Position numbers and translations under genes: made by a program
Part shown: piece by piece, positions 1-64,000 of the stretch
Layout of the letters: each line of letters begins with the position of its first letter
Position numbering within the stretch: the first letter of the stretch is position 1
The notes under the pieces: generated by a model
Seen by the model: the letters and a program-made list of their open reading frames with translations, nothing else
The model's database searches: none
Told to the model about the DNA's origin: nothing
From: Flammulina velutipes
Taxonomy: Eukaryota > Basidiomycota > Agaricomycetes > Agaricales > Physalacriaceae
DNA: 64,000 nucleotides
Direction: 5' to 3'
Assembly: GCA_011800155.1 (NCBI GenBank)
Contig: CM022370.1
Coordinates: 3,596,001 to 3,660,000 of the forward strand

Positions 1-1014
1 CGGTCTTCGACCGACGGGATCTTTGAAGTCGGGTTAAGCGAGGGGTAGAAGCGGGGTTGGAAACCATGGAGGAGTTCGAAGGGTGACTTGCCCGTCGCAG
101 CGTGGACACGGATGTTGTGGGAGAACTCCGCGTATGGGAGGTACTTCACCCAATCGTCTTGTCGGTAGTTGCAGAAGACGCGTAAGAACTGTTCAAGCTC
201 TTGGTTGAAGCGTTCGGTCTCGCCATCTGTCTGGGGGTGATACGCGGTACTAAGGGCAGAGGTGATACCTAACTTAGCGTGAATAGCCTGCATGACTTTG
301 CTGGCGAACTGGGGTCCCCGGTCGGAGATCATCTTGTCCCAGAGACCGTAGCGTCTGAACGTGTTGTCAATGAGAATGTCGACGGTCCCATCCGAGTCAA
401 TAGTTTTCTTGCACGGAGTGACAATAACGGTCTTGGTGAGACGATCGACGACACAGTGAATGGAGTCGTAGCCGTCAACTTCTGGGAGGTCGGTGATGAA
501 ATCGGTAGTAATCGTGCCAAAAGGACGGTCAGGGATTTCATTGGGGACAAGAGGGACATGGGCGGGGTGATTATTCGGTTTTGTCAGCTGGCAAGTGGCG
601 CAGCCATCGACATAGTCACGGACGAAGACCGACATGCCCGGCCACCAGAATTCGCGACTCAGTAGTTCATAGGTTTTGAATCGTCCGGGATGGCCTGGCC
701 CTACAAGATCGTGGTGCATCTTGACGATGTCTCGACGGAGTTCGAGGTCAGCGGGGACATACACCTTGCCACGGAAGAGAACGATTCCATCTTCGTAATT
801 CCATTCCTGTAGGTTTTTGACCAGCGAACGCGGACCGTTGCGAAGGATAACGTCTAACGCACCGACAACCTCAGCGTCCTTCTTTGGACATTCTCGAATA
901 CGACGTCTCAACTCAGCATCACCGATCGCCACCACCTCTCCTGGTCTAGTTGCTCGAATTCGGAAGAACTTGGGGTCTAGGAGTACACGATCGGTGTTGT
1001 CGTCCTCGACCCCC
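1..1014 (-). pseudogene. Integrase domain, frame-shifted from pol and cut by window edge
   Basis: Minus-strand reading from about 1014 to base 1 is open throughout in the -1 frame relative to upstream pol. It shows the zinc-binding HHCC head (HHDLVGPGH, then CATCQ) and the DDE catalytic core: TTDFITDLP, ISDRGPQFAS, and the glutamate in ERFNQELEQFL preceded by HPQTDG. The C-terminal part lies outside the window. It is marked as a pseudogene only because the joint with RNase H is out of frame; the domain itself has no internal stop. Confidence 0.8.
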
Positions 1015-3412
1015 TTTTATGGTCCGCGCGGCGGGATAGTGGGTCACTACGGTTCGAAGTACCAGGTTTGTGTGTCAACGTAAAGTCAAATCGGGTGAGG
1101 AAAAGGGCCCATCGGGCTTGTCGGCGACTCAGCTTTTGCGCATTGGTAAAGTACTCGAGGTTCTTGTGGTCGGTGATGATATCGACCGGGTGCGTGGCTC
1201 CTTCCAAGTAGTGCCGCCAAGCTTCGAGTGCACGGATGATTGCCAATAGCTCCTTGTCATGGATGTCGTAGTTGCGCTCGGGTTCTGACAGGGACTTGGA
1301 CAGAAAGGCGACTGGATGCCACTGCCCGTCCTCGCCGACCTGAGACAGAATGCCTCCGGTGGCGTAGTCTGAGGCGTCTACTTCAACGCGATACGGCTTT
1401 TCAGCATCGGGCATAATAAGGACAGGAGACGAGGTGAACGCATCTTTGAGAGCCTCGAAGGCCGTTTGACATTCTGGAGACCATACCCAAGGTTGATCCT
1501 TCTTGGTGAGATCGAACAGTGGTCGCGCCAACTTGGAGAATCCTTCGATGAACCGTCGGTAGAAGTTGCCAAAACCCAAAAAGGACTGCACGTCCTTCAC
1601 GTGCCGTGGGGTTGGCCACTGAACTACGCCGGCGACTTTGACTGGGTCCATGCGGAGAGCGTTGTGAGAGATGATGAGACCCAGGAATTCGATGGACTCA
1701 GCTTCAAACACACATTTCTCCGGCTTAGCATAAAGATCGTGGTCTCGAAGTCGTTTGAGGACCTGACGTACGAGCTCGCGGTGTTCTTCCAGAGTTTCGG
1801 TGAAGATCAGGATATCGTCCATGTAGACGACAACTTTTCCGGAGTCGATAAGATCCTTGAGAATGGTATTCATCATTGCTTGAAACGTGGCGGGGGAATT
1901 CATAAGACCAAAGAACATCACCAGGGGTTCAAACAGGCCACGGTTCGTTTTGAACGCGCCTTTCCACTCGTCTCCCTCCTTTATCCGAACATTATTGTAG
2001 CCCCAACGTAGGTCGATCTTGGAGAAGACCTTGGCGCCTTTCAGCTTGTCGATAAGCTCGGGAATGAGCGGCAGCGGGTACTCGTTCTTGACGGTGCCTT
2101 TGTTCAGGTCGCGATAATCCTGTACGGGGCGTAGCTTTCCATCCTTTTTCTTAACAAAGAAGAACGGACTTGCCATTGGGGACTTAGATGGGCGAATATA
2201 GCCCTTGGCCAGGTTTTCGTCGAGAAAGGCGTCGAGTTCCTTTTGTTCTGCAGGCGACAATGGATACGTCTTGCAGGGTTTCGGTTCGAAGCCTGGTTTC
2301 AGGTCTATGGCATGGTCCCAAGGACTGCGAGCGGGGAGACGTTCTGAAGTGGTTTTGTCGAACACCGTGAGATAGGCATGATAAGGGGAGGGGATGCGTT
2401 CAGCGAGTGGTCGAGTGTCGGCTGGCTTTTGGCTAGCCTCAGCAAGCTCTTGGGCTCTGGTGAAACCAGCGCGAACGTGAACGAAAGGACTGTCTGAAGA
2501 ATGTGAATCGCGCACCGGGCGGGAATAATCATCCCGGAATAGCTCTTCAAATACCTCCTCCTCCCACTCTCTAGGGACTTCTTCTTCATCATCGTCGTTC
2601 TCTGTGAAGAGGACGACAGGAATTTGGACTCGGGTGAATGCGCGGACTGCGCGTCGGCGTCCAGCGACTCGGTGAACAGGTACAGGTTTGAGATTACCCT
2701 CTCGATCCTTCCACTGGACCTGGTAGTCTCGGTGGTGAGCGCGAGGGTCATGCGGGGTTCGGGTCTGGTTAACGAGTGCAGGTGTGCGCTTAGCGTGAGC
2801 ACGTACATCGGTCACCGGTGGGTTCTTAAGGGTACAGGTATCGGGGCATCGAGTGAAGTCGACACGAGTGCCGGCCCAGTCGATCTCGGGGTTGTGTTCG
2901 TCAAGCCAATCCGTGCCTAAGATGACATCGTGGTCACCAATATCGGTGACGTAGAGCTCGATGAGTTCCTCGTGGTAGGATTGGCCATCACGAGAGTAGA
3001 TGCGCACAAGTTGAACGGTATAGTGGCGCACCCAACCCATGACGTTCTCAGAGCCGTCAACGTTGCGGACAGGGAATGGTGATGAAAGGGGAATGAGGGT
3101 AAAGTGGTGCGCGTTTGCGTACCGGGCATTAATAATGATGCCTTCAGCACCACTATCAACGAGAGCTTGTGCAACGATTCTTTTGCCAGTAAGTTTGCCA
3201 ATAAATTCGAGTTCCAGCGTGATTGAGGGTGTCTGTCGGTTGCGGGTGACTGCCGACATTCGAAGCTCAAAGGGATGAACACGCTCACGAGGATGGGGTG
3301 ATAATACAGCGAATCGATTGGGTGAACATATGGCAAAATTTCGTACGGCTCCGCCTAACGTTGCAGTAGGGGAGCACTTTAAAAATCCAATCCAGCAACA
3401 TCTCTCAAACAC
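977..3412 (-). CDS. Pol polyprotein: protease, reverse transcriptase, RNase H
   Basis: 811 codons in the -1 frame relative to gag. The aspartic protease shows ALVDSGAEG near residue 80. The reverse transcriptase contains FSKIDLRWGYNN and the YMDD box (VVVYMDDILIF). The RNase H domain shows VDASDYATGG and TDHKNLEYF. After DPLSRRADHK the frame continues only about 13 codons into nonsense, because the integrase is one frame away at the C5 run 1010-1014. Intact relatives keep RT, RNase H and integrase in one frame, so this copy is probably not autonomous unless the base count is an assembly error. Translation most likely depends on a frameshift at the gag stop, because no good independent start is visible. 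Confidence 0.9.
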   Translation of the reverse strand: MFERCCWIGFLKCSPTATLGGAVRNFAICSPNRFAVLSPHPRERVHPFELRMSAVTRNRQTPSITLELEFIGKLTGKRIVAQALVDSGAEGIIINARYANAHHFTLIPLSSPFPVRNVDGSENVMGWVRHYTVQLVRIYSRDGQSYHEELIELYVTDIGDHDVILGTDWLDEHNPEIDWAGTRVDFTRCPDTCTLKNPPVTDVRAHAKRTPALVNQTRTPHDPRAHHRDYQVQWKDREGNLKPVPVHRVAGRRRAVRAFTRVQIPVVLFTENDDDEEEVPREWEEEVFEELFRDDYSRPVRDSHSSDSPFVHVRAGFTRAQELAEASQKPADTRPLAERIPSPYHAYLTVFDKTTSERLPARSPWDHAIDLKPGFEPKPCKTYPLSPAEQKELDAFLDENLAKGYIRPSKSPMASPFFFVKKKDGKLRPVQDYRDLNKGTVKNEYPLPLIPELIDKLKGAKVFSKIDLRWGYNNVRIKEGDEWKGAFKTNRGLFEPLVMFFGLMNSPATFQAMMNTILKDLIDSGKVVVYMDDILIFTETLEEHRELVRQVLKRLRDHDLYAKPEKCVFEAESIEFLGLIISHNALRMDPVKVAGVVQWPTPRHVKDVQSFLGFGNFYRRFIEGFSKLARPLFDLTKKDQPWVWSPECQTAFEALKDAFTSSPVLIMPDAEKPYRVEVDASDYATGGILSQVGEDGQWHPVAFLSKSLSEPERNYDIHDKELLAIIRALEAWRHYLEGATHPVDIITDHKNLEYFTNAQKLSRRQARWALFLTRFDFTLTHKPGTSNRSDPLSRRADHKRGSRTTTPIVYS

Positions 3413-4419
3413 GCGACTGCCTGCTCCTTATCCTCTCCCTGCAGTCCACGAAGAAGGTTAGCCACCGCACTGATCTGGGCGATGGCGTTGGTGGAGTCAG
3501 TGACGGGGGCAGTAGTGTCAGTGGACGGAGATGACGTGGCCACATCAGTGGCGCGAATGTTGCGAGTGGATTGAGGGGTTCCAGGAGTGGTACGCGTGGG
3601 GCAGTTGCGGGAGATATGCCCGGGGCGGCGACACTTGAAGCAGGCGCCCTGTTGACGAAGGATCTCGCGGTCCATAGGAGTCAGTCTCGGAACGTGAGGA
3701 AAGTTCGAGGATGCACCTGGGCGTCTAGACGCGTCAACGTCCATGGGAACTCCCATATCTGCAGCCGGGGCTCTAGGGGCGGCAGGAGCGCGGGGAGCGG
3801 GAACGTAACCAGGACCTCTCCAATTATTCTTCTCAGCCTTCCGGTTCTCCCATGCATGCTGCATCTCGACTGCGCGGGCCTTGTAGTCGTCGAGAGTAGC
3901 GGGAGGGGGGTAAGACAGAGCGATGCGATCAACGAGGGAGCTATTGAGGCCCTTCTTGAGGAAATAGAGGAGCGAGCTCTCATCGAACTCAGAGTCGTCA
4001 GCGTATGAATTGAACTCGGTGAGGAACTTATCAATATCTGAAAACTCCTTCTCTTGACGAAGGGTCTCAATGGCCGTGCGTGCCACAGTGATGGGGTCGA
4101 TGGCGGCGAAGTCAGCCTTGAACTTGGCAATAACGCTGGCCAGGGTAGTCCACCTCTTGTTGGCAGCGAGAATAGTAGTGTCGTCCTGGTCGGCGTCAAA
4201 TTCCTTCATGCGGCGCTCAGCCCATTTACCACCGAGGTTTCCCCTGAAGCAAGAGAAGAACAGGGCAACCCGTTCGGAGTCGGTGGGATATCGGGTGTCG
4301 TTGAGGCGCAAGTGATTCCGGAATTGAGCCAGCCATCTAGAGGCAGAGTTACGATCGCCGTGGAACTCTTCGAGTTTAGCGCCACGTTCGCTTGGGATAG
4401 GGGCAGGTGTGTTGGACAT
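3379..4419 (-). CDS. Gag capsid/nucleocapsid protein of Ty3/Gypsy element
   Basis: A 346-residue Gag that forms the particle and binds element RNA. A retrotransposon-gag capsid domain fills roughly residues 15-170 (an early hydrophobic block followed by helices typical of the Ty3 gag family). A Pro/Ala-rich linker follows, then one CCHC knuckle, CFKCRRPGHISRNC, near residue 260. The stop is TAA inside a T5 run (3381-3385). Pol lies in the -1 frame and overlaps by 34 bases, so a -1 slip on the T run directly before the stop would make Gag-Pol. The ATG at 4419 is used because the frame upstream lacks another ATG, although coding potential continues upstream. Confidence 0.85.
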   Translation of the reverse strand: MSNTPAPIPSERGAKLEEFHGDRNSASRWLAQFRNHLRLNDTRYPTDSERVALFFSCFRGNLGGKWAERRMKEFDADQDDTTILAANKRWTTLASVIAKFKADFAAIDPITVARTAIETLRQEKEFSDIDKFLTEFNSYADDSEFDESSLLYFLKKGLNSSLVDRIALSYPPPATLDDYKARAVEMQHAWENRKAEKNNWRGPGYVPAPRAPAAPRAPAADMGVPMDVDASRRPGASSNFPHVPRLTPMDREILRQQGACFKCRRPGHISRNCPTRTTPGTPQSTRNIRATDVATSSPSTDTTAPVTDSTNAIAQISAVANLLRGLQGEDKEQAVACLRDVAGLDF

Positions 4420-4670
4420 GATGGGGATAGCAGGAATAACAGGGGAAGGTGGACCAGAAGAGGAAGAAGACGAGGAAGAGGATGAAGATGAGGAGCTGGG
4501 AGGTTCTTCGGCCGGCGAAGAGGTTGGTAGCGGTTCCGGGAGACTGGGTTCTGGGGGAAGCTGGGGGACGTCCGAGTGATGAGACGATACGGGGGATGCA
4601 GGAGCTGGTTCTTGAGTCTGAATGGACTCGGGTTCTTGGGGTTCTGGTGAGGGTACGACTGGTTCTGGAT

Positions 4671-5126
4671 CTAATGATGACTCAGCTCTTTGCTGTTCTT
4701 CAGCGCGTTGACGATCGAGGTATCGATCAAGGCGTCTTTGAGCTTCTGTGAAGTCGAGGGAAGTGGGATAGATAGGGACGTTGTTATTGTCTCGGATGAA
4801 CCAGCGATCGTCGTCGTCAAAGAAGAGTTCTCGCCACTCGCCACTGGGGTCGAGGATCCAAGCTGCGCTTTGATAAACTTCGGCGCCGGGAGGTAACGGA
4901 GGGGAGTCTGCGTCGGCTGAGAAGCGCGCGATGGTGCCGGCTTATCAGTGCGTGGGCGAAGCTCACGCGGGTAACGGCGACGACGGATTTTGAGATCGGG
5001 AGGCAGTAAGCTGAAGTTAACTTCGTCAACTGTTAACGCACGAGGGGAGCTGGTTTTCTTGAGTCTCAGGCGCGTGGCCCGAGGAGTAAGATCTGGCTTG
5101 GTTGTAGAGGTACGGTCGGCGGGCAT
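4671..5126 (-). pseudogene. Out-of-frame N-terminal leader of gag
   Basis: An open frame of 151 codons starts with ATG 18 bp inside the probable LTR end. It encodes a basic, Pro/Arg-rich segment. From about 4950 onward the sensible coding frame changes to the gag frame, giving an acidic and then a Pro/Ser/Glu-rich linker (a Ser run near 4480) that reads without stops into the gag ATG at 4419. In the gag frame, two stop codons (TGA TAA) lie just upstream of the switch. I infer that gag once had a long N-terminal extension now broken by a one-base shift near 4940-4960. It could also be an unrelated short leader ORF. Confidence 0.45.
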
Positions 5127-5143
5127 GCGCCAAGCGAGGTGGG

Positions 5144-5452
5144 TGTAGAAGAGTTTGTCCTAGTGTCAAGGACGGAGTCCGGCGTGAACCAAACAACCAC
5201 CCAAGTCGCAATCGGACAGAGGACGAGTGAGAGAGAAGCAGAGAATGAAGCGTAAATTGAGTATGAGAGAGCCTAGCTCGATACAGTGCTGGGATATCCG
5301 AACAGTGTAGAGACGAAGAGGACAAACTAAGGAAATATCTAGAAAGGCCGTGTATATAAATATAAAGTCCGTGGCTGCTACGATGAGCCATGATGATGCA
5401 ATGATGAGTGAGGCAATGGTGCAACGATTGCATCATTGCATAACTTTTTACA
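5144..5452 (-). repeat. Probable 5' LTR of the Gypsy element
   Basis: On the minus strand this stretch begins TGTAAAAAG and ends TTCTACA, so it has the TG...CA ends of an LTR. It is AT-rich near 5350 with a TATA-like TTTATATTTATATACA stretch, fitting a U3 promoter. It sits just upstream of the gag leader ATG at 5126. The partner LTR is outside the window, and I see no clear TGG-type primer-binding site directly after the proposed end, so the inner border is uncertain. Confidence 0.45.
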
Positions 5453-5599
5453 GTTTGTAAAAAGTTACAGGAGCATGTGATTCCTGGTTAGGGTTACCAT
5501 ATCCGGACCGGTAAACACGTGATGATGGAAGAGCGTGGCGAGCTCTCGGGGATGTCGGGGAGCGTAAGGGAGGGAGCAAAATAGAGGCGATTCGTGACA

Positions 5600-6395
5600 G
5601 CTGCGTGTGCAACGTAGACAATGAAGTGAGTCTGAACCAGGTCTGAACAATGTTTCCAAATCTGGACTTGAATAAGAATTTATATTGGGATGGGCCATCC
5701 GTCAACCACGAGGCAAAAGAAGCGACATACGCTTGTTCGAGTCCTATCATTTGTCCCGAGGATCAGGGGGATCGCCGAGTTGTTGGTCCAAGCTATGTGG
5801 CGCACTTCGGTCAACCGACTAGATCCCGTCTGCCGGCCTGTTGGGCACTCCGATAGATTGCACGTTGGGAGTATCCGTGTTAATGCCGGCTATTGGAGGT
5901 CCTGTGTCGAGCAAAGACCAGTTTCGGCAACCAAAGTAAGTTTCTTGTGTGGCGCACCTAGAATGTAAGGTCAGAATATTTCTCCAGGAAGAGAAAGTGT
6001 GTTCACCTCAGCGCTAGCGGTCTCTATTTTCACGGGTAGAGGTCCTTTTGGATTGTTCCATAGGTTGGCGTTGGTGGGCTACACAGTTTGTCCAAGGTGT
6101 GTGGTAAAACATCTCCAAGATTCGTTGCGCTTAGAAACTTATTAGGCGCACATGCATATGGAATTATTCTGTTTAGACATGAGCTGATGCGGCTCGATTC
6201 ACTATCTGTGTGCTTGAGCTCGAACATCTGCTGAAGCCTCCTCGTACCCGAAGCACGACGCCCAGCCTGGGTCTCCGGTGCAACTTTCCGGTGTGCTTAC
6301 TACGAAAATTATCCCAATAACGCCGTGCTGTTACGGCGGGCAAGAGGCTGCGCGTAGCCGCTGCTTGTATCAAGTTCGATTCCCAGAGTGTAGAC
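5600..6395. repeat. Segmental repeat, copy A (decayed)
   Basis: First of three related segments (others at about 25047-26110 and 30850-31935). The best-preserved core, about 5605-5980, is nearly identical to copies B and C and includes the shared stretch CGCCGAGTTGTTGGTCCAAG. To the right the similarity weakens but continues (GTTGGCGYTGGT, GACATGAGCTG, TATCAAGTTYGA). In copies B and C the segment lies directly upstream of a minus-strand zinc-finger gene, so it holds that family's promoter side. Here the gene that should lie to the left is absent; the Gypsy element begins about 150 bp away. Confidence 0.8.
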
Positions 6396-6570
6396 GATAC
6401 CTTCAGATGAGGCTTTTCAGGACTTCGACCGAGTCTGAGAGGGAGCGTGAGTAGGAAGAAATGCAGCTGAGTGGATAGGCTTACGTGCTGGAAGACTCCA
6501 AACAGAAGAAGCTTAGGGGTGGGAGCAGTGAAGAGCGACACGCGAGGCCTAGTGGACTATGAGCTCCCAT
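6396..6570 (-). pseudogene. Fragment of the zinc-finger gene family
   Basis: About 170 bp resembling the middle of the two zinc-finger genes: an exon edge, an intron and part of the exon coding the LFTAPxP segment (compare 23170-23310 and 28750-28890). Shared landmarks are GGGAGCGTGAGT, GGCTTACGTG and CATGAGCTC. No zinc-finger-coding part and no start are present. It directly follows the decayed segment A, so it appears to be a recombination remnant of a third unit. Confidence 0.6.
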
Positions 6571-6740
6571 CACCGTCCAGATCCAGACTAATTTCCAGCT
6601 TGGAAGTAGTAGCTCATATACCTATCTCAAGAATTCAGCACTGGCTCCAGCGTCGCGGTAGTCGGGGTTTGGATGCACGCGCAAGCCGGAAATAGGGATT
6701 CGTCGAGTTTGGATGTTGGCTAGAGCTATAATCCAGGAAT

Positions 6741-7135
6741 ATGACAGAACAGTACAGCTGGCGAGTTGTCTACAGGCCATATACAGGCGAACTAGAATCG
6801 GTCAGACTTTGGACGGCATACCAAAATTTAAAGAATAACGCACCGGCAATGTCATCGTCAACGACGCCCCCGCATGGAAAGCTTAATACCGTCCACCGGT
6901 GCGTCCATCGTATTTCATACCGAAATATGAACAGACACGTTGAATGAAGCGACCATTGAAGAGCGTAGCAGTAGCGCAGAGAGCGAGCACGGTGATGGTA
7001 AGAGGCCAAAGCACGTTGCCGCCGGCATCATTTGGATGGTCTACACCACGACAATGTTTGGATCCATTCAGTATGTTCGTTCCCTTGTAGCCTCGTATAC
7101 GCGCACTGACCTACCTTTATAGCCCACCTGCTTCT
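6741..7135 (+). other. Possible short spliced coding remnant
   Basis: An ATG at 6741 opens a 50-codon frame. Joining it with an intron ending GTAGCAG near 6976 gives a continuation, SAESEHGDGKRPKHVAA, followed by a hydrophobic GIIWMVYTTTMFGSIQ. That is followed by a textbook intron (GTATGT...CTGACC...TATAG, about 7070-7121). The reading dies soon afterwards. I recognise no family. It may be a remnant of a small membrane protein or chance. From 7135 to 8470 I see no convincing gene on either strand. Confidence 0.2.
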
Positions 7136-8472
7136 TGGTATGTTGGCGTTGTGGACACATAGTCAGCCTCCGAGCCTGAAGTTAGATATTTCGCCCGCCA
7201 AAGCTCGCCATTGCGCGTCCGCGATAGCACTAAGGATGTGAAGGAGCGGTGCATTTCTGCCCGATAGGGGACGGCTCGACCATTTCGTCTTCTTCGGATA
7301 TTATTGTTCATTGGTGTATGGTCTCTCATCGGTCATGAATGCTGTACATTACGCGACATCTGGCGACACAAACGCGCATCCTCTACCTCATCCTCCAACG
7401 GTGTTACGGCCTCGTCTATCTCGAACGACCATTGATATTCCGTGCGTTATAGCTACTTTTGTCCTTCTTCCGTTCCATTTTAGATCTTCTACTTGTTCCA
7501 GGTTGAAATTATCTTTTCAAATCGACACAGAGTCCCAGCCATGCTCCATTTGTCGGGAATTCATACCTCAGATGCGCGAGAAGATTCGGACCACTCTCCT
7601 AGGCCATGTAATGGACGGCCCTACGTCGCCAACCAGCAGGCTCACCATCACAATCATTCACTCATGCTGAGGATCTGACAATGTCTTTCCTGTGCGTTAT
7701 CCACATTTATTCTTCCTATCGAAGTCCAACCTCTCGTAGCCTCCAACAACCTTTGTTGTATCATCGCTATACGTCGCTCTGTCGCATTCTTTCTCGTCCA
7801 GTTCGGCCCAGCCCTGACGACAGCCTGCCGAACGTCGTAATAGTCAAAGTATCCTCGAGTCATGCTCGCTGTGTCTCGAACGCGAAGACCGGAAGTCACC
7901 GGGAACAGTCGACAGAAAGATTTTTCGAATGCGGGAACGTTTGAGGGTTAACGTTACGGGCTCGAGATCTTCCTGTGGATGGATACGCAGGATATCAAGG
8001 GTGCGTGCCGTCAGCTTCTTAGAAGAACAGAAAGGCTAGGAGGCGAATGTACATGTACACCATTCTAATAGACGTAAAGGTACAAAGTTGCCATCAATCG
8101 TACCTTTAGCATCTAGGTGTCCCAGTATACCCTACTCGTAGACTAGTGGTATCTTTGCTTTTCGTTGCACGAACGCACACCTCTCCTTTGTATTTAGCTT
8201 AGATCCGTCGTCGGTTGAGGCAATACGCTGGGCCTCGTATAACAGCCCCGTACTGCATAGGTCTGAGCTGATCATTGGCTGTGGTGATGGTAGTATTGTG
8301 TTACAACTATGGGATGTACCGTACATGTAGTATTCTATAAACTCATTTCCTTCTGTCCGTGCCAACAGTCAGTGCACCCAGTGCGCTCCCACTGGAAAGT
8401 CATATTTCCCGACCCTTGCCGCCAGTCAACCAGTCACTGCATCCCCACAGCGCAAGTCTCATGGCGCACACT

Positions 8473-8478
8473 TATAAA
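8473..8478 (+). promoter_or_regulatory. TATA box of the small secreted protein gene
   Basis: TATAAA lies 86 bp upstream of the ATG at 8559. A second TATATA occurs at about 8523. The start codon has a good CCACCATG context. Confidence 0.4.
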
Positions 8479-8558
8479 GAGATGAATTGGCCCTCATTAT
8501 CCAATATCATATACGCAGGCCGTATATACTTCATTTCAACAACCTATAGCTAACCACC

Positions 8559-9141
8559 ATGCATATCTTCCAATCCGCCCTCCAATTCGCATTCCTGCTG
8601 CTACCCGCCTTGCTCGCTAGCGCGTCGTACGTCACTTCGTATCCCCAATTTCTTCATACTTAGCGTTATAGCCCACATTCACCTGAGCGCCGCATGCCAG
8701 GCCTAGTAGACGAACTCAAGCTCTTCGAATACCCATCCGCCAATTCCAACTCCAACGCCAACAGGACCCCATTCGTCACCCTAGAGCTCGGCTCGAAACG
8801 AGTCGCGGAAGGGAGTGACCTCGCATCCTACGACGTCGAGTGGAAGAGGGAACGTGACGGAGTCGAGATACCCGCTATCGCAATGATGATAGAGGAGGAG
8901 CAATACGATAGGGTGAAAAGGATTTTGACAAGGGTGCGTCTCTTTCATGGTTTATATCTAATGATCTTTCTCTGATATCTTTCAGGCGGGGACGTTCCTG
9001 GGATCTGGACAAGATGCGGAGAACAAAGTGTGGATCATCGTCTCGCGGTCGGAGGAACCCGATCAGCCATTGGAACCATCTGACTCTGAATCTATAACGG
9101 ATAGTGATGATGAGGATGATGAAGGTGTCGAGTATTACTGA
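8559..9141 (+). CDS. Small secreted acidic protein, function unknown
   Basis: Three exons (8559-8626, 8672-8933, 8986-9141) give 161 residues. Residues 1-22 (MHIFQSALQFAFLLLPALLASA) read as a signal peptide with a hydrophobic core and small residues before the cut. The mature part begins SPHSPERRMPGLVDELKLFEY, has no transmembrane segment and few cysteines, and ends in an acidic tail (SDDEDDEGVEYY). Both introns are about 45-52 bp with GTACGT/GTGCGT donors, and the frame is kept across both. I do not recognise a family. It could be an effector-like or cell-wall-associated small secreted protein, but nothing proves a role. Confidence 0.72.
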
Positions 9142-9504
9142 GTCAACCCGCGAGCGTCGACGTAGAATACATAAGTATGAGTAGTAAGATCTAAGATTGT
9201 TTAACGCCACTGTTCCTTATCAAAGATCGTCGATCAATGTTCGACGTATCTTCTTTCTCTTTCTGGAACGTTAGCAAAGAGAGTGTCTCCGAAAGACTTC
9301 ATGTCGAGGCAATGCCCTGTACTCCTCCGCCAGCACACTATGCGCTAAAGTTTGTACAATGGAGAACTTCTTTTTTTCAATGCCTGTGCATATCCATCAT
9401 TTACTTGAGCGGATACCTTCTAGATGATGAATAGACCGTTCCATCATTTGACAAAACCTACCGGTATATTTCTATCTACGTACAAGCTATTTGCGAACGG
9501 GTAT

Positions 9505-10923
9505 TCAATCCTTTTCTCCAAACTTCAATTCCTCCGGCATACCATGACCGAATACTCCACTCAACAGGTTGTTGATCGCCAAAGTCGCCATCCCTATCCG
9601 CGTCTCAAGTGTGGCGCTCCCGATATGTGGCAACATAACACATCTACACATCAGTCAATCCGTTAGTTGTCAAGCGTCTACTGAAGGATGTGCTTACCGC
9701 GGCTCCTTAACGAGAGGGTGATCTCCACTCACGTTCGGTTCCCCCTCCACGACGTCCAAACCCGCACCCCAGATCCATCCATCCTTCAGAGCCTTGACAA
9801 GGGCATCCGTATCAACCAACGTCCCCCTCGCAGCATTGACCAAAACACTCGTCTTCTTCATCTTCCGCAAGAAAGCCTCATCGACGAGATGATGGGTATC
9901 CTTCCCACCCGGAGCGAGGACGATAAATATATCGCTCTCCCGCGCTAGCTCGTCCATACCCACCTTCTTCAAAACCTTCAACGAGGGGTGTTGTTTCAGA
10001 AGAGTGGCATCGCGCTCGTTGTTCGTTGAGGTGGAGGCATAGAGGCAGTGCGTTATCCCGAAGGGGATCAGACGCGATAACGTGGCTTGGGAGATGCGTC
10101 CGAAGCCAAGGAATCCTACAATCCGAGTTGGGGAGGCAGGCGTTGTACTGAGTTGTGGCCCGCAAAACTTGAAAGGCGCCCAAGAGGTTGTCGGCCACTA
10201 GAGGGACATTGGCATCAAGTTTTGTTCTCAAGGATGGCAAGTAAACATACCTGGCCACTTGTGACGAGAGATAGTGTTTGACCGACGTTGCGTCCAGCCA
10301 TGAGTGCAAGCATAACAGTCAGATCGGCGACTACAAGTAACACTGAGTTTCTGAAAAATATGAGAGGAAGTTTTATTTACCAGCATCTGTGAGAACGCCA
10401 GGCGTGTAGCCCATACGAACGCCTCTCTTAGTTATCTCTGTAGTATCGAATTGATCTGCGCATCGATTTAGTGAAAACGCGCGAGCGAAAAGAGGTCGGT
10501 TTACCATATCCGACGGACATCGTCGATACCACGCGAAGGCTTGGGCCCGCTGTGGCGCAAGTCAGAAAAATGGAATTACCAGGAGCATGATCTAATGTAG
10601 AGTACCTGCGTCTAGTAGTCCAGCATCCACCTTCAAGCGCTCATTAGACTTCACAGATCGAGCGAGAATACCTTACGCACCTTTTCAGACGGCTTGGCCG
10701 TTACCAGTAATCCTGCGGCACCTCGGATGTGCTCAAGAAGCCATTTCCGCTCCACGACACTATCATGCGGCCACAGATCCAACTGGATAACAATGAGCAA
10801 TCTCCAACACCACTCGCCGTGGAAGATGCTCACCTCGATATCATCTCTTCCCGTCAGTAGGGGCATAACATCTGGACCGAGATGGCGGGTTACGACGACG
10901 CGGGGTTTGGATTGACTGGCCAT
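9505..10923 (-). CDS. D-isomer 2-hydroxyacid dehydrogenase (glyoxylate/hydroxypyruvate reductase type)
   Basis: An NAD(P)-dependent enzyme that interconverts a 2-oxoacid and a D-2-hydroxyacid. The sequence best fits the GRHPR (glyoxylate/hydroxypyruvate reductase) branch. Splicing about nine short exons gives a full-length protein. It begins [19 protein letters not shown]. The Rossmann loop is [10 protein letters not shown] (the usual third Gly of GxGxxG is Ser). The catalytic triad is present: Arg in NAARGTLVD, Glu in DVVEGEPNV, His in LPHIGSAT. The last exon ends in GEKD and stop. Introns are about 50 bp with good GT/AG borders and the frame is continuous. The enzyme is likely cytosolic or mitochondrial, recycling glyoxylate or hydroxypyruvate. 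The exact substrate cannot be told from sequence. Confidence 0.85.
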
Positions 10924-11356
10924 TTTGGGTGGCGAGGGGTTGTCGACGAAGGGAAGGACATGAGCGTTGACATTTATGTAGGCGTGCGGCCGGACCGGTG
11001 TGCCGTGTAGTGCAATGTGCCGCCCATTGCCTAGTGAGAAATACGGCTCTCTACGGCGACCCGTGACAGGTTGTCCAATGAGAGGTAGGGAAAGGTAGGG
11101 AACGATGACTAGTACTTCGCGCAAGTACCTGCGCGATGGCCTTGATAAGTAGAACTGGCAGGGGAAGATGATTCTCCTGACGGACTTGGTCAGTCACCGT
11201 CAGTGGGCCGAGTGTCAGCCTCTCGAAAAGTTCACAACTGGTAAAGAGTCAAATACGATGAGGAAAAAGAGCAATCAAGAAATCTTCAGGTGTTTTCCAA
11301 GGCGGGACGAAGATAGTAGTTGCCGAGGCTGGAAGCTAGAAAGAATGCAGAGTGAT

Positions 11357-11457
11357 GGGCGCATGGTGTAGTTGGTTTATCACGCCCGCTTAGCATCCCT
11401 CGGAAAAAGAGGATTGCAATTTGCGGGAGGTGTTGGGTTCAATTCCCAATGCGTCCA
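11357..11457 (+). tRNA. tRNA-Ala (anticodon AGC) with a 26-nt intron
   Basis: The acceptor stem pairs GGGCGCA with TGCGTCC (one G-U), followed by discriminator A. The A box (GGTGTAGTTGG) and B box (GGTTCAATTCC) are intact. The anticodon stem CCCGC (11385-11389) pairs with GCGGG (11423-11427). The loop TT-AGC-A puts AGC at 11392-11394. The intron occupies about 11396-11421, the standard place one base after the anticodon. A T7 run follows at 11459-11465. Confidence 0.93.
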
Positions 11458-11458
11458 A

Positions 11459-11465
11459 TTTTTTT
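11459..11465 (+). terminator. RNA polymerase III terminator
   Basis: Seven T residues start two bases after the tRNA-Ala discriminator, as expected for Pol III termination. Confidence 0.8.
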
Positions 11466-11800
11466 CACTAGCCCAGACCTTGCCAGTCTAAAACTGCGTT
11501 GGTCTTGCCAAGTCCTTATGCCCGCTCCGAGTTCATATGAATGGGGCGACAACGAACGTTACCATGCTATTCGCCTCTACACCCAGCCATCGACCCATTG
11601 GTTCTTATTACGTGAACCTTCTCGATCTACATGCAATGAATGGGTGGTAAGTATACAAGCAGATATAGATTGATTCACCATACAGAAGGGGTGGAAGTCG
11701 CGTTAGCTATAATGTTCCCTATATTATACATCGCCGTAGCTCATTAATTATGTTCCCTCAGTAATATGTTTACCGTTCATCGTAGCTTTCAGAAGCCATG

Positions 11801-12755
11801 CTACCTCGTCTCTTCCTTCCAACTCTCCACACGTTCCCAAAGCCGAAGAGAATGACAAGCCTCCGTCGGACACGTCCAATCCTCAATTTTGTGTCGATCG
11901 GAGCAACCATTGCTTTCCCTCGGTAACAAATAAACCATCTTCGGATACGCTTCCGCCAATCGAACATTCCCCTCATCCATCCCCGAGTCCCAGGGAACGA
12001 TGACGAACCTTGGATCGTCCAGTTCGCGCAGACATGAAAGATCCGCGAGGACGTAGGCGTTGGACCGCAAGATGATTCGGCGTACGGGAAGGGAAAGAAC
12101 GGGTAGAAGCATCTCTGTTATCATATCCAGATGAAGTCGAGCGACATTGTCGATGATCAAGGTGTCAAGCAGTGGACAGCGCGTCGAGAGGTCTGACCAC
12201 GTGGATGACAGAAGGGGAGTGTATATTCGTAATTCGAGGTGGGTGAGGCTAGAGGGGAGTGTGCAGAGGGAGCTGCAGCCGAAGCAGTTGAGGGACATGT
12301 ATTTGGGGTTGGTGGAGGGGAATAATGGGAGAGAAACGGTGCGCCGCCACGCGAAGACGGCGAGGCTGATAACTCCAGTGCAGGTCGAGAGGATGAGAGA
12401 GAAGTCCTCCGGGTGGGCGTCATCAACGTGATTCACGTACAGCACTTTGACATGCCGGTGAAAGAACGCGGCGTCGTTACGCCACCTGATAGTTTCCGCG
12501 AACTTCGAGAGGGAACTCGAGCAGTTGTTGTTGAGAACAACAGTTCGGTACAGAATGGAATTTATCCTACGAAATGGGTAAGTGGTATGCCAGGCTCAGA
12601 ACGTTCGGAACTCACCACTGTCCAATTGTCTTAGACAAAAGCACAACCTTCAGTGCCGTAGCGCGGTCAAGTCTGGCAGACGTTTCGAGAATCTCCCGCG
12701 CCACGTCCAGCGGGAGGTTCTGTATGAGCCTTGCATTAAGAGTTTGTGAGGACAT
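11801..12755 (-). CDS. F-box-like protein
   Basis: Two exons (12755-12616 and 12566-11801) give 301 residues. The N-terminus NLPLDVAREILETSARLDRATALKVVLLSK followed by W-INSILYRTVVL has the pattern of the F-box-like motif of agaricomycete proteins: an LP start, a helix, then a W/LY-R-hhh ending. The rest has leucine-rich strands typical of substrate-binding parts (SSLTHLELRIYTPLL, LLDTLIIDNVA). Such proteins usually recruit targets to SCF ubiquitin ligases through Skp1. The gene is divergent from APC11 with only about 290 bp between the starts, so the two may share a promoter region. The family is highly expanded in mushrooms and the target is unknown. Confidence 0.72.
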
Positions 12756-13048
12756 GAGCGCGTCTAGGATAGTAGAGGTTGGTCAATATTACGTGCAGGC
12801 GTGGTCATGTTGCGTGCTTACCCTGTTTCAGATATATGAACGTGGTCGTCCATTCCTCCAAGCAGCGAAAATGAGTGCACGTTCAGTCACCCGGTTCGTC
12901 ATATGTTGTCCTTGGCTGCTACAAGTCAATGTCAGGTGGCGCTGTAAAGATCTGCCGTCGGCTCTTGGAATGTGGTCTCGATCTAGACGCGACGCGTTTT
13001 CGGACCGACAAATCCGAACGTCCTTTCAACTCTCTTTCATGATCGACC

Positions 13049-13494
13049 ATGAAAGTGATAGTCAAGAATTACCATGTTGTTGCGCAATGGCAGTGGGATC
13101 TGGGGAGCAGCTCGGCGGGTGGGAGCAGCTCGGCGGGTGGGACGCACGATGAAGAGGACGACGTTTGCGGCATATGTCGTGTTCCGTATGAAGCCTGTTG
13201 TCCGACATGCAAGGTTCCAGGAGATGATTGTCCTTTGAGTATGTGTCCTCTTCTTTCAAGAAGAATGGCTTGCTTACTTTGACAAAGTCTGGGGAGAATG
13301 CACTCACGTTTTTCATATGCATTGTCTTTTGAAATGGCTCGGAACCGCTTCGTCGAAGCAGCAGTGTCCTATGGACAGACGATCTTGGGGTACGTCGATG
13401 TGTCGATACAATCTTATTATGCGATTCTAACATACACTCAGTGACTGCAGAACGGAAGATTGGCGCCCCGCCTGTCGTTGGCGCACCAACATGA
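13049..13494 (+). CDS. APC11: Anaphase-promoting complex subunit 11 (RING-H2)
   Basis: Three exons (13049-13238, 13288-13389, 13442-13494) give 114 residues. APC11 is the catalytic RING subunit of the anaphase-promoting complex and works with APC2 to ubiquitylate cyclins and securin. The start MKVIVKNYHVVAQWQWDL matches the family's conserved N-terminus. The RING-H2 ligands are visible: CGIC, [27 protein letters not shown], then CPMDRRSW. Between the N-terminal strand and the RING is an extra Gly/Ser stretch (residues about 19-32) made by a perfect 18-bp direct repeat, GGGAGCAGCTCGGCGGGT twice. Most family members are about 85-90 residues before extensions, so this insertion is unusual but should form a flexible linker. 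Confidence 0.93.
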
Positions 13495-13799
13495 ATCCCT
13501 TCATCTCCCAATTGTAGAATGATCGCACTGTACTATCATCACTTTCAAAAGAAACCTAGCTTATTTTCTTCCTCTTCTTAGGTCTCACTTGAAAGTCAAG
13601 CTCCGTTGTTCACTTATTGCCGTCTCTAGTTCACGATGGTTACCTGGCGACAAAGGCGGACGTTCAGCAAGTGTCAACAATGCATGAACCCATTGTAATT
13701 TCGATCTCATTGTGCAGAAGGTGAGTGGCAATGGCCGTAGCGCCCGTTATTGACTACTTATACCTCAAAGGAACACCTTTTTGTTTTCTTCCTTCTACC

Positions 13800-15407
13800 A
13801 TGGCTTTGGCTACTATCGACCTCAACCGCCCCGCTCTGCTCGAGAAACCTGTAAACAGGAGGAGGAACCTGAAGAGAAAAATGCCAACGCTGGGTGCCTC
13901 TCTGCGAGAGGCCAATACGATCATATTCAGTGATACGCTGGATTTCACAAGTATGTATGCATCGTAGTGTATTCGTATCGCGCTAATTAGCTGGAATTAT
14001 CAGATGTATCGTTTAATGACCCAGAAGGAACTTCATTAAGCCCGAGCGCTCTTCTCAGTGGGCTTGCGGTCGAGCACATTCAATACCACCTTTGGGTGGC
14101 GACCAAGCTGGCTCTGGAAGATTTGTAAGTGTGAGATAGGTCTTGTTGCGCGAAAAAATCAACTGACTTTCATACAGCCGCAACACGCGAACCAAAGCGC
14201 CGACTTTGCTTGCAGCGATCTTCGAACGATTGGTGAATTGGATTATACCCTTCAATATCATCGGGCGGCTGACTTGTAACGAACCTAGGTGGTCGAAATC
14301 GGCAAAGTTCTCGTTGATAGGTCGCCTGAGGGCTTTCATTTCACGTTCATAGATACTCGACTACACGATGACGCTCCAGCGATGTCATCCAGCGCCAGAA
14401 GGATAATATCTCTATTTGAAGAGGCGGGGGTTCCCAGACGGTCTGTCATCATCTCGGTAAGACCTTCTGTGTCCGTGATTAGTTGCTTAGCTGATATATC
14501 ATTTCGTAGATTCCGGCGACGGAAGCTGGGATATTAGCTGCTAATCATCTCGAACGCAAGTATCATATCAAGACGAATATGGTATACGTGAGTGGCATTT
14601 CCCATGCTGCAGCATGTGCCGAAGCGCATGTAACATCAGTTTCGTTGCCTGTGGGGCCGGTATGTGGCTTTGATCTTCGGGCGCGTTCTTCGCTGAAAGT
14701 GTGCAGATTCTCGGGTGGTATGAGAAGAAGCGGAAGGCGATGTACTTCGATATCAAGACTCATCCTGGGATGGAGGTCATACAAGCGACATTGGCGTACT
14801 TCACGCTGCATGACATGGAGACGAAGGTTCTTGGTACTTCCTTGAGAGCAGTAAGTATCGTGAGTACATTGTCGAGGAATTGCACGCTTACCCACCGCAC
14901 TAGATGGAGGAGATCGGTCCTCTTGGTTGCCTTGACGGCCTCTTCCTGAACAATGTCGCCCTCGACGACCTCCGCAGACCGTTGTCATTTCACCTCACCA
15001 AGGAAATCCCCCAGACGTCTCCTGCGTACGCGCGAGCAGAAGCCATACCCCTCAAACCTTTGCTTCGCAAGGATTATAAGCTGCGGGATCATCTCGACAT
15101 GGACGCTCGGGATATGCTGACGGGTGTCACGCATCATGAGCTCGGACGCATGAAATCGAAAATGGGATTTATTGATGATCTTATCACAATCGAAGCTACG
15201 CGACAGTACAAGCAAGCCAAGTTGGGTCTGGCTCGTCAGTATGCGATTTCGTCGTCTCCGGCACCGAAGAGGAATGCACGCAAGCAGAAAGAGGATCGGG
15301 ACTTGAATGCTGTGAAAACCCGCGAGGAGAGTCCGAGGGAGAGATGTTCGACGCCGGAACCTGGGGATGTGCGTGCGCATCCGGTAGAGGGATTGGATTA
15401 TTTCTAG
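13800..15407 (+). CDS. Transaldolase-like protein lacking the Schiff-base lysine
   Basis: Seven exons can be joined in one frame. The product carries transaldolase-family signatures: MPTLGASLREANTIIFSDTLDFT, then VEIGKVLVDRSPEGFHFTFID, SGISHAAACAEA, and LGWYEKKRK followed by HPGMEVIQATLAYF. In active transaldolases a lysine in the strand ILIKIASTWEG forms the Schiff base with the sugar. The aligned segment here is VIISIPATEAG, with Ser at that place, so the classic reaction should not work. One intron (after ATCTTCGAACGATTG, ending AACCTAG) is needed to keep the frame. The C-terminus has a charged tail of about 50 residues ending GLDYF. An upstream in-frame ATG at 13725 is possible. Confidence 0.8.
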
Positions 15408-16446
15408 ATGAGGTATACCCAAGTATTTATTAATTGTGCGTGTATATTCTAATGGTAGGAATTTATGTGGATGAGAAAGTCGATGCGGAGGTAGAACGGA
15501 AAACTTGAATGTTTGCTCCCAAGTTGATGTGTGGCGTTCCATCACCGAATACACGTGGGAATTTGATGGTCCTTTTCCTCTGCTTGTAACTACCATGAGC
15601 AAAGCATGAACGTTTTTGTCGTCGCTGCCTTCGCGTCTGCTGGTATTATGGTGATATGAAGCACCGCCGTGACATCACTTGGAGCATGATATCCGAAGTG
15701 GACTTCATTATGCGCATACGACAATGAGCGACGAGGGATTATTGGAAAATGGCAGTCGCGCTGTAATTGTCTAGGGCGCTCTTCATCTTCTCCCTTCATC
15801 CTCTGCATTCTAACTTGACCCAATAGTATACGCTGTCCTAGGTATATCACGTTGAAAGCAAGCATGTCTACCCCGAAGAACGGCCCACCGAACCCAAATA
15901 CTCAATACAGTCACTAGTAGTACTCTTTGAAGGGAAGTCTCTCTATGTGCATCACAAATGTCTTGACCCGCGTTGCTCTATCGATGTGCTAACCTTCCAG
16001 ACTAACTGTATCTCCGGGATCCATGATGCAGCTGTGGCCACCCAGCCCAAAAAGGAGATGCCGGATTTACGTCCGCGCAACAAAGCTGAGCGTTATCTGA
16101 CCCAGTGGACCCCGCAGACACGCCCTCGTCCAGTCACGTCAACACGAGCATTGTAAACCTTCGAAGAAAGAGCACAGTAAAGGTGCGCACACACCAGTAC
16201 TTGCGTGAAATTTTACCTCCTCACCCTCATACCATTTTGTAGCATGGCTTGTATTCTTAGTCTACCTGCCAGTATGACCCATCACCGGATAAATAACTGG
16301 AAACCCTACTGCGGCGCCCAGATACACGTAGAGAAGGCAGGAATTACCATATGAATTCTCACTAATGTTTCGCGCGATAATTTCTACTTAGCGTGATGCA
16401 GAACACCCGTGTGGCGCAGCATAGGGATTTATATATGATACAAGAT
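15408..16446. other. Intergenic region without a recognised gene
   Basis: About 1 kb between two convergent genes (transaldolase-like on plus, NACHT-WD40 on minus). The open frames are short and unlike any family. It probably holds both 3' untranslated regions. No tRNA or repeat was seen. Confidence 0.5.
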
Positions 16447-19400
16447 TCAACACTCAGACTCAGATGCGTCTGAGTCGTGTCCCTCCGAGTTTCCGCAAGC
16501 TTCAAAGTCTTCTGTATACTCGTCGCACTCTGTAAGCTTGTCTTTCGATAACCGTTCCATAGCCGACAATTCATAACACTCCTTCCATGCCGTCCCAAAA
16601 TACCCAGTTGTAAAGTCGACCTCAACAGATCCCCGCAATGATATTGCGAAAGAGTCTGGGCGCTGGAGGTAGCTGTGCATATCATCACTGAGCCACATAT
16701 ACCGTTCGCCGGTTGAAGATGCAATCCATCCGTCGGGACTGATGACCCAATCCGCACGCATCGATCCTGCAACCAATCTGTTAGAAATATCGTTTGCAAT
16801 GAAGTCAGAAAGGTTACCTGATTCACGGAACTTCCACAAAGCTGCGCGCAAGGGAAGGGTGTCCATACCGCGGGACGAAGCAAGAGGGATATTGACTGAC
16901 ACTGTTGTGAAAGGAACAGCACATCTTTCTCCATTGAACTGGGACAGACTGGCCAGATCCCAAACACGGATAATATTGTCGTTGGATGCAGATATAACCT
17001 GTGCCCCATCTGATGAAAAACATACAGATAGCACGGAGCTGTTGTGTCGGCTGAGCTGATGCAGTTGCCTCCCGGTTGACGCGTTCCAGATACACAGAGT
17101 TTTGTCGGCCGACCCGGACGCAATGAGTGACCCATCCGGCGAGAAACAAACTGAATTAACAGCGCCACTGTGTCCATCCAGCCAACGCAGATGTTCCCCA
17201 TTCGATAAATTCCAGATACGCACGGTTTTGTTCAACCAAGACGCAATGTTTGTAGCATCGGGTGAGAAACAGACAGAGGGCACCCAATTTCCGAAACTGT
17301 TCATCGGTTCCATCCTAATATTACGTAGCTCGTTCCCCGTTGACACGTCCCAAACGGATATCTGAGACCAGTTATTTGAACCAGAAACAACTGATCTGCC
17401 GTCTGGTGAGAAGCATATTGAGGGCAAACTTTTGGAAGTGTGGAAGCTCCCTATATCTATTGTGAATTTGTGTAGCTGATGCCCCGTCAACGTGTCCCAA
17501 ATGCATACTGTGGCATTCCGCGAACCAGATAGAATTTGTGCCCCGTCAGGCGAGAAACAAACTGCGCAGAACGAATCATAGTGCCCTGTAAGCTGACGCA
17601 GCTGGATCCCGGTTGTCAAGTCCCAAATGCGCACAGAGTTGTCTGCTGATCCAGAGGCAATGTATCTCCCATCCGGTGAGCAAGAGACTGAGAGCACGGC
17701 ACCATTGTGCCCATCGAACCGATGTAATTGAATCCCTGTTGGTAGATCCCAGACACACACGGATCTGTCCTCCGACCCAGACACAACATATGTCCTACTC
17801 GGTGAGGAGCAGAGAGAGAGTATGGTTTTTTTATGCCCATTCAGCTGGGTCATATGGCTTGCTCTTGAAGCATCCCAAATGCGCACAGTACCATCAGTTG
17901 ATCCGGATGCAAGGCGTGTGCTGTCAGAGGAGAAAGATACAGAGTCCACCGGGTCATTGTGACCATCTAACTGATGTAGTTCCTTCCCATCTGACGCGTC
18001 CCAGAGCCGGATAGATCTGTCAGACGACCCGGATGCAATGTGTGTCCCATCTGGTGAGAAAGAGACTGACAGAACACATTTCTGATGCCCAATCAGTTTA
18101 TACAGCTGACTCCCTGTTAGCATATCCCAAATGCGCACTGTGTGGTCGTACGACCCAGATACTAGTCGTCTCCCATCCGGCGAGAAGCAGACTGAGGACA
18201 CCCAAGTTTTGTGTCCATCTAACTGGCACAGTTGATTCCCTGTCAGCACATCCCAAATGCGCACCGTGTTGTCAAGCGACCCAGATGCAACGTGGCACCC
18301 ATCCAGTGAGAAGCAGACGGATTGTACACTATACTTGTGTCCATGTAGAACATGCAAGGGTGTCTTTGTTGCTATGTCCCAGATGCGCACAGTACGATCC
18401 CTCGATCCCGATACAATGTGTTTCGACGAGACAGAAATTGAAAGCACCACATCTTGGTGTCCATCCAGAAAATATGCAAAAGACCACGTCCATGTGTCCC
18501 AGACCTCCACAGAGCTGCCAGATCCGAAAATGACATATCTCCCCCCCGACGAGAAACAAGCTGAGTTCAGTTCCAATGGTCTGTATTCATCTATTACCAG
18601 TCGGTGCAGCTGGATCCCAGTTGATACGTCCCAAATACACAGTGTGCTGCTCACTAAACAAGACACAAGTCGTGTACCGTCTGGTGAAAAGGCAACGGAC
18701 AATACCGAATCATCGCCATGAGGTAATACTGTCAACGGACCCTCGACGTGAAGTGCTGTAACTCTAGGAATCCAGGGAAATTTAGCCAGCCACCTGCTTA
18801 TTATCCTTGTGCTCGGGGACGAGGCTGCAAGTGCGGATAGATAGAGATGGGGCGTCGACTTTGCCGTGGCATTGCTGCCAAATGTTATTACCAACTTCTC
18901 TAAGGCGAGATGGTCCTTCATCTCCTCCGAAGAAAATATCTATATAAGGACAATGGGACATTTGGTCTCATGAAGTTAAGGAGACAACTCACCTCTCTAA
19001 GAAATTTGCGGGTCAAGGTCAATGAAAAATAGCATTCACCCATATACCCAAGCAGGCTCATTGCCTCTATCCAGAATACTGAGCGGTCTTCAAGCCATTC
19101 CCAGTATAAAATCTTGATCTTCTCCCTCGTTTCCCGGTCATCCGCATCAACATGCGCCAAAGTGAGGTGTGCCGCCCAAAATCTACAAGTGTACTGTAGC
19201 GCAGAAGAGATGTTGTCGTCTTTACGCTTTTGAAGGTCCGGCACCTGAGAATCATCGAGGTAAGAAGATGGTAAGTCGCAGATGTTGAATCGAAGGGATC
19301 TCATGAGATGAAAACAGGAAGAGGCGATATGGATTTCCCGTTCCGGCATAGAACATGTCTCTCCAGCGAGCTCATGTCTCCCAAATCTCGTACTATCAAG

Positions 19401-21854
19401 CATAAAGTCGAGAAAAGATTTGTGATGGAAGCAAACCCGACCGTCGGAAACATACATAACCGCATGGAGGGAAAAGATGACGTCCTTGACATCCTGTTCT
19501 TCCACCACTTGCCCGTGCATGAGGAGAGGGATGTCGGAAAGTAAGGTGTGCCTAGCGGAACAGACAGTGGTCTGTAGGATAGCGATGGCAAGTGCTTTGT
19601 CAACTTGTGATTTGGGAGAAATCTGTTCCGAGAGGATGTCCGCGTAGAGACGGTCAATGAGTAGACCTTGGGCGTCTCGCTGTGTTTGGTCGGGCCATGT
19701 CTTAAGGAGCAGTTTAACGTGCTTCAGATTGGGTTCCGAGTCCCCGGGCGGGACAATGAAACGCACGACGGTAGCGGCATAGATGAACAGCGTAGCAGCT
19801 TGACCAGCAAGTTCACGGTGGACAAATTCTGTGAGACTGGGAAGTTTGGCGCGAAGGTAAAGGACGATGTCTCTCTCGACGATGGCACTGGGGACGTCCT
19901 CTAGTCGAAAAACAGTACCGGGGCCAATTGAATCACAGACTCTGACAATACGGGGATCCTGTCTGCGGGTGACGAGGAATTTGAGACCTCGCAGAGTGCC
20001 TTTACGGCTCCTGACCTCTTCTATCAATGCCCCCAGAAAAGCTGATCCCTCTCCATCCTGCAGTTCATCCACAGCATCCACTACCACCACCAGCGGAGGA
20101 ATACTTTCCCCACGTCCGATAGATTCACACCAAGGATCAAGGAGGAGCCGCCGCAAATGATCTTTCAACGGTGGCAGTTGGGCATCGAATTGTAAATCGA
20201 GTAGTTTGCGTCCAAACGAAGGCAGACTAAGCGCGAGGTCGTGAGCGATGGTAGGGACAATGTTCTTTCGTGTTCGACCAGCTTCCATCTGGCGCGAACA
20301 AAAGAAAGAAGCGCCTAAGCGACGAGCTGCATCGCTGTTCCCGCCGCCATGTAATATCTCGCAGATCGTATAGGCGATCGTTGATTTGCCCGTTCCCGCC
20401 ATTCCACTAAGCCAATATATGGGGGCACTATCGGGATCTTTGCACCAAGTCAGAACAGACTCAAGGACTTCCTTCCGCGTGCCCTTGACACACGGTTCAC
20501 GCTCGACTTCGACATACGTGACTTCCTTGCTCGGTCGAAGGTTTGCAAGCCGACTGATCTAGTAGGATGTCAGCACATGCTACCCCGTTCTTGTAATCGC
20601 ACTGACCTCAGTATCTGTCTTGATTTTATTAGTCTGCCTGACGTTCGCCAACGTCAACTCGAGCTATAGGTATACATAAGTTCATCCGTCCCATATTATC
20701 TCGCTCGCCATACTCACTTGGAAATTCTTTGTAGCTTCATCGACTATCACGCATATGTTCGTTATCTGTTGCGGCTGCTCGTTGGCCTCTAAAATACGTT
20801 TGAAAAGCCCTTGTGCGTGCATTTGTTCAAGCACGGTCACTGCTTTTGCGAGGATACTATAAATCTATCAATACGTTCCTCAATCACAGTGAACGAGAGA
20901 GCTTACTCGCTGAAACGTTCACAAGTCGGTGCAATGCTATCACGACCTTGGTTGTGCGTCATAATGTCAAGGACCATGTTCAGACGCTCGCTAATTGGGA
21001 GGAAGTGAATTGCGACAGACTCCCGATTCTGGATAACAGTCTGTAACCGATTAGGAACCTATAAGTACATGCATTGTCATTCGGAGCTCACGTCTGCAGT
21101 TGAAAGGATCGTGTTGATCACGCCAATGGGTACTTTGAATGGGGTGCCTTCGAGGAACTTCTCCGTGTTCTTGGAGAGCTGTTTGAAGCCATGCCAGGCA
21201 ACCAGCGCCACACCAGACAGGGGTTGAAGAGCTGATAGATAGATAGTAAGGTGGGGATACGAATAGGGAGTGAGCGCGATGCGTACCACGTGCTTCAACA
21301 TTTACAGCTTGAGGCGTCTTGGCGAATCTCTTGAAACGGGATAGGAGCTTTCCTGTGAATTTTGAACACTGAATAATTTTCGGGGGAGACAGGGTGCGGT
21401 ATCTACCTGAATCGGAAATGGAGGTCGGCGAAGTTGTTGAAGTTGGCTGCGATCCCGGGATATGACCTTGAGCAGGAGCGGCTTCCTCGCAGATCAGAAT
21501 GAATGATGGATTTTCATGAATAAACATACCATCGACGATCTCTGACAATAATCTAGTAGCATCCGTAGCGTCTGCTTTTATCGGTATGTTGGAAAGGATC
21601 GATCGTCTTGATAAAGCTGACTTACCATCGGTCGAGATCATACTCGTCGACGTCGGCGGCGGCGAGGTAGGATGGCTACGGATGCTTCGTGGGAGAGAGT
21701 CGTCTTGCTCCTTCGAGACTTGGCCATGATCCTGCGAAAGCGAACTGTCCTGAGTCGAAGACACACTAGCTGCTCGGGAAGACGTTTTCCGCAAACGGAA
21801 GACACTTTTGAAAGTGCCCATGAATCCTATCGATGGGGGACGTTCTGCAGCCAT
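16447..21854 (-). CDS. NACHT-WD40 protein (STAND/NLR-type)
   Basis: A large multi-exon gene on the minus strand, starting MAAERPPSIGFMG at 21854, product around 1,600 residues. Order: a Ser/Thr-rich N-terminus, a helical domain (LVAWHGFKQLSKNTEKFLEG) of the kind placed before NACHT in agaricomycete STAND proteins, then NACHT with Walker A GMAGTGKS (about 20400), Walker B PLVVVVDAVDEL and the sensor-like LKFLVTRRQD. An intron at about 18918-18969 joins the NACHT exon to the WD40 exon in frame. The WD40 exon codes 14 clear repeats (VCFSPDGxxxxSGSxDxTVRIWD type) and a degenerate fifteenth, enough for two seven-bladed propellers. Fungal relatives (HET-E class) act as non-self sensors in incompatibility or immunity. 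The ligand and the downstream effector here are unknown. Confidence 0.88.
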
Positions 21855-22006
21855 GATGGCTGTAGAGGAAAGAAGGGAATCAACACGAGCTGTTGACCAC
21901 ACAGTATCAGAAGTACGGCGGCATTTCGGGTGCGTGTGAAGTTCGAATGTGGGGACTGATCAAGTCTCAAAGGGGAATGATAAGTGCAGTGTGCGAGCAA
22001 TGCAGT

Positions 22007-22280
22007 TCACTGTCTGTAAATCTTCGGTGAGTGAGTTTGAGAATGGATTTCTTTTGGAATTCGAAGCGTGTCATTCGGAGTCGTGGCATCAACCAGGAGA
22101 GTTTGAGAATTCGTGAATGGCGTGAACGCCTTGGCTACGTGAACAGTCATCGCAGGTAGTGCATGATAGGAACTGTAAGGTGTTCGTAGGCGCGTATGAA
22201 TCTGCGCTTCACACAAATTAACTCAAAACGGGGAGAAATGAACAACCACGTACCACATCCATGGATTTACATTAGCTCTA
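22007..22280 (-). pseudogene. 5' fragment of kinase-like gene (array copy 1)
   Basis: The minus strand encodes VAKAFTPFTNSQTLLVDATTP, matching VVKAFTPFSSSQTLLVNATTP at the start of the better-preserved copy near 32980. The upstream flank also matches (TACCACATCCATG). The reading stops soon after (stop at 22007) with none of the kinase core. It sits directly downstream of the zinc-finger gene at 22743-24961 and marks the left end of the tandem array. Confidence 0.7.
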
Positions 22281-22742
22281 GAGGACTAAATCTATGATAA
22301 CAGCATCGCTAGGTTAATTTACGTTGGTTCTGGATTGACATTCATAGATGGCGCCTGGAATAACTTACATGAAGGTGGTAGGAAGAATTCAACAGTATCC
22401 GGGAATTGCCGTGCAGCCAATGCTCACCCACACCACTGGCTGGTACTTCACGCGGTGCCCGTTTCATGTTATACATTGCATTATATTATATGGTATAACA
22501 TGCGTAAGGAAATATGTATATAACTGTAAGTAAGTAAAAGAGAGGAGAATGAGTGGTAACATGACAAAAGAATGTAAATGTGATGGACTGCAATCAATGC
22601 AAACGGATGGGTAGATATTGGAAACAGAAAGGAATGAATGATAAAGAATGAGGTCAATGTAAGAGCAGGCGTCAGAGTAGCAATGAGAAGGGAACGAAGT
22701 GAAAAGGGAAATATTAAAGAAAGTGTAGACGGACACAATGAA

Positions 22743-24961
22743 TTAGGCGTGGCCTGACGCGGCCTTCTTAGCCTCATCCTCAGCCTTCTTCCGAGCCTCC
22801 AGCTTGTTCAAATAAGTGCAGCACACGAGATGGTCCGTCATGCGAGAAAGAAACGGCTGAGTGCGTCTGTTGCAATGCGGGCAGTAGAGGTTATACTCAT
22901 TCAGATGAATCTCCAGGATATGCCTCGCCAGGTTCGCCGGGTTGTGCGTATGTGGTTTCTTGTGATTGGGACACTGGAAGGATGTGTGGTGCGCCGCGAC
23001 GTGAGCTTCGAAGTCTTTGATCTTGACTACGGCGCCGTCGTGGGGGCAGATGCGGGCGGCTTCTACGTCGGGAATGGCCTGCTTGGCGTAGTAGAGGTTG
23101 TGCTCGGGTTTGATGAACTTGAAGTGGTTGGTGAGTTTCGTTTGGACTGGGATGGTGCGTGGCTTGTAGCCGATGATGCTGGGTCTGTGGGGGAGCGTGA
23201 GTGGGAAGAAGAGGGTATGGATGAATGATGGGCTTACGTGTTGGAGGGCTTCACGATAAGAGCCTTGGGGGCTGTGAAAAGCGGAACGCGAGGGCTGGTG
23301 GACCATGAGCTCACGTTGGTGGATTTACAAACGAGATAGTACTCACCGTGATGATCCACTGGCAAAGGTCGATGCCTGAGGCATGATCGGACCCGGGGCT
23401 TGCGTGTATACTCCCGCTTGACCGTAGGGATTTCCGCTGAAGCCGATTGCAGATCCAGACGTCAAGGCCTCAGGAACGATCGGACCAACAGCTTGCTGAG
23501 GAGCAGCGACGTGGGACGCGTATGTGTATATTTGAGCAGGCGCAGACGACTCCACTGCCATAACGGGCCTGTCAATCATCGTCGTCAGTACCACTCAAAA
23601 AATGCTGAATGAACAGACATACATAGGGAAGTCAGCTGCCTCTTGAGACGCGACGCGTCGCTTCTTCGAGCCACCAACGTCTGGCTGGATCTCAGTCGAG
23701 TTTGCGCGTTTCCTCCCACCCTTAGCACTGGGTTCCGCGGGAGCTTTGGCTTTCCCCTTGCCTTTGCCTTTGGCGTCAGGCTGTGGTACAATTTGAGTCT
23801 TATACCTATCTCGATTATCAGCCCCGGACACGAACAAGAACGAAGACAGAATTCTCACCAGGCAGGGACACGCCCGATCTGCCATTGCTGGCGCTGGGTA
23901 GCCTCAACACTACCTGCTGCGAGATGCGCAGGAACCGGCTTCGGAGGTGGACTGGAAGAGGACGATGAGGTCAATCCTATGAAATGGAGATACAAATCTT
24001 ACGCAGGATTGAGCTTCTCGGCTTCTTTCCTTGCTTTCCTCCTCTCGCGTCTGGGCAGGTTGCGTAGCGCGTCCTCATCGATCGCGGGACTCTGGCTGGC
24101 GGAGGGTTGAACGGGGGGCGCGTTTTCCCCAGTGGAGGGCGTGTCTGATGTTTGAGATCTGTTGAGTTGCTCGGTGTTGGTTGAGTTGTTAAGAGGAGCG
24201 GCAGCATCACTAGAGGGGAGAAATGAGCGAAAGAGAGAAGAGTCGAGTGGGGGGACGAACGCTGTAGCCTCCACAGATTTGTCCTTGAGCTGGACATCGT
24301 TGTTACCAGCGACCTTTTCGACGACCTTCGTCGGGTTCAAAATAATAGCGAGATCATCGTCGGCGTCAGTTCGGTCCCCCTCAAATCCAGTGCTCGTGTT
24401 ATAGGTTGTAGTGACAGTTTCGTTAACGACAGGAGTACTGACAACGTCAAGTGAGTTGCAAGTAGAGTGATGCAAAAGAAGGACACATACATGACTTCTT
24501 CCATGTCATCTTTAGATTCGTCCTGGAGCTGAATATCATTCCCAGCGACGTTTGCCGGGTTCGAAATAAAATTGACGTCGAGTCCAGCTTCGACTTTGTC
24601 CTGTCCAGATGCAGGCACGGTGTTTGTGTCATGGCCAGCAGTATCAGGATTCTTATTGACGGGAATACTGGTGAAAATGTATTAAATAACGAGTGACATG
24701 TTAAATAACAGAAGATACTCACAAAACCTCAACCATATCCTCATCGTCTTCATCACTATCGACACCGCCAACGGCGACATTCTCAGTGACAAATGTCGGC
24801 TGTTCGCGCGGGGCACTGGCAGCAGAGCTAGAAATAATTAGCGCAAGGGTGGAGTCGTCGCAAAAGTCGTCACCTGGAGCGAGATGAAGGGGTTTGAGAG
24901 TACCTAAATGAGGAGTGAGCCACCAGACAACTACACATCGTGAGCGGGGGAGCACTGACAT
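22743..24961 (-). CDS. Acidic/NLS/zinc-finger protein, copy 1 of a local family
   Basis: A multi-exon gene, with ATG at 24961 and TAA at 22743. Exons in order encode an acidic start (VDSDEDDEDM), a segment VEATAFVPPLDSSLFRSF with NNSTNTEQLNRSQTSD, a basic stretch RRERRKARKEAEKLNP, a nuclear-signal-like KKRR after IQPDVGGS, a low-complexity YTQAPGPIMPQAS segment, and a C-terminal pair of finger-like motifs: ICPHDG...DFEAHVAAHH and YCPHCNRR...MTDHLVCC. Spacings are near C2H2/C2HC type, so nucleic-acid binding in the nucleus is the simplest guess. I do not recognise a named family. A paralogue of the same layout lies at 28308-30765. Exact exon borders at the 5' end are uncertain. Confidence 0.65.
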
Positions 24962-25046
24962 GGTTAAAGTAAAAATAAAGCAAGGGGGAAAATGTGGTAC
25001 GGTGATGAGAGAGAAAGAGGCATACGGTCTGGAGATAAATAGTGTG

Positions 25047-26110
25047 CCTCGCGTGGCTGCGTGTGCAACGTAGACAATGAAGTGAGTCTGAACCAGGTCT
25101 GAACAATGTTTCCAAATCTGGACTTGAATAAGAATTTATATTGGTAGGGGCCATCCGTCAACCACGAGGCAGAAGAAGCGACATACGCTTGTTCGAGTCC
25201 TATCATTTGTCCCGAGGATCAGGGGGATCGCCGAGTTGTTGGTCCAAGCTATGTGGCGCACTTCGGTCAACTGGCTAGATCCCGTCTTCCGGCCTGTTGG
25301 GCACTCCAATAAAGAGCACATTGGGAGTATCCGTGTTAATGCCGGCTATTGGAGGTCCTGTGTCGAGCAAAGACCAGTTTCGGCATCCAAAGTAAGTTTC
25401 TTGTGTGGCGCACCTAAGATGTAAGGTCAGAATATTTCACCAGGGAGGTAAAGGCCATTTGCCACACCATTAGGAGTTGCCATAGGCGCGGTTGGAGATC
25501 TGTTCGAATTTTTTCATACGTTGGCGCTGGTAGGCGAGTCTGTCTATGGTGTGGCGCAGGAAAATGTAACTTCCCTAAGATTTGTTCCGCTTATAAACGC
25601 ATTCTACTAAGAGGTTTGTCGCACGAAGAGCTTTTTTGTTTTGTCTAGACATGAGCTGCGTAGCGTCGATTTACTATCTATGATTTCCCCGTAAACATTG
25701 GAAGAGCTGAATTTTGTGTTTGGGTACTCACTCAACCGTCGTATCCAGATGTGACATTTGCCCTCCAGCGGACTTTCAACCCTGTCCATCTCTTGGAGAG
25801 CTTGAACATTTGTTGAAGCCTTTTCGTTTTCTCGAAACTCGGCGTCCACCCAGACTCCAGTGCAGTGGACGTTTCTGGCGCTCGGGCTATGGAAAGTACG
25901 CCAGTATCTTGATCGCGTTGTTGTCCTTGGAAGGCGGGCCAGACGATTCGCGCAGGCGCTGTTTGTATCAAGTTTGACTCCCAGAGTATATAGGCAGTTC
26001 GGTCGTCGTTGGAAGATCTCCTTGCTCTCGCCTGGCGTCATACGTAGCGCCATCCTCAACGATTATTTCCAGGATGCTCATAGTCGTCGACGTGGGCAAA
26101 TCGCATCGTG
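25047..26110. repeat. Segmental repeat, copy B
   Basis: Second copy of the three-copy segment, directly upstream of zinc-finger gene copy 1. The first 390 bp are almost identical to copy A (5605-5980) and copy C (30880-31240). The rest is alignable but diverged, up to TGGTGGCGGGAAGGAAAG near 26115. It includes the gene-proximal promoter side. Confidence 0.8.
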
Positions 26111-26754
26111 ACTTGGTGGCGGGAAGGAAAGGCGCGTTGTTGGTCCGTGTTTACTCTCGTTCCCTCTCTGACCTCTACCACCATCACCATCGTCGTTTCA
26201 TGCGCCCTCTATGCTTGCGAGTATACCACTGCAGGATCCTTGAACGTTAACGGGTACGCGACTAGTCCGCATACCAAATACACTAACATAAACAGAATGC
26301 AGCGTCATATCTTCAAGACAAGCCGACTTCCAGTTTCATCAGGCGACGCTAGGATGCTACTGCCAGTCAACTAGGACCAGGACAATATGAAGGCTTCAGC
26401 CATACCTATCCCATATCCAAGGACGATGTCGAACTGCTGCTGCTCACGACGCAGAACATCAGAAGATCCATAACCATGGCACTGGGACCAACCTTCGCGT
26501 TGACGAACTATCGTCGGGAATCCTAGCAATTTTCTGCGTCTCTCTGGCGTCCGCCGACGTCCCAAATGGTCTATCCTATCCACCATATCTCCGACTACAC
26601 TTACTCACAAACGCCAACAGAATCCGCCTTCCCGCCAAAAGGTCTGTGCGACCAACGATTGCCTTGGACGCGCTATCCGATTCCGCCTCCCACTTTCACA
26701 TAACATGCCAGGATGCTCTTCATGTGAGGGACCTGCACATACGACTTTTTGAAG

Positions 26755-27640
26755 GAAAATGAACATTTGGCGTACGCGAGTCAGGTATGAGACAGACCGT
26801 CCTGGCCTTCGTTCCATGTTTAATCCTCCCTCAGTCCTCAGTCTTCAGTCCTCAGACATCATCCGCGGACGTATCTCGATGCACTTTCGTTATCCGTCAT
26901 ATCCCCTCAGGTCGACCTATTTCCCTGCACTTTTTTCGCTGCCGTCGTTTCGCGCAATCTCCTCCTCGCAAAGCATCCTCGTGCGGCGTCCCATATTGAT
27001 ACCAACGTACTATCTTTTCCTTCCTCAGAGATTGCCGGGTGTCCCTCTCGAAGCCTTCCACCACCTCAAAATCCGCCTCGCGCCAGTCAATAATCACAAT
27101 ACAACCCCGGAGCGCTACTTATGACTCTGTGGAGCACCTCGTCGCCAGCTTCATCGACGCGGAAAAAGTTCACGGTCCCACTTTGGATGTGTTGGAAGAC
27201 TGAGTGAAAGGAAAGTAGGGCTGGTTTTCCGGTGACATGGAGATCTCTGGTTCGCGGGAGTAACGAGGGACCACTGGACTTCCTCGATGATCGACTCCTT
27301 CTCTACGAATGCCCAATAGCTTAGCCAGCCCAGGTTGGCGGGTCTTCATCCTGCCATGTTGGTCATATTGCCTCTATCAGCTTCGAGTCAGGTATGAGAC
27401 ACGTCCAGCCTGGTGTTCGTTCCATGCTTACTCTTTCCCCAGTGCTCCCGCCTAATCCACGGACGTCTATCGGCGTGCTTTCGCTATCCTCCGTATTCTT
27501 CTCCACCCCAGTCGACCCATTTTCATCCACTTTCATTGCTGCTGTCTCGCAATCCCTCCTCCCCCATGGCATCCCCGCTAGATACCAAGTCCTTCTCAAG
27601 TATCTCCAGATTTCCTGCATCCCATACGCGTCCGGTCGGT
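26755..27640 (+). repeat. Diverged direct duplication inside the kinase pseudogene region
   Basis: 26775-27000 and 27380-27600 are related: both begin GAGTCAGGTATGAGACA, continue with TTCGTTCCATG, and share CGGACGT, TCGACC and CCCAT landmarks, ending near GATACC. The offset is about 600 bp. It seems that part of the kinase unit was duplicated before both copies decayed. Confidence 0.5.
26900..27300 (-). pseudogene. Kinase-like pseudogene (array copy 2)
   Basis: The minus strand reads VIIDWREADFEVVEGF near 27090-27040, matching VIIDWGRADIEMVDSP of the better copy at 32330-32290, the metal-binding DW-type segment. Farther right, sequence equivalent to DEVFHKVIALAHE and to the region around the GETEIP stretch is present but broken by stops and indels. 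The catalytic HNDLHLANI segment is lost. A second decayed copy of upstream parts lies at 27700-27960. Confidence 0.65.
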
Positions 27641-27699
27641 GTTGGATTGTCCGCCGTTTTCAAACTCACAGCCGATGCTCGAAGGCGTTAGGTGAAACG

Positions 27700-27960
27700 A
27701 GCGAAGAAGACCCGAAATGCTGTATCCCATCTGGCGCCTGAGCGCTGCCAACACTTTCTCGACTTGCTCCTCGTTGACACATTCATCGATGGGAAGAGTT
27801 CACCGTCTCCTCTGAGACGTGCTGGAGGACAGATTGGAAAGCAGGAGTTAGGGGAACCTTCCTACTTCGCGGTAATAGATGGTCAGCTCCCCCTCTCTGG
27901 AGCCCTCATTCAGAGTTCAGCCAGGGGGTCTTCGTCGTTGTTCCTAGCTCGCCGTAATGC
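27700..27960 (-). pseudogene. Second kinase-like remnant
   Basis: About 260 bp resembling the region between the N-terminal part and the APH-like core of the copy at 32600-32760 (GGTCAGCTC, CTCTGGAG, TCCTCGTTGACACATTC). There is no intact frame. It lies upstream of the 27030-27290 remnant in the kinase orientation, so both may come from one original gene split by the 26.8/27.4 kb duplication. Confidence 0.45.
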
Positions 27961-28307
27961 CTCAGTCAGTGTTGAGGACCGGAAGCCTTCTTGTTCTGTA
28001 AATATTGAGCTGGAACCCTCCCATACCCAGTTACTGTATCAGGCTTGCTATGTACCCCACTTTTTACGCTCAATATTATTTCATTGTCATAGCTAGCGTG
28101 AGGATATATGTATGTATGTATGTAGGTAGGTGGATATAAGTAAGAGGAAGGATAGAGAATGGAGGAGAAGGAGTGGCGGTATGTGGGTTAGAGTGCAATC
28201 AATGCAAACGAATATCGAGATAGAAAGGTAAGGAGTGTGGGTAGAAGAATAGGTGCGACGACAAGAAAGAGAGGAAAGGGAAATGATAAACAGAACACCA
28301 CGAACGT

Positions 28308-30765
28308 CTAATAGTAGTACGCGTTGCGCAAGGCGGCTTGCCTCTTAGCCTCTTCCACCGCTTCGTTTTCCGCCCTCTTCTGCGCCTCCATCTCGATCAA
28401 CGGAGTGCAATCCTCCATATGTTCTCTCATACGGTTAAGCGGTGGGTGTCTCCGAGCATTGCAGTACGGGCAGTACAGGTTACACTCATTCAAATGCCTC
28501 TCCAGCAAATCCTTCGTCAGCGACTTAACGCCACCCTTCACGTCGTTGTGCGTTACACACTTATGTGTGCTGTGAAACGCCTCGACGTGGGCTTCGAAAT
28601 CAATGAGCTTCACCACGACGGGGCAGAGGGGGCAGGTGCGTGCTGTTTCGAGATCGGGGATGGCGCGGTTGGCGTAGAAGTGGTCTACGGTGATGTTGGG
28701 GAATTTGGTGGTGAGTTTTGAGAGGACTGTGATGTCTTTGCGTTCGAAGCCGGTGATGCTGGGTCTGGTGAATAAGTGAGTAGGGAGAAAGACGGCTAGA
28801 TGGATTGGGCGTACTGGTTGGAAGGCGTCAGGGTAGAAGCTTGGGGAGTGGGAGCTGTGAAGAGTGGAACGCGAGGGCTGGTGAAGCATGAGCTCGTGTC
28901 GATTAATAGAAAGAGAAAGTACCCACCGTGTTGATCCACTGGCAGACGTCGATGCTTGAGGTATGACTGGACCCGGGGCTTGCGTATAAGCTCCAGCGAC
29001 AAATGTCTGGCCGTACGGACTATGAAGCAGTGAGCTCAAGCTGCCTAGTTTATAAACAGGAAAAGTACGCACAGTGTCGATCCACTGGCAGGCGTCGATG
29101 CTTGAGGCATGATCGGACCCGTGGGTTGCGTGTATGTGTCGAACGATTGACCGTAAGGACTAATAAATAGTGAGATCACGGTGGGTGACTTATCAACGAG
29201 AAGCTCCTCACCTTTCATATACATACCTCGAGGCTTGAAGGATCATCGCTTCTTTGTAGGCGTGCGCTTGAAAGTTGGGGACGGAGTTATCAATCGGCGA
29301 GCTCATCGCCTCTTCAGATCCATATGTCGGGGCTTGAGGCATAATCGGACCGGGCGCTTGACCGTAGTAGGCGAACTGTTCAGCGTAGGGGTCGGGGCTG
29401 ACGAACTGCGAGCCGAAGCCCTCAGTAGACCAAAACGTCGGGGCTTGATGCTTGACCGGAACTGGGGCATGAATGTAGGCGAACGGTTGATCATATTGAC
29501 TAGGAATGAACAGTGAGCTCAAGTTGCCTGTGTTATGTACGATGATCCACTCACGTAGCTTGGGGAATGATCGGACCGACAGCTTGCTGAGGAGCAGCGA
29601 CGTGGGACGCGTATGTGTATAGTTGAGCGGAGGCAGACGACTCCACTGCCATGATAGGCCTGGAAACCATCGTCGTTAGTATTATCCAAAAAATGCAGAG
29701 TGAATAGACATACATAGGGAAGTCAGCTGGTGCGACGCGTCGCTTCTTCGAATCACCAACGTCTGGATGGATCTCTGTCGAGTTTGTGCGCTTCCTGCGC
29801 TTACCGCTAGCACTGGGTTCAGCGGGACCTTTGGCTTTCCCCTTGCCCTTGCCCTTGACGTTGCCCTTGCCTTTGGCGTCAGGCTGTCTGGGCAGATGAC
29901 GCAGTTTATCTTCATCAACTCCGGAACTCTGGCTGGCGGAATGTTGGACCGGGGGCGCGTTCTCACCAGTAGAGGGCGCGTCTGACTTTTGAGATCTGTT
30001 CAGCTGTTCGGTGTTGGTTGAATTGTTAAGAGGATCGCTAGAGGGGAAGAATAAGTGAAAGATGGAATAGTTGATTGGGGGCACGAACGCTGTAGCCTCT
30101 ACGGGTTTGTTCTGGAGCTTGTTACTAGCGACCTTTTCCCCGACCTTCGGCATGTTCAAGATATAAGCGAGATCAGCGTCGACATCGGTTTGGCCTCGCT
30201 CAAGCATCGTGTTATAGTCATTAGTGACACTGTCGGTATCGAAAGGATAGCTGCACAAAGTGAAGTGAGTGGCGAGTCGAGCGATGTGAATGTAGGTTAC
30301 ATACTTATAATTCTCGCCCGCAACGTAGTTCTGGAACTGAATATCATTCCCAGCGAAGTTTGCAGCGTTAGAAATAAGATAGACATCGAGTCCAGCTTCC
30401 ATGTCGTCCTGTCCAAATGCAGGACGAATGCTCGTGTCATGGCCAGCAGTGACATTGTTCTTGTAGGCGGACGTCCTAGAGACAACCCATTAAATGACGA
30501 GTGGCGTATTGGAAAACAGAATCTACTCACTGAACATCTTCCATGTACCCATAGCCTTCATCACTCTCGTCACCACCATCGGCGAACCTCTGAGTAGCAA
30601 GATTCAGCTGTTGGCGGGGGGCACTGGCAGCAGAGCTAGAAACAGTCAGCGCAAGGGTGAAGTCGTCGCAAAAGTCGTCACCTGTAGTGAGAGTAGAGGG
30701 TTTGGGAGTACCTGAATGAAGAGTGAGTTACCCAACCATTAGACACGAGGAGGCAAGGACATACA
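28308..30765 (-). CDS. Acidic/NLS/zinc-finger protein, copy 2, with duplicated exon
   Basis: Paralogue of the 22743-24961 gene with the same exon order: an acidic N-terminus, VEATAFVPPINYSIFHLF, NNSTNTEQLNRSQKSD, KGKGKGKAKGPAEPS, a KKRRVA basic motif, then low-complexity YGQAPGPIMPQAP segments, and C-terminal fingers TCPLCPVVVK...FEAHVEAFH and YCPYCNARR...MREHMEDC. ATG at 30765, TAG at 28308. Compared with copy 1 it has gained a second copy of the exon coding the PQASTxASGST segment (146-bp period, near 28936 and 29082) and an extra SQYDQPFAYIHAPV segment near 29500. The RRERRKAR block present in copy 1 is missing here. The function is unknown; nuclear localisation is likely. Confidence 0.65.
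28925..29170 (-). repeat. Tandem duplication of a short exon plus intron
   Basis: Two units with a 146-bp period. Each carries the plus-strand block GATCCACTGGCAGRCGTCGA followed by GGACCCG and a splice site, and each codes a PYGQ...YTQ..GP..PQAST.ASGST peptide. Copy 1 of the gene family has one such unit (near 23345). Confidence 0.7.
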
Positions 30766-30849
30766 TGGTTGAGGTAAATATAAAAGCTGGGGGGAAATGT
30801 AATACGGTGATGGGAGAGAAAGACATGTACTATCTGAAATTAAATAGTT

Positions 30850-31935
30850 TGCCTCGCGTGCGTGGGAACGCGGCCAGAACAATGAAGTGAGTCTGTACAA
30901 GTCTCAAACAATGTTTCCAAATCTGGATTAGAATAAGAATTTATATTGGGAGGGGCCATCCATACACCACGAGGCTAAAGAAGCACCATTCGTTTGTGCA
31001 GATCCTCCGTCCCGAGAATCAGGGGGATCGCCGAGTTGTTGGTCCAAGCTATGTGGCGCACTTCGGTCAACTGGCTAGATCCCGTCTTCCGGCCTGTTGG
31101 GCACTCCAATAAAGAGCACATTGGGAGTATCCGTGTTAATGCCGGCCACGGGAGGTCCTATGTCAAGCAAAGACCAGTTTCGGCATCCAAAGTAAGTTTC
31201 TTGTGTGGCGCACCTAAGATGTAAGGTCAGAATATTTTACAAGGAAAAGAAATAACGTTTAAGCTAGATGCAGGAGTCACAATATTCGTGATTAGACATC
31301 GTTTCGAGCTGTTGTATACCGAGGGAGCCGTTGGCGTTGGTAGGCCAGTCTCCGCAGGTTACTTACTAGGTAACATCTCTAAAATTCGTTGCTCCCAAAA
31401 ACGCATTGCGGAATCTGCGCAGATACATATCGCATCAACATTCCTTTATTTCGTTCTGTCTCAGCATGAGCGACGTCTACCGAGTTCACTATCTATGGTG
31501 TAGACGTAAATGCTGGAACTGCTAAAATTTGTGTTCAGACTCACCTATTGCTCATGTCCATCTACAGACAGCCTCTCGGTCGACTATTAATGCATTCCAA
31601 CCTATTCGAGGGCTTAAACATATCTGTCAAAGCGTCTTCATTCTCGAAGCCCGACGCCCAACATGGCTGTCCAACGTACCTTGGTGGTTCTTCTAGTGTC
31701 GCAATTGTACCAGTGCCATGTTTGTCGTGTTATTCACCTTCCCAGGCGGGCCGAATGCTTCGCGTAGGTGTTGCTTGCTTCGTTTCGCAGAGGTTACAGT
31801 TCGGTACTCATATTCGTTAGAGGATCATGTGTGCTTTCGCTCTTGCCTGGTGTGACATCCTCGACAGTTTTTTTAGGATTCTCAACGACGCCAACGTCGG
31901 TGAATCGTATCTGATGGGATGGTGGCGGGAAGGAA
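30850..31935. repeat. Segmental repeat, copy C
   Basis: Third copy of the segment, directly upstream of zinc-finger gene copy 2. It is close to copy B over 31010-31240 and alignable to about 31940 (TGGTGGCGGGAAGGAAAG). The distance from copy B is about 5.8 kb, the same as between the two zinc-finger start codons (24961 and 30765), so the segment belongs to one tandem unit. Confidence 0.8.
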
Positions 31936-32050
31936 AGCAAGTTGCGTTGTTGGTCCTTGTTTACTTTCCATCCAGCTGGCTTGATCTTCCGTCACATTAT
32001 TCCTCGCCCCTCTCTACAGAAGTACTTAGAATGATCCTGGATATTATACA

Positions 32051-33073
32051 TTACCAGGCTCCATTTCGTTGTCCATTGCCCATACGTCTAAGCCTCTCCC
32101 GTTTCCACGAACTCAGACTTCGTTTGGCAAATTCTCGCGCATAGTGGTCCCAAAGTGCCTTCTCGTTCGGCGTTAGACTTGAGTCAGGATACCGACTTGG
32201 AGACGTGATGCCCTTCCCCAAATATTGCTGGATTTCCTCTACGAAATCTGGCCACATCTCGGACTCGCTCCACCGGTCTGCGAGCCTGGGACTGTCCACC
32301 ATCTCAATGTCCGCCCGTCCCCAGTCGATAATCACAGGCGTTTGGTCGGGCTCGCGAAGAATGATGTTCGCGAGATGCAAATCGTTGTGTATCGCCCCGT
32401 ATGGTCTCATCTCGTGCGCGAGCGCTATGACTTTGTGGAACACCTCATCGCGCTGTTTCTTGCCCTTGCGCATGAGGAAAGAGTGCAAGGTTTCTCCTGG
32501 GATGTATTCAAGGAGTAGGCCACGGACGGATTGGAATGCAGGATGGTCCGGGGCCGTTTCTGAGGACATGGGGATCTCTGTTTCGCCGTAGAAACGAGGG
32601 ACAAGACCAAGATGTTGCCAAGTGGCGGTACATTTGGCTTTCGTTGGTCAGCTCTCTATCTCTGGAGGCCCACATGGACAGTTCGGATAACCATACTGGC
32701 GGTTTCTCGTCCTTATCTGGTCCAGCTGGCAGGTCCGTCATAATTTCTCTGTCACTGTCAGGATCGACAATCGGAAATGTTCCATGTTCTGCAATGTGGC
32801 GTGTCATATAGAGCTGGGACTCGTTCTCAATTGCGGGGGTCCAAGAATTTAGGAAGGATCGTTTGCCGAACCGCCTGTCAGCAAGCTTTAGGATAAATTG
32901 ATTCGGAAGGTCGTCAATTGGCGTTGTGGCATTTACTAAGAGGGTCTGAGAGCTTGAGAAAGGCGTGAACGCCTTGACCACGCGAACGGTCGTTGCAGTT
33001 GCGGGCCAGGGTGGTATGAGCTGTATGGTGCTCGTAGCATCGTATGGGCTAGTGCTTTGCGCGCGTCAACTTT
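32051..33073 (-). pseudogene. Kinase-like gene (array copy 3) with a one-base frameshift
   Basis: The best-preserved kinase-like copy. Its N-terminal part contains VVKAFTPFSSSQTLLVNATTP, then NESQLYMTRHIAEHGTFP. Near 32625 one extra base (GG where G keeps the frame) shifts the reading; past it the protein continues with LLLEYIPGETLHSFLMRKG and the core YGAIHNDLHLANIIL, then VIIDWGRADIE, the HxD...N and D(F/W)G-like elements of fungal kinase-like (APH/RIO-type) proteins. It ends at 32051. No ATG is seen upstream in frame; GTG begins the visible reading at 32981 and the frame is open to a TGA near 33073. The product, if any, would be a small-molecule or atypical protein kinase. Confidence 0.65.
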
Positions 33074-33079
33074 GATTGA

Positions 33080-34350
33080 GAATCATCTATCGCGGCGTAC
33101 CACATCCATGAACTTCCTCTGGCTTTAGAGCTGAAACGGCGAAAGAAGCGCTGGCCGAATAGATAAGATATACATGTAGTATAATATAAAAACTTGAGGA
33201 TTCACATTCATATATTTATACGGACAAAAGGTTGGACTTGGTGGTGGAAACGGTCCAAAAGGGCACTCGGAAATGCCGCCGGCGATTCTGTCTTCGAACC
33301 ATCATGTCGTCGCTCTTTATACAATTAACCCCGAGATACTGAATTTATTCTCAGTGTTGCATCCTACGCTAGCCTCCGACCTCCAATGCTTGTTTCTCAT
33401 CCTGAAGGTTCATTGGGATTTGAAGCCGTCTTACATGGCCGCACGCGTTTGGATCCAGGGCTCAGTGTTCCGAAAGCTGCACTACCACATCGCCAGACCT
33501 GCAAGAACCAGTAGGCGTGGGTAACTTTTTCTAGCCTCTCCACGCCGGCTCTCCCCGACTCTACCAGCTCGACGTCTCCCACACTCGCCTGCTCTCGACA
33601 TGTTCGCGTATCCTACATTCCCATTGTCCTCATTCGCATTTCAAGTCCCATGCTGTGTCTCTAGCCAAGGAACACAAGCAGGGCGATACTCGCTCTCTCT
33701 AACTCTATCAGGATTCTACTATACAGACGTCTCTAGTCTTGTGACGCAGTCTTTTTTTGCCCTAGCAACTCATGATATCGATCACGCCCTCTATTCCCCG
33801 CCAACCTCTTCGTCTTGCCGCACTATATTTGGACTCCATAGAACGTCATGTCTGTTCATCATCCATCTCGCGCAACCGGCCTACGCGGTGGCGCAACCTC
33901 TCTGTTTAGATTTCTGGGGAAATCTCGGTTGAAAAAAACCACCTGCCGAGCTTAATTGTCTCATACTGGCTTCTCCATGATGGCAACCTTACGCTTGGGA
34001 TATCCACTTTCGTATCAAAGAAGCTTCCCTTCGCATCTGTTTTTACGAGATTGCATCATGCGGTATAGGTGTACCACTGTCCTGACAAAGCAACCAAAGC
34101 CTGCGATACTGGCGCTGCAATCTCTTTTTGGTTAAATCTCGGTTCATTATCCACTGGCTACATCGCTGAAAGTGATGTATGCTTCTCTTTGAGCTCTTGG
34201 AATGCTTGCTATTGGCTTCAAGGCCGCCTATTGCTCTTGTTTCTCTGACAATGGTGTCATGTGTTCACCCGTACCTTCTCCGAAACGAGAGTTCGCGGAT
34301 TATTGTCGCTGGCGACGTCGGATTTTCTCTGTTGATGTATCCCCCCGAGT
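33080..34350. other. Intergenic region without a recognised gene
   Basis: About 1.3 kb. The first 150 bp match the flank right of the 22.0-22.3 kb kinase fragment (TACCACATCCATG and following). The rest contains only short open frames with no recognisable family on either strand. Confidence 0.45.
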
Positions 34351-34354
34351 GTCC

Positions 34355-34360
34355 TATAAA
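34355..34360 (+). promoter_or_regulatory. TATA box of the AA9 gene
   Basis: TATAAA lies 42 bp before the ATG at 34397, a short 5' UTR typical of strongly inducible secreted-enzyme genes. Confidence 0.55.
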
Positions 34361-34396
34361 GCAGGACGGAGAAGGACTGAGAACCTCCATCCCACC

Positions 34397-35313
34397 ATGA
34401 AGTTCTTCGCCGTCTTCGCGCTTCCTCTGCTCGCCCAGTCGGTCTCTGCCCACTGTAAGCTTTTTACATCGTAGTTTCTTACGAACTAACAACGCCCCGG
34501 GATGAACAGACATCTGGACGACCCTCGTCACCCCCTCGGGCAGCTCGACAGCCGCCGTCCGACAGCCCATAAACAACTCTCCCGTGGAGAACGTCTCGTC
34601 CGACGCTGTCAGGTGCAACGTCAGCCCAGGCGCCGCTTCCGCGACAGTCTCCGTTCCCGCTGGGAGCACCATCGGGTTCAACCTAGACAACACCCTCTAC
34701 CACCAAGGTCCGGCTGCCATCTACCTCGGAAAGGCGCCGTCGAGCGTTGCTTCATGGGACGGGAGCGGAGCTAACTGGTTCAAGGTCACTACCACTCTCA
34801 TCGTTCATATAGATTGATGTCGAACAAAACGTAGATCGCTGAATGGGGCGCCAAGTTCAACCCATTTGAGTTCACGGCTTTCAACAAGAACTCTCTCAGC
34901 GCCAAAATCCCGAGTAGCATCCCAGCCGGTGAAGTGAGTCTCCAATTCCCGTTGCGCTAGTCCTATCCCATTGACTCGGACTTTGTATCGCAGTACTTAG
35001 TTCGTATCGAGCAGATCGGTCTTCACGTCGCTGGTTCGCCCCAGTTCTACATCTCTTGCGCCCAAATCGCTGTTACTGGAGGCGGAAATGCCAACCCGCC
35101 GAAAGTTTCCATTCCTGGATACGTTTCTGCCAGCGGTACGTCGTTCATTAGTATCACTGTGATCATAGACTGATCAAGACAGACCCCGGCCTCACTGTGA
35201 ACATCTACAACCCCGTCCCGACGTCTTACAAGGTATGCCTCTATTTGTATGCTGCGCCACATCACGATTTGACAAATTTGCAGGTTCCCGGACCGGCTGT
35301 ATTCTCCGGATGA
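34397..35313 (+). CDS. AA9 lytic polysaccharide monooxygenase (secreted)
   Basis: A copper enzyme that oxidatively cleaves cellulose or related glucans outside the cell. Six exons give about 230 residues with no carbohydrate-binding module. The signal peptide [18 protein letters not shown] ends exactly before a histidine, so the mature protein starts [10 protein letters not shown] and that His can form the histidine brace. The second copper His is in [18 protein letters not shown]. The axial side shows [24 protein letters not shown] (His, Gln and Tyr of the AA9 pattern). Cys residues in VRCNVSPGA and YISCAQ fit the conserved disulfide. Introns keep the frame, including one splitting the codon after the brace His. 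Confidence 0.93.
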
Positions 35314-35547
35314 GAGTCTCGTATGACGCTTCAATGAGCTAGAATACTCAATTTCTGTATCTGTATACCAACATGTAAATGTACATGAAAGTATCTCCAT
35401 GCCCCAACCTCAACGTCCATATCAATCACGTAGCAAGTTTAACAACCCAAGTCTCCGGATGTTCCTTCTCCCCCATCAACACCCTCCCCCTTCGTGAACG
35501 CCTCATCCTTCTCCAACCCCCTAAACATAACCGCCTCCCCCAACCAA

Positions 35548-36147
35548 TCAATCCTCCTCAACCTCTTCGCCCCACCCCCCCTCAATCCTCTTCTTCGCAG
35601 CCTTCTCAATAACCCCCCTCAACTTCCGATCAACAACCGCCGCTCCCCACTCCGAATCCTCAATATCCGCCTGGAAAACCGCATACAGCGCCTCCCACAC
35701 CATGTTAACCGTAACCCCCGCGTGCCAGTGGATGTCCACGCTCCAGGGGAAGGAGGGGGAGACGAGGCGGATGTGCGTAGAGGGGATGCGGGTGGCGGGG
35801 AAGTTCATGTGTGTCATGTATGCGGCGGGGGGGATGGAGGTGTTGGGCTTTTTGGAGACGTTGTAGGAGACCATCGTTGTGTCGCTCGCCAGGATCGGGT
35901 GGAGATCGTGGTATTTGCTCGAGCCTCGCCAGGGCGCTGTCGTATCATATCAGAGGAGATGTTTGGGAAGGATGGAGGGGGACTCACAGGGGTTGTTATC
36001 GTTGTTGTTGAAAGGCCATAACCCATGGGGAGCGGGTTGGCCGAATTGGTTGAATGTGGGCTGGGGTTGGGGTTGGGGCGCGCCGAACCCGGGCCATTGC
36101 TGCACGGGCGCGTTGAATACGGGCCACTGTTGAGGCCACTGGTTCAT
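35548..36147 (-). CDS. DUF6699-type protein, C-terminus apparently frame-shifted
   Basis: Two exons (36147 to about 35991, then about 35940-35548). The N-terminus is rich in W, P, Q, N and F (MNQWPQQWPVFNAPVQQWPG). The domain starts at PWRGSSKYHDLHPILASDTTMVSYNV and has the strand pattern of DUF6699 (LHPxLA ... V-DIHWHAGVTVNMVWEALYAVFQ). The visible frame ends soon after KKRIEGG. In the other frames the expected family ending appears, KRLRRIDWLGEAVMFRGL and later ETWVVKLAT, separated by shifts at a 7-base run (35575-35581) and at a 5-G run near 35480. Either the gene is damaged or two homopolymers are miscounted. The molecular role of DUF6699 is unknown. Confidence 0.65.
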
Positions 36148-36381
36148 GGTATGTTGGATGGATGATCTGCGATCGACAAGTTTTAAGTATCGTGCGCGGA
36201 AGCTAAGAGGCAGTGATATAAATCTACGCGTGATGAATCATTGGATATTGAGGCAGTGCTGGCGCGCTTATCGAGTAAAATAGCATCATGATGAGTGCGA
36301 TACAGACCGGTACGGACTAGAGCACAGCAAGGGTGGAAACGTTAGATTGTGTAGATCCATCAATTGCAATCGATCTTCAAA

Positions 36382-38137
36382 CTACTTTCGCCAGGGAACA
36401 GGAAGCTCACGTCCTAACAATTCCTGAGCCTGCTTGAACACAGCCTCTTGACCCTCTAGAGCAGAGTTTCAGTACCGTAAAAACTGACACCGCAACGCTA
36501 GGGCGAAATTTACCTTTCTCCCATCTCGCAGGGCCCTAAAAATAGAATTCATACTTCATCAATCAAGCAGCTCAGTGAGAACACTCACCACTTCATTCAA
36601 GACGTATCCTGCGCTCATCAACCGCTCCGAAGGCATCTCTGTGTACCTCCCAATCGCCACTTCAAACTGATTCACCAAGCGCCCAATGATAGTTTTGGGA
36701 TGCGGCTTGTACCATGGCTCTGCCTGGAAGACCGTGCATTGCTCGCGCATCGGGCACTGGTTTGGTAGATTCCAGACGTCCCGTTCGATGAATTGGAAGG
36801 GCTTCCGGCGGGGGAGGAGGAAGTGACGTTCCAGTAGGATGAATGAGTTGATAGCTACGGCTAGAAGGGTGTGGATGTAGAACGGTTGTGCCGGCTGTCT
36901 GTTCACGGTGTTAACGGTGAAAGGCGAACTGGAGGAAGGTCGCTTACAACATGGCGAGTCGGACACGTTCAGGTACAAGCGCGATAGTCAGCCTTCTCGC
37001 AACGTTGCGTATGCCAAAGATTGAGGGGAGGATACTAATCAACACCTCGATGTTCGGTGTGGCTATCAACTCGTTCGTTACAGCTGGTACCATTTTCTCG
37101 TCTTCGTAAGCCTGAGTGAGAATTAGAGGAGTTGGAAGGAAGTGCGAAGTTTGACTTGCTTTGGCCCATTCGAATAAACCGTCCATGGTATCTGGGATAT
37201 CCGAGATATTCATTCGCTGACCGATTTCTCGCCAAAAGATGAAGAATGCCTAGTTTTTATTTGTTCGTGAACGGATTGGGATTGGGAAGGTGGATGTCAT
37301 TTACCTGACGTTCCATGGCGGACAGCGGACGCCAACCATATTCGTCCGAGAAACGCTGAAATGGTTTAGAACGCCGAGTCAAGCGAAGGAGACGCGACCT
37401 TACAGCGGGCTCCGAGACGAAAAGGCTGAGCGTGTACAGCATATCATCATTGCTCTGTAAAACGTCTTCAGTGAAATATAGATAACAGCATAGTACTGCG
37501 GGCGACATACAATGGGGTACTTTGAATGGAGGAAATTGGTTCTGGCGATGGCTATGTTGGCTCGCGGGTCAGTGGTGTTCGCTTTGCCTGCAGGTGGGCT
37601 GTATGACGAGATTCCTGAGAGTGGACATAACGCCCACGAGGCTGTAAGACAGGTAGCTCATGAGTGTCAAATACAGTGATTGATGAATACATGAAGCGAA
37701 CCGATTAGGATCTTGGTCTGTTCAAAAGAGGACCGTTAATTCAAGTGGAGCGTCTTGGAAGAAGACGAGCACGAACGTCCATGTAACGCTTCGTGGCCAT
37801 TCTACCACCCATTTGATTGGTCGACACCAATATTTCAGATATCGTTGGCTAGAATAACGCTCGACGTTCAGCGACGCGATATATAGGAAGGACTGACAAT
37901 AGCAGAAGTCTTGAACAGCGCGAACTCCAGAGCGTATTCCATGATGAGGGGCATATCCCACGCCATGGAGAGGTGCGTGATGACTTGCGCATCCTCAGGT
38001 GTCAGCTGGCCCGCTTCATATTTGGCAAAGAACTGGCGATGAACCCGATTGAAAGCCCTCCAGCGAGATAGACGAACAGTAACAAGATAGGCGATCCCAG
38101 GAAGCACAAAGAACAGAACAGATGGTGGTTGGAACAT
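36382..38137 (-). CDS. MpaB-like oxygenase (rubber-oxygenase catalytic domain family)
   Basis: A multi-exon gene (about 11 exons) starting MFQPPSVLFFVLPGIAYLVTVRL, a membrane anchor. Then come FAKYEAGQLTPEDAQVITHLS, FKTSAI joined to PTISEILVSTNQMGGRMATKRYMD, the segment ANIAIARTNFLHSKYPI then DDMLYTLSLFVSEPA, FIFWREIGQRMNISDIPDTMDGLFEWA, and a C-terminal part with another hydrophobic helix. It ends GQEAVFKQAQELLGRELP...WRK. The layout matches fungal proteins related to MpaB, the ER-bound oxygenase that cleaves a farnesyl chain in mycophenolic-acid synthesis, and bacterial latex oxygenases. The substrate is unknown. The ATG at 38137 is preferred; the frame is open upstream but only from a TTG. 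Confidence 0.7.
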
Positions 38138-38369
38138 GAGAGAAGCCTGTCTCAGGTCGAAGCTGTCAAGGCTGGGAAAGTGGGGAGGATCACGAGGCAA
38201 GATTGCCGGTTATCGACACAAACAGAATCCGGTATTGAGTGTTAGGAACCCGACGAGCAATGGCATTGGGCTATTAGTACCAGCATCTGACTTGAATAGG
38301 TTAAATGGACGCGCGAAACAAAGCGCGAATTCATATCCGGCCCGAACATCCGAACCTTACCCATTCGCC

Positions 38370-38876
38370 ATGACGATCTCTGAAAAGGGCGACATTAAAC
38401 GAGAAGAAACACTGCTGGCCGACGACGAACACAGCGACGACGCACGCGAAGATGACCAGCTCATAAAACAAGAACCAGAAGACGATTCCCGCTTTCAACA
38501 ACCCGCACCCGCGCCTTGGAAACGCGTCGTCCTACTCGTTTTCCTGGCTGGGATGTTCTGGCTAGCGTATTCCCTGCGCAAGGCGTCCTGGGAGAGGAAG
38601 AACAAGGTCGTGTATGCCAATAGGTGCGTGGAATGAGCTCATAGAGTGACGATGATGCTAATCCTACACAGATACTCTGAAGACTTCAAATTCCGCCCTG
38701 CGGCTAGTCCTGTTGTCACCGAGACGCTTAGAGGTGGCGGGAAGAAGATTCGGGGTGCTAATGTCACGTCCGCGCCTATCCCGACGCCGACCGTCCCTGT
38801 GGAAGAAAAGATAAAGAGGAGACGATCTAAACGCCTTGCGAACAAGAAGAAGCTCTCACGTACGAAGCGTACATAG
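38370..38876 (+). CDS. Small single-pass membrane protein, function unknown
   Basis: Two exons (intron about 38633-38680, GTGCGT...CACAG) give about 150 residues. An acidic, Lys/Glu-rich N-terminus (DDEHSDDAREDDQLIKQEPEDD) is followed by one transmembrane helix, VVLLVFLAGMFWLAYSLRK. After the intron come EDFKFRPAASPVVTETLRGG and a strongly basic tail (RRRSKRLANKKKLSRTKRT). There is no cleavable signal peptide. The charge pattern (acidic before, basic after the helix) suggests a type II or tail-side topology, possibly nuclear-envelope or ER. It is divergent from the MpaB-like gene with about 230 bp between starts. I recognise no family. Confidence 0.7.
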
Positions 38877-39618
38877 ATAGAGTAAGTGGCCCCTACCTCC
38901 TCTGCTTTCGCGAGTGCTAATCAAGCTTTCGACAGGTCTACTTGTTGCCACGTTTATCATTATCACGCATCCCTAATATACAAAGGCTCTCTCGTCGTTG
39001 GAAATGAGTTGTGTGCGACGAATTGCCCTGCCAGTGCATCCAGTTCATGGACCGTCAGTTCACCAAGCGTTGGCGTGCATGACGAACTACATGTATACAG
39101 TCGAATAGAGGTTTTTCTGTCCCTTCGTTAAGGAATGGTCCGAAAAATACTAACAAACCTAGTAACAATACACTGCAATATGGAATATGGAATATTAGGA
39201 CATATGGGATAGGTTTTGAGGTCTCCCAAAATCGATTTCCCTTACGCCACACCTGCCATATGGAATATCGATTCGGTGGGCCCCGACGATATTCCATATA
39301 AAGTGTTCGACTGTAACCCATTGGCGCGCATGGAATCAGGCCATCCTTCCACGTACTTCCCTAATCCATATACCAGAGGGGAAAACGACATCCATAGGGC
39401 CGTATGTGTATAGATATATGTATGTACGTACGTCGACCAGGGTATTAAAACTAGACAACAAAGGTATCGACACAGCGCAAAGAAACAGTCCATCGTCTAT
39501 AAAGAAAAAAGTCTAAAGGTGATAAACAACAACCCATAGGGAGACCGGGAAATACATGTGTATGCGTATGCGAGTAAAGAGCGTGTGTGTGTGATGAGGG
39601 TAAGTAAAAGTAGTTCGT

Positions 39619-42600
39619 TCAATATGAGAAGACCATCAGCCATGGGTTGAGTACGATCTTTAGAAAGCGACGTAAGTATCCACATATCAAAAGGAAAGAA
39701 AGAAAAGACATACCGGGAACAAGATATGTGACCCCGCGACAACCGCCAACGGGAAAATAACAGCCCACGCACTCCCATCCACCCTCCACTCCAGGGGAAC
39801 CAACGTCGTCGAGCAAATCACCATCCCCGCGATGATAATCACCGAAACCAGGAGCGGGAACCAAAACCGCCTGAAAATCTTCGGGATCTCTTTGAAGAAG
39901 TTACTCCGCTGTACTTCTTTTATCGTTGCTGACCACGTTATGTTGTATGAGAAGAGGTGCGCGAGGATAGCCTGCGACACCGGGATCGCCAGTCCGCCGA
40001 AGAAGAAGAAACTACGGGGGCGTCAGCAACATCATCGAGAATGGAAAAAGGGAAAAACGAACAAGAAAGGAATCCATTTCAGATTCTCCAAGAATCCCCA
40101 AAGCAACTCCCGATGGCCCAGTCGATACTCAAGGAGTGTATACCCGACGTTCCCAGACCCAAAGAACACCACGGTCGTCGCTAACCAGATCTCGAACGAG
40201 TGCATGTAAAAGTTGTCTACGGGGAGCATGAACCCGAGGAGGACGTAGTTGATGATTCCGATGGTGACAGAGGCGGCGATACCGTAGTACGAGAACATGT
40301 ACGCCAGCATCGAGATTTTGTAGTGGATGGGCGCGGCGCTCCACATGAATGTGTGGATCTGGTGCGCGATGGGACCACGGCGCCACCACTCAATGAAGGG
40401 GTTGAAGAGGAGTCTGTGCGAATGATTAGCCAGTGCAAACGTACGTCCAGAAATGAAAAAGAGACGTACTCGTTACACCCATAAGCGTACTTCTGCCACC
40501 TATTAAGCTCATCATCAACAGTCAACGACACACCCTCCTTGAACCCCCCATTCGAATACGTCGCCCAACGAATATCATATCCCCTCTTCAACAACCGCAG
40601 CGCCATGTCGAAGTCCTCCGAAACGTTCGACTCGGACCAGATCTTCTCCTCGCCCCGCGCCTTGGCCTCTTTATCGTGCACGTCAACGAATGCTGCATCC
40701 TGCAGAGCTTTCCACCGCACAAAGGCATTGTGTCCGACAAAAGGCGCGACCTCGCCGTTCGCGCACGCCATGGATATACACCTGTTGATCCTGCGCGTAA
40801 AGTACGCGATGCCGTTCTCGAAGTAGTGGTTGGCGACCTGCATGACGTCGGATTCGTGTTGGATAATCGCGAGGTTCGGAGACTCGTGCATCTCGCGCGC
40901 TGCATCTCGTAGACAGTCCTATCAAATAAGATGAGGAATCGAACAAGGTTAGAAGCTAAAGACACATACCTGGGGCACGATCGTATCAGAATCGACGATG
41001 AGGACGATTTCGCCGACACGCATGCCTTTGCCAAAGGCAGCCCAAGGACGGAAGCGGTTGTTAGTCTCGTCGTAAGCCTGGTCCATCGCCAACTGTAAAG
41101 CTAGCTCCTCCACATCGTCATCCCCATCAAGTTCCAAGAACCGTCCCATATCATCCCCGTCCTTGCCCATATACTGCATCCCATACGTCCCACCGTGCGT
41201 GCCCAAATGTGACGTACTCCCCGATTCTGAGGGAGTCATCCCTCCGGGCCCATGCATGCTCGTGCTACCAGACAACCGAAACTGAGCCTGAGGCGGTCGG
41301 TTGAGCAGGAGCTGCTCCAGATGATGTTCGGCCTTGAGGGATAAGCTCAGAGCGTAGTTCATATTGGAAGCCTTCTTGAAGCGACCAGCGCGGTGGAACG
41401 GGGGAAGCTTCTTGTCGCGAAGACCCTTCTCCACGTCGCCGGTGGGTTCTGTGTAGCCGTGACGAGGACGAGCGACCCATGCGATCCCGTGCGTGGCGTA
41501 GTACGCTATTCGCTCGTCTCGATCTGCCATGGGGAGAAGGCGGAGGCCGTCGTCGTTGACAAATATGCTGGACGTGCCTCCCTGCCGTGCGTACGTCTGC
41601 ATCGCCTTTTTAATAGAAGCGAACGAAGGATCTAGCACGGTGTCGAGGTTCTCTTTGTAGACTGGCATTTGGATGGTGACGTGGGGGAGGTTATTGTCTA
41701 TTTCGTCGTTTGGAGGGGGAGCGACGGCGGAGTAGTATTTGCTGTTGGTGTGGTAATGTGCGATAGGGCCAATGCTGGATAGAGTTAGTTTGACAGGAGG
41801 GTCGATACGGGAGCAGACTTACGCCATGGTTACGTTCTGGACGATCTGGAGTGCGAAAAAGAGGGAGACGCAGTAGAGTAGGGGTAGGGTAACGCAAAGA
41901 ATGAATCGCATGTAGGTGCCGTCGAGGAGGAATTCTCTAAGGAGTGTTTTGACACCATTGCCAATGAAAACGAGGGCGAGACCGGCTGCGAGGCCGTTGT
42001 AGACAGGTGCGTAGAGCTTGACCTCGCGAGTGGGGACCTTTGCAGCGGTGATACCGACCTTTTTGCCGTACCAGTTCCGCCTGACTTTGACTTTTGTCTG
42101 GAGCGCTGGAGAAGAAGGGTGGACTAACGCCGAGGAGTGGTTGGATACGGAAGTAGGGAGCGAGTCGTGACCGGTCGCAGAAGCGGTATACGAGCTGGAA
42201 CGAGGGAGCAGGGAACCCGTGGTGGATGACGAGCCGGTCGGTCGTGAGCGCCATAGCAGCTTGATCAAGCGGTCTTCAAAGTCCTGGCAGGTGGGAATGA
42301 TAGAGTCGAGGGAAGACGTGAAGATAACGAGGACGCGCTCATCGCGAACAAACGCGGCGCACTGGTCCTTGTCGGCCTGCGGAAGCTGCAGCATCGTCTC
42401 CAGAATCTGTATCCTCGTGTTGTTGTCGATGTAGATGGACGTTGCGTCCGAGGGAACGTCTGCGAGAGCTGCATGGACTGCTGCGCTGCGTACCTTGACA
42501 GCGACGACGGGATTCAGCTTCTGCACGGCTGCCTCGAACGGCTCCAAGTAGACGTTTTCGTATGGAAAAACGCGAAATTCTGGCGGCGAGTCGTTGACGC

Positions 42601-42763
42601 GGAGAGCTACGCCCGACGTGAGGCTCTCTTCCTCTGGACGAAACCAGGCGTCGCCCTGCGTTTGCTTGAAGATATGGTGAAGCAACGCATCCCATCTGTC
42701 GTAGTCCATGTTGTGGTGTGAAGGTAAAGAGCGTGGTGGTGGGAAGCTTCGATAACTTTGCAT
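39619..42763 (-). CDS. Family 2 glycosyltransferase, multi-pass membrane protein
   Basis: Product of about 900 residues with several introns. The N-terminal half has a cytosolic region and two transmembrane helices (LAAGLALVFIGNGV; FILCVTLPLLYCVSLFFALQIV). The GT2 core follows: HVTIQMPVYKENLDTVLDPS, IFVNDDGLRLL, a long insertion, then VGEIVLIVDSDTIVPQ (DxD), VGHNAFVRWKAL, SEDFDMALRLLKRGYDIRWATYS (ED) and LNRWQKYAYGCNELLFNP in the place of QxxRW. Four or more C-terminal transmembrane segments end in NPWLMVFSY. This is the architecture of processive polysaccharide synthases. It resembles the fungal cell-surface GT2 group that includes the hyphal-growth enzyme described in wheat pathogens, but the polymer made is unknown. 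An in-frame ATG at 42709 is an alternative start. Confidence 0.85.
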
Positions 42764-44298
42764 GAAGAATTGATAAGGGCTCCGGAGTCCGATCAGTGTC
42801 CGGGGGCCTCGCGTGAAGTCATTTCAGCGTCACTTTCTTTTTTTGAATATCGGTGATAGCAAAGGGCGTTGCGAGGGGCGGCGACACGGAGAACTGACCT
42901 GCATTTCAATACAGCTCAGGAATAATGTCAAAGTCGAGGAAACTGTCGGCGACTCAGTCTGAATCATAGAACACAGGGAACATCGGCACGTTTTCGTATC
43001 CGATAACGCGCGAACACGATGGGCCCGAGTCGCCTCAACGTTCTGGGACATCCCCGCCACTCGATCACTTCCGTGGAAGCTTGTGGCGCACCCTGTGCAT
43101 CTATCAGACCCACGCAGATTAACTGAATGGGTTGGGGCTTACCCACCTTCTCCGCAATCACTCGTCCGCGTCATGAAGCATCTTCCATGATGGATGATGT
43201 ACGTTTTCAACGAGAATATCAACGTCGGAAAAGGCACGGGCACTGCGCCACTTCGACGCGGTCGATCGCGATGGCCCGCCTCCTATGCCGACAGGGAAAA
43301 AGTATGACAGGTATCCTCGGCAAAACGACGGCGACCCGGTCTCTTTAATCCGCCCTAGAACATTGTATTAAAGCATTCGGTAGGATTCTGGAAGCTGGAC
43401 CGGGATGGACGGAGGAAAGGTGGATGTGGCGCCATGCTTTTGAGTCTAGTATAAAGCATTCTAATCAATATCCTCAACGTCTATTTCGAATACTCACAGC
43501 GTAACAGTCCGTACTACGGATTGCGCCAGAGCCTAGTGCTATCGCCCAGCAGAAAAAAAGCCGTATCACGTGATGCATTTAGAGAACTCGGGAAGTAGGC
43601 CACGGAGATTCAGAAGGAGAACTTGAGAAGTGAGAACCAAGATCCTTGCGAGCGTCGTGGTGATTGATCGCGTCGTCGGACGTTCGTAAATCCGAACGAC
43701 AGAGGACGGAAGGGGGAGCAGAAGCGTACCGGGAACTCGCTCGAGTTTATATGGTAGATGTCATCGACGTATTCGGTTCAGACGCACGTCCGTGCCAGGT
43801 GTCAATCACAATAGTGACTACACTGCAGATATAAATCGTTGATAGCATCCCCTGGCTGTACAAATGCGCAGAACGTATGTCTCAGTCGACGGTTGGGGGC
43901 ATATTGCATCGCGACGAGCAGCAGCTTCGCAACGGCAGGCGCCGCCACATATTCGATTCGGAATGGAAACTTTGAGGCAATCAGACGGTTATTATGCATA
44001 CAGAGTAACACGCCTTACTTTCTGGTGATAATGCGGGACCTCGAAGGCGGAACCTGGAGCAGTAGAGCAGTCTTCGGCCAGAGCGAGAAGAATGAATAGC
44101 GTACAGGCTGTCCGACAGCGAGCAGCCAGAGACGACGGTGGTGGTGGTGGTGGTGGTAGAAAGCCAACGTCGAAATGGCGAACGGAACATCTGATTCCGT
44201 CGCGTCTCATGATGATGTCATGTGATGGGATGTGGCGGATCAATCATCATTGTGCGCCCGAAAGCGGGCTCAAAAGTTCAACGTTCAACGTTCAAGGA
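42764..44298. other. Intergenic region without a recognised gene
   Basis: About 1.5 kb upstream of the GT2 gene and downstream of the LRR-type gene. It holds short open frames only, none with a familiar motif. It contains the GGT microsatellite at 44137-44158. Confidence 0.45.
44137..44158. repeat. GGT trinucleotide microsatellite
   Basis: Seven GGT units in a row, uninterrupted, in non-coding sequence. Confidence 0.9.
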
Positions 44299-45287
44299 TT
44301 AAACAAAATCGCTTTCTATTTCCCATTCAATAGCTGTACCTAAGGGTACTTCTGTAACTATGCTACCATCGTTCAATTGCTGGTCTAGGATCTTCGCTGA
44401 TAGATGTTTGGAGACTGGGATCATCTCGTGTGTGCGTTCTCCGTCTTCTTCGCGTTTGTCCATATGCGGGATGGATATGGTGAGGTTTGTTAGGTTATGG
44501 AGTGATTGAAGATTTAGACCAGCTATTGGGGAAAGGGGTCAGGTCAAGTTAAAACGTAGAGAAGACAAAAAAACGTACTCTCGTAGAAAAGGCTAACTCG
44601 GAGCGATTGAAGCGTCGACTGGTTATTATCGATCATCCGTTGCATGATATCGCACTGTCTTTGCCCTTCGTATACGCCCTGGAGGTCGACCATCTGGAGC
44701 GCAGTGAGGTTCGTACACACCCTCCCTAGACAACTCCATAAATCCCTATTCCAGCCATTTATTTTGAGCGTAGAGATATTGGGCAGGGAGGGTATACGAG
44801 CGAGGCCAGCGATGCCCGCGTCCACGCGGAGCGTCGCCTCCAAATGTATCTCCAGTGTCCGAAGGGCAGTGAACAAGGGAAGCGTCCCGATGAATTCATT
44901 GAGCGCCTCAGGCTTGCGGCATACGATAACGAGCTCCTGGACTGTCGAGCCGTGTGTCGAAGCGAGGAACTGACAGAAAGAGGAGTCGTAGATGATTTTG
45001 GCTTTGAGGATGTGGACGCCTCGTTTGAGGAGGCCTTTGAGGAATTTGCGTTCGAGGAGGGGGGGTGGGGAGGAGGGGGCGTCGGACCCGTGGAAGCGGA
45101 TGTTTTCGCCTCGGAGGGCGGGTGGGATGTATTTGTGGGATGACGAGGATGATGCAGGGGAAGGGGAGGAGGGGCGGCATGACTTGGACTTGGACTTGGA
45201 GAGGTGTGAATGGGTCCATGAAGTTATGACGCTTAGAGGGGAACGGTGTGTTCTGGGCGAGGTGGAAAATGTGGTAGTGCTCGACAT
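44299..45287 (-). CDS. F-box/LRR-type protein without a visible F-box
   Basis: Two exons (intron about 44523-44581) give about 310 residues. The N-terminus is Ser/Thr/His/Lys-rich and disordered. The body has leucine-rich strands spaced as in the LRR halves of agaricomycete F-box proteins: TVQELVIVCRKPEALNEFIG, FTALRTLEIHLEATLR, LPNISTLKINGWNRDLWSCL, LTALQMVDLQGV, STLQSLRVSLFYE, LQSLHNLTNLTISIPHM. It ends IEWEIESDFV. No F-box motif is seen at the start, so it may be truncated or use another partner. Its 5' end lies 250 bp from the hexamer repeat array. Confidence 0.6.
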
Positions 45288-45539
45288 GGTGGTGGTTTGG
45301 GTTTGGGAGATATTTAGAGAAGGCGTGGGGTTTTATAGACTTTGTGTAAAGGAGCCAACCGGAGAGACATGCCTCCGAGGTCAACAGGGTGACCGAGTCC
45401 AAATTCAAATTCATGGTGATGTTGCGCAAATTAACTTCACGTTTGAAGTGAATCTGGTGCAACTTCACGTCAAATTCAGTCATAGATATCTGTACGCCTA
45501 GTGTTATGTCAGTAGTATAGTAGTCACTATATATCAAAT

Positions 45540-46010
45540 TCAATGTGAATTCAACGCCACCCGAATTCAATTCGAATTCAACGTCGAATTCAACGACGGC
45601 TTCAGCGCCGGCTTCAGCGCCGGCTTCAACGACGAATTCAACGACGAATTCAATGCCTACTTCAATGCCTACTTCAACGTCGAATTCAACGTCGAATTCA
45701 ACGGCAACTTCAACGTCCAACTTCGATTCAAATTCAACGTCCAACTTCAATGCCTACTTCAATGCCTACTTCAACGTCGAATTCAACGTCGAATTCAACG
45801 GCAACTTCAACGTCCAACTTCGATTCAAATTCAACGTCCAACTTCGATTCAAATTCAACGTCCAACTTCAATGCCTACTTCAACGTCGAATTCAACGTCG
45901 AATTCAACGGCAACTTCAACGGGCAACTTCAACCCAACTTCAACTCCAACTTCAACTCCAACTCCAACCCCAACTTCAACGGCAACTTCAACGCCACTGC
46001 AGCGCACAGT
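45540..46010 (+). repeat. Hexamer-based minisatellite, GAATTCAACGTC type (left array)
   Basis: About 470 bp built from 6-bp modules (GAATTC, AACGTC, TTCAAC, GGCTTC) arranged in 12- and longer higher-order units, e.g. GAATTCAACGTCGAATTCAA and repeated blocks CCAACTTCGATTCAAATTCA. A weaker version of the pattern begins around 45400. Because the period is 6, several frames stay open on both strands, but the resulting peptides (NSTSNSTS, EFDVEFDV) are simple repeats. It lies just left of the TET/KDZ island; a like array in reverse orientation lies to the right at 63805-64000. Confidence 0.9.
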
Positions 46011-46246
46011 TTCCCATAGCGAGAGGCTCATAACACCTCTACACTTTCCAATCCCTATGATGGAGCGCGAAATGTGCTCATATTTGGATTGGGAGCTTAC
46101 CATATGAATCGATTGAGCACGTTCTGCTGATACTTCAAGGATCCAGTCCTGAAGACCCTTTTAGAGGGGATTTTAGGCGCAAATATGAATCTAACTGCTT
46201 CAGCTAAATTCAAGACAACTTCAAAGTAATAATACATGACCATTGT

Positions 46247-48922
46247 TTAGCGGCGTGAGGATCGAGTTTCTCTGCCCTTATTGATGTCAGCGGGACTAGG
46301 AGGGATGTCGAATAAACCTGGTTTCGGAATGCCTCTCCTGTACAATTTCCTCAATATAAGAGTTAATGAACACTCAAGAATTGACTTACTGATAACCTTT
46401 AGGCAATGGAAGGACGGAGGAGGAAGCTTCTTGCGGCGATACCTTCTTGGAACGGGGCGCCTTGTTAATCGGAGCTTTAGCCTTGCCTTTTGACGTCTTT
46501 GCAGTAGTTCGGGTCGATGTACCGGGAGATTTCGCTTTCTTGGAAACCGTCGAGCCTTCTGACGGTCCCTCGCTCGACCGTTTCTTGCTGGACTCTGGTT
46601 CATCACCTCTTGACCTGGCCTGCATTTCCTTTCTCACCTCCTTCTCGATCCTCTTCCTCATCTTCTCCTCCATCTTCTCCCTCACCTCCCTCTCTATCCT
46701 CTTCCTCATCTCGTCCCCGTCGTCGTCATTGACGTCGTCGTTATCTTCGTTGCTGCCGTCGTTGACGCCGTCGTTATCTTCGTCGCCGTCGCTCATCTTG
46801 TAGTCGTTATCGTCGTCGTTACCACCGTCGTCTTCATCTTCATCCTCCCTCTTTGCCATCGCCCCTTGCGTGGGGGTCTTCGCCACTCCCAACATTCCCC
46901 CGTCCTTCGGTGCTCCCGTCACCTTCACCTCAGCCACATCGCCCTTCTCCTTCTCACGGCCCTTCGCCTTCCGTTCAGCCCGCTTCTCAAGCCTGGATCG
47001 CTCAGTGAGGTCAGACGAACGCTTCCGCTCAACCTCCTCGCTCTTCCGTGCAATCTCCAGCCTCGTAGCCTCCTCGGCCTCACTCCTCTTCCGTGCAATC
47101 TCCAGCCTCGCAGTCTCCCGGGCCTCCTCCTCCGCTCTCTTCCGTGCAATCTCCAGCCTCGTAGCCTCCTCGGCCTCACTCCTCTTTCGATCAGCCTCCA
47201 GCCTCGCAGTCTCCCGGGCCTCCTCCTCCGCTCTCTTCCGTTCAACCTCCAGTATTTCCGAACGGAGGGTGACATTTGGCTCAACATCTAATAGATCCTG
47301 CTCCTCCAACATAGGCGAATGAGCGCCGGGCTCAACGGTATCCCCGTCAGCCATAAGACAATCCTGCTCATCGCCAGCAGGAGCCTGAATCCCAGTTTCC
47401 GCCGTGACGTCGTCTTTGACCTCAGCGTCCGGAGGGGCCATGTTATGATCGTCTTGCACAAGCTCCGGCTGTGGTAAAAAGCGAAAGGGTGTCCGTGTCC
47501 GATCCATCAGAGTACCAATCAAGAGCATGAGTGAGGGGCCTTCCAGTTCCCTTGGGTCACGGAGGAGATATTTTTGAACATCCGACCACAAAAGTACGTC
47601 GTAGAAGGAAGTTGGGTCCTGCACAATTTTATCGTAGGGAATCTCATCGTCCTCTGAACAGGAGGCGTGTCCTAGGAAACATCAGTCACCACCCTCTACA
47701 TCCTCCAACGTAGGGGACCTACTATAGACTTCCTGGAGAAACTCATGGACGACGGTCGCTTGCAACTTTTTGTCTTTGGCGTTGGTTATGACGGTGGTAG
47801 CATTGAGTTCAGGGAAGACAGGAAGGCCGTCAGGCAGGCGCTGTACGTCGGAATGGAGACATGCTGGAGGCATATATTAGTTAGGTTGAATAAAAATGAA
47901 AGCTACACCACTCACGATGATACTTTTTCCGCCACGCCGTGAGTCTCTCAGCGATATCAGGGTGCAGTATATCTGTCATCGACGGTTCGCCAACCTGAAG
48001 CCTAACACCAAATACGTTAAGAAGAAGGACACATTTAGTTATAAATGCTCACATGCCCCCACTAGGTGCCCCTTCACGAACAGGGGAATATGCAATCAAA
48101 AGAATGCAGCTTGCACCACCGAGAAAGGTCGACAATCCCGTTAGCATGTTGTGCAAGCCCGAGCTGATGAATTCCTTTCGCCTATATTGGACAGGATTAA
48201 TTTAGACCTTCGCCAAGCATTGGGAAACTCACGAAGCCATATCAGCAACAATTTCCTTCGCCTCCTCGTCAAACTCTGCCTGCTCATCGGCGTCAAGTTC
48301 GTTCCACATGCGGGATGCCGCACGGCTATAGGCTCCCGCACTATTGCCATCTACGACGTCGCCTGCCTCTTCTATGGCGCGAGCGCGAACATCCTCGGAG
48401 TTCCTTTGCAAGTAAAGATCCCGCCCACTGAGGGACTCCCATCGCAATAAGGAGCGAATGTTGCTATCCGTTGAACCTGTACCCCGGGATGCTTTACTTC
48501 CTTGTGCGCGGTCTTTGCCCTTACGCTTCGCATTGTCTTTGACGTTTTGAAGCTGGTTTTTAATCCACTGTGGACACAGTCAGACGAATTTTTAAAAGGC
48601 ATAATAAAATTGTACGCACTTGGACAATAACTTTGTAGGAGATGGAGTCATCTGCAGTGCCGTGTTTTACGAGAATGTCTTGGTATACTTTATGGTCCGC
48701 AATTTTAGTCGCCAGCGTCCGTTTGTACGTCCTCACGGAGTCCGTGTCGAGCTCCTGGTATGCAGTTACCCACCAAGGCATGCAATGTTGCAAAAGGCTG
48801 GCATGAATCGGTTGGACCCAGGGCGCCTTGCGCCTCCCGCCTGCCTTGACTTCCGCGTTCTCGTCCTCCTGGTCGACCCCATCCCAAACCCATTCTGAAA
48901 GGTCAGGATAAACAGGTGCCAT
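46247..48922 (-). CDS. Island gene 1: charged nuclear-type protein with coiled-coil repeats
   Basis: Seven exons can be joined from MAPVYPDLSEWVWDG (48922) to ETRSSRR (46247), roughly 740 residues. The N-terminal third has a conserved-looking globular part (WVTAYQELDTDSVRTYKRTL; WIKNQLQNVKDNAKRKGKDR; RSLLRWESLSGRDLYLQRNS; MWNELDADEQAEFDEEAKE), faintly HMG-like in its helix spacing. The middle is a tandem RKRAEEEARETARLE / RKRSEAEEATRLEIA repeat, predicted coiled coil. A poly-Asp/Glu/Asn stretch and a Lys/Ser/Pro-rich tail with KKAKSPGTS and KGKAKAP follow, typical of chromatin proteins. I do not recognise a named family. Its place in the island suggests a DNA- or chromatin-binding accessory factor. 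Confidence 0.7.
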
Positions 48923-49220
48923 AGCGGCGACAACGAAGGAGACAGAAGGGTGCGCCGTCAGACAGAAAGACGTTCCAATTGAAGATGGGAGAAAGAAAGA
49001 GAAATGCCGGGCGCGAGCCGACCACACGTGTGGCGCCTCTCAAAATTCAGGGTCAAGTGTGGGTAAATGGTACGTGCTCTAACCTCGCTTAAACGAGAAG
49101 AACACGATGTTATTGAAACTGAAGGAGATCATTAGGTAGAACATGGACTGAAACACCCTTTGAATATTGAACATTAAACCTGGGGCCCCACGGAGTCGTG
49201 ATTACTCACATTATCGGAGC

Positions 49221-49612
49221 TTACAGGGGCTGCAAGAATGGCTGGACGGCAGCACACCAGTCAGACGGTAGATTTCCGCCAGACGCATCGATAACCACTG
49301 GCGTTTCCTTCGACTGAGGGACAGAGAAGAATGAATACCATCCGATGGTGCGCCACGAACAGCACACAGTATCGAATTCCAAGTGGGCGAAGGAGCGGGC
49401 TGAATACTCTGTCACGCCGATTTGTGCAAGCGATGTGGCGGCATCTCTCATCCTCATTCTATTGCCACGCGTCTCAACGGTAATGACCCTTAATGCCTAA
49501 TAAACTTGTTCAATAAATGAGAAGTGCGACGAACTGAAAAGCTTACTGGCCGGAATACAAACAAGACCACCTCAAAACGTTTCGATGGATGCTTTCTATT
49601 AGTCTTCCCCAT
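49221..49612 (-). CDS. Island gene 2: small protein, function unknown
   Basis: Two exons (49612 to about 49548; intron GTAAGC...TATTAG; then to 49221) give about 113 residues: MGKTNRKHPSKRFEVVLFVF then VITVETRGNRMRMRDAATSLAQ, and ending SKETPVVIDASGGNLPSDWC... followed by PFLQPL. A basic start is followed by an alternating hydrophobic pattern that looks like a small alpha/beta fold. The stop lies in a good splice-donor context (GTAAG), so another exon to the left (49040-49200) is possible. I recognise no family. Confidence 0.5.
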
Positions 49613-49801
49613 AGTCTTCAGGTAGGGAGTAATTGAGGATTGAAAGGCTTCCCGAGGTTGAAATCTTGGAGCTTTGGGCATCGCACTTCGCAGGAAGAAA
49701 GAAAAGATTGAGCGGGAAAGAGCCTCCAGTCACGTTGCAATAATGAACAGTAATATGTAATACAATGTGTAGGCGATGCCAGCCTGCACAGTCCGTCGAC
49801 A

Positions 49802-52575
49802 TCAATCATCCAAGTCGGGTTCCCAAACATCCCCTGGCACCTCTACCTGAGCATGGCTGCTAACACGACGCAGTTCATGGGCAGCATTGAGTTTTTGCTC
49901 CTCCTCGTCAACATCAAGAACGACTAGAGAGCTATCTGTGACACGAATGACACGATCTAAGTCTCGGTCGGGTTCCCCGACTAAGAGGGCCACCAAAAAG
50001 ACGATCCAGGAAGCTTCCTGCAGCTTGGGATCGAGCGAATGATACTGAATTCCTCGGCAGAATTGGCCTTGGTGCCTGCCGTTCCAGATGTACCACCGCT
50101 GATTCTTTTTGGGCTTGCGCCCAGGATTCGATGGTAGGAGCAGTTCTGGAGCCCAGCGTTTCCCCAGTTGTCGATTACTTTGCCATTGGCGGATGGCGAT
50201 GTCGAGCCCGTTCCTCTCTTGGACCACTAAGATGACGCTCGGTCTTTGTGCTGTGGACTGCCGTGAGACCACGGAGATGCGATGTCCTTCAAGCTGCGAG
50301 GCCTGCAGCCAATGATGGTGCGCAACGACCGGAGAGGGTACATGGTGAGGTGTGGGCGGCGGGGTGGGAGCCCTCTGAGAATGTAACGACGCAGGCTGCG
50401 CCATTCGGACGATGCTCAAGAAGGCCTTCTCTTGACGTTGAGACTCTCTACTTCCACTCCATCCGTTTCTCGCCAGTGACGACTTTGGGGGATGCGCGAT
50501 ACGCAGAGGCCAGGAAGTACTGTAAAGAGTAAACTAAATGCCTGGTTCTTGAAGTAATAGAAAACTTACTTGGAGTCGAGGACGTGGTCATAATCCGTTC
50601 TTAGAACCTTCTCACTCCCGTTGAGCAAGAGCGAGACGTCTAAGAAGATCCCAGAGGGTGTCGCATCGGAGACGTCTCCGGATACGACGTAGCCCAGCCG
50701 ACCTTTGTAGTCGTCCGACAGGTCCGCCAATTTATGTGAATGAGGGTGTAGAAGAGGGTCCAGCTTGGCAGTTACTTGCTTGCTTTGAGGTGAGCGCCCC
50801 GTACCGATGATGGATACCATAACACCAATCCAAGGGCATCGTCCAACGGGGTGGGGGTCTTCCCGGGCGACAGTCGAGGGAACCTTATTCCGTTTATTAG
50901 CCATGCGCTGTTCGATTAGGAGCGAGTGTTGCTCCAAGTGAGTGGTGAAAGCTATGGATCTACAGCCATTTCGTGGGGTGGTCAAGAGCTAGAACGGTGT
51001 TAGATCCGTTGGGGGCGTTGGTGCACTAGGGCTTACCTCCATCGTACACTTTCCTTGCAGCTCCTGAACGATCATCACATCTACCATAGGACCCTTGTTC
51101 GCAGTTTGGAACACCACCCAACCTTGAAGTATCTGGCGACCTGGCACCGGCACCTCAACCACGTCGTAGTCGTTGAAATGTTTCAGCGCATTCACTTTCA
51201 AGATCCACCCTATCGGGTGCTCTCCTGGTTGCTCAGCCTCCGCTGGGTCTTGCAGTAGGAGGATACGATCGTCCTCTAACTTCCCTACCACCCCACGGAG
51301 CCCCGTTATGCGATCGAAGACCATTTCCCCGTACGCCATCGTCCATTCTAGCGGAATAGGTAGCTGTGACCTGGGGGCTTTACCGTTACCCGATCGTTGC
51401 CACTCTTCGCGAAGGTGTTTGGAGACGTAGGTGGCAGTTTGAATGTTGGCGGGGCGACACCTAAGCATGAGAAGGTCTCCGTCGAACTGACATCCTGGTG
51501 GGTCTCCGTCTACCGTTGGATCGAAAAGCTTTGGGGGCGGGCGTGAGTGCAGCGGGCAGCATTCGCCAACCCTTGCCCGTTTCGCACCGCGCGAGCGACC
51601 CATGGAACATTCTGTAGCTTCTTTTCTCGCCTCGTCGGTGCCAGCGTCGACGGGGCTCAGCCTTGGGACCACAAGAAGTTGCAACCACTCTCCGGCATCC
51701 AGAGTGACCCATCCAACATCACCACGATAGAGACCTCGGCGAATAGTCACCCAACGGTCGGCCCACTTTGGGCGAGGGTTCATGAGTTTCAAGGTCGCTG
51801 CTCGTTCTGCGAGTTCATGGACGACCCTCATGGAGGACGGGACCACCGTCGGACAGGTCTTCGTGATACGCTCATGGATAGGACCGTGCTTGTGAGACTC
51901 GAGCAATAGGTAAAGCCGAGGTCGATCGGCGTGAAAGGACCACGCCTCCACCAATTCGTCGCCCACTTTTGCGCCGCTTTTGAGATTGTGGACTACGTCC
52001 TCATGAGTACTATCCTGAAGCATTCATCAGTAACGATACCAGCGTCTTACTAACAGAAATATTTGCCTGGTTGAATTCATAGCGTAAGATAGCCTTGTAG
52101 GTGTTCTGTGCGACGGCGAGGATGTATTCCTCGTCGCGTAACTTGCTCTTGTCGATTTTCTTCTTGTAGGCGAGAGTATCAGAGGTAGACGAAGGTGATG
52201 CCCCACGCTCGCCGGAAGGAACAGCACTTCCTTTTTCTATGCGTTGGAATAGATCTCCATACAGCTCCTTAACTCGATCGCGGTGGGTTGGCTGAAAGGT
52301 GGCGTTCGACGTTGAGCATTGGAATAGTCGCTCCTCCGCTGCCATAGAATCATCATCGTCAATGAGTTCTACTCTGGAATGTCAAAAATGGAGATTAAAG
52401 GACGAAGATGTTGATCACCTCGTAATGCAAACGTGGCGTCATCATCTTCGTCCTCGTACTCTTCTTCAGTCGGGTCGTCAATGGCTACATCGTCGATAAA
52501 CTGGTTCCTTGGATGGACGGAGAGGGTCGTTGATTTTCTCTTAGTCGAAGAGTTTATTCCTAATAATTCTGACAT
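49802..52575 (-). CDS. Island gene 3: Spt5-like NGN/KOW protein
   Basis: Five or six exons give about 810 residues. Order: an acidic N-terminus (DDPTEEEYEDEDDD), a mid helical part (YGDLFQRIEKG), an NGN-like domain (PRLYLLLESHKHGPIHERIT...VVHELAERAATLKLMNPRPK), then a KOW motif WADRWVTIRRGLYRGDVGWV, and further KOW/SH3-like strands (GEMVFDRITGLRGVVGKLEDD; KGRLGYVVSGDVSDATPSGI). It ends GDVWEPDLDD. Spt5 is the universal RNA polymerase elongation factor that clamps the polymerase and recruits processing factors. This protein is shorter and diverged and lacks the typical C-terminal heptad repeats, so it is a paralogue and not the housekeeping gene. It is divergent from the TET/JBP gene, suggesting shared regulation. 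Confidence 0.7.
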
Positions 52576-53444
52576 CGCGGGACCTAAGGTAGTCGTTAGT
52601 TTGGGTTAAGCTTTCCTGGAACGTTTACAATATGATAGGATTGAAGGGTACTCTATTTATGTTTTTACAGCGACTTTTTCGAAAGACTTACAGAGAAAGT
52701 GTTACACTGACTTGTGGTTATGAGCAAAGTTGGAAAAGCTTACGTAATGTTGGAGGCTGCGTTGATACAAGACATCAGACTTCGACATTCCGCTTATAGA
52801 CATCAACTCTCTTTAGAACCACCATGTCAAGTACCGAGCGAACCACTATTATCCACGCACTCGCCACTTATATTCATCTATAATATTCACTGTATTTAGG
52901 TATGATCATATTGTATTGCTGCTTCAACCCTATGTAACTTTAATAGCATTCAACACTCGTTGAGGACACCTTAGATTAGCATGACCGTTGACCGTACGGA
53001 CGAATGGAATATTAGCACCAGGGATCACTCGCCATCGGGTCTATAAACCAAATGTAGGATGCATTGATGTAATGAACGCACAATTGGCCAAGTCGGTATA
53101 CCGACTAGCCATCCGCTAGGATGGTGTTGGCCAATTTGCGTGGTATATTGATCGATCAACCAGTCGCTTAAAACGCGTAGTCGACTATAGTGTGCAGTTA
53201 CATAATTGGCAGAGTCAATGCCATACTGGTGTTAAATAGTGCGCCACATAGACAATCTTCTATATGCGACGCTCAACAGACGCGACCACGTCTAACACCA
53301 ACTCAGCTTGAATACGCTCACGTGCTTTGTAGGACGGTGTTCGATCCTGCCATCAATTAATAATGACGCGCTAATTTAAGCGAAATACGCGGTCGACGCT
53401 GCCGTCCTTCCTCCCAGCACCACCCTCAGAAACGTTGCAAGGCC
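52576..53444. promoter_or_regulatory. Divergent promoter region of the island, palindrome-rich
   Basis: 869 bp between the start codons of the Spt5-like and TET/JBP genes, so it must hold both promoters. Palindromes cluster at 53076-53200: AGTCGGTATACCGACT (53091-53106), TTGATCGATCAA (53148-53159), ACGCGT (53173-53178) and TAGTCGACTA (53178-53187). A TGGTGTTA / TAACACCA pair lies at 53227 and 53293. No open frame of note. Confidence 0.6.
53076..53141. repeat. 66-nt three-way-junction (T-shaped) palindrome
   Basis: Outer arms ACGCA-c-AATTGGCCA (53076-53090) and TGGCCAATTTGCGT (53128-53141) pair over 14 bp with one bulged C. Inside are two complete hairpins: AGTCGGTATACCGACT (53091-53106, perfect 16-bp palindrome) and CCATCC-GCTA-GGATGG (53109-53124, 6-bp stem, 4-nt loop). 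Only 2-3 bases separate the stems. The pairings are exact as read from the sequence. A protein-binding or replication/transposition role is inference. Confidence 0.85.
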
Positions 53445-55421
53445 ATGGCATCCGTCGAAGGTACGCCTGTCTTTTTATTTGCCTCTAGATAGTTTCTATC
53501 GCGTCTTGACGCCCGAAGTCTGACCGCCTTTGGACGGACGAGGGTGTCAGGTCGCGCGCGTCAGTATGAGGCCTTACGGCTCCAGAACCCGTGAATTGCT
53601 ATACCACATTGGGTTATTCGATACGTCCATCTGTCTAACGAAGCAACTACACAGATCTTAGCACCGGGATAGGTGGGCGTGTTGACCCCACCGTACAGGT
53701 AACCAGGGTTGCCCATACGACGATTGAGCAGCTCATGGATGCCAGAGCCGCGGAGGCCGTCGAAGAGGGAAGGCGCAAAGGCGTGGACTTGTACACGCAA
53801 CTCTCGCCTCTGACGCCACTCTCATCCTGCCCGTCGTCCCCTTTGACCCCTGCTGGTAAGAGGGTGGTTGCAGACGATCCCATGTCCCTCGGTTCCCCTC
53901 TTACCTCACTCTCGTCCCTCTCATCGCGCCCTCCGTCTCCTTCCCATCCAGCGGACAACCTCGCCGGAAGCTCTCCGTCACCACTCTCACCTAGCCCACC
54001 CTCCCTCCCTCGCCCTTCGAATGGCTCGAATTCTCCCGAGGACCCTCCCCTTCCGCCCCCCAAACGCCTGGTAGCCCCGCCATCATACGTGGCCAACATG
54101 GCGCTGACCGCAGCCGAACGCCAAAGGGAGAAAAATCGATATCGGAGAAAGGTCGCGTCGTTCAAAAGGCAGCAGGAGGCTGAGCGAACGGCTAAGAAGG
54201 CTCGAAAGCAGAAGGTTCGGCGCAGGAACCAACGAGAAGTCAGCAGGTCGGCGCTGCCGGAGGTCTCCCAAGCCCGCCCGCCCAAGAAGAGAGCGCGCCG
54301 ACACCTTCTTGCCGCCCTCACAATTCAAGTTGACTTTACCCCAACCTTTGCCCCGTTTCAGGGCCCTCGGACCAACTGGGATAATCGCTCATGGTTCCTT
54401 TCAGACTCCCCGGAGCTGGAGGAGTTGGGGTTCCGCCATGTGTCCTGGTTAGGAGGGTTCGTCGCCAGCCCCGCTCCTAATCACAAAACATTGTGCTAAC
54501 CACCTCTCCAGGGAACCCCACGTCATCCTGGAGGCTAACGGTCGGGTAATCTGCGTATGCTGCGGGCATCCGGGAGGGGATGGTTGGGGAGAGGTGGTCC
54601 AGCGAGCGAACGACGCCATCCGCCGTTGCCAACAACGCTGCAGCATCGATAAGACCCACCGCTTTCATCGCAGGGGCGACTACCCCACCTTGGGCTACGG
54701 CATCTCCTTTGGCGGCGGTCGGGTGGTCCCAGGATGGATTGACAACAGCGACGTGAATCAAGCCGCTCTGGCGGAGTTGATGAAGGATGAGGCAATTGTC
54801 CGGCTGATGGGATTCGCAGACGGTACGTTTCGTGCTACGCCTATCGCTGGTCTGACTGCTGAAGCTCCCGCGGTAGCCAGTCTCGCCAATTATTTTCCTG
54901 AAATCCACGCGGACTATGAGTCAGTTCTAGAAGCAGTGGTGGGAGACAACCCGACGCTCTCCCGTCCCTTTCCCAACTGCGCCTTCGCAGCCGCCCATGC
55001 CAACTTTCCCCCTGCAGCTTTCACACGGCTCCATACCGACCACCTCAACCATATCGCCGGCCTCTGCGCGCTTTGGGGCTTGGGGAACTATGACCCGGAC
55101 AAGGGTGGGCACCTCATCCTCTGGGATCTCAAACTCATCATACGATTCCCTCCGGGAAACTTAATTCTGATACCCTCGGCGCTCATCAAGCATGGCAACT
55201 TTGGCGTATACCAAGGGCAAACCCGGTGTGCGTTTGTCATGTTCTCTGCCGCTGGATTATTTCGATGGTTTATGAATGACATGAGGTCGGATCTGGAAGT
55301 CAAGGAGGGATGTTCGGCGGAGCATGTGAAGGAGTGGCGCCAGTATAGAGAAAGCCTGCGCTGTCTCAATCCCCAGCGGTTTCCCTTGTGGGAGGACCTC
55401 GTTTCAGCTCGTAGTGTATAG
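53445..55421 (+). CDS. Island gene 4: TET/JBP-family 2-oxoglutarate/Fe(II) dioxygenase
   Basis: Three exons (53445-53460, 53655-54447, 54512-55421) give 572 residues. TET/JBP enzymes oxidise the methyl group of 5-methylcytosine or thymine in DNA using Fe(II), O2 and 2-oxoglutarate. The long N-terminus is Ser/Pro-rich, then basic (KNRYRRKVASFKRQQEAERT; KKARKQKVRRRNQREVSR), suiting nuclear entry and DNA binding. The catalytic half opens with SWEPHVILEANGRVICVCCG, and has the iron ligands in RLHTDHLN (His444, Asp446) and SALIKHGNF (His497), followed by the 2-oxoglutarate Arg in GQTRCAFVMFSA (Arg508). All are intact, so it may be active. It is the first plus-strand gene of the island. Confidence 0.85.
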
Positions 55422-55729
55422 AATTTTCCCCATCTAAATGCCAAAAATTTGCAAACTTTCAGCTTGAACGGACTTGAATTTCCTTAATGGGAATGTTTGA
55501 GGCGGGGGGCCTGGAACTTCCGCATCAACTTGATTATGTAATCAGTCATCTTTTGCCACTTACCATCGCCTGCTTGACAATAATGAATGGTATAGAAGGT
55601 GTGTTTATCATGAAATGAGTTTAGGCGAGATGTTGAAACGTTAGCTGCCAGTGGTTCTACGCTTCCGCTCATTTCGCCCGCCTCTACCCTGCAGCGTGTT
55701 GGCCTTCAGTACATGAGAACTCCCAATCG

Positions 55730-56267
55730 ATGACCCGCCCGTCACCTACCACCGTTACCATGGTCGACGAGGCCAACATCCGTGCCGACATCGACGACAT
55801 TTTCGATGAACCAAGTGAAGAGTGGGACCTATCCTACAGGCCTTTGGATCCTAGCGTGGAGGGTCCATATGCCCTAGCATGGCCTTCAGTAGTTGCCATA
55901 GTTTTAGGCCCGGTATGTCCATCGCCTCCTTCACTTGCCCAACATCTAATGAATCCCCCGACAGCCTGTTGCTGGATATCACGTCGTCGTTTTGCGGATA
56001 GCTGCTTCGAGAGACCACACTGTCCCTCTTATCCTGGACTCTGCCAATCGCCACACCTTGGTATCTGCATGCGGCAACGCCGGGGAATTTCCTTTAGAGC
56101 GTTATGATGTGGGACAGTCGTCGTGGGTCTCATTGGCTCGTGATGAATGCATTTGGGTGGATCGTCGCCGATATCTAGCACTGAGGAGGGCTGGCATGGA
56201 GGGTCACCGACGATGGTCGACCGTAATGCCGTTCATTGAACGCCGTAGACCAGATCTTCCCTTCTAA
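55730..56267 (+). CDS. Island gene 5: small protein, function unknown
   Basis: Two exons (intron about 55915-55965, GTATGT...CGACAG) give about 160 residues. The N-terminus is acidic (VDEANIRADIDDIFDEPSEE), then comes a compact region GYHVVVLRIAASRDHTVPLI and ANRHTLVSACGNAGEFPLER. It ends IERRRPDLPF. There is no signal peptide or membrane helix and no known motif. The spacing from the TET/JBP stop (about 300 bp) and the same strand suggest it is part of the island. Confidence 0.55.
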
Positions 56268-56517
56268 ACATCACACGTTCAATTAGGATATGCAAGCTTC
56301 TTTTAGATTACACCGTCCCGTAATAAAAACATATACCTTGACCGTGCTGCCAAGTGGAGGCGCAGGCATGTTTCATAGATTCATCAATAATTAGGCGGGT
56401 GAGTGACGTCCATGCTGCAGCTACTTCTTAAATTAACGGTCGACGTTTTAAAAGGACTGCTCCGTTCTCAATTATCCCCCACCACCTCTCGGACCCACGG
56501 TCTCTTCGTCGCCCTCC

Positions 56518-57556
56518 ATGGCCTTGAACTACGACTACCGCCACCGAAGCCATCTCAACAGGTCGACGAAATCGCAGATTGCTGCCCTCACTCCGGATCC
56601 TCCTCGGAAGTGGTCCATGGACTCCCCAGCAGAACACAAAGCCGCCGTTGACGCCCATCTTCGCCTCCAGGCCCTCGCTAGGGTGTGCGATCTTCGCGAT
56701 CTTTTCTCCCGTTTCCCTTTCCGTTGTTCGTCATGTTTTGGCGGGATGAGACTCAAAGTCCACTTCAACGTGTTTCACTTAAACGCGGATTCGTTTGCGT
56801 GTTCAGCCAAGGTATGTGTCTCGACCGAATTTTGAACCAATTTTTATTCATGGTCGGACAGTGCCTGGAGTGTAGCAAGGGCATTAAGCTACCCTCCCTT
56901 CCCCTCGAAACCATGCAGAACGACGTTCTTCTTCGAACCATCGTACAGACTCGCGCTGAGGTCGCTTCCGTCAAACTCCGCTACCGAGTTCACAAGAACG
57001 CCCTTCAGGATATCCATCGCAATTGGAAGACCTTCATTGCGCCTCCTCTTTACGGAACCGTGCTCGGACCACGCACGGTGAGACGCAACCCGCCTTTGAG
57101 GCGCTACCCGTCGGTAGAACTTGTCGACGCTGCTTCGACCGCCCCGGCCCCAACCACTCGACAACGCTCCCCATCGGTGGAGATCATCGCTTCAGTTCTC
57201 ATCAACAGGCATAGATTGAATTTGATCGTCTTTGGTGTAAGTTACCCCCTCTATCCGTTGAGCAGCCAAGGCACTAACACATTCCTCAGGCGACCGTCAG
57301 CCGTTTTACCTTCGACAACCTGAAAGGCCCCAGCACCACCATCCGCCAGCTTTGCCACGACACTCGGCTGAATCAGATGCTGGTAGGAACCTCTCGCCTG
57401 CAAAGCTATGTTGAAGGTAGCTGGAAGCACTTCAGTCTGGACAGGGCGATTCCCCTGGAGGATGCTGGAGCGGGGAAGGGGCTGACTTACCTTATTCGCG
57501 TGGGGTGGGGTGTGGTAGACAAGGACACCCTGGCATTTTGGGCCTCGCTCCTTTAG
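56518..57556 (+). CDS. Island gene 6: CxxC-pair protein, function unknown
   Basis: Three exons (introns about 56815-56864 and 57237-57291) give about 310 residues. Residues about 65-105 carry RFPFRCSSCFGGMRLKVHFNVFHLNADSFACSAKCLECSKG, that is CxxC and CxxxCxxC groups around an aromatic strand, which can form a treble-clef or ribbon zinc site; the first intron falls inside it without breaking the frame. A helical stretch follows (LLRTIVQTRAEVASVKLRYR), then a Pro/Thr-rich linker and a C-terminal globular part (TVSRFTFDNLKGPSTTIRQL; GLTYLIRVGWGVVDKDTLAF). I do not recognise the family; a DNA- or protein-binding zinc module is likely. Confidence 0.6.
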
Positions 57557-57840
57557 GACCAGTCCACCATCTTATGCTTACATGTCGGGGGTTTCAACAC
57601 CCTTGCCTAACGCTCTTTACTTTACCTTACCATTATACATATTGCACCATTTACATTTCTACATAATGCTCTTGAAGATTTTACCAGCGTATCATGAACC
57701 TGCTAACGATTCGTCTACTGTACTATACTGAACGACCCGTTAACGCTTGTTTACTGTACATAGTCTCCATGAATGACCTCTTGATGCCTTTTCACCACGC
57801 CTTCCTCCTACCTTTATCATCACCTGGTCTGAGGGAACCC

Positions 57841-57858
57841 TAATAATAATAATAATAA
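57841..57858. repeat. TAA microsatellite
   Basis: Six TAA units, between island genes 6 and 7. Confidence 0.85.
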
Positions 57859-57955
57859 GATCCTGACCCCTGGGTAAGCTGAACAACAGCATCGGTTAAG
57901 TAATGATGCTAATATTGTTTGTCCCAGCACTCTCCCATTTACCAACAACACGACC

Positions 57956-60900
57956 ATGAGCCAGGAAAGCACCCCCCATTCCAAACCAGACGTCTCCACT
58001 GTAGAACCTCCCAAGGCTCCCAGCAAACTCCCAGGGAATCCCTTCCAATTTGGCAGCCCTTCCAGAGCTACCATCCCACTTCGTCGCCCGACACGAACCC
58101 CTACCAGCTCACCGACGAAAGTGCTCGGGAGCCCAAAGAAATCTGGCAGAGTTGTTACCCCCCTTCGGGATCCAACGCGAACCCCCAGCAAAAAGCATAA
58201 GGGGAAAGGCGCCTTTCAGCAGGGCACTCCGAAGAAAGCATCGGACCCCCTGCCTAACTTCATCCCCGCGATCTCCCCCCCCAAACCCTCCGATGAGGTG
58301 GAAGGAGTCCGTGTTACTGCGACCTCTGTCGAATTCTCCAGGTTCTCCTCTCTATTGAAGGCAGCTGGTGGAGTCCCTGTCGATCCTTACGGCTGGGATC
58401 AACTTATTCATGAACCCGAACCCGCAGCGTTTGAAGCCGCAGAGGTCTCATTGGAAGAAGTGGAAGTTGTGCCATCGCCTGAGGAACCTTCAGAACCCAC
58501 TACCTCTGCCCCATCGGAGGTGAGCACCCCTTTTTATCATTGTTTATCACGCCTCTAACCCATGGCCGTAGGCGCGACGGAGAATGGAAGATTTCCAAAC
58601 CAACCTTCCCGCGTTTCATAGGATCCTCATGGATCTGGAGTACGATGACGGCGTCAACCAACCATGTTCCTGCGACGGCCAGGAGTCGCGTGGCGCTCGA
58701 CTTGTTCGTTGCGAGCAGTGTCCTGACCCGAGCGTCGTCTGCGCGCAGTGCTTTCTGGATAGACATCGCTGGACATGGACTCATTGCGCTGAGGTTTGGA
58801 ACCCATCTTTAGAGATCTTTCAAACGACCTCTATTTCCGACCTATCCGTCCCGTTCTATCCTCAATTAGGCCACCAAGGAGCGCCGTGTCCCTCACCCAC
58901 CGACACTATCGGCTTCATCGTGGTGGACGTACACGGTATCCATAGGATTCGTATCCGGTTTTGCAACTGCAAGGATGGAGAGAATAGCCCCCACTTTCAT
59001 CAACTACTGTGGGCCCGCCTGTTCCCCAACACCACCAGCCGACCTCGGATAGCGTTCAGTCTGGAGTGGCTTCGGCACTTTCAGCTTATTCATACCGAAG
59101 GAGCTTTGAGCACTGCTGCTATGATGGCGGCCTGGCAACGAATCACTAATAACGCCTATCCTTGGGCGGTAGCAGTAAGTCAACTTGATGCTCTCTTCCT
59201 CAGGCTTCGCCTCATGCCATTTTCTTTTCAGGATCTTGTCAAACAAGCAGGACGGGTGTTCCGGATCTTTAAACTGGTCAAGGCTGAAAGGCGAGCAGGA
59301 AAGATTCATGATATCCACGTCGAAATTCCTACGCGCCCGCGCAACCATCTCATGGTACTCTGTCCTGCTTGTCCGGAGATAGGATTCAACGTCGTTCCCG
59401 AAGAGTACAGGAATATACCAGAGCATCTGAAGTGCGTCTAATACTCCACCTATCATGGACCCGCACTGATTGAATGGGTTTCTAGACACATTTGTCGCAT
59501 AGAGAAGACCCTCGATGGCAACTTTAAGCAAACTGCAGGGGCTCACACTTCCAACAACGACGACATCGACCTCATTGGTGGGGACGGACTGTACCCCGTT
59601 GAGGAGATCATGCCTGCCTATCGGGATCGAATTGTTACTCCAAACGACGCACAGAAAGCGAGAGCCAAACAGGTGAGCGCCTGCGTTTACAATCACCATA
59701 TACTTCTTTGACCAGATGCCGCCTAGAAAATCATCTGCAACGACCATAAGTCCCAAAGTACTGCAGACAAAAACGTGCGTTCGAAAAGCATGCAATACAA
59801 CGGGGTCCTACAGTGTCAGTGCTCTCACGTCTTTGTATGCTCCACGGTGGAGATCCCAAAAGGCGAAGAGTAAGCAAGCGTCTCACGCTTAACGAAGTTT
59901 TGGCTAACGATGGCCGGCAGCCATAAAAGTGCGGACATGGCGCTCAACCTGGGCCTCGAGCGTAGCGGTTTGAATAACATCAAGCAAGGAGACCCGGTGC
60001 CGCCTCAGGTATATTGCTACGATAGCATGTGCGGATATTCTACCAACCTCACATTTCGGTTCGAAAATACGCCTGAGCTGTCCCCCCTTAGCTGGCTCAT
60101 AGGATTTGCGCTACTCCTCATAGGTGCAGCGCATGTCTATGCGCATGTGGACGTTTGCAAATATATATTTGGCCCCTTCTACATTCTCTGCGCTGCACAT
60201 TTCCATGGTGAAACCGCGGAACACTTTTGGGCTATCGCCAATAGATTCGCGTCCATCATCTTCCAGATGAATCGCAACCATGGCCACGAGGTTTACTTCC
60301 ACGTCGCTATGGACTGGAACTGGAAGAAGTATATCAACTTTCGTGAGTCTTGGACCAATAGGATCTAACGTTGGAATCTCACCGTCCCCTCAGCAAACCA
60401 GCTACACAAAGAAATTGAATACGCATACGCTCAGCATTTGGCGTTCAAGCGGGAGTTCGACGCATCCTGCATTCGTAACGCTGCCCATATTAAATCTTGG
60501 AGAGCGGAATGGGCGTACCTTGGGACGAAGGCTTATGAATGGACAGAGGACGGTAAGGATGTGATCAGCCCCTACAAGCACCGCACGCTCCAAAGTATGT
60601 GTTCCCCTCAACATCGTCAAATACTCCTGACGATTTCCGTAGTGCCATCAATGGATGAGGCTATAGCGACCTACAACAAGAACCCCATCGTCATGCCGTG
60701 CCTTCCTGGGGACAAAAAAGTGAACCGAAGTGGGGAGGCTCTATCCCTTCTAATTGATGGGCTTAAGCTCGAGAAAGAACAGTACGTTGAGTTAAATATG
60801 ATCGAGCCAATGGCTAACGTTGACGTTAGACGGGACTTACGACGCTTGATTAATAAGGTGTCGAAGTACCCTTCCCTTACGGAGAAGGAATCGATTGCGC

Positions 60901-62308
60901 GAACGCGTCTCAATCTAACCGGTCAACTTGAAGTTTGGATACAGCGAGCCACGAAAACTATCGCTTCATACATTTTTCTTACCAATGGGGCCGACTTCCA
61001 TGGTCCACAGCTTACGGAGGGTAACGCAGAAGATTGGTCTCTAGTTTTGCCCTCTCATCTTTCCCCGACGGAACGCCAGGCAGTCTCCTTCTTGGTCGAC
61101 GCGGAAACCAAGCTGAGAGAGGGAGCTGCGTATGAAGCTGCGCGGATGGCAGTGATTATGGCTGACGCACTTCGGAAGTTCGCTTCAGACAAAGTTTTGC
61201 ATGGGGAGGAGGTTGCAGAAGCCATGGCCCGCCTAACAGCGGGTATAGCTACGAAGTCTACATCTGCGTTACGACAGCTGGAATGGGAAAGAAACAAGGC
61301 GATTGGCGATTGGAACGCGCATAGGTCAGCGCTGGACCGTATGGGAACCTTAGACCAGTCCATGTTGAAGGGCCTCCCGGAGATGGTGAAGAAAGATACC
61401 TTCCGAACCAGATCTGTAGATGGACCACGGCTTCCCGGAGATTCTCATATTCACGAAACGTCTGGTTACCAACATGTACGAGCAATTGCAACCCAGGATA
61501 TGGCTCGCAGAGGCGGCGAACAGGCCAGATTCCCGAATGCAGAGAACGGTCAGCGAAGGATAGAGGCAGACGTCTCTAGGAAGAGGTCCAGGGCCGCTGA
61601 TGACAAAGGCGACCGCCGTGGTACGTCTGCAGTTAATGGTTTTCTATAACTGCTGATTCTCCGTAGCCAAACCTCCGAAATTATTGAAGAGTCGCAATGA
61701 ACCCACGGACTGGTTGCATGAGCTCACCATTCGGGGAAATAAGAACGCCTCGGAAATCGAGGAATGGCTTGTAGACGGTTTGTTTTTGTGGTTCACCTTA
61801 CTGACCCTATCTAACAAGACCCCTAGGTGAACGGGTTCAGTTCTTCAGGTTAGAGGCCGAAGCTCTTCGGTTTTTGGAGAAGGTGGAAAAGACTCAAAGT
61901 GAAATGCTTCGATGCATACGATCTTGGACCGTAACCCAGAAGGCTTGGTCGGAACGTGCCGTTCACTACCGCGCAGATGACCAAAACGGACATGCTACCT
62001 TTGCTCGCCAACAAGCTCACATGCACAAGGAGATGATAGGACGGATGAAGGACAAACTTTATTCGGCTGGTTATGGGCACGTGCTCTTTCTTCCTGAAGG
62101 CCAACCTTTTTGGAAACACATCGAAGCTGTGCGGAAAGGGAAAAGTCCTCTACGAATGACCGTTGAGGAGCTAGTGGAGAAGGAGTATGTTCTTCCTGAA
62201 GGATTAGCAGAGCGAGTCCAAGAGGAACGTCTTGCCAGTGAGAAACGCAAAAAGTCTCGCGCCAATAGGAAGGAAACGCCGAAGCAGTCGTCTGATAAGG
62301 AAGGGTAA
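57956..62308 (+). CDS. Island gene 7: KDZ-family transposase with CxC cysteine cluster
   Basis: About nine exons, more than 1,200 residues. The N-terminus is rich in Thr-Pro-Ser-Lys repeats. A CxC-type zinc cluster follows (CSCDGQE, RCEQC, VCAQC, then CNCKDG), as found before KDZ catalytic domains. The catalytic region shows KTLDGNFKQT (first Asp), the segment IICNDHKSQ...YNGVLQCQCSHVF, SADMALNLGL, YCYDSMCGYSTNL (second Asp) and AHFHGETAEHFWAIANRFA, the counterpart of the DGEGxERxWxxxN box with the catalytic Glu. A long helical C-terminal part runs to EETPKQSSDKEG-like charged residues and TAA at 62308. KDZ enzymes are RNase H-fold cut-and-paste transposases of fungi. Frame and catalytic residues are intact, so it may be functional. 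Confidence 0.85.
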
Positions 62309-62336
62309 ACAAGCAGACATTTGATAACGTATACTA

Positions 62337-62748
62337 CTACAAGATACATTCTACGAATTTCTCGCTATCGAGTTTGAACTTGGGATAAGTTTTACCGTCT
62401 TGCGGTTGTAATGGCTCTGATTCGTCCGAGTCCTCGTCGAAACAATGGACTGCACCAAGGTGCATCAGTTCGCCATCGTACACCTTGATAGTGAGATGGT
62501 CCTTGTGTGCATTCGATGGTCTGTTTCCCAATCAGTTAAGTACGAGCGCGCTAGTGAAAGTCATAACAAGCACTTACTTGTTTTCGCTTTCAGACAAATC
62601 CTCCAAATGAGGAGTGGAACGATGGTAATGGTTTCTATTTAGAGAAGATAAACATACAACTAATAGACATGAATAGATACACTCACAGTAGCACCCAGTA
62701 AGCTCCTTGGTATTGGAAGTACGCCTCGTACTTCCTTTTCATCTGCAT
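62337..62748 (-). CDS. Possible small gene downstream of the transposase
   Basis: Three exons can be joined in one frame: MQMKRKYEAYFQYQGAYWVLL, then NHYHRSTPHLEDLSESEN (after intron about 62640-62690), then PSNAHKDHLTIKVYDGEL to DSEKFVECIL (after intron about 62520-62576). The last stop is at 62337, only 28 bp from the transposase stop, so the genes converge. Upstream the same frame is open to about 62850 (LFYLRRIARVLKDQRPSTSV), so the true start may be farther right in another exon. I recognise no family. It could be the last gene of the island or a host gene. Confidence 0.45.
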
Positions 62749-62917
62749 GAGCACATGGGTTGCTCGATTGACCGATGTAGACGGTCTCTGGTCTTTCAGA
62801 ACACGGGCGATTCGACGCAGATAGAACAAGCGTGGAGCTATCGTCTATGGATGGAATAAAATGGTACGCGAAGAGGGTGGGAATTGCAAACGAATAGGAC
62901 GCGGGGGGTAGATAGGG

Positions 62918-63180
62918 AACGGCGCGCGCGAGTTGACGAACGATAGAGGGAGAACGTCGGGGGCGGGATAGACGAATGGAATGATCGTCCAGTCCGCGGG
63001 GTGGAACGGTTTGAGAAAACGGAACGAATGGCAGATGGATGGGCCGCGGGTAGGTAGGTAGGAACGGCGCGCGCGAGTTGACGAACGATAGAGGGAGAAC
63101 GTTGAGGGCGGGATAGACGAATGGAATGATCGTCCAGTCCGCGGGGTGGAACGGTTTGAGAAAAACGGAGCGAATGGCGG
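62918..63180. repeat. Direct tandem repeat, unit about 144 bp
   Basis: Two units start GAACGGCGCGCGCGAGTTGA at about 62919 and 63063 and run through GGAATGATCGTCCAGTCCGC to the next unit; identity is very high. The units are GC-rich in part, and the repeat phase breaks any long protein frame. Confidence 0.85.
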
Positions 63181-63334
63181 ACGGATGGGCGGTGAGCGAT
63201 GGTAGGATAGGGAAACAGCAGGCGGGGTGGAAATTCGTTGGTCGGTCGGAGCAGCAGTGCGATAAACGTTCGTTCGTTTGATGGATAGCGTGCAGGGAAG
63301 TGATAAGAAGATGAAAGAGATGGAAGAAAATCAG

Positions 63335-63585
63335 CATTGAATCATTCTCTGTAACTGTGGCGCACCTGAATGTCCCTTTCTGCACTTTCCTGCTTGTTGA
63401 ATGCCCTCTGGGTAGATGGACTGATGGACTGCTTGCCAGGTGATGATGAAAAAGATGAAAAAGATAACAAAAATCAGGTTTGAAGCATGTTCTAACACTG
63501 TGGCGTACCTCAATGTCCCTCTCTCTATATTTCTCCATGTTGGATGCTCCTTGGGGGGGTGGAACTGTGGGCTGCTCACTGTGGT
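63335..63585. repeat. Diverged direct repeat, unit about 145-150 bp
   Basis: Two related blocks, each with ACTGTGGCGYACCT, AATGTCCCT, TTTCY.CATGTTG/GCTTGTTG and GATGCTCCTTGG/AATGCCCTCTGG. The first starts near 63353, the second near 63498. Confidence 0.6.
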
Positions 63586-63719
63586 GGGGTAGGAGGTCCA
63601 TGGGAGTGGTGGTGGTGGAAGGAGATGGAGGAAAAAGCCTAAATGTACAGTATTAGTCGTTCATCAGGCACAGAATACAAGGATGGATACGATCCCGTTT
63701 GATCTATCCCTTGTAACGG

Positions 63720-63785
63720 CACACTAGCTTAGAGGTAAACACACCATAGTGTTAGAATCGTAGGTCGCAGGTTCAATACTTTTTG
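63720..63785 (+). other. tRNA-like head with Pol III A and B boxes (SINE-like)
   Basis: TAGCTTAGAGG (63728-63738) fits the A box and GGTTCAATAC (about 63770-63779) fits the B box, spaced as in a tRNA. The part before the B box, GTAGGTCGCAGGTTCAATAC, reads like the variable and T arms of a tRNA. The acceptor and T stems do not pair well, so it is not a functional tRNA; a tRNA-derived SINE head is the likely reading. The hexamer array begins 25 bp later. Confidence 0.45.
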
Positions 63786-63804
63786 AATCTGGACGGCAGC
63801 GGCA

Positions 63805-64000
63805 GTTGAATTCAACGCCGAATCACGTTGAATTCGTCGTTGAATTCGTCGCTGAAGCCGTCGTTGAAGCCGTCGTTGAAGCCAACGTTGAAGCCGACGC
63901 TGAATTCGACGTTGAAGCCGACGCTGAATTCGACGTTGAAGCCGACGCTGAATTCGTCGTTGAATTCGACGCTGAAGCCGGCGCTGAATTCGACCTTGAA
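63805..64000 (-). repeat. Hexamer-based minisatellite, right array (inverted relative to left array)
   Basis: GTTGAATTCGTCGTTGAATT-type modules with GAAGCCGTCGTTGAAGCC blocks; on the minus strand it reads GAATTCAACGACGAATTCAA, the same family as the array at 45540-46010. It continues past the window edge. Confidence 0.9.

Follow-up and report, generated by a model that had tools for sequence, protein, structure and literature searches.

An 18,951-bp KDZ transposon of Flammulina velutipes with an Spt5-like gene and a predicted TET/JBP dioxygenase

The window analysed here is a 64,000-nucleotide stretch of contig C3 of the agaricomycete Flammulina velutipes (GCA_011800155.1, contig CM022370.1), in which the initial annotation described a divergent island of seven genes. 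This gene content was confirmed: genes A, B, and C lie on the minus strand, genes D, E, F, and G lie on the plus strand, and all seven models are open in the window copy. The minus-strand arm comprises gene A (46247-48922; 788 aa, 7 exons), gene B (49221-49681; 136 aa, 2 exons), and gene C (49802-52575; 862 aa, 5 exons), the last of which is assigned by family profile as a probable Spt5 paralogue with an NGN-KOW region. The plus-strand arm comprises gene D (53445-55421; 575 aa, 3 exons), a TET/JBP dioxygenase as judged from its catalytic residues and predicted fold; gene E (55730-56267; 161 aa, 2 exons); gene F (56518-57556; 311 aa, 3 exons), which contains CxxC pairs; and gene G (57956-62308; 1280 aa, 11 exons), which encodes CxC2 and KDZ transposase domains. 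A tentative gene H of about 100 aa (62337-62844, minus strand, three exons, start unsure) has an open model that converges on gene G; its first two exons are kept in a copy on C14, and no match to it was obtained in the C12 stretch examined. The two arms are separated by an 869-bp divergent intergenic region (52576-53444), presumably a bidirectional promoter. This region was initially regarded as a palindromic centre; however, its inverted repeats are short, the longest perfect arms measuring 10-11 nt by direct count, and nothing special was found in it.

Genes A, B, E, and F have no assigned function. The earlier description of gene A as a chromatin-type protein was not upheld, as its matches to HMG_box (14.5 bits) and to YL1 (17.5 bits) both fall below the Pfam cut-off and residues 1-406 gave no match in the PDB. 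C12 and two loci on C5 carry weaker relatives of gene A, and relatives of gene B elsewhere in the genome are situated near KDZ genes. A PDB search with gene F returned nothing credible. For gene G, the initial identification as a KDZ transposase stands, with the KDZ (PF18758, 83.2 bits) and CxC2 (PF18803, 84.2 bits) domains both above the cut-off. In a KDZ tree built from 23 of 56 database proteins and two of eight loci of this genome (the six other loci were dropped as short pieces), gene G groups with Hymenopellis and Armillaria proteins.

The seven-gene island is the interior of a complete transposon of 18,951 bp, which runs from position 45,382 to position 64,332 and ends 332 bp beyond the window; the borders given initially (46247-62308) therefore lie inside the actual element ends. 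A perfect target-site duplication (TSD), CCGAGGT, flanks the element at 45375-45381 and, beyond the window, at 64333-64339, and its length is fixed at 7 bp by the next base, which differs on either side. The empty site is present in three neighbouring tandem host paralogues, with the junction letters available in two of them (L081 and L082), where CCGAGGT occurs as a single copy. The whole element integrated in one piece into one member of this tandem host array, where it produced the 7-bp TSD, and its mobility is shown.

The element starts with 5'-CAACAGGG, and the imperfect inverted match to its right end begins at base 9. The terminal inverted repeats (TIRs) are imperfect and about 0.5 kb long, the left one (45382-45909) being 81% identical to the right end over 522 columns, and the element ends are of the CA..AC type. 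A left subterminal array of 12-bp units of the TTCAACG/GAATTC type (45577-45996; 34.8 copies by TRF) has its counterpart in a right array and right TIR that occupy 63825-64000 and continue to the element end at 64332, as placed from sequence L022. These arrays are dense in CpG, with observed/expected ratios of 2.14 on the left and 2.20 on the right (63825-64120) vs. 0.96 in the core. Two other candidate borders were rejected. A left border at 46151 is not the true one because the copy on C9 continues through this position. A right border at 62508-62516 corresponds to a break, seen with C19 and with C14/C20/C21, that is a nested insertion with CA..TG ends and a 7-bp duplication, CATTCGA, as read by joining the left junction from C19 to the right junction from C14/C20/C21.

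All comparisons among loci were made within this one genome. All seven genes recur on C19 at 97-99% DNA identity; this second copy is broken, with inserts inside genes C, D, and G and stop codons in genes A and D. The left end is copied on C9, where the first 175 bp of the left TIR are 100% identical at C9:118483, and the right end is copied on C14/C20/C21. The shared ends are bordered by different flanking sequence at each of three insertion sites (C3, C9, and C14/C21). Moreover, a diverged sister on C12 retains A, B, C, E, F, and G in the same order and orientation. Its KDZ gene is open over 1,201 aa without a stop, its Spt5-like gene is an open 824-aa frame, likewise without a stop, that is 45% identical to gene C, and its matches to genes E and F are weak (E-values of 1.3e-5 to 8.9e-4). 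No TET was detected in the sister at C12:1976234-1981400, where the best score was 2.9 bits. The initial annotation proposed a composite mobile element with a set layout of seven genes. The outcomes that it named as counting against this, namely genes that are neighbours in the window only or the lack of any copy with shared borders, were not observed. The composite mobile element is borne out by the TSD, the empty sites, the shared ends, and the sets of seven genes on C19 and six on C12; the gene set, however, is not fixed at seven because the C12 sister shows no TET. Judged by sequence similarity, the Spt5-like gene belongs to the shared set and TET is variable.

The assignment of gene C rests on its family. 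As a single sequence it gave no match, neither in Pfam above the cut-off nor among 7,990 scored candidates of a protein search. The family profile, by contrast, matches Spt5 at E-values of 3.7e-9 and 3.9e-12, the latter over profile positions 62-365, which span the NGN-KOW region, and a protein search with six aligned relatives returned one match at E ≤ 0.001 among 7,992 scored candidates; this match is a plant protein containing NGN and KOW domains. A predicted structure of the Spt5 exon was unreliable (pLDDT 52) and was not used. Gene C is accordingly read as a relative of Spt5, as the initial annotation had suggested, and its product would be expected to bind Spt4 and RNA polymerase II.

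Gene D, likewise first named as a TET/JBP enzyme from its sequence, retains this assignment without a Pfam match. As a single sequence it matched nothing in Pfam and nothing credible in the PDB, and its family profile found no PDB chain at E ≤ 1, CcTET included. The iron ligands H447-x-D449 and H500 are nevertheless present and invariant in an alignment of 14 sequences, and the H and D of the HxD motif are nearly invariant in a 17-sequence alignment. The structure model (pTM 0.68, pLDDT 66) has CcTET, NgTET1, and CMD1 as its top 21 matches in the PDB, with CcTET as the best (E = 8.6e-11, TM 0.50). These residues and this fold identify gene D as a TET/JBP dioxygenase, for which oxidation of 5-methylcytosine (5mC) is predicted. 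In the TET tree, gene D occupies a long, isolated branch. The Pfam Tet_JBP model matched nine places across the genome, none above the cut-off and none inside the element; one relative in the genome reaches 20.4 bits vs. a cut-off of 34.9.

Between the window and C19 there are 279 substitutions, of which 138 are CpG sites lost in C19 and 23 are CpG sites lost in the window; similarly, 12 of the 15 substitutions between the window and C9 are CpG losses in the C9 copy, and 14 of the 36 relative to C14 are CpG losses in C14, vs. five in the other direction. The other copies decay at CpG, as methylated repeats do, a pattern that is in itself no demonstration that TET acts. Amino-acid changes pooled over all genes number 121 vs. 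147.3 expected, and none of 1,000 simulations was as low under a context-matched neutral model, uncorrected for seven genes. Taken singly, genes B and E showed no constraint between the window and C19.

KDZ elements of Agaricomycetes that carry TET have already been published, with an anti-silencing role proposed for TET (Kojima 2025, PMC12730594), in agreement with the KDZ-TET/JBP link that the initial annotation gave as known in mushrooms. As described in the text of that paper, the TET-bearing Kyakuja elements resemble the present one in their KDZ transposase, internal TET/JBP gene, 7-bp TSD, and 5'-CA start. However, Kyakuja elements have CA..TG ends and no TIRs, whereas the window element has CA..AC ends and TIRs. 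Kyakuja TETs are of the AG type; the family profile of gene D lacks a PDB sequence match even to CcTET. Zisupton, another KDZ group, shares the combination of KDZ transposase and terminal inverted repeats; its duplications are given as 8 bp in the same text, vs. 7 bp here. TET-bearing PlavakaB elements are also fungal DNA transposons that carry TET, although their transposase is Plavaka rather than KDZ. The words Spt5, NGN, KOW, elongation, and NusG are absent from the main text of PMC12730594, and the literature searched, a scope that excludes the 2014 paper naming KDZ, contained no paper with both words Spt5 and KDZ. Functional analogies are offered by VANDAL transposons, which encode VANC anti-silencing proteins (PMC5735166, PMC10398659) and have a different transposase, no homology to VANC being claimed, and by bacterial RfaH (PMC9683785) and plant SPT5L/KTF1 (PMC3111484), which are NusG/Spt5 paralogues serving a subset of genes; gene C differs from the latter two in being encoded by a eukaryotic DNA transposon.

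The presence of an Spt5 relative together with a predicted TET suggests a transposon that is itself equipped to counter silencing by the host. The reading that we hold to be probable is that of an autonomous multi-gene KDZ transposon whose own Spt5 paralogue and TET help it to escape silencing. In such a scheme, the KDZ transposase would act on the TIRs and the CpG-dense subterminal arrays, the host would methylate the element at CpG, and TET would oxidise 5mC on it; methylation and TET may both act at the arrays. The Spt5 paralogue would bind RNA polymerase II, replacing or working beside host Spt5, so that element genes could be transcribed through silenced chromatin. The CpG decay of the other copies supports these roles of TET and Spt5 indirectly. 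Proteins A, B, E, and F might serve as DNA-binding or assembly partners. TET would be an added (or lost) module, with the Spt5-like gene and A, B, E, and F as the core in common. The wider proposal, in which a KDZ family has a core of transposase, Spt5 paralogue, and four proteins, with TET in some members, and thereby supplies elongation and demethylation against silencing, we favour by a narrow measure. Against escape speaks Laccaria bicolor, in which oxidised methylcytosines are reported (PMC8889193) to go with silencing.

An ordinary TET-bearing KDZ transposon, in which TET performs the anti-silencing and the Spt5-like and small genes are captured passengers without a role, is an unlikely alternative. 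Such elements are known, as the text of PMC12730594 describes, and gene C shows no constraint between the window and C19 (25 non-synonymous changes vs. 24.4 expected). Furthermore, seven of the 14 Spt5-like loci in the genome have no KDZ within 25 kb among the matches listed, which means either that the family also exists outside such elements or that the KDZ list is incomplete. Against passengers stands the C12 sister, which keeps gene C open in the same place and orientation where TET was not found. At four further loci, an Spt5-like gene is separated from a KDZ by 6.5-14.8 kb, and a weak NGN match lies 7.8 kb from another; the Spt5-like loci are not independent, because some are near-identical copies of each other.

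Less probable still is that the Spt5-like protein acts against host transcription, serving as a decoy for or an inhibitor of either host Spt5 or co-transcriptional silencing, instead of as a positive elongation factor. Gene C is very divergent yet keeps the NGN-KOW region in its profile match, and plants possess a silencing Spt5 paralogue, SPT5L/KTF1, as described in PMC3111484; nothing here separates a decoy from a positive role. A chance cluster of unrelated genes at a repeat-rich chromosome end would fit the surroundings, since about 65 kb separate the window from the end of C3 and repeats abound in the region. It was rejected because the empty sites contradict it, and the TSD, the C19 copy of all seven genes, the shared ends, and the conserved order on C12 leave it a negligible probability. 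If a eukaryotic transposon does carry its own Spt5 next to a DNA-demethylation enzyme, it would make it possible to test directly how selfish DNA overcomes both transcriptional and methylation silencing, and the C12 sister, lacking a detectable TET, would be a natural comparison for the contribution of TET.

Across the genome, at least 91 KDZ places (166 matches), 32 TET places (46 matches), 91 RVT places (98 matches), and 38 Plavaka places (68 matches) were counted after manual merging of exon pieces and of neighbouring matches close to each other; the RVT count omits seven rows, four on C15, C16, and C22 and three others. Co-location tests drop the window and C19 copies and leave out C9:139282, so that six of eight gene B loci and 12 of 14 Spt5-like loci were used; the gene A test also drops the C9 copy and used three of six loci. 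The TET at C5:2023478 was rejected as a member of the Spt5 cluster at C5:2033540 because this TET has a Plavaka transposase at a distance of 2.0 kb, and 10 of the 32 TET places in this genome have one within 12 kb.

The seven predicted genes (A–G) that the initial annotation had grouped as one island span 46,247–62,308 of the window (C3:3,596,001–3,660,000, in a genome of 38.1 Mb) and diverge in two arms: the minus strand carries A, B and C, the plus strand D, E, F and G. Each of the seven hand-made spliced models is open, and a tentative gene H, convergent with G, is a candidate eighth. The view of these genes as one element holds, but its true borders are wider: comparison of copies places the left end at 45,382 (5'-CAACAGGG) and the right end at 64,332 (GGCTTTAC-3'), the latter 332 bp outside the window and taken from locus L022, for a length of 18,951 bp. 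CCGAGGT lies on either side. The terminal inverted repeats (TIRs) are imperfect (81% across 522 aligned columns, from base 9), and internal to each is an array of 12-bp units in which the CpG observed/expected ratio is 2.14 and 2.20, versus 0.96 in the core. A 400-base query made of the joined flanks and one CCGAGGT matches three neighbouring tandem paralogues at C3:3,661,893 (query 1–400, 90% identity), C3:3,663,612 (query 5–400, 89%) and C3:3,665,326 (query 1–400, 84%). The junction letters in two of the three show a single CCGAGGT and no element; the host sequence is therefore a tandem array, and the element inserted into one of its units, moving as a whole. The host units occupy window 44262–45381 and C3:3660333–3665758, with the element in one unit and the three units rightward of it empty. 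Left of the element lie a reverse transcriptase match at C3:3597670 (window 1670–2155) and several diverged direct repeats at window 5600–31250.

Further copies are found on other contigs of the same genome. C19:47,131–108,078 corresponds to window 46,151–62,516 at 97–99% and contains matches to all seven genes, although it is fragmented by six inserts, besides which 53 bp are absent at one joint. This copy is broken: C, D and G are interrupted by inserts, A and D contain stop codons, and G has lost 10 bases. Neither element end is visible there. The insert that divides its TET gene measures 36 kb, and short nested elements with TAGGGTTT-like ends and duplications of about 8 bp occur at L012 4300–4945 and L009 6130–6600. 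On C9, the left element end is present with 175 bp identical to the window element, and the copy extends to window 48,585 at 94.5% with gaps (98% from 45,680 onward), while the right end is present on C14, C20 and C21 at 93%. The end sequence occurs at six places in the genome, a count that includes both ends of the window element; C14 and C21 are regarded as one duplicated insertion because they have a flank in common. The visible flanks differ between C3, C9 and C14/C21, so the insertion sites number at least three. The proposal of a composite mobile element is accordingly borne out by the CCGAGGT duplication, the empty sites, the C19 copy of all seven genes and the three insertion sites.

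Among the 279 substitutions between the window and C19, CpG was lost by transition 138 times in C19 and 23 times in the window; CpG loss in the C9 copy accounts for 12 of 15 substitutions, and in the comparison with C14 for 14 of 36, versus 5 in the opposite direction. Such losses are expected of methylated, inactive copies. In a context-matched neutral simulation (1,000 runs; per-gene values uncorrected across the seven genes), the pooled genes carry 121 amino-acid changes versus 147.3 under neutrality, with 0 of 1,000 simulations as low. Fewer changes than neutral are seen in the TET gene (0.008), the KDZ gene (0.019), and A and F (0.047 each), whereas C (0.62), E (0.45) and B (0.69) show no such deficit; the putative constraint on gene C rests on its retention in a diverged relative on C12.

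The product of gene G exceeds the Pfam cut-offs for both KDZ and CxC2 and, in a quick 27-row tree, pairs with the C12 KDZ and groups with Hymenopellis and Armillaria proteins, a placement pointing to a probable host within or close to Physalacriaceae. Gene D has no Pfam match, and its family profile finds none among PDB sequences; in alignments, it possesses the TET iron ligands, and the 21 best structural matches of its predicted structure (pTM 0.68, pLDDT 66) are CcTET, NgTET1 and CMD1 (E 8.6e-11 to 4.0e-6, best TM 0.53). Gene C as a single sequence has no match in Pfam or protein searches; its family profile (12 sequences, all from this genome) matches Spt5 at E 3.7e-9, and a six-sequence profile matches the Spt5 NGN-KOW region at E 3.9e-12. 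At E ≤ 0.001 the database search with this family found a single protein, from a plant, for which NGN and KOW domains are precomputed. The host Spt5 is likely the gene at C1:2,523,413 (79.7 bits), apart from the element.

The relative on C12 (1,969–1,986 kb) retains six of the genes (KDZ, F, E, C, B and A), ordered and oriented as in the window element, with a KDZ of 65% identity over 1,097 aligned columns (1,201 aa open), a gene C of 45% identity (824 aa open), best pieces of 56% for B and 34% for A, and weak matches for E and F (E-values 1.3e-5, 8.9e-4 and 4.4e-4). A TET match is absent from C12:1,976,234–1,981,400, the expected place of D (best 2.9 bits), and a genome-wide search with D finds nothing there at E ≤ 0.001. 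A fixed seven-gene set is therefore upheld for six genes in their order and fails for TET; the simplest reading is that TET was gained by, or lost from, a KDZ–Spt5 core. A 199-codon plus-strand open frame lies in the expected TET place (C12:1978118–1978714; L078, L080).

Co-location was counted with the window and C19 copies excluded (for gene A also the C9 copy) and C12 included, against reverse transcriptases, of which 12 out of 91 have a KDZ within 15 kb among the matches listed. Each of the six gene B loci counted has a listed KDZ no more than 12.1 kb away (Fisher p 1.9e-5 versus reverse transcriptases); each of the three gene A loci has one within 15 kb (p 0.003), and 5 of 12 Spt5-like loci lie near one (p 0.026). 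Some Spt5-like loci are near-identical copies, and 7 of 14 Spt5-like loci have no listed KDZ within 25 kb, one having it at 25.2 kb. Judged from coordinates, a second layout, Spt5-like divergent from KDZ-B-A, recurs at C5:444–456 kb and C5:2,033–2,047 kb. The only other Pfam NGN match genome-wide at E ≤ 1 is on C9 and scores 18.3 bits, under the cut-off; a KDZ is 7.8 kb away from it and a gene B 3.3 kb. This grouping of KDZ, gene B and weak NGN match (C9:131–140 kb) stands some 9 kb beyond the C9 left-end fragment. Of the 32 TET places, 10 have a Plavaka transposase within 12 kb and 9 have a KDZ within that distance, among the matches listed.

By analogy with their families, the KDZ transposase would act at the TIRs, the predicted TET would oxidise 5mC on the element, and the Spt5 paralogue would join RNA polymerase II, favouring the element's genes; alternatively, the paralogue may act as a decoy. 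Kojima 2025 (PMC12730594) reports that CcTET, the best structural match of the D model, oxidises 5mC, describes complete TET-bearing elements in many transposon lineages, Kyakuja included, and proposes that such elements escape methylation. According to PMC8889193, transposons of two agarics are enriched in 5mC and its oxidised forms, and strong suppression accompanies high 5hmC or 5fC in Laccaria bicolor, so oxidation need not mean escape. The main text of PMC12730594 contains none of the words Spt5, NGN, KOW, elongation and NusG, and that of a 2026 elongation-factor survey (PMC13289920) none of "transpos", "basidiomyc" and "Spt5 paralog". None of the papers searched combines Spt5 with KDZ (the 2014 KDZ-naming paper lying outside the search) or Spt5, TET, transposon and Kyakuja, and the literature matches listed include nothing on an Spt5-carrying element of this kind. 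The 7-bp duplication fits the Kyakuja rule; however, the element is not filed as Kyakuja because it lacks the CA..TG, TIR-less ends of that group. A nested insertion at window position 62508 in old element copies (L016, L018–L020) has junctions reading 5'-CA..TG-3' and duplicates the 7 bp CATTCGA, in line with published descriptions of Kyakuja.
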